A DNA stretch of 64,000 nucleotides from Undaria pinnatifida (Eukaryota; Sar; Phaeophyceae; Laminariales; Alariaceae): assembly GCA_012845835.1 (NCBI GenBank), contig JABAKD010000020.1, positions 4,066,913 to 4,130,912 of the forward strand. Reading direction: 5' to 3'. The position numbers were made by a program, and so were the translations under genes. Positions 1 through 64,000 of this stretch are shown here, in pieces; position 1 is the first letter of the stretch; each line of letters begins with the position of its first letter. The notes under the pieces are model-generated. The model worked only from the letters and a program-made list of their open reading frames with translations, searched no databases and had not been told where the DNA came from.

Positions 1-639
1 TTCCGATATCATTCCTGCGGGACCCCTCTGTTTTCACAGAGGGTCGGTCCCGAATCTGGTATCCTAACGGGATCTTCCGTCGTGCACCATACTGGGCACG
101 GAACCAAGACCAAGAGGCGAGGCATGTAAGGACAATATGTTCCATGACTCCTCTTGGTTAGACTGACCTCTAGCACTTCTTCTTGCTACACGAGCTAAAG
201 AATACGCTCCGCTAAACCGGCCGTAACGGTGTCGACAAGGCGTAAAAAGGCTCCTGGGGTCTTCCGTCTCTTCGCGACATCGGCCGTTCCGGGATAGAGA
301 ACCTTTTCACAATAATATGAAAATGGTACATTTATATTAGTACGCGCTCGTACTTAATGCTTCCTTTTGTTGGGATTTGACGAGACACACATACTACATA
401 CATGATGCTGTTCTTACATCACATTCTTTATACATGTTGTTGTTGCCATTGTTGTTTTCACATTAACTCGCATAATCAAGTCTGTGGTCACAGGACAGGC
501 TCCAGTCACTCTGGAACTGAGGAATACCATAGTAATAGGGAAAAAACCACGAACAACCCACGGTGGTACACGCATATATCACAGCTGACGCAATTCATGC
601 CTCCACCAGAAACATATAAAAGTGAAATCGGGAGTCAGT

Positions 640-750
640 CTACGCTGTGCCGGGTCCATACTGCTGGTGCATACGTCTCATTACTCGCGCCTTGAAAAAC
701 CGACTATATAGACCGCTTGCCACCAAGGAAAGACTACCACGTATGTATAT
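640..750 (+). repeat. Dispersed ~100-bp repeat, copy 1
   Basis: TGTGCCGGGTCCATACTGCTGGTGCATACGTCTCATTACTCG, then AAAAACCGACTA and AAAGACTACCACGTATGTAT, recurs at 9,483-9,585. No terminal repeats seen. Confidence 0.7.
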
Positions 751-1629
751 ATCTCCTCCTCATCCTCCTCCTTCCTGCCATTTTTTTTTTTTTTTTTTCC
801 TTGTATGGTCTGGCTTGTTTTTGTGGTGTTCTCGTACCCGGTACGCTGAATCATTTTACTTGCTCTGTGACCTTGATTTTCTGTGATTGTTTTTTTTCTC
901 TGTCCCACAGTCTGTGACCACATAATAATTGTACCGGTGTGATATCTCGTTGGGATGAAGAATCAGCACGCACACTGTTGATAGGTGTTTTTATGTTTTG
1001 GTGATTGAATTCGTAGGTAAGGTGGAAAACACGGTTTAATGTACGAAAAAACAACACACACCACATTTGTAGTATACATGGTGGAGCAGCACGGGGGGAA
1101 ACGTTTTATTATTCGCATTTTCACTCAAAAAGAAGGAGGTTCCCGTGCGTTGTTGCGCTGTGTGTGATGGGTAGGTGTGCTTGGATGGCGCAGTGTGGTG
1201 GTGAGGCTGTGGCGACAACTTTGGCTGTGCGGGCCCGGGGGGAGAGCGCGCGGTGTTATTTCCCCCAAAATATATTTGAAGTAATATAACGTCACCAGCG
1301 ATATGCGGGGAACCGGGTCTAACGTCCCCGAGTGCAGGGGAAAACGCTTGGAGGCCCGGAAAAGGAAGGTTCGAAAGGAACAAGTTGGAGTAATAGATTC
1401 AACTGCTGTTTTCGCCTTGTTTCCACAGCTCGGTGTGGTCGTCGTGTCTGTCCCCTAAGACGCCTTGTTTGCGCTGCGCCTGGTATAAGACTTATCTAAG
1501 ACGTGCTAAGACGCGATATAAACGCGAGTAAGACCCGCCTCTCTCAGAAAAACGGATTATTTAAGGCAATATCTTAGGACACGACGTATCAGAAGATTGG
1601 GCCTACGCACATACATGCTAAATCCTACC

Positions 1630-1770
1630 AGGTATTATAATGTGAAACCGAGCAAACACTGAATCCTGTGTAAAACCGATCACGCGAAGTTTTTTCCTTT
1701 ACAAAACCGAACACGCACTGAATCCTAGAACGAAGGTGTAAAACCGAACACACACTGAGTCCTATAACAC
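1630..1770 (+). repeat. Three degenerate ~45-bp repeats
   Basis: AAAACCGAACACGCACTGAATCC and close variants occur at about 1645, 1695-1720 and 1740-1762. Upstream (1,470-1,550) a shorter TAAGACGCG-like motif also recurs. Confidence 0.6.
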
Positions 1771-2207
1771 GGATCAGGGGACGGCAGAAAGCCGTCCCCC
1801 CTTCTCTTCTGGGTACAAAACCTTCCATAGGACTATAACGCTGCTCGGTGGCGACCTATATTGGTCACGGCTGGGTAGTGACACGGCAAGTTCAGCCGTA
1901 TTGTGTGGTACAAAGCAGCTATGAGCTCGCCCCTAGATGGAGCAGACGGCCCCAAAGCACCGTGGGATCGGCAGGTTTCGTCGCGCGCCGCACGGACAAC
2001 TGTTAGCTATAGCTGCGATAAAGCCATCAAACCCTAGACTGTACATCCTCTATCTGGTATCTGGTATCCGGTAGCAAACTCGTACCCTGCGGTATCTGGT
2101 ACTATGTCGTACCACGAGGGTACCACCGGTCTAATATTACAACAGCCTTTCCGTGCGGCCGAGTGGTAGCACAATCCTTGGTCGCATAATATGCGAGTCG
2201 TGGCGCT

Positions 2208-2208
<1 letters not shown>

Positions 2209-2252
<44 letters not shown>
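2209..2252 (+). repeat. (CAG)14 microsatellite
   Basis: An uninterrupted run of 14 CAG units. The short frame crossing it would encode polyserine, with no other support for a gene. Confidence 0.95.
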
Positions 2253-2253
<1 letters not shown>

Positions 2254-2992
2254 AACGCTGCCCGCAGCTACAATAGCAGTCGAGAACATTGCGAGCCGTT
2301 GCTTTGTGCGTGCTAACGTTGCCGCTGGGGCGACGTGAATGCCGTATTTTGACGAGACGTCTATCATTGACGGTTAGACCCCCTTACTGCGATACCATGC
2401 ACATATCCCGGTACCACTTGACTACTCGCCCAACGATTGGCGGCGCCTGGTGTCGTTGACACTTCGTCCGCTACCTGCGTCTGTACATGTCCTGTACGCG
2501 TTTGTCGCCACCCTCGAAGGTATACAATTTGTCGCACACATACCGGGGGTGATACATGATATGATGTTAGGTTGTTCGCCTTGATGGGAGGGTATGCCCC
2601 TTGAGACTTGGGAACGAATGTCACACTAAATCTAACAAGAAAGAACAAAAAAAAAGTGGGATTTTTTTTGGTTTTTTCGGCCCCCGGGGGGGCGGGGGTA
2701 GTTAGGTGTATAGACTATGCTATGCTATCCCAGTCTCCAGGGCCCCCTGGCTGGATTGTACGGTTTTTCAAACCGCCCGCGACGATGGCTAATATGGCGT
2801 AATTGTAAGATGTTGATCCTCGTTGAGTTATTACAAAATACCTGGCCAAGTCTCGAGGAATTTGGCGTAGCGCGAGTCGTTCTATGGTACCCCCCCCAAC
2901 AATTCTTTGGTGCAACCGCCGGCTTCAAAACCATGAAATCGTCGGTTTCAAAAACAGCTCTCGGCCGTATCTCCTGAAGTAAGGTGTCCCTT

Positions 2993-3263
2993 GGACCAAG
3001 GCTACGGTAGGGGGGGTACCCCCGTTTTCACTGGTGTGTTTGAGTTACTCGCACGAGTGGCTCTGTACCTCACGGATGAAAATGGTTTAGACAGTTGTTT
3101 TGGAGCAGCTTAGATTACCTTTGCATTGCGGATCGATTTCGTTAATATATAACATGAAAAAAACGTGAAATCGCAAAATAACAAAGGGGTTACTCGCGCG
3201 AGTGACCCCTAGCCACTGAAATTCAAGGCCCCAAAAGGGACCCCCCTACCGTAGTCTGGGTCC
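2993..3263. mobile_element. Inverted-repeat element (CGAGTGA family), copy 1
   Basis: The first ~75 bp (GGACCAAGGCTACGGTAGGG ... TTACTCGCACGAGTGG) recur inverted at 3,187-3,263 (GGACCCAGACTACGGTAGGG ... GTCACTCGCGCGAGTAAC on the - strand). The ~120-bp AT-rich centre has no coding capacity. Each arm holds a small palindrome ACTCGCNCGAGT. Confidence 0.6.
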
Positions 3264-5459
3264 TTGATACCCCAACGTCATGGACCGATACACCTTCCCT
3301 TGCACACTCAAGAATAATATAGTTCTAGAACCTATATGGAAGGGGGGGGGGAGGGTTTCCAAGAGTTTTGGGTCACATATAATGTTAAAATCAAGGATTT
3401 GGTCGATATTAATGTTCGCAACATTGTGTGTGATCCTCCGATCGCACGTATTAATCATATATGTAGGGGCCTACCATACGCGCGGTGCTGGGTCTAGGCG
3501 ATCGTGCGGCGTGTGGGGAAGTAGGTGGCGTTGGAGGGGGGGAGGGGGGATAAATGAAAGCTACGTCATGGATGGCTAGAAAGATAATGACGCGATATCA
3601 ATGGCTTTTTAGTGTTTATTACTCTGGCCGATTTCGATTGTAAGTGGGGCGTTTGAACGAACTGGGCGGGGAACAAAGGGGGGGGGGGGGGGGGAAGATG
3701 AGTTGGAGCTACGGCATGGATGGCTAGATGGATAATGAGATGATATCAGCTGGCTGGTTATAGTGTTTACTACTCCGGCAGGTTTTGATTTCAGGTGGTG
3801 CGTTTAAACAAGAGGGATCGGGGAGGGGGGGCGAGCATTTCAATATGTGCGCGGAAACTACAAACCCTTGAAGGGGACGAATCTGACGGTTGCAGCAAGA
3901 AGACACCTCATTATATCACCCGCCTGGTAATGTTTTTTTTTCTAGAAGGTTTGATGTTACATGTAGTATGCAACACAGTTCTTAGGTGTAGTAAACAACG
4001 TGTTAAAAGCTTCACAATTTGGTATTGTACATGGATCGAAAGATAGAATATTTCAATCGATAGGTACAATCATGTAGATACCATTATTTTCTGACATCGC
4101 TAATTTTAAAGAGATGCATATTGCCAAATACAACAGGCGAGATGATGGTCATGCAATGTCACCGCCATTGAGAACGACAGGGAGAGATGCGAATCGTTAT
4201 TGTTTTGAAAGGAACGCTTAGTGTACACGCGCTCAATTACGTTACTTCGTTAGTCATACTTCGCTTGGCATGGGTTGGGAGGCGATCATGCAGGCGGTAT
4301 GTACCGAATACCTTACGTAATAAGTTGGTAGTAGTGGTGCGGTTTACCGCAATTTTAGCATACCTCTCTGTATCTCCTTTTCACATTACTATTAAAAAAA
4401 ATGAAAATACACTCCAGCTGTGAGATCGAATATTTCGTCGAAACTCATCTTTGCAAGCTGTGTGTGATACTCCGATCGCGTCTCACATTTACGATTTTAC
4501 GCCTTTGATTTTTGCCGTGCCGATGTGTGGCTCTGAGGTCGCCAAATCCAAGACAGAGATACATCTTATAAATACACCAAGCGAGGTGACGTGCGCATGC
4601 GATGTCACCACTATTGAATGCGAGGGTGACTTTACTTTGTTAGGCATATATATGCTACCTCGCTTGGTAGAGGTTGTCAGGCGATCATGCAAACGGCCGG
4701 AGGCACGAAATACCCTGCGTAATAGGTTGGTAGTGTGGTCTACCGCAGTGTTAACGTAACTGTCTGTGCTTCTTTTTCACATTGCTATTATCTGATGTAC
4801 GGTTATACGCCCTGTTTTCTCCCCACTGTCGTCGAAGATGTTGTGGTCCTGTCGATGTTGCGTCCATGTCTGGTGCTCTTGTTAGTGGTGCTCATGAAAA
4901 CATGCCCTAGCGTGTAGTAGATGATCGATGAGTGGTGTTCCTTTCCTTTACATCAAGCCAGGTATTATATGTCAACGCAACCGCTTGCTTGAAAACGACA
5001 AATAAAATTCCGCACACACCTGATACAGAGGAGACGCGGCCCGAAGATTGTTCAGTATACCGACGGTCAGGAACTAACAACAACAGGTTATCGAGAAGCG
5101 CACATCATTTTTACTACCGCTCCTCACTCCACCTAAAACACTACGGGCATGCGTTGGACCCAGTTCGCTGATGCCCAAAACCAATTGCAAAGGAGGTTAT
5201 GTGGTGGGCGAATGCTATAATGATGGGCGCTGCTACGATTACCTCGTCTCTTTGTTCTGTTTGTTCTTGCGTTCTTGATGAACCTGTTATTTTGCAACGA
5301 ACAGTTTTGACGTATGTTCGTATTTTGTATATTTGCTCCGTGACCATAAGGCCTATGCAAACAATCCAAGATATCGTTTACCGTTGTCGACGAAGAATTT
5401 GCAGAGTTCTGACCCCAATTTGGAATCCAGGGTACATCTGTTCTATGTTTTGACTGGGT
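3264..5459. other. No gene recognised; repeat fragments
   Basis: Contains pieces of the ~460-bp family (3,425, 3,835, 4,405), two similar segments around TACCTGCG.AATA.GTTGGTAGT (4,310 and 4,715), and a run of 17 G at 3,678-3,694. Short frames show no recognisable domain. Confidence 0.55.
4405..4482 (+). repeat. Dispersed ~460-bp repeat family, end fragment
   Basis: AATACACTCCAGCTGTGAGATCG through GCAAGCTGTGTGTGATACTCCGATCGCG matches the first ~75 bp of the copy at 7,740 with very few changes, then stops matching. Confidence 0.75.
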
Positions 5460-5945
5460 TTCGTAGACGTGTATGTGGTTTTAGTGTGTGGGCATTCTTG
5501 GTTGACGTTGTAGACTTCGTTATCGTGTTGTTTCAGAGTGGTGTTTTCGAATACGTGTTTTTTTGTGTCCGCGTGGTTGTTTTAGTTTATGTTTTAGGCT
5601 TCGTTATCGTGTTGTTTCAGAGTGGTGTTTTTGAACACTTATTATTTCGTCTTTGCAAGGTTGTTGCTACACGTATATGTTTTGGGTGATGTTCTAGACC
5701 TCGTTATCGTGTTGTTTCAGGATGGTGTTCTCAAATACATATTTTTTGTGTCCGCGTGGATGTTGCTACACGGCTATTTTCGGGTTGATGTTCTAGGCTT
5801 CGTTATCGTGTTGTTTCAGAGTGGTGTTTTTGAACACGTATTTGTGTTCGCGTGGTGGTTGCTATACGTGTATGGTTTGGGTGATGTTCTAGACTTCGTT
5901 ATCGTATTGTTTCAGAGTGGTGTTTTCAAATACATATTAGTTTGC
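5460..5945 (+). repeat. ~95-bp minisatellite, about 5 units
   Basis: The core CTTCGTTATCGTGTTGTTTCAG recurs at about 5518, 5604, 5702, 5803 and 5898, followed each time by (A)GTGGTGTTTTCGAATAC and a T/G-rich arm. Open frames on + are repeats of VIVLFQSGVF and are a by-product of the unit. Function is not evident. Confidence 0.85.
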
Positions 5946-7244
5946 AGTGGTTGCGGGGGGGGGGGCTGTTGTGCATATCCGCAAAACATATTGATATACG
6001 CCGAGAAAACGACTTCGGGGGGCTAACAAAATTGCGAGGGACGTTTGGAAATTTCAACGTTCCCCCTGGCGGCTTTTGTCAAGTATGGTTATATGCATAT
6101 TTATCCCTGGAGATACACATGCAACAATCAACCTTGACAACTATAGGTTGTAGTGGTATCTTATTACAATTATAATACCGTTACTTTTCATCGTTTGACT
6201 ATGGGTGTATTCACTTTTGTTCTACATTGTGTGGGTTGAATAGAAACACTTTGTGAGGCTAGGGTTGAAGCCTTGAAATAAAAGGTTACAAGAAGGTTTT
6301 TATATGTGATTAGCCTGCTTATTGAGTACTTTCGTCTGGACGAAGTAGTGGCAGGTTTAACGCAACAGATATTGCAGCATTATAAGATAACTTTCATGTG
6401 TTTAAAGCATGTAGTGGGGCGGAGAAAAGGAGTTTAAACCTGTGGCATACTTATGTTTAGTCGGCTAGGAAGAAAGGGAGGGACGCGGGGGGGTAAATCC
6501 GGTGCTTTGTCTCTTGTTTATCTACTGGGTCCGAATTTCCTACCAATTGGACGGCTGCAATAGCCTTTCGTAGCAGTGTAAAGTTTGATAACATCTTTTT
6601 AACCCAAGGTTGGTGAAGGGGGGGGTTAAGTGAGTTTGTGGTGAGGGTATACAAGGTCGCAGCATTATACTATACTTTTCGTGTGTGGACGCATGTGGTA
6701 TATTTCTGTTTATTGGGTAGGGAGGGGAAAAAAATAAAGGGGAGGAGGGGACCAAGTGGGAGGGGGGACAAAGGGGGTCAAAAGGGCAGGGGGAGGGACT
6801 GGGGGGGGGGGTGGGGAAGGGGGGGGGTTGAAAGCGGGTTTCCTCCCGCCCCCCTTTGGGTTACTTGCCTTTACCGTTTTTATCTACTAGTTTCGAAACA
6901 TCTCACAATCCATTGACCTTTTCAGCCTTTGTAGTATTTCAATTTGAATAATATATAAAACCACTCTTCATACGTCACAATACTATTCTGGTAAGTGTTG
7001 CTATGTTGCAGGTAATACGCACTCCTCCATCCTCGTTTGCTGTTGTTCTGTATGCCGTTTTGCTAGCTTTTCGATGCCTTTTTTCGGTGCTCCCAAACTA
7101 AATCAGTTATAATACTTGTATGCGCAGTGCGAATTATTAGTGTATCGCCAAAGCACAGGCAGGAGGACCCGCAGTTACAAAAGGAAAACGCTCACTCATG
7201 CCAAGTAGTTCGTTTAGTGGTTCGTCTCCGAAAACGAAGGTAGG
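5946..7244. other. No gene recognised; G-rich block
   Basis: Nothing domain-like in any frame. A strongly G-rich block at 6,720-6,840 includes runs of 7-10 G. Confidence 0.6.
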
Positions 7245-7495
7245 TGCAGCTCAAACTATGTACTGTCATCAAGATAGGCGTCTATGACTGAAACCCTAAA
7301 CTGCTTGAAATGTTTTTGGGACGGGCAGTGGCGGGCTCGGGAGGCCTAAGGCGCGTTTAGGGCATTTCAAACTATGTTACAGCAGTCATCATGTGTGGAT
7401 CAAAATAGGCATTTATGCCTGAATACCTAAAATAATTGAAATTTGTGTCGGCTGTGCCTCGGCGGGTTCATCAGGTTTAGGGCACGTCCTGGGCG
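7245..7495 (+). repeat. Two degenerate ~120-bp tandem units
   Basis: CAAACTATGTACTGTCATCA..ATAGGCGTCTATGACTGAAA..TTTAGGGCATTTC recurs as CAAACTATGTTACAGCAGTCATCA..ATAGGCATTTATGCCTGAAT..TTTAGGGCACG. No gene recognised. Confidence 0.65.
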
Positions 7496-7724
7496 TTATT
7501 AAGGGCATATGCCATATTTAGATAGGCACGTTTCGGTGGCGTTTTAGCCATTCAGGCCTTTGCCTTAAATTGTGCCCATCTTGAACAAAATCGCCTGCAG
7601 CGGGCTTATCTCCATGCTTGTGCATAGTTAGTTGCGGGTGCGGCGTGCCTGAAAAAGCCTGGGGCCTACTTGGCAACTGCCCTATCCCTATATATATGGC
7701 AATACGCCGTATACCTAAAATATT

Positions 7725-8200
7725 TATAAAAAAATCAAATACACTCCGGCTGTGAGATCGAATATTTTGTCGAAACTCATCTTTGCAAGCTGTGTGTGAT
7801 ACTCCGATCGCGCGTATTACGGGTTGTGTGTCCTCATTAAGGATATAGGTCGGCGACTCCCCTTGCAACTACAGTGTAGCTATCAGGGTCAACAGGGTGA
7901 TGTTAGGCAGTCTGTGCGCGGAAACTATACAACCCGTTTCTGGGGGGGACAAATCTGACAGCTGTGGAAGGAAATGCATCAGTTTATCAAGTGAATCCTG
8001 TATGTCGAATATTCGGTGAGGGGAGGGCGGAGTTTCTAAGGACGCGGGGGCCTGGTTTTGATCAAAAGGGGGGCGGGAGGGGGGGAGCGGGGGGAGGGGA
8101 GCGGGGGGAGGGGAGCGGGTGGGGCAGGTCAATTTGTGCGTGGAAATCATAAATATTTCTTGTGGGGGAGGGGGGGGGGATGTGGCGGGGGGGCCGGGGG
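7725..8200 (+). repeat. Dispersed ~460-bp repeat family, copy 1
   Basis: Starts with TACACTCCGGCTGTGAGATCG, then CTCATCTTTGCAAGCTGTGTG, GGTCGGCGACTCCCCTTGC, GGTCAACAGGGTGATGTTAGG, GACAAATCTGACAGCTGTGG, AATCCTGTATGTCGAATATT, and a G-rich tail. The same series occurs inverted at 54.16-54.62 kb and in pieces at 3.42, 3.83, 4.41 and 11.1-11.37 kb. Non-coding. Confidence 0.8.
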
Positions 8201-8913
8201 CGGATATATACGACCCGTTCCAAAACGGCTGTCTTCTCCTGCTAATATTCTTATTACATGCTGTTGAGAGCCTGCAATGGTTGCTAGATTTACGGCGGGT
8301 GCCCGAAACAATGCGCGGTTAGTGATTGATTATCGCTGTACCGGCAAATGGCGCAAAAGGTACCCGGTATATACCTTTTTTTGGCTTTATAGCATATATT
8401 ATATGGTGCACGACGCACAATTTTCAACCCCCCCCCCCCCCGACATAGTAGGGATATACGAGGGTCTAATAGCTATGGTCATACGACTACGGCCATGCAC
8501 AAACGGAGTGGCCCCCCCTCGTTCCATGTATATATATTTTTTTGACATAAAAAAAGTGGGCCTCGGTTGGCACCGGCGCTGTAAAACATGCCAATCACTG
8601 CGTGAGCTAGACAACTAGGGTGCAGTATTTTTGTTTGATATTTTGCGGTCACCATCATCATGGTTATCGAGCTAGATGATATTGTGCGGGGTGGAACACC
8701 CTAACTCCGCACATCCGAAAACCAAGTAACTCATTTTAGCGCTGTCATCGAAAATTAGCAAGAAAGTAGGCACAAAGTGCCGAAGTCCGTCTTACGCGAG
8801 CGGTTCTTGGAAGGATGCAGTTCATCCTTCATGCGAATCGCCGAACACCTCACGGCGCTCCGCGCTTGGCCCAAGCAATGTCTGCCTGGTTGGTGAAAAC
8901 CGGACGTACTCCG

Positions 8914-8985
8914 TCCCGGCATAGTAGGGATGCGAGGGACTATGGTCATACGACTATAGTCATGAACAAACTGAGTACACTCCCT
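8914..8985 (+). repeat. Dispersed short repeat (CATAGTAGGGAT...GGTCATACGACTA)
   Basis: The series CATAGTAGGGAT, CGAGGG, CTATGGTCATACGACTA, CATG and AACAAACTGAGTACA also occurs at 8,447-8,515 and inverted near 20,508-20,562. It is a fragment of a dispersed element. Confidence 0.6.
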
Positions 8986-9482
8986 TCTTCCCCGCCGCCC
9001 CACAATCGAGTAGATAAACCTACGCACAACATGCTGTTGTGCTTACTACTGTAACTAGCCCTTTTTGGTGTGTAGGTGAAACCGATTTTGTCCACCAGGG
9101 AAACTCCAGTCCATCAGTGTTTTTTTATTAGATGCACAACGACGCAGGGCATCTTTTATTCCAAAATACTGCTAGTAAACAAAAAGTAGCAACTATCGGG
9201 CGAATTACGCCCCGAAAACTGTTTTTTCCCTGTACCATTGGAAAAAAAATCGCTGAACTCCAATACGAAGAAATGCGAAATTCGGATTCACGTATTATGC
9301 GTAAAACACCCAAAGTCTTCGTCCGTGCCTCTTTCCGCAGCTAGTTGCTCAATTTCAAGAGAAACAAAACGTTTGTTTTATTCGAAAATGCTAATTTTTG
9401 GCCGATGAGTGAAATGTAGAATAGAGATTTGAAAAATTGTGCTATTAACAGTTGAAACGAACCTGCTGTTGTCAGCCTACGA

Positions 9483-9585
9483 TGTGCCAGGTCTATTCTG
9501 ACTGGTGCATACGTACGTCTCATTAGTCGCGGCTGAAAAACCGACTACACCGTTTGTCTCGCAGGAAAAACTACCACGTATCTAT
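9483..9585 (+). repeat. Dispersed ~100-bp repeat, copy 2
   Basis: TGTGCCAGGTCTATTCTGAC, TGGTGCATACG, CTCATTAGTCGCG, AAAAACCGACTA and AAAAACTACCACGTATCTAT match the copy at 640-750 in order. Confidence 0.7.
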
Positions 9586-10774
9586 GTTACACGTATTAAT
9601 AGTACGTATCACTACGCGTATGCATCTCAGACTCAACTCAAGTTTTGGAAAAACAAACAAAGGAGAGGAAAGAAAGTAAGGCGAGAAATGATAGGAAAAT
9701 AAAAAACATGCGAAATAAATGACAAGAAGAGGAAGCAAAGAAATGAAAGGAAAAAAAAAACATTCTAGCAGACCCTAGGAACTGATTAAAGACGGCATTG
9801 GGCTCAAAGAGGGTATCAAAAGTGCATCACCAATGGCACTCAGGGGAGAACGCAACAAGGCGAAGCAGTCAGGGCGGCCTTACGCTAGGTTGCGACGGCC
9901 ATTAGAAGGCCCACAACCTTCAAGACGATGATGGCCAGACGCAGGCTTGAGTCTCTTGGGCAGGACGCTGCCCCTTCCGCCCTTCCTCCCCCCCGCCTAC
10001 TCCCGTACCCTCCCCCCACCCCCCTGCCCCCACCACCCATCCCCCCCCCGCCCCCCTCCCCTGGGTCGCTTAGAGATGCCGACGGTGGATGGCGCTGCCG
10101 CGGCCTTTGCGTGTCACTTTGCAGCTCTGCAGCTCTGCATCTCTCCGCGTCTTGCCATTTCCGCATGAATGACTCTGCTCCCTCCTCTACCCGCCCAAAC
10201 CCTGTGCCGGCCTTCTGTGCAACTTTTCGCCACCCTTCGAACTTCATTCCAAAGGCCTACATATCCTCCTTCAAGTGCATCATCCAGTCCTTCTCTTGCC
10301 CCCCTGAGTAGCCCTCCCCACAACAAGTTCGCCAAACATCACCCTCTGCGGCAGACGCCCCTCCTCCATACGTTCCACCAATCTCGGAAACATCCTCCGT
10401 TTGCGCCTCTATGCTCTCGGAAGCTGTCTCGGCTTGCGCGTCGGCGTACACTTGGGTGTGGTCGTCGAGCTTCCATTTCCTCCGCCATCCGAGGCATCGG
10501 AGGATAGAGGGGTACGACATGCTTGCAGATGGCCCAAACAATGTATGTGCTCTGAACGCCGGCATTGCTCTGCTGGCTGTATGTTGTTCCGTGGGGCGTA
10601 TGTTAGTCTATGTTCAGTTCCAACGTCGACGGGGTTGCTGGTGATTGACGTATCGGCCGTTGTTTCGATCGCCATGAAACGGTGAGAAGCTCGCTGTAAA
10701 ACGGTGAAACTCCAACTTTAAGGGTCCATGCTGGTGTACTCAGGCGTTTATGGCCATTTGCCGGTACGACGGCG

Positions 10775-10885
10775 ATTGAGCCCTTCCGTGCCCCCGAAAC
10801 AAGCCGCTGTTAGTGACAGATAATGACGGGTGATCGCTGTACCGGAAAATAGCGAAATAAGTACCCGGGTATACCACGTTCTTGC
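10775..10885 (+). repeat. Dispersed ~90-bp repeat shared with 8,290-8,380
   Basis: TGCCCCCGAAACAAGCCGCTGTTAGTGA, ATCGCTGTACCGGAAAATAGCG and GTACCCGGGTATACC correspond to TGCCCGAAACAATGCGCGGTTAGTGA, ATCGCTGTACCGGCAAATGGCG and GTACCCGGTATATACC at 8,298-8,375. Confidence 0.65.
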
Positions 10886-11089
10886 AAACGCCCCCGAAAC
10901 AAAAACCACTGACGAATTGGAGATTTTCCGGTGGGGACAATCTGTTTTCCCCACGCCAAACACGAAACATAATACGAAGTACATAATTAAAGTGACAGGC
11001 CCTGTAGCACCACGCGTGCAGTAAGCCCTTACCAGGTGTTCATTTATGCGGCCTAACCATGTCCATAATTTGACCCACACACACCGCTC

Positions 11090-11375
11090 CCCGCCCCGCA
11101 TAAAATAAACCGCCCTCCCCTCCCCAGTAATACTACAGGATAAACATAATAAACTGGTGCATTCCACAGCCGTCAGATGTTGTCCCCCTCTACAACGGGA
11201 TTCAAAGATTCCATGCACAGATTGATTGACATATCCTTGTTGACTCTGGTGCAGGCTACTGCTGCTGCAGTTCTTAGGGGAGTCGCCGATCTATATCTCC
11301 TTAATGAGTACACTCACCCAGTAACAATCGCAATCGGATTATCACATACAGCTTGAAAAAGTGAGTTTCGCCGGA
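11090..11375 (-). repeat. Dispersed ~460-bp repeat family, partial copy
   Basis: Same orientation as the 54-kb copy: CCACAGCCGTCAGATGTTGTCCCCC, GGGGAGTCGCCGATCTATAT, and ACATACAGCTTGAAAAAGTGAGTTTCG. More diverged than the 7.7- and 54-kb copies. Confidence 0.65.
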
Positions 11376-11379
11376 ATGT

Positions 11380-11830
11380 TGCAAGGTTGTGTTCTGTGAG
11401 GTACTCACAAACCGTACCCGAGGTGTTTACCCCGGGTTTGCCCTGCGAAGAATTTCTGTAAACGTTCTGTAAGATATTATTACCCGTAAAGTTCTGTGAG
11501 TTCTTCATGACGGTCATACCCGTTCCCGGGACATATGTGAGTTCTGTACGCCCGTGACACAGTATCCGGGGTACGAGGCCAGCGTTTTCAAAAATACCAG
11601 AAGCTCCTGTGAGTTACGTACGCCCATGCCACAATACTCGGAATTTCTGTGAGTTCTGTAACTCTTCCGTACCCGTGCCCCTTCAACTTCTGTAAGTTCT
11701 GTAAGAACCCCATGCACTTTCCCGGAAATTTTGTGACTTCTGTAAGACTACTGTGTCACAATACCCGAAGTACAGGTATATACCCTTGTCACAACACCCG
11801 AGTGCAGGTACAGGCCAGGGTCGAGTGCGG
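11380..11830 (+). repeat. Degenerate short repeats around TTCTGTGAGTTCTGTA
   Basis: TTCTGTAAGTTCTGTAAG and CCCGTGACACAGTATCCGG-like motifs recur many times between 11,380 and 11,830, and AAACTCGAAAA/CTCAAAAC motifs follow to 11,980. This is the region beyond the 3' end of the copia remnant, where its LTR would be expected; no LTR can be delimited. Confidence 0.55.
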
Positions 11831-12129
11831 TGAAATGATAATATTGGTATGCATTATCAGAAACAGAATCTGCGAACTCGAAAATAGGATCTCAAAGCTC
11901 AAAACCAAAACCTCAAAACTCAATAATGAAATACAGTATCAAATATCAAAAACAAAATCTGCAAACTCGAAAACATGACCAACACTCCAAACCTATCAAA
12001 GTCTGGAACCTATATTATATGCGTGAAGTACCGTAGTCTATCGAAGAAGTTTACTAAAGAAATCACGCTCTCAGTCCAAAATCAACTCATATTCATGGAA
12101 AAGTTCCTGTGAAAACAGATGATTCTTTG

Positions 12130-12580
12130 TTAAGGGTTTTCGTCAAGAAATCAGCGTGCTAGAATTTCGACTGCACATGAGAGACACTAAACCGTCCCTT
12201 CTCGACAATCTCTCGCAGGAATTAGTGACGTATATCGGTGTGCATCGAGTTAGAGTTGGTTACGGGGTTAACCCCCACCTGAGGTTTTTTCGTTGTCCTC
12301 AAAAACCTCGATGTACGGGTCTCCAAACTCGGGCAATAGGAAATGCCACACAGACGGCAGGGAAGTGCCTCCTCACAAGTATTCTGCCATCGCAACATAC
12401 TCCGTCTCACTCGTGGAGAGTGTGGGGCACGTTCGGGTCCTATAAATCCATTGAATGGCCACAACCCCACACATCACGGCTCCATCCCATGCGGACTTCC
12501 ACTTAGTTTCCTTGGGAGCATAGGCTGCATCTGCGTAAACCACCAGCTGTAGATCACTGCCCCTCTGAAACATAACGCTT
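12130..12580 (-). pseudogene. copia RNase H remnant
   Basis: LQLVVYADAAYAPKE (catalytic Asp), GAVMCGVVAIQW, TLSTSETEYVAMAEYL (catalytic Glu), then in shifted frames NPVTNSNSMHTDIRH and HADFLTKTLNKES. These are the ordered RNase H motifs of copia elements; several frameshifts and a stop before HADFLTK show decay. Confidence 0.82.
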
Positions 12581-12719
12581 TAGCTGCTCGAGGCATTCAA
12601 GTACTGCAACATTCCTCTCGTGGCGTTCCAGTGCCATTGCTTGGGGGTATGCGCAAACCTCCCTACCGCCCTCACGGCATTCGAGATGTACTCACGGCAT
12701 TCCAGATATCGGGTCTCGC

Positions 12720-13316
12720 CTGGTTAGCAAGTCACATCAAAGCCCCTACCAGTTCGCGGAATTGTACCCCCCACCGGGCTCATTCTCGTCAAACTCTCCA
12801 AGAAAAAATCAGTCGGAAGTGGAGTGTTCCTACCTGCGGTCACGCCAAATCGCTTGATTGTCTTCTCCGCAAAGACTTCTGTGAGATCGTTAATAAACCC
12901 GCGACCTTGTCTCGGGAATATTGACAGCCAGCGTACCATCGTAGCTTGCCGTGGCTATTGATAGGGACAAGCTTGCCCAAGTCCTCGCAAAACAGGTCAC
13001 ATATCTCTTTACGGTCTACCGCAAAAATGTCATCCACGTGCGCCGCTGCAACAACGGAGAGTCAATCTAAAAACACAGAGACCCGCTAGACTCTGCTCAA
13101 AAGGAAGACTCTTCAGATGGGTGACTAGGTCTTTGTCCGAAGATCTCGACGCTTGCTTCAGACCGTAGAGACTGCGTTTAAGGGGTACAACGTTCCCAGA
13201 TTAAGCACTGCAGCGTTTTGGCGTACGCGTCCAAACCACCCCTTTCAGCTCGGCCTGGACAAACGCCTGTTGTACGTCAAAATTACATAGATGTCATTGC
13301 AACTCGCGTGCAATAG
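12720..13316 (-). pseudogene. copia reverse transcriptase, central and C-terminal part
   Basis: Resumes with LCNFDVQQAFVQAEL (first catalytic Asp), then LKRSLYGLKQASRS, AHVDDIFAVDRK (the catalytic DD), LRWYAGCQYSRD and LTISQ, and in a shifted frame RFGVTAGRNTPLP. Stops follow ELQ and KRCSA, and there is a frameshift after LTISQ. Confidence 0.82.
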
Positions 13317-13911
13317 TGTCACAAACGGGTCATGGGTGGCCTACAAATCACTCACCTTCGCGGCCGTTCTCACGGTCCGTGCAGACATACAGCGGCGGTA
13401 CTCCCTTTCCCTGGATCCTCCGTCTCGTATTGTTTTTCCGGGCCCTCTGTGCCTGTATGCTGAATTCAGTAAAGCGGGATTTGGATGGCAACTCCGGTTC
13501 TCGGGATGTGTCGATTCCAAGCTAGGCACACGCGCGGAGCGGGTGTTCGAGCTATATAGCAGCGCAATGGGATGCAGTATGCATACGATACGGGTGACGT
13601 ACATGCACAGGAATGGTGCGTGACAGTGTACAGTGATTCGGTACTTTCGTTCTCTCATCGACCGTGCTTAGTAAACACGTGTGGATTGTCGGTGCATGAA
13701 GAAGGATGAACCAGTTATGATTAAGTCTTCGAAATCCTTCAAACCCTATTATGCAAACGGCTGAGTGCCGCTGCTTTTCCACGGGAATGCAGCAGGGATT
13801 TTCCGACAACTCGACCCCTACTAACATTCTAGGCCCTCAGCATACAGCTTCGTATGGACAGCCATACAGATAATTGTATTGCTGGTATCCTGAAATCAAG
13901 GCGCCGTAACA
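13317..13911. mobile_element. Solo-LTR-like insertion in the copia RT
   Basis: About 595 bp separates two halves of one RT domain. It begins TGTCAC and ends GTAACA, the TG..CA ends of LTRs with a short imperfect inverted repeat. The flanking host sequence CAATAG occurs on both sides (13,311-13,316 and 13,910-13,915); ATAG is the duplication if the terminal CA belongs to the insert. A palindromic TATA-like GCTATATAGC lies at 13,551. There is no coding content. It could also be a non-LTR insertion with chance TG..CA ends. Confidence 0.68.
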
Positions 13912-14100
13912 ATAGCTGCCATAAAACGAAAGCCAGGCGCGGCGGGGGTTGGGGCAAAAGTCTCGTTGTAGTTATCTCTCGGACGTTGGCTGAATCCTCT
14001 ATCTACAAGTCGCGCGTTCGCCTTCGCTACCTTACCGGTTTCATCTGCCTTCCACGTAAAGACCCACATGACCAATATCACGTCCCCGCGTTTAGCTGCT
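13912..14100 (-). pseudogene. copia reverse transcriptase, N-terminal part
   Basis: WVFTWKADETGKVAKANARLV and GFSQRPRDNYNETFAP, then FRFMAAI, are the start of the RVT_2 domain. The domain is interrupted directly after MAAI by the insertion at 13,317-13,911 and resumes beyond it. Confidence 0.8.
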
Positions 14101-14457
14101 AAGCTACTCCGAATGTTCTCGCCCCTTGAAGTCCAGAGAGCTCCTGATGGGTCAAATACCCCCAGTTCACACTGTACTCCGAGTCCATAGACGCTTCGCA
14201 TGTCGCGGGCTCCGAACGCTCGTTCGCGTGGCATGTTGTTAGGGGAGGGAGGCTGTTGGGTGGGGCCTGGTTGTAAACGGCATGGTCTGCTGGCCCCGGA
14301 GCAGTTGTCGCTTTGTGGTACGCTCTCGTACTCGCGCGTGTTTGTCCCGGTTTCAAGAGCTCATTGTCTGGGGGATCCTCGTCAATGTGAAGGTTTTCGG
14401 TCTCCGGTACGGACGACGGCGACATCACCCCCGGAGGCAGCACCACCATCGGTGGCG

Positions 14458-14923
14458 TCGGCATCGTTACCGGCGTCATACAGATGGCACCGTTACCATG
14501 GTCGGTGTAACCGGTAGCACCGGTGGCACCTGCGGAACCGACGGCACGTATCTGACGTGCCAATCGGCCTCCCACACCACCGGTGCGGCAGCCGTCCACG
14601 TGTCCGGCCCAGCAGCGATGATCGGCACCCGCTCCATCTCCCAGGTGACGTCCCGCGTGTCGCTCGTTAGGCCAGGACCTTGACGGAGTCTCGGCATCGT
14701 TACCGGCGTCATACAGATGGCACCGTTACCATGGTCGGTGTAACCGGTAGCACCGGTGGCACCTGCGGAACCGACGGCACGTATCTGACGTGCCAATCGG
14801 CCTCCCACACCACCGGTGCGGCAGCCGTCCACGTGTCCGGCCCAGCAGCGATGATCGGCACCCGCTCCATCTCCCAGGTGACGTCCCGCGTGTCGCTCGT
14901 TAGGCCAGGACCTTGACGGAGTC
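14458..14923 (+). repeat. 233-bp tandem duplication in the copia post-integrase region
   Basis: Bases 14,458-14,690 are repeated at 14,691-14,923. Both copies read TCGGCATCGTTACCGGCGTC at the start and GACGGAGTC at the end and give the same translation, so the event looks recent compared with the decay around it. 233 is not a multiple of three, so the duplication shifts the frame. Confidence 0.92.
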
Positions 14924-15079
14924 CCGAGATTGTTCCGCCCCCTGTTGAGGTAGAAGCACCTCTCCGTCTTGGGCTCCGACTTATTGGCGCGTTAAATGCG
15001 GCGGAATCCGGGCTACATGAACGCGAGGGTGTTGTCTCCCAAAATATGCTTCGTACAAGCACTTGTAGCATGCGTTTGC

Positions 15080-15660
15080 CGTGGTCGTCGTGGCGTCAAG
15101 GCAGTAGTTCATGTACATGGTCGCTTCCACCCAAAAACGGTCAAGGTCCGGTAGTTTCCCGGGGAACAGCCGGGGGGCTCAAGGCAAGCGGTCGTGCCGC
15201 CTTCCTGGATCAGGCCGAGCCCGCGGTTGAACACGCGGTTGTGCTTCGGCCCATTGACCCCGGTGTCCTCATGCGGATGGTCATATTTCTGCAAATCGTC
15301 GCGATCATCGCGTTCACGAACTCCGCCCCGTTGTCAGTTCGAAAGCATTAGACGACGTCACCGACGTCGGTCAGGCATTTCGCCGTTGCCGCCGCAACGT
15401 CGTCCGCACTCTTGCTCCTGAGGTGGTAGAGCTATGCCATGCGCCTCGCGTCATCCTTGAACAGGGTCAGATACAGCCCCCCCAGCAGAAGCGATTTTGC
15501 TTGGGCCGGCAAGGTCAACGAAAACGCGCTGCGGGGGTTGGGTCCTACGAGAGGAAGGCACCGTCAGCTTGATGTGATGCTTCTTGGCCGTTTCGCGCAG
15601 AAGACCCTCGTCCGTGTGGGCGTTGTACACATGGAAAACGTTGATGTGTTCCTCTCCGTG
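15080..15660 (-). pseudogene. copia integrase remnant
   Basis: HINVFHVYNAHTDEGLLRETA (zinc-binding His pair region), RVFVDLAGPSKIASAGG (first catalytic Asp), FRTDNGAEFVNAMI at about 15,318-15,344 (second Asp) and RGLGLIQEGG. In the last block the expected catalytic Glu before RGLGLI is replaced (NRGLGLI). There are two in-frame stops and one frameshift. Confidence 0.78.
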
Positions 15661-16173
15661 AAACGTCGGGCGCCGGGAATTAGCACGACAGCAGCAGTCG
15701 CCGGGCTTAACGCGGCGGGAAGAATGGGGTGGAGCTCTACCGGGGGGGCAGTCTGCGGTAGTACCGAGGTAAAATGCACCATCGGGGGGAAAGCCTCTAC
15801 CGCTACTGCAGAATCTATTGCTGCCCGTACCCCCGGCGGCATCACCACAGGTACCGGCGCACAAGGGGGGGGAGGGAGGAGGTAGCTGTACCGACGCGAA
15901 AAAAAGGGAAGGGGTGGTTTACTGCTCCGGCAGTGCCTATGGCTTAGCCCACCCTCGGCGCCGGTGGCACGGGAAGTAGCGCCGGCGTCCTTACCGGCGG
16001 CACCACCTCAGATACCGGCGCGCGGGGGTTCCATTGGGGGTACTCCGCCGCTACCGATCGGCCTACCGCTACCATCACCCCCGGCGATGAGGGCGTGGAT
16101 TGAATAGCCGGCGTCCTCGCCGCCGGTATCACCACAGGTACCGGGGCGAGAGGGGGGGGGGTTAACTTTACCG

Positions 16174-16560
16174 TCAACGCCGTTGCGCCAAGCATGCGCT
16201 GTCGACGGGGGCGGAGGGGGAGAAAGTAATTTCGTTCAGTCGGGAACATGCTCTGTCTTTCGGGAAAGTTAGTCGGCCACCCAACAGGTGGACACCTATC
16301 GCAATAAGGGTGACTTTCTGGTTCGCCTGGACAGCTTGCAGTGACAGCAAGTTAACCGACATGGCAGGACCGAATGGTACACTCTCCAGGGTCACGCGTT
16401 CGTCGTGGTTGTTGTCAAAAACCAAGCCTAAGCTCCCTATGTACTCTACTGCTGGGGGAGTAACATCGCCAATGTACACTGTAGCGTTCTCAGGGGAGGG
16501 GGGGCGCAGGTTGTACAGACAGTGATTGTTCGGGGTCATATAGTGTGTCGCCCCTTTTTT
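16174..16560 (-). pseudogene. copia aspartic protease remnant
   Basis: HYMTPNNHCLYNL is the segment that follows the catalytic DSG motif in copia proteases. FGPAMSVNLLSLQAVQANQKVT and GVHLLGGRLTF are the flap and C-terminal parts. The expected DSGCSRH ahead of it is not present in frame; sequence upstream reads SYRWIAN and then diverges, so the catalytic site is lost. Confidence 0.75.
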
Positions 16561-16739
16561 TTTTTATCCTGCGGGGGATGGAGACACATAACGCTTAAGC
16601 TCACCACACCTCCACGTATTGCCATATATGTCGAGATTAAATTTTGCTCAACTGCATTCGCAATCCAGCGGTAGCTGTCACCCCATTGGCGGTTATCCAG
16701 CTATCACCACCTCTCTACCAAATATCTCACTCTGAACGG

Positions 16740-17100
16740 CAACTACTAACGCTCGATCCATAGCGGATTGTACTGTCAAGACATATGACGAGTCGTCGGA
16801 GAGCGGGTACTGCGGCGGCTGTTGTTGCTGCTGTTGCTGTACATACTGCTACGGTTATTACTGGTGGTGCTGCTTCACCTCGTGCTGTTGCTGTCGCTGC
16901 TGCTGGTACTGCTGCGCCTTGTACTGATGCTGCCGCTGCTGCTCAAGAATCTATCGCTCCTCGAGTGATTATTGTTGCTGCTGCTGTTGGTACTGCTGTG
17001 CGTCATACTGCTGTAGCCACTGCTGCTCAAGTTGCTGCTGTTGCTTGTGGCTTTGCTGCTGCTAATTCGCTTCTTGGTGGGGTGTTGGAGCAGGGTTATC
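16740..17100 (-). pseudogene. copia Gln-rich gag-protease linker
   Basis: CAG/CAA-rich sequence reading QQQQLEQQWLQQYDAQQ and QQQQQQQPPQYPLSDDSS in one - strand frame, interrupted by stops, then SYVLTVQSAMDRALVVAVQ. It leads into the protease region. The imperfect trinucleotide run explains the long open frames in the other frames here. Confidence 0.65.
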
Positions 17101-17519
17101 GAGTAGAGGTGTGGCGCTTGTCGCCACGAGCCTATGGTTAGCGTGTATAGGGTTAACACGTTTCGCGGAAGGTTTGGCTCCTGTTTGAGGCTGACGATGG
17201 TGGTACACTTATTTATGAAATGACCGAACAGACCGCATCTGAACCAACGTCAGCAGGGATCTGCTTGGTGGATGCCCGGCTCCTTTCCTTGCGGTTGGCA
17301 TAGGTTGAGGGCCTACCCGGCCTCGTTATACAGGTGGTTATTGCCCGGGGGGTGTCTCTCGGGTCCCACGAAACTCGCATTCCTCACCGGCGACCACGCC
17401 TGGCGACCACCGCTGCCGCCGTCACCGCCGTAACCTCTGTTGCCGCCGCGGCCACCGCCACTACCATAGTTGTCGCCGCCACCACTATATCACCACCGCC
17501 ACCGGCGCAGCCGCCACTG

Positions 17520-18327
17520 TTACTCCTGCCGCCGCCACCGCCGTTGTTGGCGCGCGCGTCTTTCTTTGGTAATTTCTTCTTTGGTTACCCTGATCTTGCT
17601 GCTGTTGCTCACCAATTCCGTCCTTCCCTGGGCCATCCTAATCGCCCTGGTGGTGATCAGTCGGGGAAAATCTTGGATCCGCCAGCGGCGATCAAGACGT
17701 GGGCTGAGCCGTCGATCGCCTTCCTGGTCTCCTCCATCTCCCGGTGGGCTGTGCGTACTCGGTCTTCGATGTGAGTCATAGTCAGGTTGGGTGTGTACTG
17801 GAGTAACGTTTTGTCGAGCGCATAGTCCGACGAAAAGCATTGCAACATTTGGAGGTTTTGCCTCTTGGTCAGACTTGGCAATGCCTGCTTCAGCCAGCTT
17901 CTCCCTGATTATGCTCGTCGTCTCAAAATAAAGAGCAGGTGCCTCCCTATCGACCATTTTGGCGTCGATGTATTAGCGCAGGTATGCCTGCTTGTTTAAA
18001 TAGTCGTTTGGTCCGGCGGAGTTCGTCCATCGCGAGGCTAGGGCTGCCGATATCGTAGAACTTCCGCAGCAAGGATGAGTTGGTTGCCGCGGTGGTTATG
18101 CCTTCACGGGCCCTGCAAGCTGACTCTACCTTCTCTCGCCAGAAATAAAAATACAACACTTCCTTAGCTCTAGCGTTAGAGCCCTGAAATATAGTGGGGT
18201 TATCTGTCTCTTTGAGCGCACCTTCGGAGGTGTTTGGGACTGCCCAAGACGTCATCTCCTTCGTCCAGGTGGAAAAACCATCTACCTCGTCCTTTACGTT
18301 AGGTGCGGGCTTACCAAAAACAACCAC
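17520..18327 (-). pseudogene. copia gag remnant
   Basis: The frame at 18,327-17,947 has WTKEMTSWAVPNTSE and NPTIFQGSNARAKEV, the N-terminal pattern of copia Gag. A shifted frame at 17,881-17,657 has LQMLQCFSSDYALDKTLL and REMEETRKAIDGSAHVLIA, the Gag tail. At least two frameshifts separate them. A Gly/Asn-rich basic tail follows (17,400-17,560). Confidence 0.75.
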
Positions 18328-18399
18328 AAACGTTCCTGGTTGGATACGCTCCCCAGGTTGCTCTGAGGCGATACCTCCTCCTCGGTGTGGGAGCCTCTC

Positions 18400-19095
18400 C
18401 TATTGAGTTCTCTTCTCTCTCTCTCTTCCTCTCTCTCTCCTCAGCTGGATGAGCTTGCGGTGCTTGCCCTGCTTTGACGCTCGACGCACCAGAACGTTTT
18501 TGCCTACTACTGTGAAATATGGTAGAATCCTGCCGCGACTGCCGGGAGCTCGGTGAGGACGACGATCGTCGTCAACACGTTGCAGCATCCCTACCAGGAG
18601 CTGCTCCCGGGTGTCCATCAGAGAAACCACCAGCTGTTGCAACCTTTGTTCGTCAACTGTGGGCCGAACTTCAAGCACTCGTAGTCCCCCTCGAGGAAAG
18701 CAGTAAAGGCCATACGCAGCTCACGATACACATCATGACGTGGTAAGAGGTCGTTTGCGACTTCTTTCAGCCTCGCCGTGTTTAAGGCCTATTTTACGGC
18801 CGGTAATACCACAACCCACTCGCTGATCGGCCGCCTGTCCTCGTCGAACATCGCTTTCGCTCCGTGGATCACTTCGTGCATCATGCGCTTGACGGTCCCG
18901 TTGGTCCACGCAGTGTTGGCCTCTGAGAAAACGGTGCTCAACACCCAGTGTGTCGCCAGCTTGTACATCGCGCGGTTGCGGAACTAAGTCGCGTTGTCGC
19001 TCATCCACGTGGTTGGCGGCCCGAACGTGGCACGCTAGTGAACAACCTGTTCCACGGCAGCAAAAGCCAAAGGAGCAGTACAGCCACGGCAGGGC
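18400..19095 (-). pseudogene. Ty3/gypsy-type integrase remnant
   Basis: One - strand frame from about 19,090 reads WMSDNAT (catalytic Asp), then ANTAWTNGTVKRMM, where the usual catalytic Glu (TVERM) is Lys, and RRPISEWVVVLPAV and ALNTAR, with stops at several points. A shifted frame at 18,678-18,400 (VDEQRLQQLVVSLMDTREQL, RGRILPYFTVVGKNVLVRR) continues into the C-terminal domain. It is truncated at about 19,100 by an inverted-repeat element and at 18,445 by CT-rich sequence. Confidence 0.75.
18410..18445 (+). repeat. CT-rich microsatellite at the copia/gypsy junction
   Basis: TTCTCTTCTCTCTCTCTCTT continuing into CTCTCTCTCC. It separates the gag end of the copia remnant from the gypsy integrase remnant, possibly the insertion point. 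Confidence 0.85.
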
Positions 19096-19100
19096 GGTCA

Positions 19101-19334
19101 TTTGAGGGCCCTTTTGTTTCAGTAGCTCGGCGTCACTCGCTCGAGTGACTCCCCGCCTCCATTGCCGTCTTGAGTGTCCGTGCTGTTGTAGTTGTCGATA
19201 TGACCGGGCAATGAGAATGTAAGCTACTCTGCGCCAACAAAGTTGCCTATCGCGTAGGTACAGAGTCTCTCGTGCGAGTGATCCACCCCCGGTAGTGCAA
19301 ACGGGGGTACCCCCGCCCTACCACAGACTTGAAC
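19101..19334. mobile_element. Inverted-repeat element (CGAGTGA family), copy 2
   Basis: Shares GGGGGTACCCCCGTTTGCACTACC, CACTCGCACGAG and CTCTGTACC with the element at 3.0-3.3 kb on one arm, and CCCTTTTG, TTTCAGT and GTCACTCGCTCGAGTGAC on the other. It sits directly at the truncated end of the gypsy integrase remnant, 107 bp before the transporter start. Confidence 0.55.
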
Positions 19335-19440
19335 TAAAATGTGCCCCAAACTTCAATTTTTCCTGTTAAACATTTACCCTGCATCTTGTATTCTCCCTCG
19401 TTTTTTTATCGGGGTCCTGTACCGCATATGTTCCGGAGAA

Positions 19441-19579
19441 ATGGCGCCGTTTCCATATCTTCCTATGGTGGCAATCATGGCCTCTCTCGTCACCGATTGG
19501 GTTCTTCATATGAATGTCGTGGCTTACGCGGGCTTTATGGTGGTGCATCTGGGCGTCGTTGACGACAAGGACAAAGCAG
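19441..19579 (+). CDS. MFS transporter exon 1
   Basis: First recognised exon, residues 1-46 plus one base. It encodes a short N-terminus and helix 1, ending in GFMVVHLGVVDDKDKAG, the family's loop before helix 2. The donor is AAAGCAG/GTGAGA. An open frame continues upstream of the ATG to 19,339, so the true start could lie further left. Confidence 0.8.
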
Positions 19580-22500
19580 GTGAGATCCCCAAACACGATT
19601 TCGTAGGTCAGCGGTCTGTGATTTGTCGGAACTAGCTTTTTCTTACGTGCGATGGCGGGGTACCACTCCGTCGGGGCTCCGGCTCTATTTTTCTGGGTGG
19701 TACTAATACGATAAATTTTCTCTCACGCTTGCTACAATAGGCCTGGGTAGCACTATGTGGCCAACCACCTTTCGTGGGTGCCGACGGTTGTCGTCTCACT
19801 AACTACCCAATACTTTTCGAAACCCCCATTCGCGATTTACCTTGTTTGTATTACTCGTTTGGTGTATACTTACCTCGTATGTACACGTGTGCCACGATAG
19901 AGATGTCACTATTTTTGCCAAATAATTCTCTGGATGGTATGGGGCTCCTTAACCCCAATTGCCGAAATGTCACTGAAATGTCGTTTTTACTTTGCAGCAA
20001 CTTTTTCGTGTACCTAGATGTAGACCACGGCTTTGTTCATCGGGTCGCGCTCTCAGTTCACTCTTCCATGAATTTTAGGGTTAGGGTTGGGAACCAAGTG
20101 ATGCATCTCGCCGCACCGTACCATGTCTGCGGGTCACGGGATGGTTCGCTTTCCTCCAAGTCGGCTAAGGTGTAGAGCTACCTCGAGTGCGGACCACCCG
20201 AAAAAATTAATGTCACACCTACCGTTTTAGCATGCATCTCTTGCTGGTTGCCGAGGGCGGAGATAGAGCTCCGATTCCATGTCTGCCTTTGGTGACGATC
20301 ACGTACATGGCTAGTCTGGTCACTGGTGTCATCGTCCGGGTGAATGTCCGGGGGGCCAAACCGGGTTGTGTGGTCGAGTCTTCTTGGCGTTGTCGATGAC
20401 AACAGGGCAAAGCCGCGGCAAGACTGGTGATTGTTGGTGAAATGTTGCCTGTTTTACGGAGGGTTGGTGCTTGCCGGTGTTCGTCCGAGGCGCTGGGGGA
20501 GGTGAGGGGGTGTACTCATTTCATGCATTGTCGTAGTTGTATGACCACAGACTCGCGCAGCCCTAAACCTCATGAACGGAGCACATCGACCAGGCAGACA
20601 TTGCATGCATGAAGCGCGAAGCATCGTGAGGTGTGCGGCGAGTCGCATGAAAGGTGAGGGAGGGGGGGGGGTGGTTTCGCCCGCGTCAGTGAGTTCGCAA
20701 AATTTACTGTTGATTGGATAACTCGTTCAGGATTACGTAGTAGTCTGGTCTGTAGAGCACATAGTTTAAGCTTCGCGTGTTGCCAGCTCGTCCCGCGACG
20801 TAAATGGGTCAACCCATACATTTTGACGTATGCTCCTCACATCTTGGGGTAGCCTAACACCGTGCGATGGCGCGCGTGTGGTACAAACGATGATGTACTT
20901 CCTCTGTGTTTTGCCTACGTGTTGAACCTACAGGACACCATGCTGGTTTGCTTTGTGCGGGTTTTATGACCGGCCGCTCGGTCTCCTCGCACTTCTGGGG
21001 CATGGTTTCCGACAGATACGGCTGCCGTTTTGTTATGGCTTTCGGACTGTCCGTGACGGTGGCCCTGTCCCTAGCCTTCGGGTGTTCGCCTACGTTCGCG
21101 TGGGCCGTTACTCTCAGGTGGGGTATACTCCGCAGTGTAGATGGGGGTTCTAGCGGGGCAAACAATAAACACCAATAAACACACACTCGCACATTCATGC
21201 TGGCGAAATATGAGCGAAAATATTCATCGGGGGCAATAACAACATTTACATTCGCGTGTATCTTACATCAGTGGGAGCGTGCGTGCGATAACTTTCGAGA
21301 GGACGCAATGCGCGTAGAAGAATGTACGGACCAGGCGTTGTATAGTACTTGGAGGCCGGTCGCCCCGGTGGCGTATCAGGTTATTGTCAAGGCTGGTATA
21401 GGTCAGTTTCGTGAGGTCGAATCCCCCCGAGTGCACATTCGTATAAAATGGTGGGGACCGTTTTTTGTGCAGAAATTGCCTTGCGGAGAGCGCGACAGCG
21501 TGAGGTAGCAACACTCGATGAAAAATCGACAGGCAGTGGGAGTGCTGAACCATATGTGCAAAAAACGTTGAAGGCAAGAACCTCGGGGGAGGAGGGACGA
21601 CACCGATGACCACGGCTTGTCCATAAGCTGGAAAGCAAACGTGTGCGAAAAAGAAAAAAAAAAAAGTACGAGGGCCACGTCGATAATATCCACGGGTGGC
21701 TATTACAGTACGACCAAAGCTACGGTAGAGGTAGGAGTTTTCGTCTGCAATTGGTTCTTAATGACGGGGCTCCTTAACCCCAAATAGTCGGAAAATAGGC
21801 CCCCTTAACCTTTGCATGACTCTCGTTCCATACCGAGGTCATGAGGTGTTTCGTCCGGTGGCAGTTATATGTTTAACCAAGCCAGTTTCTGGGAGTGGTT
21901 TTGAGCTCCCAAAGTTGTGGAAAGCTCAGAAAAAAAGGCGTGCACCCATATCGTAGCACGCATTTTAGGGGGGTCACTTTAATCGGGACAGTTTTTTTCA
22001 GTGTCTCGGGGTCCCTCCGGCGAGCGACCCCGGTGCTCCTTCGTGGTGTTAAGCTTTCGGTTTTGACCAATGCTACGATAGAGCTACACCATGTTTTTTC
22101 TGAGGTTCCTTCATTTGGGAGCTTAGGACCTCTTGCAGAACAAAATGTGAGGAAAGTTGAAATTGCTACCACCGGATGAACAATCCTGTGCCCTATTATA
22201 GGTACACGACGAGCATTGTGAAAAAAAAAAACTCATTTCGACGATTGTGGGTCAAGGAACCCCGTCGTTCAGAGACCGTTTTATACGACAAGTGATACCT
22301 TCATCGTAGCACGCGTCGTTTGTGACATGAAACACTCCCCACCAGACCTAGCATGACGATACGTTCGGCCGCACGTGCAGTAATTCGCTGATAACAACCT
22401 GTCTACACTGCTACGGTCCTGGCACGGCATCCCAGGTTTCTGCTAGGGCTACTGAACGGCACGCTAGTGGCGGGAAAAACGATCGTTTCCGATGTGTGCG

Positions 22501-25500
22501 GCAAGGAGCACGACACCGTGGGCATGGGTGTCGTCACTGGTGAGATATGATTGCAATGGGTGCGTCGATATACCACCCGGCGTGATGTTGGTCATTCTGC
22601 GCCGTCTACAATTCATGATCGCACACCACACTACAACTGTAAACCTCTGGTGATTTGCGTGAGACAAGATCGGTTGGGCTAAACTCATGTTGTGTGTTAA
22701 ACCAACGAACGTCTTACTAAGCCGAGGCCAAACCGACCCAAGAAAAAATAGCAGGTAAGAATCGACTTTTCGGCCCATTTTGCCGACAGCCTTTGCATAG
22801 CCCTACTATATTTTCGTGGGTTGGATTGACCTTGGGTTCTGGCGTTCGTTGGATTCTATGGATACCTGCCGAACCAATTTTTTAATGTCATCGAAAACCC
22901 TTATTAAACTTGTTTGCATCTATCTAGGATGAAGAATCAGCACGGGGCCGCTGTATATGCTGTAAAATTTCTGACAAGAAGGAACAATGTAAGCGAAGAA
23001 GGTACAAACACACTGCTGTGCACATGTAGACACACGAAAATCGACCAGTCCAATCCAGCTGCCGTGGTTCGCTAGCCTCGGGCTACAAGTCGAGATGGTT
23101 GGGTTAGTCTGCGGTTCAGGCTTCTTCTAGTAATTGTCTCCCAGCACGTGGGGACAGAAGAAGTGGCTTCATGCAGAACGTCGTTCACAGCGTGCAGGCC
23201 CAGAAACCACAGATTAGAATGCCCAAGAATTGTCAGACAAGCCTAACCGACACGTAACCGCCGTTACTAAATAAGTCACACACGAACAATCACACCCCCC
23301 GCCAGTGCGTGAAGTGATTCGGTAGGCGATACCTTCGATAATTTGACATTTGAGTGGAGAAACTACTACATGTACAGGTAGGTGTCATTAATAAACGGAC
23401 CAAGATTGTTACTCCCGCTGCCTGCGGAAAAATCGCTTCTCCCTGTTCCATGTGCCCACGACTTGCCATGGGTATCAGCCGAGGCGACAAGTCGAACGTG
23501 CTCTTGATTGGAGTGAAATGAAACCACGTACCTGATGCGATATACCCGAAAACCTCGAAAGCACGCCTCAACCTCACCCAGCCCCCCAGCCCCAACCTTC
23601 CCACGTATGTGGTCTAAATACTTCGGCCATGCATTTTATCTGCACACACAACCGCCCCCGCGCCCCGCCCAGACCTCGCTCACCCTTCCCACCCGTGTCC
23701 GCCGCCGTTCCCGTCGTCGGTCGTCTGGTTGTGGTGTATCGACGCGCTACAACCACCACAGCTTCGTTCTCTTTGGGTCATGTCATCGGACCTGGTGTCG
23801 GAGGGATGTTGTCGGAGCCGGCGACGTACCATTCTGACACCTTCTCAGAGTCTGGAATATTCGGGAGGTGATGCATGTGGTATGGTAGGACAAGGGGCGG
23901 GGGGGGGGGGGGTAATCGTTGTCGTTCATGGCCGTGGTCTGTCAGAATATGCACCCTCGCATCCATCGGGTCATCCCAAAACAAGAAGAAAAAAAACAAG
24001 GATCGTGACAAAAACGATCATGACATTTTGTAAGACATCCTGGCTTTGGCTGGTTTGGAAAAATCCAGTGTAGAAATGGCGTCAGGTTGCCTGACAAAAA
24101 CAACGACAACGCGATTTTGTTATTTGGGAAACGTGACGTTTCAGCATGTCAAAATGTCAGGAATCGTGATATCTTGTCAAAGAGATCGTGTTTTTTTTTG
24201 TTTTGCGTTCGTTAGCAATGCCGGGACAGACCCCATCGGTGTTGACGGATCAGGATTGCATTGTTTGTACCAACAAGAAATCGCTGGTGTTGGGAAGGGT
24301 GCCCATGGCATTATACGAGTGCTTCAAATGTTTTTTGAAAAGGCCTCCTCACATGAAGAGGTGAGATATCTATATACCTCATCCAGAAACTAAATCTCTA
24401 GGAAATCCATGCGCAAAACCCGATACACACTGTCATTGCCTACTTACTGTAGGTATAATGACGAAATGTACTTGTGAAGCACAACTTGGTACCCAACTGT
24501 ATTGAATGGTACACCTCAATTTCGAGGGACCTCGACTGTCAGAAGTGTTTTGTAAATAGCCATGCTATCCCTGCCGTAGCCGGCATTTTGAGTGGGTCAA
24601 CTTTGACCACCGACTGTCCCTCAGCAACCTCTACAATGAGTTCGGCGGCGTGGAGGTTTGAACGACATGGCACCCCCGCCATCTTCGAAATGTTTCCGCT
24701 TTAACTGCCAGCTAGTGGCTGCAACACGGTGTGGCCTTCAAACAAAGCCCCGTTTCCGCCTACGAAAGCCTGTGTGCACCTACTCATAAACATAGCTGTT
24801 TTTCTACCGCGCGTTGCTCTCAGCTGTATCCGATTTTCCCTCTTGCGTCGGTGTTTTCACGCTTGTTACCGGGAGCGAATATTACGACAGAGAGCAGCAT
24901 GTTATCAATCAAAACGATTCTGATGGACGAAGGTCCTCAACCGAGGAACTACACCTTGTCGTTGGCACGAAAATTTGGTTTGACTATGTTGCTATTCGTC
25001 GTGCACCTAGATCATGATGACACTAGTCATAGGGTTGTACATTCGTATTCATTTTTTTCTCTCAGAGCTCCTCAGTTGAAAAACCGTGAAAAATCGGTGC
25101 ATCCGCACCGTCGCATGGATCTCGTGCGCGTTCTCACCGAAAACCTTTGGGTGAGCTTGTCCGTCTCTGTTCTCATCGCGTTGGGGATATATCGGAGGCT
25201 TACCTCTGCTTTGCTTGTACGCCGCTGGAACACGTTGTGGACAGGTATCCGTACCTTCTTCCCAACGTGGTTTTGGCTGGAATGGCACTTTTATCGCTGC
25301 CTCTGGTGCTGTTTTTCCTCAAGGACTCCAAGCACGCTGAGAGCGACAACTCAACGTGAGTACGTGCTATTTGAGTCTACATTCTAATGTCGCCGGAAGG
25401 AGCATCATCATCAACAACAGGAACTACACCTATTAATACAACTACAACTACAACTATAACCACAACAACCACAACAACAATCACAACCTCGTCTCACAAA

Positions 25501-28500
25501 ACCATACTGGCAGGTGCTACCCGATCGCAACACGTACTGTATCTGGCAGCGCCCGAGTCCGACAGTCTGCCATTTTTCGAACCGAGCGAGCATCACAGCT
25601 TGCACGATTTTACTACCCGTTTCCATCGTCGTACTTCGATGTATATCGCTCAGAGGCATCGAATAGATGCAGTGTCGTATTTGGCAACATAATGTTCATC
25701 GTGCCCTTAGCGAGGACGCTACTCTCGGCTGAGCTCCCTGTTTCAGTTTTCCCCCGTGCGCAACGTACCAACAGCTAGTGCCTGTAGTTGGTCTTGGTGC
25801 AACAGTGGCGGTGGCTACAGCGAAGGAAACGACGACGACCACAACGACGACGGCAGAAAGTTAAACGGTGACCCTTGACGTTTGATCCTCGAGATTATAA
25901 ATAAGAGCAGTGAAAATGGTACCCTGACGACAACCTGACAACCCCCTTCCCTTCTGCTGCGTTCAAAACACCGAACCCTGTTCGCATGTACTTGATCTTG
26001 GTGCCGCATACGTGGCGGTAGCGACGGGAAACATGACGACAACGACAGGAAGAACAACAAGTGCGACGAAAACAATAGCACGTACGACGGCAAGATAAAA
26101 AGCACGCCAGCGGCTAAATCGGCGTCTCCCCTGCCGATAGACGCTGACGGCGGTACCAGGGTGCCATCGTGGATGCTGTCAGCAACAATGCCTCCGCCGG
26201 TTGCTGCCCACGAGGGACCGGGCCATGATACTGAAAATCTCGAGCGCGACAGACAGATCCCCAGCAAAAAAGCTTGCTGTGGCAGCAACACATCCGCGTT
26301 ATTCTGGGTATAAACACGCTATTCGCGGTGAGTGCCGGCTACTCGCTTCCCCTCCCCCCCTCCCCGCGAATGTGCCGTTTCGCGTGGTGAGGGAAGGGGG
26401 CCTGATACTAGGCATATCAGGCAGGGGGGAAGAGGGGGGTGGGGGGAGGGGGTTGGCAGCCAGGGGTCTGCGTGCCCAGAGATGTACTCGGTATGGCAGC
26501 GATTCGCACCATTGTTGTTTTCAGGCTCCTGGCTAAAGAAACACTATTATACTAACTTTTCATTAAACATGAAGGTCCGACCAGATAAACAGGCCTCGCC
26601 ATGGCCTAGGTATATGCAAACATTTCGAATGCTTTTGTAACACACGACGACAGGTTTTTCGAAAGTGTTGAATAGGTTGCTGCTGCACATGTTGAGTGAG
26701 AAACTTCACAAGGTGTTTGGACGAAGAGCGAAACCGCTGTTGACCGACGCTACCTACGCATAGTGCTATACCCATTTTGCTCTACCGACGCGTGCTACGA
26801 TAGAGGCTACGATGGAAGTAGCACTTTTGCGCATGAAAATATCTCCGAATGACGAGGATCATCATTAACCCGACGAAACGCTCCCGGAGGAAAAATCCCA
26901 TGGCCTAGGTATACAACGAGAATCATGCTGCAGAAATGAGCTATTTCCGACGAGTTTAGGTCAAGGAGCCCCGTCACTCAGAAGAAACTTCAGACGAAAA
27001 GGGCTACGTCTATCGTAGACTCTATCGTAGCCTGTATCGTTGCCTGTATTGTAGCCTTTATCGTAGCCTCTATATTAGCCTTTATCGTAGCCTATCGTAG
27101 CCTGTATCATAGCCTCTATCATAGCCTCTGTTGTAGCCTGTATCGTAGCCTGTATCGTAGCCTCTACAGTAGCTTCTATAGTAGCCTCTATCGTAGCTTC
27201 TTTCGTAGCCTCTATCGTAGCCTCTATTAAAGCTTCTATCGCATCCTCTATCGTAGCCTGTATCGTAGCCTCTATAGCAGCCTCTATCGTAGCCTCTATC
27301 GTAGCCTGTATCGTAGCCTCTATCGTAGCCTTTATCGTAGCATCTATGGTAGCCTCTATCGTGGCCTCTGTCGTAGCCTCTATCGTAGCCTCTATAGTAG
27401 CCTCTATAGTAGCCTCTATCATCGTAGCCTCTATGGTAACCTCTATCGTAGCCTTTATCGTAGCCTCTATCGTAGCCTCTATCGTACCCTCTATCGTAAC
27501 CTCTACCCTAGCCTCTATCGTAGACTCTATCGTAGCCTCTATCGTAGCCTCTATGTAGAATCTATCGTAGCCTTTATCGTCGGCTGTTTCGTAGCCTCTA
27601 TAGTAGCCTCTATCGTAGCCTTTTTCCTAGCCCATATCGTAGCCTCTTTCGTATCCTCTATCGCAGCCTATATCGCAGCCTCTATCGTAGCCTGTATCGT
27701 AGCCCGTACTGTAGCCTCTATCGTAGCCTCTATATTAGGACTTATCGTAGCCTCTATCGTAGCCTCTATCGTAGCCTCCACCGTAGCCGTTATCGTAGCC
27801 TCTATAGTGGCCTCTATCGTAGCTTCTTTCGTATCCTCTATCGTAGCCTCTATCGCCGCCTCTGTAGTAGCTTCTATCGAAGCCTCCACCGTAGCCTCTA
27901 TAGTAGCCTCTATCGCAGCCTCTTTCGTAGCCTCTATAGTAGACTCTATTATCGTAGCCTCTATCGTAGCCTGTATCGTAGCCTCTATAGTAGCCTCGTT
28001 CGTGCCTCTGTCGTAGCCTCTATCGTAGCCTCCACCGTAGCCGTTATCGTAGCCTCTATAGTGGCCTCTATCGTAGCTTCTTTCGTATCCTCTATTGTAG
28101 CCTCTATCGCAGCCTCTGTAGTAGCTTCTATCGAAGCTTCCACCGTAGCCTCTATAGTAGCCTCTATCGCAGCCTCTCTCGTAGCCTCTATCGTAGACTC
28201 TATTATTGTAGCCTCTATCGTAGCCTGTATCGTAGCCTCTATAGTAGCCTCGTTCGTGCCTCTGTCGTAGCCTCTATCGTGGCCTCTATAGTAGTCTATC
28301 GTAGCCTGTATCGTAGCCTCTATAGTAGCCTCTACCGTAGCCTCTGTCGTAGGCTCTATCGTAAACTCTATCGTAGCCTTCATCGTAGCCTCTATCGTAG
28401 CCTCTATCGTAGCCTGTATTGTAGCCTCTATGGTAGCCTTTATCGTAGCCTCTTTCGCAGCCTCTATCGTAGACTCTATCGTAGCCTCTATCGTAGCTTC

Positions 28501-31500
28501 TTTCGTATCCTCTATCGTAGCCTCTATCGCCGCCTCTGTAGTAGCTTCTATCGAAGCCTCCACCCTAGCCTCTATAGTAGCCTCTATCGCAGCCTCTTTC
28601 GTAGCCTCTATAGTAGACTCTATTATCGTAGCCTCTATCGTAGCCTGTATCGTAGCCTCTATAGTAGCCTCGTTCGTGCCTCTGTCGTAGCCTCTATCGT
28701 AGCCTCCACCGTAGCCGTTATCGTAGCCTCTATAGTGGCCTCTATCGTAGCTTCTTTCGAATCCTCTATTGTAGCCTCTATCGCAGCCTCTGTAGTGGCT
28801 TCTATCGAAGCTTCCACCGTAGCCTCTATAGTAGCCTCTATCGCAGCCTCTCTCGTAGCCTCTATCGTAGACTCTATTATCGTAGCCTCTATCGTAGCCT
28901 GTATCGTAGCCTCTATAGTAGCCTCGTTCGTGCCTCTGTCGTAGCCTCTATCGTGGCCTCTATAGTAGTCTATCGTAGCCTGTATCGTAGCCTCTATAGT
29001 AGCCTCTACCGTAGCCTCTGTCGTAGGCTCTATCGTAAACTCTATCGTAGCCTTCATCGTAGCCTCTATCGTAGCCTCTATCGTAGCCTGTATTGTAGCC
29101 TCTATGGTAGCCTTTATCGTAGCCTCTTTCGTAGCCTCTATCGTAGACTCTATCGTAGCCTCTATCGTAGCTTCTTTCGTATCCTCTATCGTATCCTGTA
29201 TCGTAGCCTCTGTAGTAGCTTCTATCGAAGCCTCCACCGTAGCCTCTATAGTAGCCTCTATCGCAGCCTCTTTCGTAGCCTCTATAGTAGACTCTATTAT
29301 CGTAGCCTCTATCGTAGCCTGTATCGTAGCCTCTACCGCAGCCGTTATCGTAGCCTCTATAGTGGCCTCTATCGTAGCTTCTTTCGTATCCTCTATTGTA
29401 GCCTCTATCGTAGCCTCTGTAGTAGCTTCTATCGAAGCTTCTACCGTAGCCTCTATAGTAGCTTTTATCGCAGCCTCTTTCGTAGCCTCTATCGTAGACT
29501 CTATTATCGTAGCCTATATCGTAGCCTGTCTCGTAGCCTCTATAGTAGCCTCGTTCGTGCCTCTGTCGTAGCCTCTATCGTAGCCTCTATAGTAGTCTAT
29601 CGTAGCCTGTATCGTAGCCTCTATAGTAGCCTCTACCGTAACCTCTGTCGTAGGCTCTATCGTAAACTCTATCGTAGCCTTCATCGTAGCCTCTATCGTA
29701 GCGATTATAGTAGCCTCTATAGTAGCCTCTATCATCGTGGCCTCTATGGTAACCTCTATCGTAGCCTCTATCGTAGCCTCTATCGTAGCCTCTATCGTAG
29801 CCTCTATCGTAACCTCTACCCTAGCCTCTATCGTAGACTCTATCGTAGCCTCTATCGTAGCCTCTATGTAAAATCTGTCGTAGCCTTTTTCGTCGGCTGT
29901 TTCGTAGCCTCTATAGTAGCCTCTATCGTAGCCTTTTTCCTAGCCCATATCGTAGCCTCTTTCGTATCCTCTATCGCAGCCTATATCGCAGCCTCTATCG
30001 TAGCCTGTATCGTAGCCCGTACTGTAGCCTGTATCGTAGCCTCTATATTAGGACTTATCGTAGCCTCTATCGTAGCCTCTATCGTAGCCTCCACCGTAGC
30101 CGTTATCGTAGCCTCTGTAGTGGCCTCTATCGTAGCTTCTTTCGTATCCTCTATCGTAGCCTCTATCGCCGCCTCTGTAGTAGCTTCTATCGAAGCCTCC
30201 ACCGTAGCCTCTATAGTAGCCTTTATCGCAGCCTCTTTCGTAGCCTCTATAGTAGACTCTATTATCGTAGCCTCTATCGTAGCCTGTATCGTAGCCTCTA
30301 TAGTAGCCTCGTTCGTGCCTCTGTCGTAGCCTCTATCGTAGCCTCCACCGTAGCCGTTATCGTAGCCTCTATAGTGGCCTCTATCGTAGCTTCTTTCGTA
30401 TCCTCTATTGTAGCCTCTATCGCAGCCTCTGTAGTAGCTTCTATCGAAGCTTCCACCGTAGCCTCTAGAGTAGCCTCTATCGCAGCCTCTCTCGTAGCCT
30501 CTATCGTAGACTCTATTATCGTAGCCTCTATCGTAGCCTGTATCGTAGCCTCTATAGTAGCCTCGTTCGTGCCTCTGTCGTAGCCTCTATCGTAGCCTCT
30601 ATAGTAGTCTATCGTAGCCTGTATCGTAGCCTCTATAGTAGCCTCTACCGTAGCCTCTGTCGTAGGCTCTATCGTAAACTCTATCGTAGCCTTCATCGTA
30701 GCCTCTATCGTAGCCTCTATCGTAGCCTGCATTGTAGCCTCTATGGTAGCCTTTATCGTAGCCTCTTTCGTAGCCTCTATCGTAGACTCTATCGTAGCCT
30801 GTATCATAGCCTCTATCATAGCCTCCATTGTAGCCTGTATCGTATCCTGTATCGTAGCCTCTATAGTAGCTTCTGTTATAGCCTCTATCGTAGCTTCTTT
30901 CGTATCCTCTATCGTAGCCTCTATCGCCGCCTCTGTAGTAGCTTCTATCGAAGCCTCCACCGTAGCCTCTATAGTAGCCTCTATCGCAGCCTCTTTCGTA
31001 GCCTCTATAGTAGACTCTATTATCGTAGCCTCTATCGTAGCCTGTATCGTAGCCTCTATAGTAGCCTCGTTCATGCCTCTGTCGTAGCCTCTATCGTAGC
31101 CTCCACCGTAGCCGGTTTCGTAGCCTCTATAGTGGCCTCTATCGTAGCTTCTTTCGTATCCTCTATTGTAGCCTCTATCGCAGCCTCTGTAGTAGCTTCT
31201 ATCGAAGCTTCCACCGTAGCCTCTATAGTAGCCTCTATCGCAGCCTCTCTCGTAGCCTCTATCGTAGACTCTATTATCGTAGCCTCTATCGTAGCCTGTA
31301 TTGTAGCCTCTATAGTTGCCTCGTTCGTGCCTCTGTCGTAGCCTCTATCGTAGCCTCTATAGTAGTCTATCGTAGCCTGTATCGTAGCCTCTATAGTAGC
31401 CTCTACCGTAGCCTCTGTCGTAGGCTCTATCGTAAACTCTATCGTAGCCTTTATCGTAGCCTCTATCGTAGCCTCTATCGTAGCCTGTATTGTAGCCTCT

Positions 31501-34500
31501 ATGGTAGCCTTTATCGTAGCCTCTTTCGTAGCCTCTATCGTAGACTCTATCGTAGCCTGTATCATAGCCTCTATCATAGCCTCTATGGTAGCCTGTATCG
31601 TAGCCTGTTTCGTAGCCTCTATAGTAGCTTCTGTAGTAGCCTCTATCGTAGCTTCTTTCGTAGCCTCTATCGTAGCCTCTATTAAGGCTTTTATCGCAAC
31701 CTCTATCGTAGCCTGTATCGTAGCCTCTATAGCAGCCTCTATCGTAGCCTCTATCGTAGCCTTTATCGTAGCCTCTATCGTAGCCTTTATCGTAGCCTCT
31801 ATGGTAGCCTCTATCGTGGCCTCTGTCGTAGCCTCTATCGTAGCCTCTATAGTAGCCTCTATAGTAGCCTCTATCATCGTAGCCTCTATGGTAACCTCTG
31901 TCGTAGCTTCTATCGTAGCCTCTATCGTACCCTCTATCGTACCCTCTATCGTAACCTCTACCCTAGCCTCTATCGTAGACTCTATCGTAGCCTCTATCGT
32001 AGCCTCTATAGTAGTCTATCGTAGCCTGTATCGTAGCCTCTATAGTAGCCTCTACCGTAGCCTCTGTCGTAGGCTCTATCGTAAACTCTATCGTAGCCTT
32101 CATCGTAGCCTCTATCGTAGCCTCTATCGTAGCCTGTATTGTAGCCTCTATGGTAGCCTTTATCGTAGCCTCTTTCGTAGCCTCTATCGTAGACTCTATC
32201 GTAGCCTTTATCATAGCCTCTATCATAGCCTCTATTGTAGCCTGTATCGTAGCCTGTATCGTAGCCTCTATAGTAGCTTCTATAGTAGCCTCTATCGTAG
32301 CTTTTTTCGTAGCCTCTATCGTAGCCTCTATTAAAGCTTCTATCGCAACCTCTATCGTAGCCTGTATCGTAGCCTCTATCGTAGCCTGTATCGTAGCCTC
32401 TATCGTAGCCTTTATCGTAGCCTCCATGGTAGCCTCTATCGTGGCCTCTGTCGTAGCCTCAATCGTAGCCTCTATAGTAGCCTCTATAGTAGCCTCTATC
32501 ATCGTAGCCTCTATGGTAACCTCTATCGTAGCCTCTATCGTAGCCTCTGTCGTAGCCTCTATCGTATCCTCTATCGTAACCTCTACCCTAGCTTCTATCG
32601 TAGACTCTATCGTAGCCTCTATCGTAGCCTCTATGTAGAATCTATCGTAGCCTTTATTGTCGGCTGTTTCGTAGCCTCTATAGTAGCCTCTTTCGTAGCC
32701 TTTTTCCTAGCCCCTATCGTAGCCTCTTTCGTATCCTTTATCGCAGCCTATATCGCAGCCTCTATCGTAGCCTGTATCGTAGCCCGTACTGTAGCCTTAA
32801 TCGTAGCCTCTATATTAGGACTTATCGTAGCCTCTATCGTAGCCTCTATCGTAGCCTCCACCGTAGCCGTTATCGTAGCCTCTATAGTGGCCTCTATCGT
32901 AGCTTCTTTCGTATCCTCTATCGTAGACTCTATCGCCGCCTCTGTAGCAGCTTCTATCGAAGCCTCCACCGTAGCCTCTATAGTAGCCTCTATCGCAGCC
33001 TCTTTCGTAGCCTCTATAGTAGACTCTATTATCGTAGCCTCTATCGTAGCCTGTATCGTAGCCTCTATAGTAGCCTCGTTCGTGCCTCTGTCGTAGCCTC
33101 TATCGTAGCCTCCACCGTAGCCGTTATCGTAGCCTCCTCAGTGGCCTCTATCGTAGCTTCTTTCGTATCCTCTATTGTAGCCTCTATCGCAGCCTCTGTA
33201 GTAGCTTCTATCGAAGTTTCCACCGTAGCCTCTAGAGTAGCCTCTATCGCAGCCTCTCTCGTAGCCTCTATCGTAGACTCTATTATCGTAGCCTCTATCG
33301 TAGCCTGTATCGTAGCCTCTATAGAAGCCTCGTTCGTGCCTCTGTCGTAGCCTCTATCGTGGCCTCTATAGTAGTCTATCGTAGCCTGTATCGTACCCTC
33401 TATAGTAGCCTCTACCGTAGCCTCTGTCGTAGGCTCTATCGTAAACTCTATCGTAGCCTTCATCGTAGCCTCTATCGTAGCCTCTGTCGTAGCCTGTATT
33501 GTAGCCTCTATGGTAGCCTTTATCGTAGCCTCTTTCGTAGCCTCTATCGTAGACTCTATCGTAGCCTGTATCGTAGCCTGTATCGTAGCCTCTATAGTAG
33601 CTTCTATCGTAGCTTCTTTCGTAGACTCTATCGCAGCCTCTATCGTAGTCTGTATCGTAGCCTGTACTGTAGCCTCTATCGTAGCCTCAATATTAGGACT
33701 TATCGTAGCCTCTATCGTAGCCTGTATCGTAGCCTCTACCGTAGCCGTTATCGTAGCCTCTATAGTGGCCTCTATCGTAACTTCTTTCGTATCCTCTATT
33801 GTAGCCTCTATCGTAGCCTCTGTAGTAGCTTCTATCGAAGCTTCCACCGTAGCCTCTAAAGTAGCCTCTATCGCAGCCTCTTTCGGAGCCTCTATCGTAG
33901 ACTCTATTATCGTAGCCTATATCGTAGCCTGTGTCGTAGCCTCTATAGTAGCCTCGTTCGTGCCTCTGTCGTAGCCTCTATCGTGGCCTCTATAGTAGTC
34001 TATCGTAGCCTGTATCGTAGCCTCTATAGTAGCCTCTACCGTAGCCTCTGTCGTAGGCTCTATCGTAAACTCTATCGTAGCCTTCATCGTAGCCTCTATC
34101 GTAGCCTCTATCGTAGCCTGTATTGTAGCCTCTATGGTAGCCTTTATCGTAGCCTCTTTCGTAGCCTCTATCGTAGACTCTATCGTAGCCTGTATCGTAG
34201 CCTCTATCATAGCCTCTATGGTAGCCTGTATCGTATCCTGTATCGTAGCCTCTAAAGTAGCTTCTATAGTAGCCTCTATCGTAGCTTCTTTCGTATCCTC
34301 TATCTTAGCCTCTATCGCCGCCTCTGTAGTAGCTTCTATCGAAGCCTCCACCGTAGCCTCTATAGTAGCCTCTATCGCAGCCTCTTTCGTAGCCTCTATA
34401 GTAGACTCTATTATCGTAGCCTCTATCGTAGCCTGTATCGTAGCCTCTATAGTAGCCTCGTTCGTGCCTCTGTCGTAGCCTCTATCGTAGCCTCCACCGT

Positions 34501-37500
34501 AGCCGTTATCGTAGCCTCTTTAGTGGCCTCTATCGTAGCTTCTTTCGTATCCTCTATTGTAGCCTCTATCGCAGCCTCTGTAGTAGCTTCTATCGAAGCT
34601 TCCACCGTAGCCTCTATAGTAGCCTCTATCGCAGCCTCTCTCGTAGCCTCTATCGTAGACTCTATTATCGTAGCCTCTATCGTAGCCTGTATCGTAGCCT
34701 CTATAGTAGCCTCGTTCGTGCCTCTGTCGTAGCCTCTATCGTAGCCTCTATAGTAGTCTATCGTAGCCTGTATCGTAGCCTCTATAGTAGCCTCTACCGT
34801 AGCCTCTGTCGTAGGCTCTATCGTAAACTCTATCGTAGCCTTCATCGTAGCCTCTATCGTAGCCTCTATCGTAGCCTGTATTGTAGCCTCTATGGTAGCC
34901 TTTATCGTAGCCTCTTTCGTAGCCTCTATCGTAGACTCTATCGTAGCCTGTATCATAGCCTCTATCATAGCCTCTATTGTAGCCTGTATCGTAGCCTGTA
35001 TCGTAGCCTCTATAGTAGCTTCTATAGTAGCCTCTATCGTAGCTTCTTTCGTAGCCTCTATCGTAGCCTCTATTAAAGCTTCTATCGCAACCTCTATCGT
35101 AGCCTGTATCGTAGCCTCTATCGTAGCCTTTATCGTAGCCTCCATGGTAGCCTCTATCGTGGCCTCTGTCGTAGCCTCAATCGTAGCCTCTATAGTAGCC
35201 TCTATAGTAGCCTCTATCATCGTAGCCTCTATGGTAACCTCTATCGTAGCCTCTATCGTAGCCTCTGTCGTAGCCTCTATCGTACCCTCTATCGTAACCT
35301 CTACCCTAGCCTCTATCGTAGACTCTATCGTAGCCTCTATCGTAGCCTCTATGTAGAATCTATCGTAGCCTTTATTGTCGGCTGTTTCGTAGCCTGTATA
35401 GTAGCCTCTTTCGTAGCCTTTTTCCTAGCCCCTATCGTAGCCTCTTTCGTATCCTCTATCGCAGCCTATATCGCAGCCTCTATCGTAGCCTGTATCGTAG
35501 CCCGTACTGTAGCCTCTATCGTAGCCTCTACATTAGGACTTATCGTAGCCTCTATCGTAGCCTCTATCGTAGCCTCCACCGTAGCCGTTATCGTAGCCTC
35601 TATAGTGGCCTCTATCGTAGCTTCTTTCGTATCCTCTATCGTAGCCTCTATCGCCGCCTCTGTAGTAGCTTCTATCGAAGCCTCCACCGTAGCCTCTATA
35701 GTAGCCTCTATCGCAACCTCTTTCGTAGCCTCTATCGTAGACTCTATTATCGTAGCCTCTATCGTAGCCTGTATCGTAGCCTCTATAGTAGCCTCGTTCG
35801 TGCCTCTGTCGTAGCCTCTATCGTAGCCTCCACCGTAGCCGTTATCGTAGCCTCTTTAGTGGCCTCTATCGTAGCTTCTTTCGTATCCTCTATTGTAGCC
35901 TCTATCGCAGCCTCTGTAGTAGCTTCTATCGAAGCTTCCACTGTAGCCTCTAGAGTAGCCTCTATCGCAGCCTCTCTCGTAGCCTCTATCGTAGACTCTA
36001 TTATCGTAGCCTCTATCGTAGCCTGTATCGTAGCCTCTATAGAGGCCTCGTTCGTGCCTCTGTCGTAGCCTCTATCGTGGCCTCTATAGTAGTCTATTGT
36101 AGCCTGTATCGTACCCTCTATAGTAGCCTCTACCGTAGCCTCTGTCGTAGGCTCTATCGTAAACTCTATCGTAGCCTTCATCGTAGCCTCTATCGTAGCC
36201 TCTGTCGTAGCCTGTATTGTAGCCTCTATGGTAGCCTTTATCGTAGCCTCTTTCGTAGCCTCTATCGTAGACTCTATCGTAGCCTGTATCGTAGCCTGTA
36301 TCGTAGCCTCTATAGTAGCTTCTATCGTAGCTTCTTTCGTAGACTCTATCGCAGCCTCAATCGTAGTCTGTATCGTAGCCTGTACTGTAGCCTCTATCGT
36401 AGCCTCTATATTAGGACTTATCGTAGCCTCTATCGTAGCTTGTATCGTAGCCTCTACCGTAGCCGTTATCGTAGCCTCTATAGTGGCCTCTATCGTAGCT
36501 TCTTTCGTATCCTCTATTGTAGCCTCTATCGTAGCCTCTGTAGTAGCTTCTATCGAAGCTTCCACCGTAGCCTCTATAGTAGCTTTTATCGCAGCCTCTT
36601 TCGGAGCCTCTATCGTAGACTCTATTATCGTAGCCTCTATCGTAGCCTGTATCGTAGCCTCTATAGTAGCCTCGTTCGTGCCTCTGTCGTAGCCTCTATC
36701 GTAGCCTCCACCGTAGCCGTTATCGTAGCCTGTATCGTAGCCTCTATCGTAGCTTCTTTCGTATCCTCTATTGTAGCCTCTATCGCAGCCTTTGTAGTAG
36801 CTTCTATCGAAGCTTCCACCGTAGCCTCTATAGTAGCCTCTATAGCAGCCTCTCTCGTAGCCTTTATCGTAGACTCTATTATCGTAGCCTCTATCGTAGC
36901 CTGTATCGTAGCCTCTATAGTAGCCTCGTTCGTGCCTCTGTCGTAGCCTCTATCGTAGCCTCTATAGTAGTCTATCGTAGCCTGTATCGTAGCCTCTATA
37001 GTAGCCTCTACCGTAGCCTCTGTCGTAGGCTCTATCGTAAACTCTATCGTAGCCTTCATCGTAGCCTCTATCGTAGCCTCTATCGTAGCCTGTATTGTAG
37101 CCTCTATGGTAGCCTTTATCGTAGCCTCTTTCGTAGCCTCTATCGTAGACTCCATCGTAGCCTGTATCATAGCCTCTATCATAGCCTCTATTGTAGCCTG
37201 TATCGTAGCCTGTATCGTAGCCTCTATAGTAGCTTCTATGGTAGCCTCTATCGTAGCTTCTTTCGTAGCCTCTATCGTAGCCTCTATTAAAGCTTCTATC
37301 GCAACCTCTATCGTAGCCTGTATCGTAGCCTCTATAGCAGCCTCTATCGTAGCCTCTATCGTAGCCTGTATCGTAGCCTCTATCGTAGCCTTTATCGTAG
37401 CCTCTATGGTAGCCTCTATCGTGGCCTCTGTCGTAGCCTCTATCGTAGCCTCTATAGTAGCCTCTATAGTAGCCTCTATCATCGTAGCCTCTATGGTAAC

Positions 37501-40500
37501 CTCTATCGTAGCCTCTATCGTAGCCTCTATCGTAGCCTCTATCGTACCCTCTATCGTAACCTCTACCCTAGCCTCTATCGTAGACTCTATCGTAGCCTCT
37601 ATCGTAGCCTCTATGTAGAATCTATCGTAGCCTTTATCGTCGGCTGTTTCGTAGCCTCTATAGTAGCCTCTATCGTAGCCTTTTTCCTAGCCCCTATCGT
37701 AGCCTCTTTCGTATCCTCTATCGCAGCCTATATCGCAGCCTCTATCGTAGCCTGTATCGTAGCCCGTACTGTAGCCTCTATCGTAGCCTCTATATTAGGA
37801 CTTATCGTAGCCTCTATCGTAGCCTCTATCGTAGCCTCCACCGAAGCCGTTATCGTAGCCTCTATAGTGGCCTCTATCGTAGCTTCTTTCGTATCCTCTA
37901 TCGTAGCCTCTATCGCCGCCTCTGAGGTAGCTTCTATCGAAGCCTCCACCGTAGCCTCTATAGTAGCCTCTATCGCAGCCTCTTTCGTAGCCTCTATAGT
38001 AGACTCTATTATCGTAGCCTCTATCGTAGCCTGTATCGTAGCCTCTTTAGTAGCCTCGTTCGTGCCTCTGTCGTAGCCTCTATCGTAGCCTCCACCGTAG
38101 CCGTTATCGTAGCCTCTTTAGTGGCCTCTATTGTAGCTTCTTTCGTATCCTCTTTTGTAGCCTCTATCGCAGCCTCTGTAGTAGCTTCTATCGAAGCTTC
38201 CACCGTAGCCTCTAGAGTAGCCTCTATCGCAGCCTCTCTCGTAGCCTCTATCGTAGACTCTATTATCGTAGCCTCTATCGTAGCCTGTATCGTAGCCTCT
38301 ATAGTAGCCTCGTTCGTGCCTCTGTCGTAGCCTCTATCGTGGCCTCTATAGTAGTCTATCGTAGCCTGTATCGTAGCCTCTATAGTAGCCTCTACCGTAG
38401 CCTCTGTCGTAGGCTCTATCGTAAACTCTATCGTAGCCTTCATCGTAGCCTCTATCGTAGCCTCTGTCGTAGCCTGTATTGTAGCCTCTATGGAAGCCTT
38501 TATCGTAGCCTCTTTCGTAGCCTCTATCGTAGCCTCTATCGTAGCCTGTATCGTAGCCTGTATCGTAGCCTCTATAGTAGCTTCTATGGTAGCTTCTTTT
38601 GTAGACTCTATCGCAGCCTCCATCGTAGTCTGTATCGTAGCCTGTACTGTAGCCTCTATCGTAGCCTCTATATTAGGACTTATCGTAGCCTCTATCGTAG
38701 CCTGTATCGTAGCCTCTACCGTAGCCGTTATCGTAGCCTCTAAAGTGGCCTCTATCGTAGCTTCTTTCGTATCCTCTATTGTAGCCTCTATCGTAGCCTC
38801 TGTAGTAGCTTCTATCGAAGCTTCCACCGTAGCCTCTATAGTAGCTTTTATCGCAGCCTCTTTCGGAGCCTCTATCGTAGACTCTATTATCGTAGCCTAT
38901 ATCGTAGCCTGTGTCGTAGCCTCTATAGTAGCCTCGTTCGTGCCTCTGTCGTAGCCTCTATCGTAGCCTCTATCGTAGTCTATCGTAGCCTGTATCGTAG
39001 CCTCTATAGTAGCCTCTACCGTAGCCTCTGTCGTAGGCTCTATCGTAAACTCTATCGTAGCCTTCATCGTAGCCTCTATCGTAGCCTCTATCGTAGCCTG
39101 TATTGTAGCCTCTATGGTAGCCTTTATCGTAGCCTCTTTCGTAGCCTCTATCGTAGACTCTATCGTAGCCTGTATCGTAGCCTCTATCATAGCCTCTATG
39201 GTAGCCTGTATCGTATCCTGTATCGTAGCCTCTAAAGTAGCTTCTATAGTAGCCTCTATCGTAGCCTTTATCGTCGGCTGTTTCGTAGCCTTTTTAGTAA
39301 CCTCTATCGTAGCCTTTTTCCTAGCCCATATCGTAGCCTCTTTCGTATCCTCTATCGCAGCCTATATCGCAGCCTCTATCGTAGCCTGTATCGTAGCCCG
39401 TACTGTAGCCTCTATCGTAGCCTCTATATTAGGACTTATCGTAGCCTCTATCGTAGCCTCTATCGTAGCCTCCACCGTAGCCGTTATCGTAGCCTCTATA
39501 GTGGCCTCTATCGTAGCTTCTTTCGTATCCTCTATCGTAGCCTCTATCGCCGCCTCTGTAGTAGCTTCTATCGAAGCCTCTACCGTAGCCTCTATAGTAG
39601 CCTCTATCGCAGCTTCTTTCGTAGCCTCTATAGTAGACTCTATTATCGTAGCCTCTATCGTAGCCTGTATCGTAGCCTCTATAGTAGCCTCGTTCGTGCC
39701 TCTGTCGTAGCCTCTATCGTAGCCTCCACCGTAGCCGTTATCGTAGCCTCTATAGTGGCCTCTATCGTAGCTTCTTTCGTATCCTCTATTGTAGCCTCTA
39801 TCGCAGCCTCTGTAGTAGCTCCTATCGAAGCTTCCACCGTAGCCTCTATAGTAGCCTCTATCGCAGCCTCTCTCGTAGCCTCTATCGTAGACTCTATTAT
39901 CGTAGCCTCTATCGTAGCCTGTATCGTAGCCTCTATAGTAGCCTCGTTCGTGCCTCTGTCGTAGCCTCTATCGTAGCCTCTATAGTAGTCTATCGTAGCC
40001 TGTATCGTAGCCTCTATAGTAGCCTCTACCGTAGCCTCTGTCGTAGTCTCTATCGTAATTTCTACCGTAGCCTTCATCGTAGCCTCTATCGTAGCCTCTA
40101 TCGTAGCCTGTATTGTAGCCTCTATGGTAGCCTTTATCGTAGCCTCTTTCGTAGCCTCTATCGTAGACTCTATCGTAGCCTGTAACGTAGCCTGTATCGT
40201 AGCCTCTATAGTAGCTTCTATCGTAGCTTCTTTCGTAGACTCTATCGCAGCCTCTATCGTAGTCTGTATCGTAGCCTGTACTGTAGCCTCTATCGTAGCC
40301 TCTATATTAGGACTTATCGTAGCCTCTATCGTAGCCTCTATCGTAGCCTCCACCGTAGCCGTTATCGTAGCCTCTATAGTGGCCTCTATTGTAGCTTCTT
40401 TCGTATCCTCTATTGTAGCCTCTATCGTAGCCTCTGTAGTAGCTTCTATCGAAGCTTCCACCGTAGCCTCTATAGTAGCCTTTATCGCAGCCTCTTTCGT

Positions 40501-43500
40501 AGCCTCTATCGTAGACTCTATTATCGTAGCCTATATCGCAGCCTGTGTCGTAGCCTCTGTAGTAGCCTCGTTCGTGCTTCTGTCGTAGCCTCTATCGTAG
40601 CCTCTATAGTAGTCTATCGTAGCCTGTATCGTAGCCTCTATAGTAGCCTCTACCGTAGCCTCTGTCGTAGGCTCTATCGTAAACTCTATCGTAGCCTTCA
40701 TCGTAGCCTCTATCGTAGCCTCTATCGTAGCCTGTATTGTAGCCTCGATTGTAGCCTTTATCGTAGCCTCTTTCGTAGCCTCTATCGTAGACTCTATCAT
40801 AGCCTGTATCGTAGCCTGTATTGTAGCCTCTATAGTAGCTTCTATCGTAGCTTCTTTCGTACACTCTATCGTAGCCTCTATTGTAGGTTCTATCGTAACC
40901 TCTATCGTAGCCTGTATCGTATCTTCCAGAGCAGCCTCTATTGTAGCCTCTATCGTAGCCTGTATCGTAGCCTCTATCGTAGCCATTATATGTAGCCTCT
41001 ATCGTAGCTTCTATCGTGGCCTCTGTCGTAGCCTCTATCGTAGCCTCCATCGTAGCCTCTATAGTAGCCTCTATCATCGTAGCCTCTATCATCGTAGCCT
41101 CTATCGTAACCTCTATGGTAACCTCTATCGTAGCCTCTATCGTAGCCTGTATCGTAGCTTTTATGATAGCCTCGATCGTAGCCTCTTTCGTAGCTTCTAT
41201 CGTATACTCTATCGTAGCCTCTATCGTAGCTTGTATCGTAGCCTGTATCGTAGCCTGTATCGTAGCCTCTATCGTAGCTTCTATCGTAGCCTCTATCGCA
41301 GCCTATATCGCACCCTATATCGTAGCCTGAATCGTTGCCTGTATTGTAGCCTCTATCGTAGCCTCTTTCGTAGCCTTCATCGTAGACTCTATCGTAGCCT
41401 GTATCGTAGCCTGTATCGTAGCCTCTATAGTAGCTTCTATCGTAGCTTCTTTCGTAGACTCTATCGCAGCCTCTATCGTAGTCTGTATCGTAGCCTGTAC
41501 TGTAGCCTCTATCGTAGCCTCTATATTAGGACTTATCGTAGCCTCTATCGTAGCCTCTATCGTAGCCTCCACCGTAGCCGTTATCGTAGCCTCTATAGTG
41601 GCCTCTATTGTAGCTTCTTTCGTATCCTCTATTGTAGCCTCTATCGTAGCCTCTGTAGTAGCTTCTATCGAAGCTTCCACCGTAGCCTCTATAGTAGCCT
41701 TTATCGCAGCCTCTTTCGTAGCCTCTATCGTAGACTCTATTATCGTAGCCTATATCGCAGCCTGTGTCGTAGCCTCTGTAGTAGCCTCGTTCGTGCTTCT
41801 GTCGTAGCCTCTATCGTAGCCTCTATAGTAGTCTATCGTAGCCTGTATCGTAGCCTCTATAGTAGCCTCTACCGTAGCCTCTGTCGTAGGCTCTATCGTA
41901 AACTCTATCGTAGCCTTCATCGTAGCCTCTATCGTAGCCTCTATCGTAGCCTGTATTGTAGCCTCGATTGTAGCCTTTATCGTAGCCTCTTTCGTAGCCT
42001 CTATCGTAGACTCTATCATAGCCTGTATCGTAGCCTGTATTGTAGCCTCTATAGTAGCTTCTATCGTAGCTTCTTTCGTACACTCTATCGTAGCCTCTAT
42101 TGTAGGTTCTATCGTAACCTCTATCGTAGCCTGTATCGTATCTTCCAGAGCAGCCTCTATTGTAGCCTCTATCGTAGCCTGTATCGTAGCCTCTATCGTA
42201 GCCATTATATGTAGCCTCTATCGTAGCTTCTATCGTGGCCTCTGTCGTAGCCTCTATCGTAGCCTCCATCGTAGCCTCTATAGTAGCCTCTATCATCGTA
42301 GCCTCTATCATCGTAGCCTCCATCGTAACCTCTATGGTAACCTCTATCGTAGCCTCTATCGTAGCCTGTATCGTAGCTTTTATGATAGCCTCGATCGTAG
42401 CCTCTTTCGTAGCTTCTATCGTATACTCTATCGTAGCCTCTATCGTAGCTTGTATCGTAGCCTGTATCGTAGCCTGTATCGTAGCCTCTATCGTAGCTTC
42501 TATCGTAGCCTCTATCGCAGCCTATATCGCACCCTATATCGTAGCCTGAATCGTTGCCTGTATTGTAGCCTCTATCGTAGCCTCTATATTAGCCTTCATC
42601 GTAGCCTCTATCGTAGCCTCTATCGTAGCCTGTATCGTAGCCTCTATCGTAGCTTCTATCGTCGCCTTTATCGTAGCTTCTACAAGGTTCCCCTTCGGGA
42701 GGTGGACACGTGCCTCCCGGGGGCGACGCAAGTCGAATGACTACAACTGATGAAGATGAAGTATTTATGCAGAAGGTGTATATCGGAGGGATGCGTAGTG
42801 GAAAGAATGTGGATAATATAGTAAGATATCACAGACATTTGGAGGAGGAGGGTTGGGATATTGCTGAGGCTCGGTGTGATAAGTTATTCGAAAGTCCACT
42901 CCGTATAACTGCGTGGCAGCAACTAATTCTACGTTTGTAGCATATGCGTAAGGCTGTGACATGAAGTGGAGATACTCTTCAACACTCGAATATGTAGTAG
43001 GTTGAGATCCAGCGACTTCCACAAGTTCTTGATTTGCTCCAGCTAAGATGCTGTCGTGGAAAGTGTTGAAACCTGATCCTGGGATAACGGTGTACAAATT
43101 GGTTGTGATGTGGGCAATAATATGTGCACGGACGATGTGATGTAAAGCTGGGTTGTTGTGCACACGACGCGAGATACATCTTAATAAACATGCACCATCA
43201 CCAATCTCGGGAATAATGGACCATTGACCAGAATTGTTATTGTTGCCGCTGTTGTTGTCTTGATCATTTTCGCTGTCTGATGGGTTTGTACTGCTGTCGC
43301 TGCTGTTAGAGGAATCATTGGTGTCAATTTGTTATTTGTTTTCTGTGTCCAGTATTTTTCCCCGCGTGCTTATACCGATGTTTGTTGCCGATATGGTCTG
43401 TTGTGTGCACATCGTTACTTTTGCTTGGGTTGTTGTTGCTACTTTATATCTCTTTATACAGGTTTCGCTACTGCTGTATGGTAACCACCGTGTCAATTGT

Positions 43501-46500
43501 GAGGGAGAACTCACAGTAATGACATAGTTCACGTCGTTGCAGCGGGTACATATACACCGCGCCCGCGTCTAGCAGTGCGGGAAAATTCTCTCGCAAATAC
43601 ATTTTGATGCCACCCCGATGTACGTGCGAGGACTAAAGTTCCACCGTGTGTGTAGTAGACGTATTTAAGCCTGACGATATGCCTATATTTTAGGCTCTAA
43701 ACCAAATTAAGCCCTATCGTGTTTTAAATGTCTACAAAATAGGTCTATTTTATCGACCTAACGACCACGGCAGACCACGGTGAGATGTGGATTTTCCCAA
43801 AATATGCACTTGGACACATTTTGGCCCAAGTGCATATTTGAAGCAATTTTCCGAGTATTTTTCAGCAAACAGCATTTCAGACGACAAAAGCTCGAGGAAA
43901 CATCAGACGGATGCCTACATTTCGAGGGTGGAAATTGAACCGGGTTGAGGGCCAGTCCTGCTGTGCTGCTGTACTGACTGCCACACTGAGGCACACCGAA
44001 GGCGGCAGACGCCTGCGAGGTATCCTACATATGAAGCGACTATGGAGTACGAAGCACTCAATGTTTTTGCCAGGCACCAGTTATTTGTTTTGGCCGTTTG
44101 TTCAAGCTCGCACAGCATGGGCAGGGGAGGGTCTTTCTCGAAGTTTCCACCCACTCATTCATGTGCTGACTCATGACATAAATCCTCGTCTTGCCATCTG
44201 CGTCTGGAGTAGTGCAGAAATATCATAGTCTATTTTCAAGTAGTTTGATCTTTCCTCGGCTTTTCTTTTTATGCGTACTGAAAGAGACCACTATTTCGAG
44301 TTTTAGACATATGGTGTTTTTTTTATGCGTTTAAGGTCGAAATATCGAACGGCCTAGCTCTTCCAGTTGGAAGTACTTAAGACCTAACCTCGAGGCTTAA
44401 ATACGTCTAGTGTGTGGTTGCCCGGGGACAGAAGTGTCTCGTACCCCGCAAAATAGAGCCAGTCTCGGCGGCTTTCCGCGGCCATAGCTCGCGCCACGGA
44501 CGTCCCATGAGCCCGGCACACGGCTGATAATATACCGACGGGTAGTCTGATCGCATTGCAGAAGAAAGCACACAAAAAAACTCTGCGCCGGCGGAGAAAA
44601 AGGGACGGACTAGGCAAAAAAATCAAAATGGTACATATGCATATAGTGGCCTCTATCGTAGCTTCTTTCGTATCCTCTATCGTAGCCCCTATCGCAGCCT
44701 CTATAGTAGCCTCTATCGTAGCCTCTATGGTAGCCTGTACCGTAGCCTCTACAGCAGCCTCTATCGTAGCCTGTATCGTAGTCTTTGTCGTAGCCTCCTT
44801 TGTAGCTTTTATTGTAGCCTCTATGGTAGCCTCTACCGTGGCCTCTGTCGTAGCGTCTATCGTAGCCTCTGTCGTAGCCTCTATCGTAGCCTCTATCGTA
44901 GCACGCGTTCCCATATCGCCGAAATGTCGCTCTTGTTTTGCAACACGATTTTTTTTCGTGCACCCAGGCCATGGCATTGTTCATCGGGTCTTGGGCGTTC
45001 AATTTATTGGAATAATTTTCCTCGTATCATAGGGTATCATAGGGTGTCATAGGAGGGGGTGTAGAGCTCCCCTCTCGACGAGTGAGGAGGCTTAGAAAAG
45101 ACATCGGTGCATTTTAAGTTTTTTTCTCAACTCCTCGGTTCAGAAACCAGGGGATTGGGCAGCCGATGGGCTAGAAAGGGAAATATCCCCTCTACAATAG
45201 CAGAAGCATTATTGCGTAGACTGCGTTTGGTGCACTTTAGGCGGTGATCCCGTTTGTGACCCCGTGTCACGTTCGTTTGCCGTACAACTCATAGTATAAA
45301 CATGTGTCAAACAAGCACCATTCTAACCTGACCTGCGGACCAGCCTAGACCCGCCAGCGTATGTTGTAGGCCAGTGTCACGGACAGAAGCCAAATGAGAG
45401 GGTTTAGCAGACGTTTTCTAAGTTTCCACCCCCTGCGCGTGCTGTGCGCAGATTACATACACCGGCTTCGAGACCGTGCTCACCCTGTGGGCCCTCAGCA
45501 GCATCGAAAAGGGTGGACTGGATTGGTCAGTTCTCGAGATCGGGCAGGTGGGAGCGACATCCTTCAACCCTCCCCTCGATTTGAATGCACCATGTCATAC
45601 CTTGTCTTGGGGGTCGAAGAAATTATCGGTTTGTCCTTTTTGCTACACGATATTCCTGCCCCCTCTGGAGGCTGAGGGAATCGATCTTCTCACAGCGTGC
45701 GTCTTGTGCACGGTAAATTTAGCGTTCGTTTCAACGATTGTAGTTTGAGGTTCAAGCGTTTTTCAGCAAATTCAGCTCGGCGGTAAAGCCTTTCAACGAT
45801 CATAGCTTGGCTACTGATCGTTCCAGCGAAAAACGGTCAACATTTACGCATTTCAACGATTGTGGCGTGAGCTTCAAGCCTTCTTAGGACTGCAGCGTAG
45901 AATTTGTACCAGATCGCATTCGACTGGATTGTCGGGTTCGACGGGTGTATGTCTGTTTGATCTTCACAACAAACTGCCATTCTTCGAGCCGTCGACGGCC
46001 AGCCGATCCAGCCTCCGTCCCGATTCTCCATCCCGGAGAGATGCAAGCTCCGTGGTAACTAACACAACGGACTCGTGATCCTTAACCGTGCCGAGGCGTG
46101 GAGTAGAGCAGCATGGCGATCCTTGACCGGCGCTGTGCCTCTCCAGGGCTGCACGAAAATCGTTTACAAGGAGGCATTATTTTGTACAAGACGATGTATG
46201 GCCATGTTGGTGGACTGACGACATGTACTCGCACCATAACCCTAATTGCCTTCGGGCGCAACGAAAGCGATTCTCCTGCCTTTGATGCACGCACGCACGC
46301 ACGCGCTCCCTCCGGCTTCCCTTCCCCGCTGAAAAGGTTTTCTTCGCGTCCGGGGTGATGTTGCTGCTGTTCGAGCTATTTGCCGTGCCGATCATTACTC
46401 CAAGATTGGGCATTAGGTTCTGCCAGAGATTATCCTCGGTCATCGAGGTCCCTTTATACATGGCAATCACTCTTCTCTCCCACATGGATAACACCGGACG

Positions 46501-48482
46501 CTCGGTTCAAATATTCGCGGCCGTGCTCTTGTTCGTGATCGTAGCGTGCTTGGATCAGGTGGGTGCCTTTTTTACATGTCCGCGATATGGCCATGGTTAG
46601 ATCCAGGAGGTATATTTTGTGTTCGCCTTCTTACCGTGTTCAGGTCGGAAGGATGGCTGTTTTTTGTTCGCGTTAAGATCGTCCTTCGATCCGGTGGGTT
46701 GCTTTTCTGTTCGCGGTCTTGGCGTGCTCGGATCCGGTGGGTGATTTTTCTGTTCGCTGTCACATCGTGCTTAGTCTAGATCCGGCGGGTAATTTTCTGG
46801 TTGCGTTCTCAGCGTGTTCAGATCCGGTGAGTGCTTTTCTGCTCGCGTTCGTACCGCTAGCATCCGGTAGGTGTTTTTCTGTGCACATTCATAGCGATTT
46901 CAGAGCCCACGGGAAATGTTCTGTTCCCGTTTTCGGTGTGCTCGGATCCGGTGGGTGCATTCTATTCGCGTTCTCAGTGCGTTCAGATATTGTGGGCTTC
47001 TTCTCTATGTTTACGTTCGTATCGTTCTCAGATCTGGCGGGTGACTTCCTGTTCGCGCTCTTGGCGTGCTTAAATACGGCCGGTACCTTCTCTATTCGCT
47101 ATCATACCGTGCTTAGATCGCGTCCGGTGCTTTTCTTGATTACGTTCTTACCATGCTCGGATCCGGTGGATGCTGACGCGTGCTTTCATAACGGTGACAC
47201 GTTTTCGGGAAAGAAACTCTATACAAGTATGGTTGGTAGTCGTTCTACGGTAAGCCCCAACATTTCTTGAACGACATCGCCGGCTTTGAAACCGGCTCCC
47301 GGTCGTACCTCCTAAAATATGGCTTTGAAACCAGCTCCCGGCCGTACTTCCTGAAATACGGTGCCCTTTGCCACCCCAACGTCATATTTCGATAGTTCTT
47401 TGCATACAATAAAATACTTGGAGACTTATTTGTAAGAGAACTCTTCCTCGTGTCGAGAAAATTGCTGGTTTGGGGGGGGGCTATCCTAAAATCACTCTTC
47501 GCGGGAATTCCTCCACCGAGAAAGTAGCTAATGTATTCAAAATTCCATCTATTTTGTCATATAGTACTTACACCGTGGGTTTTTTCGTCGGGTGAATCGT
47601 TCAGTTCTTGTCAAAGTTGTGTTTTTCGGTGACGTATAAAGGTATAAAGCCCCATAATCGAGGGAAGAATCTCAGCAAGAAAAACATCGGTGCATGCCTG
47701 CCGCAGATTGCGTCTGCCACAAGTGTCCCAGCAAAAGGGAAGTGGACCCCAGAAAGGGAGACGCTAGCCGCGCCTGGTTAGGCCTGTGTGATATATGTAG
47801 CAACTGAAACAAAACCGTCCAAAGGTGTCTCGCAGTTCATCCAATGGTGATCATTGCATATTTTCGACGTCGGTTGTGCTTTTTGGTGGCGATGCATAGG
47901 AAGTCCCTGAGCGGCGTGAGATACTCTAACCCAGTCCTAGGAAACCCAAATTTTTTCAATATCCGAATTATTCTGCAGGTGGGACACGCAATGCAGTGGG
48001 GCCGCAGACCATGTCGGTAAGAAGGAATCAAAGCAACACGAACCAAGAAGGCGGACACACAAAGTTTCCGATATGTGCACGCAGGTCAAGGTTGACTCTC
48101 AAGGATTTTCTTCAAACCTGAATACATCCCCATTGTATTTTGTTCCCGGTGTCGCCCCTTTCCGACCAATTTTCCGCGTTCGCTTCCTTGGCAGTTTTAT
48201 GTAGGGGTTTCTTTGGCCATTAACAATTCCACGGGACCGGCTCGGCGCGGGGAGCTGAACGGGATCTCCATGACTTTGAGCTCCATCGTAAGGTCAACAT
48301 CCCCCCTCATCTCCTCTGCACTGTTCGCATATTCCATCGACGGCGACCACCCTTTCCCGTTCGACTACCACTTCGCCTTTTTATCCCTCGCCCTGGTCAG
48401 ATTGACGGTTGCTTGCATGGGATGGAACCGGGTATGCGATAACGGCGGCGTAGGCGTAGACGCTGTGTTTTTTGGGGAGTAG
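19441..48482 (+). CDS. MFS transporter, DHA1/ZIFL-like (9 exons, 434 aa)
   Basis: Predicted 12-helix proton-coupled membrane transporter of the major facilitator superfamily, closest in pattern to the DHA1 / zinc-induced-facilitator-like group. Exons join as 19441-19579, 20934-21117, 22436-22539, 23762-23867, 25245-25355, 26273-26327, 45452-45547, 46337-46558, 48195-48482. Every intron starts GT and ends AG, phases match at all eight junctions, and 1,305 nt give 434 codons plus a stop. Motif A (GMVSDRYGCR, residues 69-78) and antiporter motif C (LGHVIGPGVGG, about 147-157) are present. The start is the ATG at 19441 (AGAAATGGC, purine at -3); an upstream exon cannot be excluded. The intron between exons 6 and 7 is 19.1 kb and contains the satellite. 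Substrate is unknown; ZIFL relatives move organic acids, zinc chelators or drugs. The intact frame argues for a functional gene despite the repeats around it. Confidence 0.88.
19889..20130 (-). mobile_element. MITE-like element, degenerate copy E
   Basis: On the - strand it contains GGTTAAGGAGCCCC and ends CTCTATCGTGGCACACG, matching the right end of the family. The left end is eroded and its border is estimated from the family length. The interior shares GCCGAAATGTC and GTTCATCGGG with the fragment at 44,920. Confidence 0.5.
20934..21117 (+). CDS. MFS transporter exon 2
   Basis: Residues 47-107: helix 2, the motif A loop GMVSDRYGCR and helix 3. Acceptor CCTACAG/GA completes the glycine codon split by intron 1. 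Donor CTCAG/GTGGGG leaves a split arginine codon. Confidence 0.92.
21355..21665 (+). mobile_element. tRNA-derived SINE, copy 1
   Basis: A ~310-bp element with an internal RNA polymerase III promoter: A-box-like TGGCGTATCAGG at 21,369 and B box GGTCGAATCCC at 21,415, about 46 bp apart as in tRNA genes. A tRNA-unrelated body follows (CAACACTCGATGAAAAATCG, ACCACGGCTTGT), then an A-rich 3' tail at 21,647-21,665. Flanks AGTACTTGGAGGCC and AGTACGAGGGCC resemble a decayed target-site duplication. It lies in intron 2 of the transporter. A second copy on the other strand at 55 kb supports the call. Confidence 0.75.
21718..21958 (-). mobile_element. ~241-bp MITE-like element, copy D
   Basis: The same element in opposite orientation to copy A and also 241 bp long. 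On the - strand it starts TGCTACGATATGGGTGCACG, carries TTTCTGAGC, TTTGGGAGC and GGTTAAGGAGCCCCGTCA, and ends CTCTACCGTAGC. It sits 112 bp from copy A in the same intron. Confidence 0.75.
22071..22311 (+). mobile_element. ~241-bp MITE-like element, copy A
   Basis: Begins TGCTACGATAGAG and ends TTCATCGTAGCA, forming an inverted terminal repeat TGCTACGAT. Internal landmarks shared with the other copies are TTTTTTCTGAGG and TTTGGGAGC near the left end and GTCAAGGAACCCCGTC near the right end. It has no coding capacity, so it would be a non-autonomous DNA element. It lies in intron 2 of the transporter. No clear target-site duplication is visible. Confidence 0.75.
22436..22539 (+). CDS. MFS transporter exon 3
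   Basis: Residues 108-142: helix 4, beginning FLLGLLNG and ending GMGVVT. Acceptor CCCAG/GTTTC and donor CACTG/GTGAGA fit the phases of exons 2 and 4. Located by asking for the missing helix 4 between two certain exons; sequence and phase both agreed. Confidence 0.88.
23762..23867 (+). CDS. MFS transporter exon 4
   Basis: Residues 143-177: helix 5 with motif C (SLGHVIGPGVGG), a signature of proton antiporters of the DHA families, then a periplasmic-type loop ending in GIFG. Acceptor CCACCACAG/CTTCG; donor GGGAG/GTGATG. Confidence 0.92.
25245..25355 (+). CDS. MFS transporter exon 5
   Basis: Residues 178-214: YPYLLPNVVL followed by hydrophobic helix 6 and the start of the charged central cytosolic loop (KDSKHAESDNS). 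Acceptor TGGACAG/GTATCC; donor TCAAC/GTGAGT. Reading through the donor would hit TGA at once. Confidence 0.92.
25430..25492 (+). repeat. ACA/ACT trinucleotide-like microsatellite
   Basis: ACAACTACAACTACAACTAT continuing as ACCACAACAACC repeats, just past the exon 5 donor in intron 5. Confidence 0.85.
26273..26327 (+). CDS. MFS transporter exon 6 (55-bp micro-exon)
   Basis: Residues 215-233: LLWQQHIRVILGINTLFA, the first half of helix 7. The phase (one base, then 18 codons) is the one required between exons 5 and 7. The donor TTCGCG/GTGAGT is strong. The acceptor AAAAAAG/C is weak, so the exact left border is the least certain junction. It lies 680 bp before the satellite. Confidence 0.75.
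26793..27020 (+). mobile_element. ~241-bp MITE-like element, copy C, joined to the satellite
   Basis: Starts CGCG/TGCTACGATAGAGGCTACGATGG, so its left terminus already holds two head-to-tail reverse-complement satellite units. The interior matches copy D (CATGGCCTAGGTATACAACG) and copy A (GGTCAAGGAGCCCCGTC). The right terminal repeat TCTATCGTAG falls at 27,009-27,018, and the satellite runs on from it without a break. Confidence 0.75.
27009..42683 (+). repeat. 15.7-kb satellite of a 12-bp unit (TCTATCGTAGCC) inside an intron
   Basis: About 1,300 tandem copies of TCTATCGTAGCC with point variants (TCTATAGTAGCC, TGTATCGTAGCC, TTTATCGTAGCC). One reading frame on each strand holds a stop; the other two stay open and give tetrapeptide repeats (SIVA and YRSL on +, ATIE and GYDR on -), so the open frames are a by-product of the unit. 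Rare 1-2 bp slips (GTAGTCTATCG, CGTTCGTGCC) break them. Marker variants recur with fixed spacings (254, 504, 624, 1,219, 2,262, 2,718 bp), so the array has higher-order structure. It lies wholly in the 19.1-kb intron between transporter exons 6 and 7. Its left edge coincides with the right terminal repeat of a MITE copy at 26,793-27,020; the right edge ends in degenerate units. Confidence 0.97.
40141..42578 (+). repeat. 1,219-bp tandem duplication within the satellite
   Basis: Sequence from about 40,141-41,359 recurs at 41,360-42,578 with an offset of exactly 1,219 bp. Translated blocks of 151 and 104 residues are identical at that offset, including private variants such as GTAGCCATTATATG, ATCTTCCAGAGC and CACCCTATATCG. 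The near identity marks it as one of the youngest events in the array. Confidence 0.85.
42765..43331 (-). pseudogene. OTU-family cysteine protease-like fragment
   Basis: Open frame of 188 codons. A Ser/Asn/Asp-rich stretch of about 45 residues leads into an OTU-like domain: IPEIGDGACLLRCISR holds the catalytic Asp and Cys (D-G-x-C), EEYLHFMSQ..ATNVELVAATQLYGVDFRI matches the domain middle, and DILLYYPHSFHYASL ends with the catalytic His region. OTU proteins remove ubiquitin from substrates; OTU domains are also captured by Helitrons and other transposons. No in-frame ATG precedes the catalytic motif and a stop lies just upstream at 43,332, so it is either an internal exon of a spliced gene or a remnant. 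It is antisense within the giant transporter intron, just past the satellite. Confidence 0.6.
43800..43839. other. Perfect 14-bp inverted repeat (hairpin)
   Basis: AAATATGCACTTGG and CCAAGTGCATATTT are separated by 12 bp, in the giant transporter intron between the OTU-like fragment and the minor array. Role unknown. Confidence 0.85.
44641..44906 (+). repeat. Minor array of the same 12-bp unit
   Basis: About 22 units of TCTATCGTAGCC-type sequence, separated from the main array by 2 kb of other DNA and ending CTATCGTAGCACGCG, the extended terminal sequence of the ~241-bp MITE. A MITE fragment in inverse orientation follows immediately (44,907-45,060). Confidence 0.9.
44907..45060 (-). mobile_element. 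MITE-like element, fragment F beside the minor array
   Basis: On the - strand it reads CCGATGAACAATGCCATGGCCTGG and GACATTTCGGCGATATGGG, the middle of the MITE. The far end is a run of three ATCATAGGGT-like decamers at 45,027-45,055. It abuts the minor 12-bp array. Confidence 0.5.
45452..45547 (+). CDS. MFS transporter exon 7
   Basis: Residues 234-265: ITYTGFETVLTLWALSS completes helix 7, followed by the loop KGGLDWSVLEIGQ. Acceptor TGTGCGCAG/ATTAC, 2.8 kb beyond the satellite; donor GGGCAG/GTGGGA. Both junctions are phase 0. Confidence 0.9.
46337..46558 (+). CDS. MFS transporter exon 8
   Basis: Residues 266-339: helices 8, 9 and the start of 10, including FELFAVPIITPRLG. Acceptor GAAAAG/GTTTTC; donor GATCAG/GTGGGT. 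The sequence across this donor is the founder-like first unit of the minisatellite that follows in the intron. Confidence 0.9.
46545..47172 (+). repeat. ~43-bp minisatellite derived from an exon/intron junction
   Basis: About 15 degenerate units spaced 40-49 bp, core GATCCGGTGGGTGCTTTTCTGTTCGCGTTCT, with cores near 46553, 46600, 46689, 46730, 46779, 46820, 46861, 46945, 47031 and 47159. The first unit is the end of exon 8 plus its 5' splice site (GGATCAG/GTGGGTGC), so several units keep donor-like CGGTGGGT or CGGTGAGT. It fills the first 600 bp of intron 8. Confidence 0.8.
46559..48194 (+). other. Intron 8 of the MFS transporter
   Basis: Begins with the junction-derived minisatellite; from 47,285 to 47,395 a ~37-bp tandem pair (GGCTTTGAAACCGGCTCCCGGTCGTACCTCCT) is related to sequence at 2,925 and 3,268. 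The rest (47,400-48,190) shows nothing recognisable. Confidence 0.75.
48195..48482 (+). CDS. MFS transporter exon 9 (C-terminus)
   Basis: Residues 340-434 and the TGA/TAG-type stop at 48,480-48,482. SLAINNSTGPARRGELNG is the conserved cytosolic loop 10-11 of the family, followed by helices 11 and 12. Acceptor CTTGGCAG/TTTTAT. A possible donor (GGGTATGC) near 48,430 could give an alternative C-terminus, but the frame to the stop is open. Confidence 0.88.
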   Translation, partial: FYVGVSLAINNSTGPARRGELNGISMTLSSIVRSTSPLISSALFAYSIDGDHPFPFDYHFAFLSLALVRLTVACMGWNRVCDNGGVGVDAVFFGE

Positions 48483-48767
48483 CTCTACTCTAGCAAAAAT
48501 GGCAGCAATTGCTTTTCATAATCGCTTTTTACATTCATTCTTGCACAGCTTGTAGGAAGGGTTACCCTTAGCAGGGGCTTTCTGGAAAAGCCATGGCAAC
48601 AGGTGCCTTCGCTTCTTCCACCCAGTTATACACCTCGGCGGGACCTATACGAGTAGATGTAGGTTAGACAGGCTCGTTCGGTCACAGCTCTACTGTAGGA
48701 GGGCGGGGGGGGAGGGGGGGGCGGGGGGTTACTCGTTTGCCGCTTGACTAAGCAATTGAAGCATTGC

Positions 48768-48975
48768 CAATGAACCTTCTCGGGACGGAGCAGGGGAGGG
48801 TCTCGATGACGACGATCTCTGTCGCGAGATCGATATTTCTCGTCCTCTCTTTAGCACTGTTCGCGTTTTTCATTAACAGAACCCCACCCCCCTCATCCCC
48901 TTCAACTGCCACTGGTAGTTTTTCTTGCTCCGCTTGGACCGACTGACCGTTAATTGTACAGGATGGAACAAGAGA
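48768..48975 (+). pseudogene. Decayed partial copy of transporter exon 9
   Basis: Aligns in order with exon 9, 285 bp downstream of it. Matches include TCTCGATGACGACGATCTCTG to TCTCCATGACTTTGAGCTCC, CACTGTTCGCG to CACTGTTCGCA, and GACCGTTAATTGTACAGGATGGAAC to GACGGTTGCTTGCATGGGATGGAAC. Many substitutions and indels break the frame. It is probably an old tandem duplication or the end of a lost neighbouring paralogue. Confidence 0.6.
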
Positions 48976-49606
48976 TGAAACAGAGTTCGGCACTGTAGGG
49001 AAAACCGCTATGATTTTCAAAGAGTATATCTGGTAAAGTGGCTGCGACATACCTAAGAGGGACAAAAACTTTAGATTTTGGTCCCGGCGTACTGTAGGAT
49101 TGGCTCGAAATGTGTGCACGCCGGCGTGCCCCGAAGCAATCGAGGAAGCTGGGTATACCTGTGCTGGAGCCAAATGAACTTTTGAGGCGCGTGGCAGTAG
49201 CGCAGACAGACCCCAGCGACGGCGACTGTGTACATGTTATCTTGGTTCGAATACCAGATATATACCAGATACGTATGGCATTCAGGATGTACCCACCACT
49301 ACTGGTGATGATATATACTTCAAAGTATAGCTCAAAGCGTGCGCGGTACTCGCACTTTGACGAAAGCCATGCGGGCTAATACTCTAGATGACGTCCCTAA
49401 GACAGGAATAATAAGGCTCTCGAGGTGTGCGTGTGACAGATGCAATTGATGTGTCAAGCACTGGGCCGGCATCGGGGGGTGCTCTATCCGATGCGACATG
49501 TGGCAGATGTGCAAGCCCAACGGTAAGCTCAGGTTGGTGCTAGCGGACATTGGAGACAGTGCACGATTATAGCTGCGGGAGACCAAATGCTGCGGGATTC
49601 GGCGAC

Positions 49607-50224
49607 TTAACGACAGTACAGTAGAACGGAATCATCTCGTGACATTGCAAAATCACACTGATATGGCGCGAGGCGTCTAGCTGACGAGGGTATTCCTTTA
49701 CCACTGAAAATGTATATGCGATGCCACCCATACCCTCCGTTTACGACCATATTACTCTCCACTGTGAAAAGGGTGATCATTGGTTTGAGCACTGAGCCCT
49801 CAAGATCGGGGAGAGGGAGATTGGTTCCTAATAACACATCGTCAAGCCCTTCGAGGTCGGAGGCAGGCAGTAAAGAGCGGATATCGTACTTATACATCTG
49901 ACTAAGGTGAACTGTGACTTCAGATGGTTGCCCATCATTCGTTCGCCGTATGCGCCACATACGGTATTTGGTCTCGGGCAGTATATTGACCTCGCCAACA
50001 AAGTAATAGTTTGAGATGGGAACATCGTCTTCCAAAAACGGAAGGTAGACTAATAAGTGAAAGTCTGTTTTACATTTTGGGAAGAGCAACTTCTCAGTTA
50101 CTGCCGCGTGTTTGTCCGCTCGTTCTTTGAGGTTACGACGAACTAACTCGTATGCTAATTGCATTTTTTCGACCGGGTTACTGGTATAATCGAGTTTGGA
50201 CTGCGGCTCGAAGGTTGACGGCAC
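49607..50224 (-). pseudogene. Ty3/gypsy-type polyprotein C-terminus
   Basis: A 205-codon frame with the post-integrase pattern of gypsy-type elements: AYELVRRNLKERADKHA, LVYLPFLEDD, a degenerate YRMWRIRRTND..EVTVHLSQM and SDLEGLDDVLLGTNLPLPDLEG, with a tail like elements that end beyond a chromodomain-like fold. No catalytic integrase block was recognised upstream. A frame at 50,500-51,024 (HLAGF...RYTHDSLCRLQC) may be a decayed zinc-binding segment but is too weak to call. Confidence 0.65.
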
Positions 50225-51034
50225 TCCTGAGAATGAGATTCACACGTAGAACAGCGGCCCTTCCTAACATAGAACTAAGAAATTGTTACGGCGACCAGCG
50301 TGGGGGCGCAAATGTACTAAAGGTCGTGGTCTCAACAGCGACGCATTGGGCGCAGAGAAGAGGGCGGTCACTCTATTGGTGTGAGGCGGATTTTTCATCA
50401 CGTAGACGGTTTCATTTGCGTGAAATTACCACCTCTCCTAGGGGACAGGGCGCTCGGCTGAGCATCATCCCGTCGTAACAACCTGGTGTTCAGTCCTATT
50501 CAGTTATTAATAACCTCCGTGAGAAAGAAAGAAAAGTCAAAAGTCGATCGTGAGGCGGCAAACCGCTGTTCGCACGTGAATGGACGCTGCTCACTCCTAT
50601 GTATACGTCGTCCTCCGTGCTTAAGATGCTCAGACGCTTGATTACGCCGCTGGTGACTTGAAAACTTGGACAATTTGTCGATGTGTTCGGTTGGAATCTC
50701 GGAGAAATTAAATGTGCAATTAGATACTGAATACTGGTGCGAACACTGAAGGCGGCATAGTGAGTCATGAGTATATCTGGGGCTGTACAGTTCCTTAGAT
50801 CCGACCCACCGCTGTATCATGGTGAACCCAGCGAGATGAGGATAACACAAGAGAGACATTAGTGAACGTTCAGGTAGATAGGACCAGGACACAGTGCCAG
50901 AAGTACAAGTTACAACAAAAACTACGGGTGTGTGGGCTGTCGAAATCATGGCATGGGATCTGATGCTGTGGAAAATGTTCGTGTCATGGAACCGAGTTTT
51001 TCCATACTCTACCCTACGTAACAATTTTGACTCA

Positions 51035-51272
51035 TGCTAAGATAGGGGTGCACCCATCTGTTTCTCAGGCTCTTACTTTCAGGGGCTCTGTTTCCAACCC
51101 GAAACCTGACGTTGAGAAAAATTAGGAGTACCATCCGATGAATATTTCCATGGCCTAGGTATTTAAAAATTCATTTTGCGAAAAGAAAAAAGAAATACGG
51201 ACAAATTTGGGTTAAGAAGCACCGTCACTAAGAAAACGTTTTTAGTAAAAAATTGCTATCTCTATCGTAGGA
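51035..51272 (+). mobile_element. ~241-bp MITE-like element, copy B
   Basis: Starts TGCTAAGATAGGGGTGCACC, continues CTGTTTCTCAGG, CCATGGCCTAGGTATTT and GGTTAAGAAGCACCGTC, and ends TCTATCGTAGGACGCG. At 238 bp it is almost full length. It lies outside the transporter gene. Confidence 0.72.
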
Positions 51273-54159
51273 CGCGTCATTTGATGTCGCGCGAGAGCCA
51301 GGTGCAGGCCGGCTCTTTCGTACCCACATCTGCGGTGTTAGAGCAGATGGTGTGCGGCACCAAGAGTAAAGGTAAACACACTGAACGTTGCTCGTCTGGG
51401 AAGAGGTAAGTATCTTGCATAGGTACCACAAGCTAGGGGTGACCTCTGTACATAGCTAAGGCCACACTTTGAAACAATAGGAGGGCTCGTTGTTTGGCCA
51501 CCGCGCACACACACAGAACATCAGTAATTAACACAGATGCGGTGACCCCCTGTGGCATTTGCCGAGCAGTCGCCGCTTGACACTGCTTGACCCTCGTGTA
51601 CATCGATCGCAATGGTCTGCAGAATGTCGTGGCGTGTGCTAGACATCCTTGGCGTGGTTGCAGCATAGAAAGGCACATCCTCAAGAGCAGCAGAACGACA
51701 ACAGCAGCAGCAGCGAGCTGGATTATTCGTTGACATGTCCACAATATCTACAAGGGCTTCGCGTTGCGGACGGGTGACGCTGCCCGAAAACGACAGACGC
51801 TAAGACTAGCAGATCGTTGTGCGTATTGTATACGTATTGTTACCTTCTTGCATACCAGTCTGAATCAGAATGGAAAGGACATTTGGAAGACAATGATTAT
51901 AAGGGACATTTCAAAAAGAAGCGGTTATCGTAAACCTAGAACCGTTTTACATTGGTATCACCATGCAGGTAGGCCAAAGCGTCGAACATTCCATTGATTA
52001 ACCAGGGGATGTTCAGTTGTTAGCCCCCCCCCCCATTCCTGGGATTTCGCGCAGTTCTTCCTGTAAGGATTTTATGGGAGTTTGACTGAGCTCTCCCTGG
52101 TCGAACAATTGACCTTTTTACATTAGTTTTTGTATGGTAATCTTTGTTGTTTCAGCTATCCCAAAAGAACTACTCGTTGCGATGCTTATCATATGTCATT
52201 GCTCTCAACCGGTCGGCGGAAGCAAATGAACAGGTCCGAGCAGTACTTGGTTGCGTCGACGTGGTCGGCATTAAAAAAAAAGACGTTTCAAGTAAAATAA
52301 TTTGTGGTCATGCCGAGAACCGAACTCGCGCCGTCTGATTCGTAGTGTATGTTGCAATAGTTTGACCAGAGTGCAAATGTCACCTAAATTTAATGACAGA
52401 TTGGTACTAATAAATGTGATGCGATGCAATCATGATCCAGCACAAAGTGAGACACATTTTTTTTCTCTCGTCTTTAAGTGTCTAACAAAACCACTCAAAG
52501 AACGAGGGGGGGCATGACCGGGTGACTTGATGACATTGCATTTAGATTAGGCTTGCTTACATGTAAACTTTGTACCTGGTACCTGTTACACTATTAACTT
52601 CATAGCACATAATACATTATATGTTTTTGGGCGGGGGGGTTCGGTCAGGAGTTTTTTCCCATCTCGGCCTCAGTATGCGATTCTCGGAACTGGAATTCTA
52701 GGTGAAGTAGCTTCGTTCGAGCGCTGTCTTCGGGGGTCGGCTGAAACGCTCCTCGCCCTGTCGTATCCGTTCCGCACTCCTGGCCGGGATCGGGTGCGTG
52801 GGCTGGGCGAGACAAGCGAGAGGTGCGAAATTTTTTGTATTTTGGGGGGTATACGCCGGAGCTGTTCTTGGATCTTGGCATATGCAGAGTTAGAAAAAAA
52901 CATATGGGAAAATATGTGTTTCCAAGTTGGCATCATTTCCCAATTGGCTTTTTATTTCGTCCCCGCCACACTTTTTTCACGGTCACACCTCGAAGCGTTT
53001 GGCCTATTGTCGTACGACTGCTGTGTCGCTGCTTTTCGATATCGGATTTCACGGTTAAATACCTTTGTTCGAGCGTTCGTAGTTTTTCGAGGGGGGCCGT
53101 TCCCTACTCAACGACATCATTACACCCAGTGTCCGTGCTGACTGTTCCTCCTATAGAAATATACAACTTAGTTTTATTTGGTCACAGACTGTGAGACAGA
53201 GTAAACCAAACACTCGCAACTAATCGCCAAGGTATAAAGCAAGTGAAATGCTAGAGTACCGGGTACGAGATCACAACAGAACAGGCCAGACCATGAAGAA
53301 AAAATAGAAAGTGAGCACATCGAACGAAGTGGTCGCCTTTAAAAGTCGCAGTACGAGATACAATGTTTGTCAGTCTTTTTCGTTGCCGCTCCAAAGTGCC
53401 GTTCCGTACGTATTGGTCCACGATCAACGATCCATCTTTCAGGACCGTGTAATAAATATATCACACTAGTTCCACGTATATCTATCCCCACAAACGAAAC
53501 GTGGATGCACTTCTCAAGGTAGGTGTGATTATCAAGGTAGTAGTGTTTCGAACGCTCTGTTGTGTTGTTGCATGAATTGCGCTGGCTACTGACTGTTTTT
53601 GTTGTTAGTTGCTGGCCAATCCGTTCAGCACCTCGACGACGTGAACGCCGATGGATGCTGAGCGAGACAAGCGAGAAGCGCGCAAAAAATTGGAATTTTG
53701 GAGGGTACTCTCCAGTTATTCTTCGGACCTTGATGCATGGAGAGATTGAAAAAATATACTTGGCACGACATTATTTCCAAATATACGTCATATTTTGTCC
53801 CAAAAACAAATAATATTTACTGTAAAATAATCCCCATATCATGGAACTGCGGTAAGTATCATAGTGGTGCATTTGTTATTGAATTTCGGAAGGTACACGT
53901 ACATACATGGATAGAGACGAGGCAAGCGGACGCATGACTAAAACGAGGTTGAGCTCCGAGGTAGAAGTGACTACGATTACTGCCCCAGAAATAACCACGC
54001 CGCAGCATCGCGAGTGGCTGCGTCCCAGGGGCCTCAAGGGTGGTGTTATACAAGTCCGGGCATATCGACATGGTTTGCACTCTCGTGCACGTAATATTGA
54101 TACGTACAAGTAAAGCCACGCACAGCGATGCTCTACTACACACAGCATGCTTTTTGTCT
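51273..54159. other. No gene recognised
   Basis: Only short frames without domain content. Two similar segments, GAGACAAGCGAGAGGTGCGA..TTTTGGGGGGTATACGCCGGAGCTGTTCTTGGA (52,808) and GAGACAAGCGAGAAGCGCGC..TTTTGGAGGGTACTCTCCAGTTATTCTTCGGA (53,662), form another diverged repeat pair about 850 bp apart. Confidence 0.55.
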
Positions 54160-54625
54160 GTGACATACCCGCCACACACCCCCCCCTCCCCCACAAGAAG
54201 GGCATATTGTTTCCACGCACAAATTGACCTGCCCCACCCGTCCCATTCCCCCCTTCCCCCCCTCCTGCCCCCTTTCGATCAAAATCAGGTCCCCACGCCC
54301 TTGAAAACTCCGCCCTCCCCTTACCGGATATTCGACTTACAGGATTCACTTGATTAACTGATGCATTTCCTTCCACAGCTGTCAGATTTTGTCCCCCTCA
54401 GAAACGGGTTTTATAGTTTCCGCGCACAGAAAGCCTAACATCACCCTGTTGACCCTGATAGCTACACTGTAGTTGTAAGGGCAGTCGCCGACCTATAACC
54501 GTAATGAGGACACACAACCCGTAATACGCGCGATCGGAGTGTCACACGCAGCTTGCAAAGATGAGTTTCGACAAAATCTTCGATCTCACGGCTGTGGAGT
54601 GTATTTTAATTTTTATGATATTTTA
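54160..54625 (-). repeat. Dispersed ~460-bp repeat family, inverted copy
   Basis: On the - strand it follows the copy at 7.7 kb almost throughout, including the run CGCGTATTACGGGTTGTGTG and the motif CAGCTGTGGAAGGAAATGCAT. The C-rich + strand block at 54,180-54,260 is the family's G-rich tail. Confidence 0.8.
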
Positions 54626-55042
54626 TGGCATGGGGGGAGGGTATACCAAAAAACAGGGAATACATTTTCGACACAAAACACAAGGGGAAAAATAATCGTT
54701 CCTCCTGTTGTAATGCTGAGCCACGCGAAGATCGTAGTAAAAATCGACAATATATCCACGGAAGAAACCAGTTCGAGTGGCATGCATTCGTCCCGGTATC
54801 GCATCGTTTGCTTGAGTTTCTTTTCCCCGAGAAGGCTCGTTGGAGAAAAAATATAGGCGGTGTGCTTTGTTGTTGCTGTGGTCCCTGACTCCGTTGCTGT
54901 GATCGTTTGCCGATCATATGCAAGCGGTCGTTATGGTACGTAACAACTGCTGACAAGTGCGTTTGTGTTGCTTCGTACTTGACCTGCTCTCTCTTTGCTG
55001 CTGATTGCTGATTGATCATCTCTTCTACCATGTCATGTCCTG

Positions 55043-55356
55043 TTTTTTTTTTCGGCACACTCCTACCTTCCAGCCTCTGGACATACAAGCCGTGATCACA
55101 GGTGCCGTCCCTTCCCCCCCCCCCCCCCGGTTATTGCCTCATTTTGTTTTGGCGCATAGGGTTCAGCACCCACTGGTCGTCGATTTTTCATCGAGTGTTG
55201 CTAGCTCACGCTCTCGCGCGAGCGCTTTCCGCAAGTCAAAGAGTGCACATGAAAAAGTCCCACGAAAATGTATAAGAGTAAGCACTCGGGGGGATTCGAA
55301 CTCACAAAATTGACCTATACTAGGCTCGAGGATAACCTGATACGCCACCGGGGCAG
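55043..55356 (-). mobile_element. tRNA-derived SINE, copy 2
   Basis: Reverse-strand copy of the element at 21.4 kb, alignable along its whole length. On the - strand: GCCCCGGTGGCGTATCAGG (A-box region), B box GAGTTCGAATCCCC (closer to consensus than copy 1), the shared body CAACACTCGATGAAAAATCG, CACGGCTTGT, and an A10 tail at 55,043-55,052. Confidence 0.75.
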
Positions 55357-55375
55357 TGAGTGATATAGAACCGGT

Positions 55376-55949
55376 CGCCCAGGTGGTCTATTGGGGTTAC
55401 ACTATTAATACCATTAATAACGTTGGTCCTTGAGTTAAGTAGCCGCCGTGTTGTGAACTTTGTTGGCTTCATCTATTTGCAGGAAAAACGAGAAATAAAA
55501 TTATCAACTCACTGCTGAAGTCGCCTATTAATAATAATAGCAGCGTGGGTAGGTAAAATTCGACGGGAACCGACGAGGAAGGAAGAAAATGCTGAATTGT
55601 TCTCGCGAAAAAAAATAAGGCAAGTACCGTAGTGAGGATGGCGGACGGGAGCCCACTATATGACCCCGGACCTGAGTTGTACTACTGGGAGGGCGAGAGT
55701 TGTGCGAGCATCACAATAAATGGGATGGAAACAGAAAAGAAGTTAAGTGTATTACTGCTGCTGTAACAATACGATACCCAAGCAAGTTCCTCCGATTAAC
55801 CCGATCTAGACTGACTGCTGCTGCATGATGCAATTGGTCCATTTACAACTTCTCTGATCACAGACTAGTATGAGATGATAGTCATTGAACTTGCTGAAAT
55901 TCTTAGTGAGTGGTGGTTTCCTCTATCCACGAACCCCGGCCAAGACGAT
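55376..55949. other. No gene recognised
   Basis: AT-rich sequence with a short direct repeat (TATTAATACCATTAATAACG) and no domain-like frames. Confidence 0.6.
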
Positions 55950-57130
55950 CAATCGAAGGTTGTGTTACACTGTGCGGGGTGGTATCGAGGCAGGGGGTCA
56001 AATGAAATGCCCGCGTACACCGCGGGGTTGGGGTATACGAATAAAAATTCAGCAGTAGTGCGAGGCGCCCCTTATTTTTTCTAGTTTTAATTCCTTGAAA
56101 GATTTCTGAACCGTGGTTGGACCCTGCTCGGTGGTGCTGGCGTTGTATACGAACCTCAGCTAGCTCAGGCTTCTACACCGTGCGGTGCGGTGTCGACCCG
56201 GGAGAAGTCGTTTTTTGTCTCCGGATTGTAGGCGTTTATGGGGTATGGAAGGATTTCTGGAACGGCGGTGGAGCCCTATCCTCATCGGGTGCGTCGGACT
56301 GCCCCCCGCCCGTTTGCTGGTCTATCTCCTCCCCGGGTGTCTCTGGTTCCACGAGCTGCTCAGCCACTCAACGATAAGCCAATGTGAATAATATGTTATT
56401 GTCGCACCATCGTGCGGGGCTGTGTCGACCCGCGGGATCAATCGGATATCGTCCCCGGTTGGTCAGGATTTCTGAAACGGGCACAGGACTCTATATCCTC
56501 CTATGGTGACGTTGCCCTTATGTCCAAGCCCCAGCCAATCTCAGCGGTAAGCGAACATGGATGGAGTTCCACGTCGTGCGGAGTGGTGTGGACACGGGAG
56601 GTCATCATTATTGTTCGCGCATTTTTGGAGCTGTAGAGATTCGGGGGGTTCATGAATCGGGGATGGGACCCTATCTTCCCCGTGTCCGACGAAAATACGC
56701 CCCGTTGATGGGCCTCTATCCGCCTAGGACGGCGCTGTGGAGCTCGAACCAATCGGCGATCAGCCAACGGGATTTGGGTTTTCTCACCGTGCAGGGTAGT
56801 GTTGATCCAAGAAATCTTCGTTTGCCCCCCCGGTTAATGGAAATTCTAGAGATGTGGAACGACCTCTGGACCGGGGATGGGACTCTATATCCTCCCGAGG
56901 TGGAGCTGGCTCAATATATATGTGAACCATGGTCAATCAGAAAATCGGCCGGTGAGGTTAGGATTTCCTCACCGCGCGGGGAGGTATAAACCCGGATGAT
57001 ATCCGTGTTCATCTCCGGTTTGTCGGAGTTGTAGATAGATGTGTGGATGGATTCCGATCTCAGCATGTGACCCTACCGTGCCCGGGTTACGCCTACTTTG
57101 TGTATGAATCCTGGCCAATCAATGAGCGAT
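55950..57130 (+). repeat. Degenerate tandem repeat of ~165-230 bp, about 6 units
   Basis: The unit landmark CCGTGCGGGGTGGTGTCGACCCGGG is seen in variants near 55968, 56176, 56406, 56570, 56787 and 56970. A second landmark (GGGACTCTATATCCTCC) is followed by AGC-rich sequence and CCAATCAGCGATCAGCCAA. Units are strongly diverged. No gene recognised. Confidence 0.65.
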
Positions 57131-57783
57131 CAGACAAAAATGACATGTTTTTTTGTCGTCATCAAACTCGAGTCTGAAATTCTCAACTAACTGTCAAAAT
57201 CGTAAGCGCTGTAGTCGCGTACTGTATCTACAAGAAGTGAGCGATCTAGACTAGACTACATAGCTAGCAACAAGCAGCATCATTGCAATAGCATTCGAGG
57301 AGTTTAATGACGAAGGCAGCCATACCACCGTGTTTCGCGCCTAGAACAACGTCAGCACGTCTCTCCACGATCAAACAACACACACGCGGACAGTCGATCT
57401 GGGAGGCTCGGATCTAGATGGTGTACTAATATTAATCTAGACTATATAATGCAATTAATTGTATATTTCAGAAGCTGGCTCAGTGCGCGCCTCTCAGTTG
57501 CTACGAAGAGAACACGCAGCGGACATGGTCAGTCACCTTACTGGCCCCGGGCTGTGCTTGATTGAAAAAAAAATGACATAAGATAAGCGCACTCGACCCG
57601 TTTCGTCCCCAGACTACGGGGTCAGTCGGCATGAATGTGCTAATTTATCCGATCGAAATCTGGTGAATGAAGCTCGGAATCGGATTCACCTGAACAACAG
57701 TCGCTTTTAATTGTGTGTTTACAAGTACATTGTTATAATAATTGCTAGTCTATATCGAACTCTTGGCATTACATTGCATACTG
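57131..57783. other. No gene recognised
   Basis: Holds several CTAGACTA-type motifs (57,245, 57,432) that recur at 58,921 and 59,362. No coding signal. Confidence 0.6.
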
Positions 57784-58315
57784 TACGCGCAGACTATGAT
57801 TGTGTGCGGTGACTTGTTTTACTCTACCAAGTACTGAATCGAACAATTCTAAGCCCTACCCGAAGCATGGGTGCCGGCGAATGCCGGCACCCATGCAGAG
57901 CCATTGTAATATACTCCTATCAGAGTCATTGCGCACGAAGCAATATCGTGGTTGTTTGTCTTGCTGCGCACTCCACTGCTGCTGTGTGTGACGAGCATCT
58001 GAGCGCGGCATGATGGCCGCTCCATGCCACATACTGCATACTCCGGCACTCCTGCTAACACACTCCCCAGTCCCCTCTGTTTGATTCGCGTTAGGCCATT
58101 GCATACCACGGACAAAGACGGTCGATGTGATGGGTGCCGGTGTTGCCTGCGCTTCGAAAAAATAACGTTTACCTGGTATAGTTTTATGAATTACAAGGGC
58201 TCCGTATGGGTGTCGGCATATCGCCGGCACCCATGCTCCGGGTACGGCAGGGCAGCACTTCGACTTGTTCGATTCAATATTTGATAGATAGCAAAACCCG
58301 TTACCACACAAATAA
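57784..58315. mobile_element. ~0.53-kb foldback element with hairpin-bearing arms
   Basis: Arms of about 130 bp are inverted copies (left 57,784-57,912, right 58,188-58,315; shared CTGAATCGAACAA, GCATGGGTGCCGGCG, GGAGCC/AGAGCC, TTGTAAT). Inside the left arm is a perfect 14-bp hairpin, GCATGGGTGCCGGC-GAAT-GCCGGCACCCATGC (57,865-57,896); the right arm has its imperfect partner (58,205-58,236). No open frame of interest. Confidence 0.65.
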
Positions 58316-61300
58316 TATACCCTTGCAGAATGCAAAGTAATGCCAAGAGGTTGATATACTAGATATACAATGGAATGCGCATTTCTGTCGTTTCTTGCGT
58401 GAATCCGATTCCAACCGCCATATTTCGATCGGATAGATCCGAGCCATTTGGCAGACTTAACCCCTTTAGTCTGGCCACGAAGAGACGTTTCGCGTGCCTT
58501 CCTTGATGTTTTGACTCAACCAAACACCCAAGGCCAGCAAGGGGGTGGCCATGTTTGCTTCATGTTCTCTACGTAGTCACTGAGTGGCGCGCACTGAGCC
58601 AGCTACAGATATAGTCTAATTACCAGACGCATGTTAACATCTACAGAACCGAGGCTCGCAGACCGACTGTCTGTCCGTGTGTGTATACCCTGATCGTAGA
58701 TATACTTGCTGTGATGGTGCACTAGACGTGAAACACGTTGTCGCTGCTTTCGCCGTTCAATTCCTTGAATTATATTATCATGCTGCTTGCTGCTGTAGGC
58801 CACTCACATCTGGTGGATAGAGTATTAATAGCGCGATAGTACTGAATCAGAAGTTGACAGGTAAGAATTTCAGACTCGAGTTATAGACGAAAAAAAAAAA
58901 CTAACGTATGCAATTGAACATAGACTAGTCTAGTCTATACATACATTTTTTGTCTCATCGCTGATCGCTTATTGTCCGAGGATCGTACATTAAGTGGGAA
59001 CGATAGGGCCCCATCCCAGAGTAGCAACCCATCCACACATATATATGCAGCTTCGACAAACCATGAACCCACGCGGATATCACCAGGATTGATATCACAT
59101 AAGAAAAACGGCTGTTCTAAGATGGATACCCTTCTCTCTGTAAAACAGATCGCAGACAGGCGTTCGTCCCAGCGTCTCGCTTGGTGGTCGCCTAGTTGCG
59201 TGTTCAGCAGACCTCGCCATGGACTGAGCGACGATCCTTGGGTGCGGCCTCAATAATTCGGCAGAAGTAGTCGCGAGTCCGTATTGCAGTCACAAGCAAA
59301 CTTGGATCCATCTTTGGTTCCTGAAGTCGATACAAAAAGAAGGCTGATTTATTGTATACTGTAGTCTAGTCTAATCTGTTTACACGCATTTTCGTGGTTG
59401 CGTCTTTTTTGTGCAATCGATAGTTAGTTGCAAATAACTGCATTTTCAAGGTAAACGTTGCTCCCAGGAAATGCAGCTGCTTCAAAGAACAAGAAGTTGT
59501 CCGTTCTAGTCGGGAAGGCCGTTCTCAATCCACAAAATCGGCTGTCTGAGGATGGTATCGTACTGTTGTTCAAGAAACTGTTGCATAACGAACAAAACGG
59601 CGAGACAAAGTAAAGACCCAGATATGCAATGGTTGTACGATTCAAATGGTCGACAAACGCATGAACATGGATGGAAAGGAAACAAGGTACGCAACATTAT
59701 TCAGATTTTCGACCTAAACGATTTAACCGCAAGAAGAGGCGAGGTTACTATGTAGTGTGGATCACAAAATCGATGCGAAAAAAAAACGCTTCGGGGAGAG
59801 TCTGGCAGTGTTCAGGGTTGGCGTTGGCGGTGCAAATCATCGAGAAAATCGCGCTGCGTAGCCCAGATACACAGCCCGTACTGTAGGCTGCAGGCGGGTG
59901 AGAATCTGGCAGTGTTTATAGCTGGTGGTGTCCGAGACAAAAGGCGCCCAAAAGACTCGTGTGTCGAGATGTTTCGTAAAATATATATGGTTCGTACTCA
60001 TTCCTCATCCTTACGCCGGCACGTGGGTAACACGCAAGTCCGCATTTTTGAAGGCGCTGGCCAAGACCACTGAAAAGACCTGGCCTCGCCCCCCTCACGT
60101 TGCCTACACTTGCGTGCACCACCTCATCATTACCTCCAAGTCCACGTCTCATACGTAAAGATCCCCTCCGCTGTCCTCTGCAAATATGCACCAACAGAGG
60201 GTTTGGTCTTGGAGGCTATTAATAGGTTGTGGTCGCTTCGCTGTTTACATGTCCTCAACAGGAACCCTTCTCTCCCGCACACAGTTGCGTCCAATATAAA
60301 CGGTGAAGCAAACCTCCCATAACCTCCCACATGTTAAATTAAATGACCATGTATATGTCTCGGAAAAACGAAGCAAGCGATGAACAGCATTGAGCTCTCG
60401 GCTGGCACAGCATAAACGCTCCCTTCGTACTACTAGCAGCCATGTCCATGGCCACTTTTTCCGGACCTATGGCCTAAACCGTGCCTATTCGAGCATTGCA
60501 GCAAAAAAAAAAATGTTGAACAATAGCAAGACCAAAAAGATACCCCCCCATACGCTAAATCAATTGATTGCCCCGCGTTCCGCCTTGAACGACATGGCAC
60601 AACAAACTGGGCCTTCGTTTACTTCACCCATAATGGAGCCTTTCCTGTGCCCACGGACAAGGTTGCCGCGAGAAGAAGCACATGCCACTCATTGCCGACT
60701 ATTATGCTACCAGATATACTATCTTAATCTCTCGTGAGCTACCACGGGAATCCTTCCGCCCAATCGCGTGCTGGTCATGTTGTCTCGCACAGAGTATGTA
60801 TACAGTATGCGCTTGCGCCCAATCAATGCAAAAGACAAGGCAAGCCTCCCATACCACGAAAATAGTATACCACAAAAATTGAAGCCCGAAGCACCAGCTC
60901 AACGGCTTTTTTCGCTCACCTGATACAACAAGTGCGACCTACTATCACCGTTGCCATATTTTACAGGCCTGTATTACATGGCCGAAATGGCACAACACAT
61001 GTCAAACAAATTTAACAGGAATTCCGCCTCCCGCCCTGTTCTGCGTAAAAATCATTCGCTGTCCCGCGTGTTACCCTGAACCACGCATATTACCAACTCG
61101 GCTCTTGCCTCATATCGGAGGCTATCCTGTGACCACGGACTACAGGGCAGGGTGATGAGTCAACGAGACAACGAGAAAAATGAGAGGCGGGAGGGAACAT
61201 ACTGCTGTTTCCCCTCTCTTCTCACTACATTTCCCCGCTGCTATCACACGCTGTCCCGTGCTGTTCATGCTGGCTCTTGCAGGGTTCAAATAAATGCGCT

Positions 61301-62044
61301 CTGGTATCTACTGCCCGGTCAAAATAACCTGGTATCTAAGCGTCGCCAAGTGAGCCGTCGTTAGGACTTACCCTCGCCCCGTATCCATCGAGCTGCTTGG
61401 CGGCGTTTAATCGTGTTTTTCCTGGCAGTCCTTCAGGCGCGTCAATAATACCATTCAATCGGTCGTGGCCTTGGAATTGAACGGACAAAAACAAGAACGG
61501 ACATATGCAATTAGGAAATACACACCTTTGAATAAAATCAAACGGAGAAAAACAGAAACAAAACTCAATGGCGTGAGAGGGCAACCCTCTGCCGAATATC
61601 GACCTCGTGCCAAGCGAATCTGTCTCGAAAGACCCCCAAAACGAATCAAACCTCAAGTCAGCGCATCGCACGTGGCCGTTTCATTGCTGTGACAAGCTGA
61701 AACGTTCCGGGTGGTTGAATTATCGTTCTGACGCAATTTTTCGGTTGTCTTACTCAACCCTGCCGCGAAATAAGTCCAACTCAAATCTCCAATACTCTTC
61801 TACTCAAGAGTGAGAGGAGCCCGTCCCGAGACCACGGACTTGATTACGGACATGCCGCGGCAATGCGATAACAACAACGTAGACTATTGTAGCAGGTTAT
61901 TATCCAAGCTCTGTTTTGCCCCTCTTAACGTAGTGTCGGTTTAATATCGCTAAGGCCGCTAGTATCGCATGCTTACCGACTTCTTGAACACCATGAAGCC
62001 CCAGCGGATAACACCACTCATCCAAATCCAAGTGTCGACCCCCT
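58316..62044. other. No gene recognised
   Basis: Short frames on both strands without recognisable domains; no inverted or tandem repeats of note were seen by eye. Confidence 0.5.
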
Positions 62045-62120
62045 CCGCGGTATGGTTTATATTAGCGTCGTGTTTTCCCTCGCCGCGGTATGGTTTATAA
62101 TAGCGTCGTGTTTTCCCTCG
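62045..62120 (+). repeat. 38-bp tandem duplication
   Basis: CCGCGGTATGGTTTATATTA through TTTTCCCTCG at 62,045-62,082 is repeated at 62,083-62,120 with one change (ATTA to AATA). Non-coding. Confidence 0.9.
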
Positions 62121-62883
62121 TGCTTGCCGCGAAGAGACAGGTATGCTTCTCCCACCTGAACGTACAAACCATGCACACGTCGCTCACATCATATCCCCAT
62201 TCGACTTAGTATATAAGGCTTTCGGAGCGGATACATATCTACGGCAGTGAGTCATGTGATCTGCGTGGCTTTCAGATCATGGTGCCCGGCGAGAGCTGGA
62301 CATTCTGCATCATCTAGCACATGCTTCGCGGGTTGGATCTGAAATACGCAGATCAGTTTCTGGAATACACAACTCCTGTACAACATATATATAGCAACAA
62401 CAGATACAGGATCTAGCTGATATATATGATCTGCATGGTTTAAATAGTGATCTGCTGGGTGCGTGCAACCATGGCATCGTCTATGTTTGAGGGGGGGAGG
62501 CGTACGTGACACACCTGCGGTTTTGAATGGTGAGAGGCTGACTTATGCACGCAGGTGAAATCACAGGGACATCGATTGTAGAATCCACCACCTTATTTCC
62601 ACGTGCTAGGAATCCATAGTCCAAGGGACTCATCTATATTCCTCGGTCGCTTCCGACACCCGGCATAAACATAAGCAACACGAAAACGATATTAGCTTTG
62701 TACACAACTCGAGTTTCGCAATGAAATCCTATTACAAGATGGAGCGGGGCCACACCCAGGTCAAGTTGTCCTTGAGGAGCACATTCGGACGCTTACTCTA
62801 GTACAAAGTAATAACTTATCTGCAGGATATGGTGAGCGCGGACAACATGAAATGATTTGCTGAATACGAAGGTTAAGCCTTAC
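62121..62883. other. Presumed 3' part or downstream flank of the methyltransferase gene
   Basis: The terminal exon(s) of the methyltransferase should lie here or further left; none could be recognised. GATCTGC(A/G)TGG-like motifs recur at 62,260, 62,360, 62,430 and 62,452. Confidence 0.4.
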
Positions 62884-63024
62884 CGACTCGTAGTGAGTCG
62901 CCATGTCTTCCGTGTAGTCCGTGTAATCCACGAACTCGAGCCCGAACTCTTTGCCCCATTTTTTATAGTACTTCACCGACCCCAGGTCCGACCCCAGGTC
63001 AGAGATGAGGTCGCGCTTGTACAT
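62884..63024 (-). CDS. SAM-dependent N-methyltransferase, following exon
   Basis: Forty-seven codons between acceptor GTTGAAAG/ATGTAC and donor GAGTCG/GTAAGG, phase 0, continuing the exon at 63.5-63.8 kb after a 514-bp intron. SVKYYKKWGKEFGLEFVDYTDY then MATHYES matches the C-terminal lobe of sarcosine/dimethylglycine methyltransferases (consensus around LGSxxFY...TTHYxRV). A 12-bp duplication gives SDLGSDLGS. The last exon(s) should lie to the left of 62,884 but I could not identify them. Confidence 0.8.
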
Positions 63025-63538
63025 CTTTCAACCACAACACATCAGGCGTGTTTCGTGGCAATAGCACCCAGAGGCGTATTGGGGGACGGGGTCAGGGGGA
63101 GAAGTGGTTGTGAGGGTAATCGATGCGTGTACGATCACCGGCCTGGCTTTGTGTCGGGCAGGCACTGGCAACACGCGAAACCAAATAGCGTAAATGTGCT
63201 TATATAACCCGTCTTGTACGCGCGGTCATTGCTTGCGGCTGGGGTAGCAAAGTCTCGGCACACGCTACCTCCTCGAGGAATAAGGGCAACGGGTGGACTA
63301 AACGTCACCAGCCACTACCGACTCCCCGCTTGCCAGCAAGCAGCATATTGCTAACGCCGAGTCTGATTGAAGAATGACTTAATATCTCGTCATGCACGGT
63401 TTCCAAAACAAAACTCAAAGAGGCAAGGGTTACATGACCTGTGTCGCAGATCTAGTTCTCGATCGCGTTGGCTAGATCCTCGAACCCCTTCTTCCTATCC
63501 GCCCACCGACCTCCCCACTATCCTCTTTCACTATTCAC

Positions 63539-63826
63539 CTGCTCTAAGTCCTTGGGGGTGGCGTCGTCCGAGCGCATGATGTCCGTGAAAACAATTCTGC
63601 CCCCCGGCTTCGGAACGCGGGCTGCCTCCGCCACAGCCCTGTGCCTCTCCAACCCTCCCAACAGCAGCGCACCTTGGGAGCAAACGACTTCGCAGCTGAA
63701 GTCCGGCATGCCGGTTTCAAAGTACGACTTTTCCCCTGGGATGGTGACCATGTCTTCTAGCCCCGCGGCCTTGGTCATGGAGACGTTATAATCGTTCTCT
63801 TGCTTAAAAATACCGATGCAAATCAC
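63539..63826 (-). CDS. SAM-dependent N-methyltransferase (sarcosine/dimethylglycine type), internal exon
   Basis: An exon of 96 codons on the - strand between acceptor TTTTTTGAAG/GTGATT and donor GAGCAG/GTGAAT, phase 0 at both ends. VICIGI at the start is the strand after motif I. ENDYN..MTKAAGLEDMVTI, KSYFETGMPD, EVVCSQGALL and AARVPKPGGRIVFTDIM are the class I methyltransferase core as seen in glycine/sarcosine/dimethylglycine N-methyltransferases, which make the osmolyte glycine betaine. The usual SQDALLH reads SQGALLL and the usual VLKPGG reads VPKPGG. The motif I exon (LDVGxGxGG) must lie beyond the right edge of the window. An ATG at 63,943 gives a continuous frame without motif I and is probably not the start. 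Confidence 0.8.
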
Positions 63827-64000
63827 CTTCAAAAAAACGTATGCATGCGCTTGGGGGGAGAATCGTAGATTCGCGGGGGGAGACGGAATGTAAGCGGGAT
63901 CCTGCGGTGCTGGTTGTTTAGCACCATCTACTAGACCACTCATATCAAGCAGAGAGTGAGGGGGTTTTAGACTCCTGGTAACTTTGTACCGGGAAAGTTG

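Follow-up and report, generated by a model that had tools for sequence, protein, structure and literature searches.

A 12-bp array of about 1,300 units in Undaria pinnatifida very probably expanded from the terminal inverted repeat of a MITE

How a satellite array is born is a question raised directly by a 12-bp tandem repeat of Undaria pinnatifida that lies against a MITE in a 64,000-nucleotide stretch of contig JABAKD010000020.1, which we analysed as a whole (hereafter the window). A sequence-only reading had proposed that the repeat unit derives from the end of the transposon. The element is non-coding, ~250 bp long and of the non-autonomous DNA transposon type, and its ends (GACGCGTGCTACGATAGAGG...) are mutually inverted, as terminal inverted repeats (TIRs) of a MITE, in an alignment of 17 genomic copies. 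These were chosen for bodies resembling that of the window copy, and the family profile used throughout was built on them. The family is abundant, with 2,904 exact 20-base termini in the genome (1,494 + 1,410). Single-unit TIRs were found in 17/17 of these copies, picked by body similarity, and not the long, internally repetitive TIRs that are a trait of foldback families. Flanking repeats of 4 bp occur at the exact ends of 6 of 42 near-full copies (0.16 expected per offset), and of 3 bp, at a different offset, in 10 of 42 (0.66 expected), 25 offsets having been tried per length; no target repeat was seen on inspection of the sequence flanking the window copy. The relevant features of the window are as follows.

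21712..21962, minus strand: neighbour MITE copy with one unit per terminus (profile E 9.6e-49; ends inspected)
22065..22318, plus strand: neighbour MITE copy with one unit per terminus (profile E 5.6e-44; ends inspected)
26786..27018, plus strand: array-bearing MITE copy, running from the left TIR through the body into the right TIR (profile positions 3-246, E 1.7e-44)
26787..26818, plus strand: left TIR of the array-bearing copy, with two tandem 12-bp units, CTACGATAGAGG CTACGATGGAAG (from the sequence; pattern match with 2 mismatches)
27009..42682, plus strand: main 12-bp array (TRF: period 12, 1302.3 copies, unit TCTATCGTAGCC), in which blocks recur at larger spacing
42683..44641, no strand assigned: high-copy transposon of 1,959 bp within the array, with TA at 42681-42682 and 44642-44643
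44644..44902, plus strand: distal part of the 12-bp array (TRF, 21.2 units at 44649-44902; phase continuity)
44889..44908, plus strand: MITE right terminus closing the array (profile positions 234-253, a short match, E 0.021)
44915..45111, minus strand: degraded MITE-like remnant adjoining the array end (profile positions 24-182, E 8.7e-5)
51029..51278, plus strand: neighbour MITE copy with one unit per terminus (profile E 7.2e-29; ends inspected)

The array thus lies between the body of a MITE and a MITE terminus, as expected if its unit comes from the transposon end. It starts within the right TIR of the copy at 26,786, as had been proposed, but at 27,009 and not at about 27,020; at its other end, a two-unit terminus pattern matches with 0 mismatches (C27:4111790-4111820). 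The TRF count agrees with the proposed figure of about 1,300 units, and the whole array as assembled extends over about 15.9 kb and about 1,323 units (TRF). What had been taken for a second small array indeed ends in a MITE terminus, but it is the distal part of the same array, because the 1,959-bp transposon sits between the two stretches and joining its flanks yields an empty site in which the 12-bp phase is restored. The edges of this transposon, which has 24 further full-length matches in the genome at 97–99%, were set against the other copies, and together with the phase-keeping empty site they reject a separate event at 44,644-44,902. The array-bearing copy has two units in its left TIR as well. 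The earlier statement that other copies have single-unit termini is borne out by the three neighbours and by all 17 aligned copies, but several other family loci are multi-unit.

Genome searches with the 12-bp unit tied it to the MITE family. Perfect dimers total 43 in the genome, 40 in the window and 3 in 30 kb of a paralogous stretch on the same contig, whereas dimers with up to 3 mismatches occur at 986 places. Backward-read controls were 0 for perfect dimers, MITE-anchored patterns and 3-mismatch dimers, which rules out chance matching of the 12-mer. Arrays of at least four units without a MITE terminus would have spoken against the proposed origin; four arrays were found (the window, its C27 paralogue, C11 and C56), with 19 of 22 dimer places beyond the C27 pair covered, and all four sit at a MITE-family terminus. 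At about 15.9 kb and about 1,323 units, the window array matches classical satellite DNA in length but, with perfect dimers at two places on one contig, not in abundance at several loci; instead of a dispersed satellite, it is a minisatellite at one locus that has reached satellite length.

The paralogue, inverted and 150 kb away (C27:3.94 Mb), bears the same MITE at C27:3944470-3944720, 95% identical to the window copy, followed by 73 units. The order of MITE body, array and MITE terminus is common to both loci, and from the left edge both arrays can be matched unit for unit over ~500 bp, beyond which similarity falls to background level. Cut into 400-bp tiles, the window array shows a 97–100% match elsewhere in the main array for 32 of 39; block copies are spaced 674 bp and up, and the most alike pair, 1,219 bp apart, reaches 98.5–100% identity. 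The paralogue flanks differ by 7.3% mismatches (18,249 ungapped bases, blocks over 600 bp), so array growth probably occurred mostly after the inverted duplication, through block copying. A small-to-large direction between the paralogues would fit these figures, although homogenisation could mimic such a pattern. A second paralogue pair, on C23, carries 2 vs 4 units at one shared insertion, the difference being a 59-bp gap, about two units, within the TIR run. Copies of one insertion with fewer units hence exist, as paralogues. The tile matches (32/39 at 97% or more) back block duplication or unequal exchange, the latter put forward by the sequence-only reading together with slippage, which is a plausible first step only.

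Expansion is not confined to this locus. Besides the 12-bp arrays on C11 (16.1 units) and C56 (4.1 units), each at a MITE-family terminus, all 5 of 5 further loci drawn by the MITE-anchored pattern carry two or three units. Other TIR-derived arrays have units of 24 bp (19.0 copies), 11 bp (41), 27 bp (3.1), 28 bp (3.7), 31 bp (about 36), 33 bp (8.2) and 64 bp (8.4), among others, so that unit length within the family varies by locus, from 11 to 84 bp, with up to 41 units outside the C27 loci. A MITE match was present at 23 of the 28 loci drawn by unanchored TIR-word patterns, over at least 100 profile positions in 22, vs 15 of 101 background 1-kb tiles (9/56 + 6/45; P about 2e-14), and absent at five (L063, L064, L068, L070 and L072). 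As these patterns require a TIR word, sampling favours TIR arrays, and their backward-read controls were nonzero (9 vs 334; 4 vs 92). Expansion also affects other parts of the element, as in an internal run of 26 bp x 4.0 at L082, and exceeds the TIR at L086, where the 84-bp unit spans the right third of the element. The final bases of the TIR stand outside the array both in the window copy and in its paralogue, and likewise at, for example, L059, L066 and L069; in the last of these, a 4-bp repeat, GCAT (5 bp if read as GCATG), brackets element and array together.

We compared the TIR with the interior of the element. The TIR word yielded the 334 tandem pairs mentioned above (backward control 9), 205 of them within the window and the paralogue stretch by manual count. 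The internal word GGTATACAAC gave 36 genome-wide (backward control 1), of which 27 come from another dispersed repeat and 4 from one 22-bp array on C22, as inspected by eye; in MITE context, where the first word followed by GAG was sought, there were 0 of 36. TIR and internal words are similarly abundant, occurring 18, 12 and 12 times across the central parts of 18 loci. One TIR variant folds into a hairpin of -5.7 kcal/mol against -2.97 for shuffles (z -1.95), and folding better than shuffles was not found for the other TIR variant or for four array units; a role of hairpins in TIR expansion is thus no more than hinted at.

Four other histories of the array were weighed against these data. 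The array might be older and the MITE a later insertion at its border, or the family might prefer such arrays as targets; the MITE does touch the array, and a degraded MITE-like remnant adjoins the far end too. However, the units are TIR sequence and vary in length by locus, the closing bases of the TIR are found outside the array (in the window copy and the paralogue, as well as at loci such as L059, L066 and L069), and the L069 flanking repeat stands outside element plus array, all of which leaves this order of events very improbable. It is only slightly more credible, and still very improbable, that a single ancestral MITE gained a repeated TIR and passed it on as it transposed, giving rise to a foldback-like subfamily. 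L058 and L062, each with about three units, do pair on the tree (95/94), but units range from 11 to 84 bp, termini are single-unit in 17/17 aligned copies (picked by body similarity), and an "expanded" label on the tree of 62 MITE bodies required 18 changes, close to the shuffled mean of 19.2, with 157 of 500 shuffles as low. Expanded copies are unclustered on this tree, on which branch support is mostly weak and starred branches force just 3 changes.

Tandem arrays can contract, and the long array might be ancestral, with the paralogue having shrunk to 73 units. This we consider unlikely, yet the most serious of the four: the paralogue retains both array ends and misses the middle, whereas the 97–100% likeness of 32 of the 39 tiles makes the array appear younger than the 7.3% flank divergence, which homogenisation could also explain. 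The least credible proposal is a coding repeat whose 12-bp unit leaves several frames open, up to 553 aa from stop to stop. With 171 indel events of 1–2 bp among 1,296 units, and substitution rates that peak at unit positions 2, 4 and 6 without a three-base pattern, we rejected a coding array.

Together, these data support the TIR-origin interpretation, and make it very probable that the 12-bp array arose by expansion of the MITE right TIR, followed by block growth, in a family whose TIR seems generally prone to expand. A MITE from this family, with its thousands of genomic termini, would have inserted at the window site, and a 12-bp piece of its right TIR (consensus ...GTGCTACCTCTATCGTAGCACGCGTC) would have been duplicated in tandem, possibly through replication slippage or microhomology break repair. 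Once two or more units were present, unequal exchange or block duplication could have lengthened the run between the body and the last bases. To judge from the paralogue, the array may have counted some tens of units when the inverted segmental duplication 150 kb off arose; growth to about 1,323 units via block copying would then have followed in the window lineage, and a transposon with TA on either side would later have split the array. Similar arrays with other unit lengths at other copies suggest that this TIR is expansion-prone in general. A bolder version, to which we give somewhat less than even credence, casts the TIR as a genome-wide nursery with tens of independent array births and ten or more unit lengths, where transposase breaks or nicks (or replication stalling) and slippage repair would let the transposition machinery seed satellites, among which one would have escaped and reached about 1,300 units.

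The origin of satellites is commonly reconstructed from finished arrays. In this case, a single genome displays graded stages of 1, 2, 3, 4, 16, 73 and about 1,323 units for the 12-bp type, besides arrays with other unit lengths, along with two paralogue pairs with unequal unit numbers at one insertion each and thousands of family termini for comparison, which would make it possible to measure how fast satellites are born, in which register they start and what sequence they require.

That satellites can be born out of TIRs is already known from Tetris and Xstir. Among the papers listed in our literature searches, none recognisably dealt with this MITE family or with a brown alga, although such a case may still exist. 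In the Tetris foldback transposon of Drosophila virilis, source of the TIR-220 satellite, the cited text describes TIR tandem repeats of about 220 bp, two allelic copies that contain three and four of them, and amplification within the element that yields satellite-like arrays with as many as 66 copies (PMC4079207). The present family likewise amplifies TIR tandem repeats inside the element, but the ~220-bp repeats are built into Tetris, whereas the usual element here is single-unit, units of 11–84 bp vary between loci, and a single array reaches about 1,323 units. MITE-derived tandem arrays and MITE-array composites are described for Xstir, tabled as TIR-derived, and for the Xmix MITE and miDNA4 of Xenopus (PMC12628747; PMC9659126); as described there, each has one repeat type, whereas copies of a single family bear different units here. 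BrickBuilt of Porphyromonas gingivalis similarly holds a short minisatellite, of 23 nt, within a MITE with inverted-repeat ends, but is bacterial, with the repeat presented as a feature of the element itself (PMC4596501). The foldback-like elements Galileo and Tm1 (the latter in PMC3169594) have TIRs that vary in length and are composite or internally repetitive; in those elements the repetitive TIR defines the family, whereas it is here an occasional state of single copies. Set beside these systems, the recurrence, the varied units and the visible intermediates are what make this MITE family unusual.

A profile of the MITE family made from 17 copies in the genome (511 Mb in 68 contigs searched) gave a consensus of ~250 bp with termini GACGCGTGCTACGATAGAGG... 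and ...CCTCTATCGTAGCACGCGTC; the exact 20-base MITE end occurs 2,904 times genome-wide. Profile matches, tandem-repeat calls (TRF) and copy comparison located the following features in the window, which spans C27:4,066,913-4,130,912:

26,786-27,018: MITE copy holding the array (profile positions 3-246, E 1.7e-44)
27,009-42,682: main 12-bp array, 1302.3 copies (TRF)
42,683-44,641: repeated transposon
42,765-43,331, minus strand: open frame of the transposon, weak OTU-like match (E 0.0059, under the curated cut-off)
44,649-44,902: smaller 12-bp run, 21.2 copies (TRF)
44,889-44,908: MITE terminus at the outer edge of the small run (profile positions 234-253, E 0.021, weak by itself)

The two 12-bp runs are a single array interrupted by the transposon, which has 25 full-query matches among the best 40 of 733 candidates, one being the window copy and the remaining 24 lying at 97-99%. 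Its edges, set by comparison with other copies (left, n = 2; right, n = 3), are CAAGG and TATGCA, each beside TA, and joining its flanks yields ...GTAGCTTCTATAGTGGCCTCTATCG... with the 12-bp phase maintained. The sequence-only reading had described a second small array ending in a MITE terminus; the run is real and the terminus is recovered by the profile, albeit weakly, but the array is a transposon-split part of the main one. Extra terminal inverted repeat (TIR) units are present at both ends of this MITE copy, consistent with a propensity inherent in the TIR. Several genomic copies of the transposon among the same best 40 candidates look tandem or rearranged, e.g., at C57:318-325 kb.

A second version of the locus lies on the same contig, ~150 kb apart, where C27:3,928,000-3,957,999 contains an inverted copy of window positions ~15,900-56,600, mapped inside these limits. 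In blocks >600 bp, 7.3% of 18,249 ungapped bases are mismatched. This paralogue carries the same MITE with 72.9 units, shares with the window copy a two-unit left TIR, and has the window's right flank, beginning where the small run stops; the transposon has no alignment anywhere in the paralogue stretch. From the left edge, both arrays align unit by unit for ~500 bp, each 60-column row free of 12-bp indels scoring 95-100%; beyond this, similarity drops to the level seen between unrelated units. Good alignment at the right edge is confined to the final units and the flank. When the window array is cut into 39 tiles of 400 bp, 32 of them have a second place in it at ≥97%, and the six tiles paired at 1,219-bp spacing are 98.5-100% identical. 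Given the 7.3% flank mismatch and blocks at 97-100% within the array, the window array probably grew mostly after the duplication, by block copying, the main alternative for the timing being that the paralogue contracted while the window array was homogenised. A 42-43-bp repeat run also differs in length between the paralogues (window 46,660-46,988; 3,604-3,835 of L051, a stretch fetched from the paralogue). Elsewhere in the window, a perfect tandem duplication of 233 bp (14,458-14,923) lies near a reverse-transcriptase (RVT_2) fragment (13,899-14,360).

Tandem copies of this 12-bp unit are largely confined to these two loci. Of the 43 perfect dimers genome-wide, the window accounts for 40 and the paralogue stretch for 3; with ≤3 mismatches, 986 dimers compare with 964 at the two loci, thus leaving 22 elsewhere (19 among the matches listed). 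A MITE-end-anchored pattern of two units, with ≤3 mismatches, matched nine times genome-wide, including four matches within the C27 loci. Each of the remaining five loci (L054-L058) is a MITE copy, with three units at L058 and two at the other four, so the sequence-only statement that other copies carry a single terminal unit does not extend to every copy. Whether arrays elsewhere sit at MITEs, a question the sequence-only reading had raised, was addressed at 28 loci from unanchored patterns, fetched in three batches: a profile match (E <1e-3) was found at 4/6, 7/10 and 12/12, and background rates were 9/56 for tiles flanking MITE loci and 6/45 for window tiles. The resulting 23/28 exceeds the higher background (binomial P ~2e-14), a figure to be read knowing that loci were hand-picked from lists (22 fetched of 40 in one), that fetched stretches span 0.8-2.2 kb and tiles 1 kb, and that array units may themselves match profile ends. 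At least 100 profile positions are covered at 22 of the 28 and just 57 at L074, while L063, L064, L068, L070 and L072 have no profile match. The array-MITE relation is less clean at L065, L073 and L080, and 90 bp separate array and MITE end at L078. All patterns demand a TIR word and so miss arrays from other element parts; an internal-word control (one word, genome-wide) gave no tandem pair in a MITE context. A dispersed repeat, GGTATACAAC-15 bases-GGTATACAAC, occurs with near-fixed spacing on many contigs, outside the MITE context.

Individual expanded copies differ in unit and length:

L059: 12 bp x16.1, with its own unit CCTTTATCGTAG
L060: 12 bp x4.1, end GCA, not GCC
L061: 28 bp x8.1
L065: 31 bp, ~36 units (sum of four TRF rows)
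L066: near-complete MITE, then 24 bp x19.0 (96% matches), then terminus
L067: 11 bp x41
L069: 27 bp x3.1; a GCAT 4-bp repeat (5 bp if read as GCATG) bounds element plus array

Two paralogues on C23, ~86 kb apart (L071 and L075; aligned over 1 kb at 85%, gaps included), differ by a 59-bp gap within the TIR run, with 4 versus 2 units. Expansions also occur outside the TIR: a 26-bp x4.0 run is internal to a MITE copy (L082, 288-390); at L086 (681-1001), the unit of an 84-bp x3.8 array spans the right third of the MITE. On a tree of 62 TIR-trimmed MITE bodies, 24 labelled expanded and a few rows adjoining arrays (L073, L078, L083) entered as single, the label required 18 changes; shuffled labels averaged 19.2, and 157 of 500 shuffles came out as low. 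Support is weak for most inner branches, with 9 of 59 starred, and the starred ones alone force just 3 changes. The label is therefore not clustered, but several separate births of arrays are not proven.

The array sits within the element, varies in length among paralogous insertions and holds copied blocks; behind it we infer a first duplication of the TIR unit. One TIR variant, GTGCTAC-CTCTATC-GTAGCAC, can fold at -5.7 kcal/mol, compared with -2.97 for shuffles (z -1.95), but the other folds no better than shuffles (z -0.20), so replication stalled by a hairpin at the TIR is no more than a suggestion. Breaks made by a transposase at element ends would fit too.

TIRs appear in reviews as satellite sources, among them the TIRs of Tetris and of the Xenopus Xmix MITE (PMC12628747; PMC9659126). 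For Tetris, TIR-220 arrays reaching 66 copies are reported, together with two allelic copies, one holding three repeats and the other four (PMC4079207). The process in Undaria pinnatifida is of the same kind, but its units are much shorter and locus-specific, one array holds far more units, and intermediates are visible.
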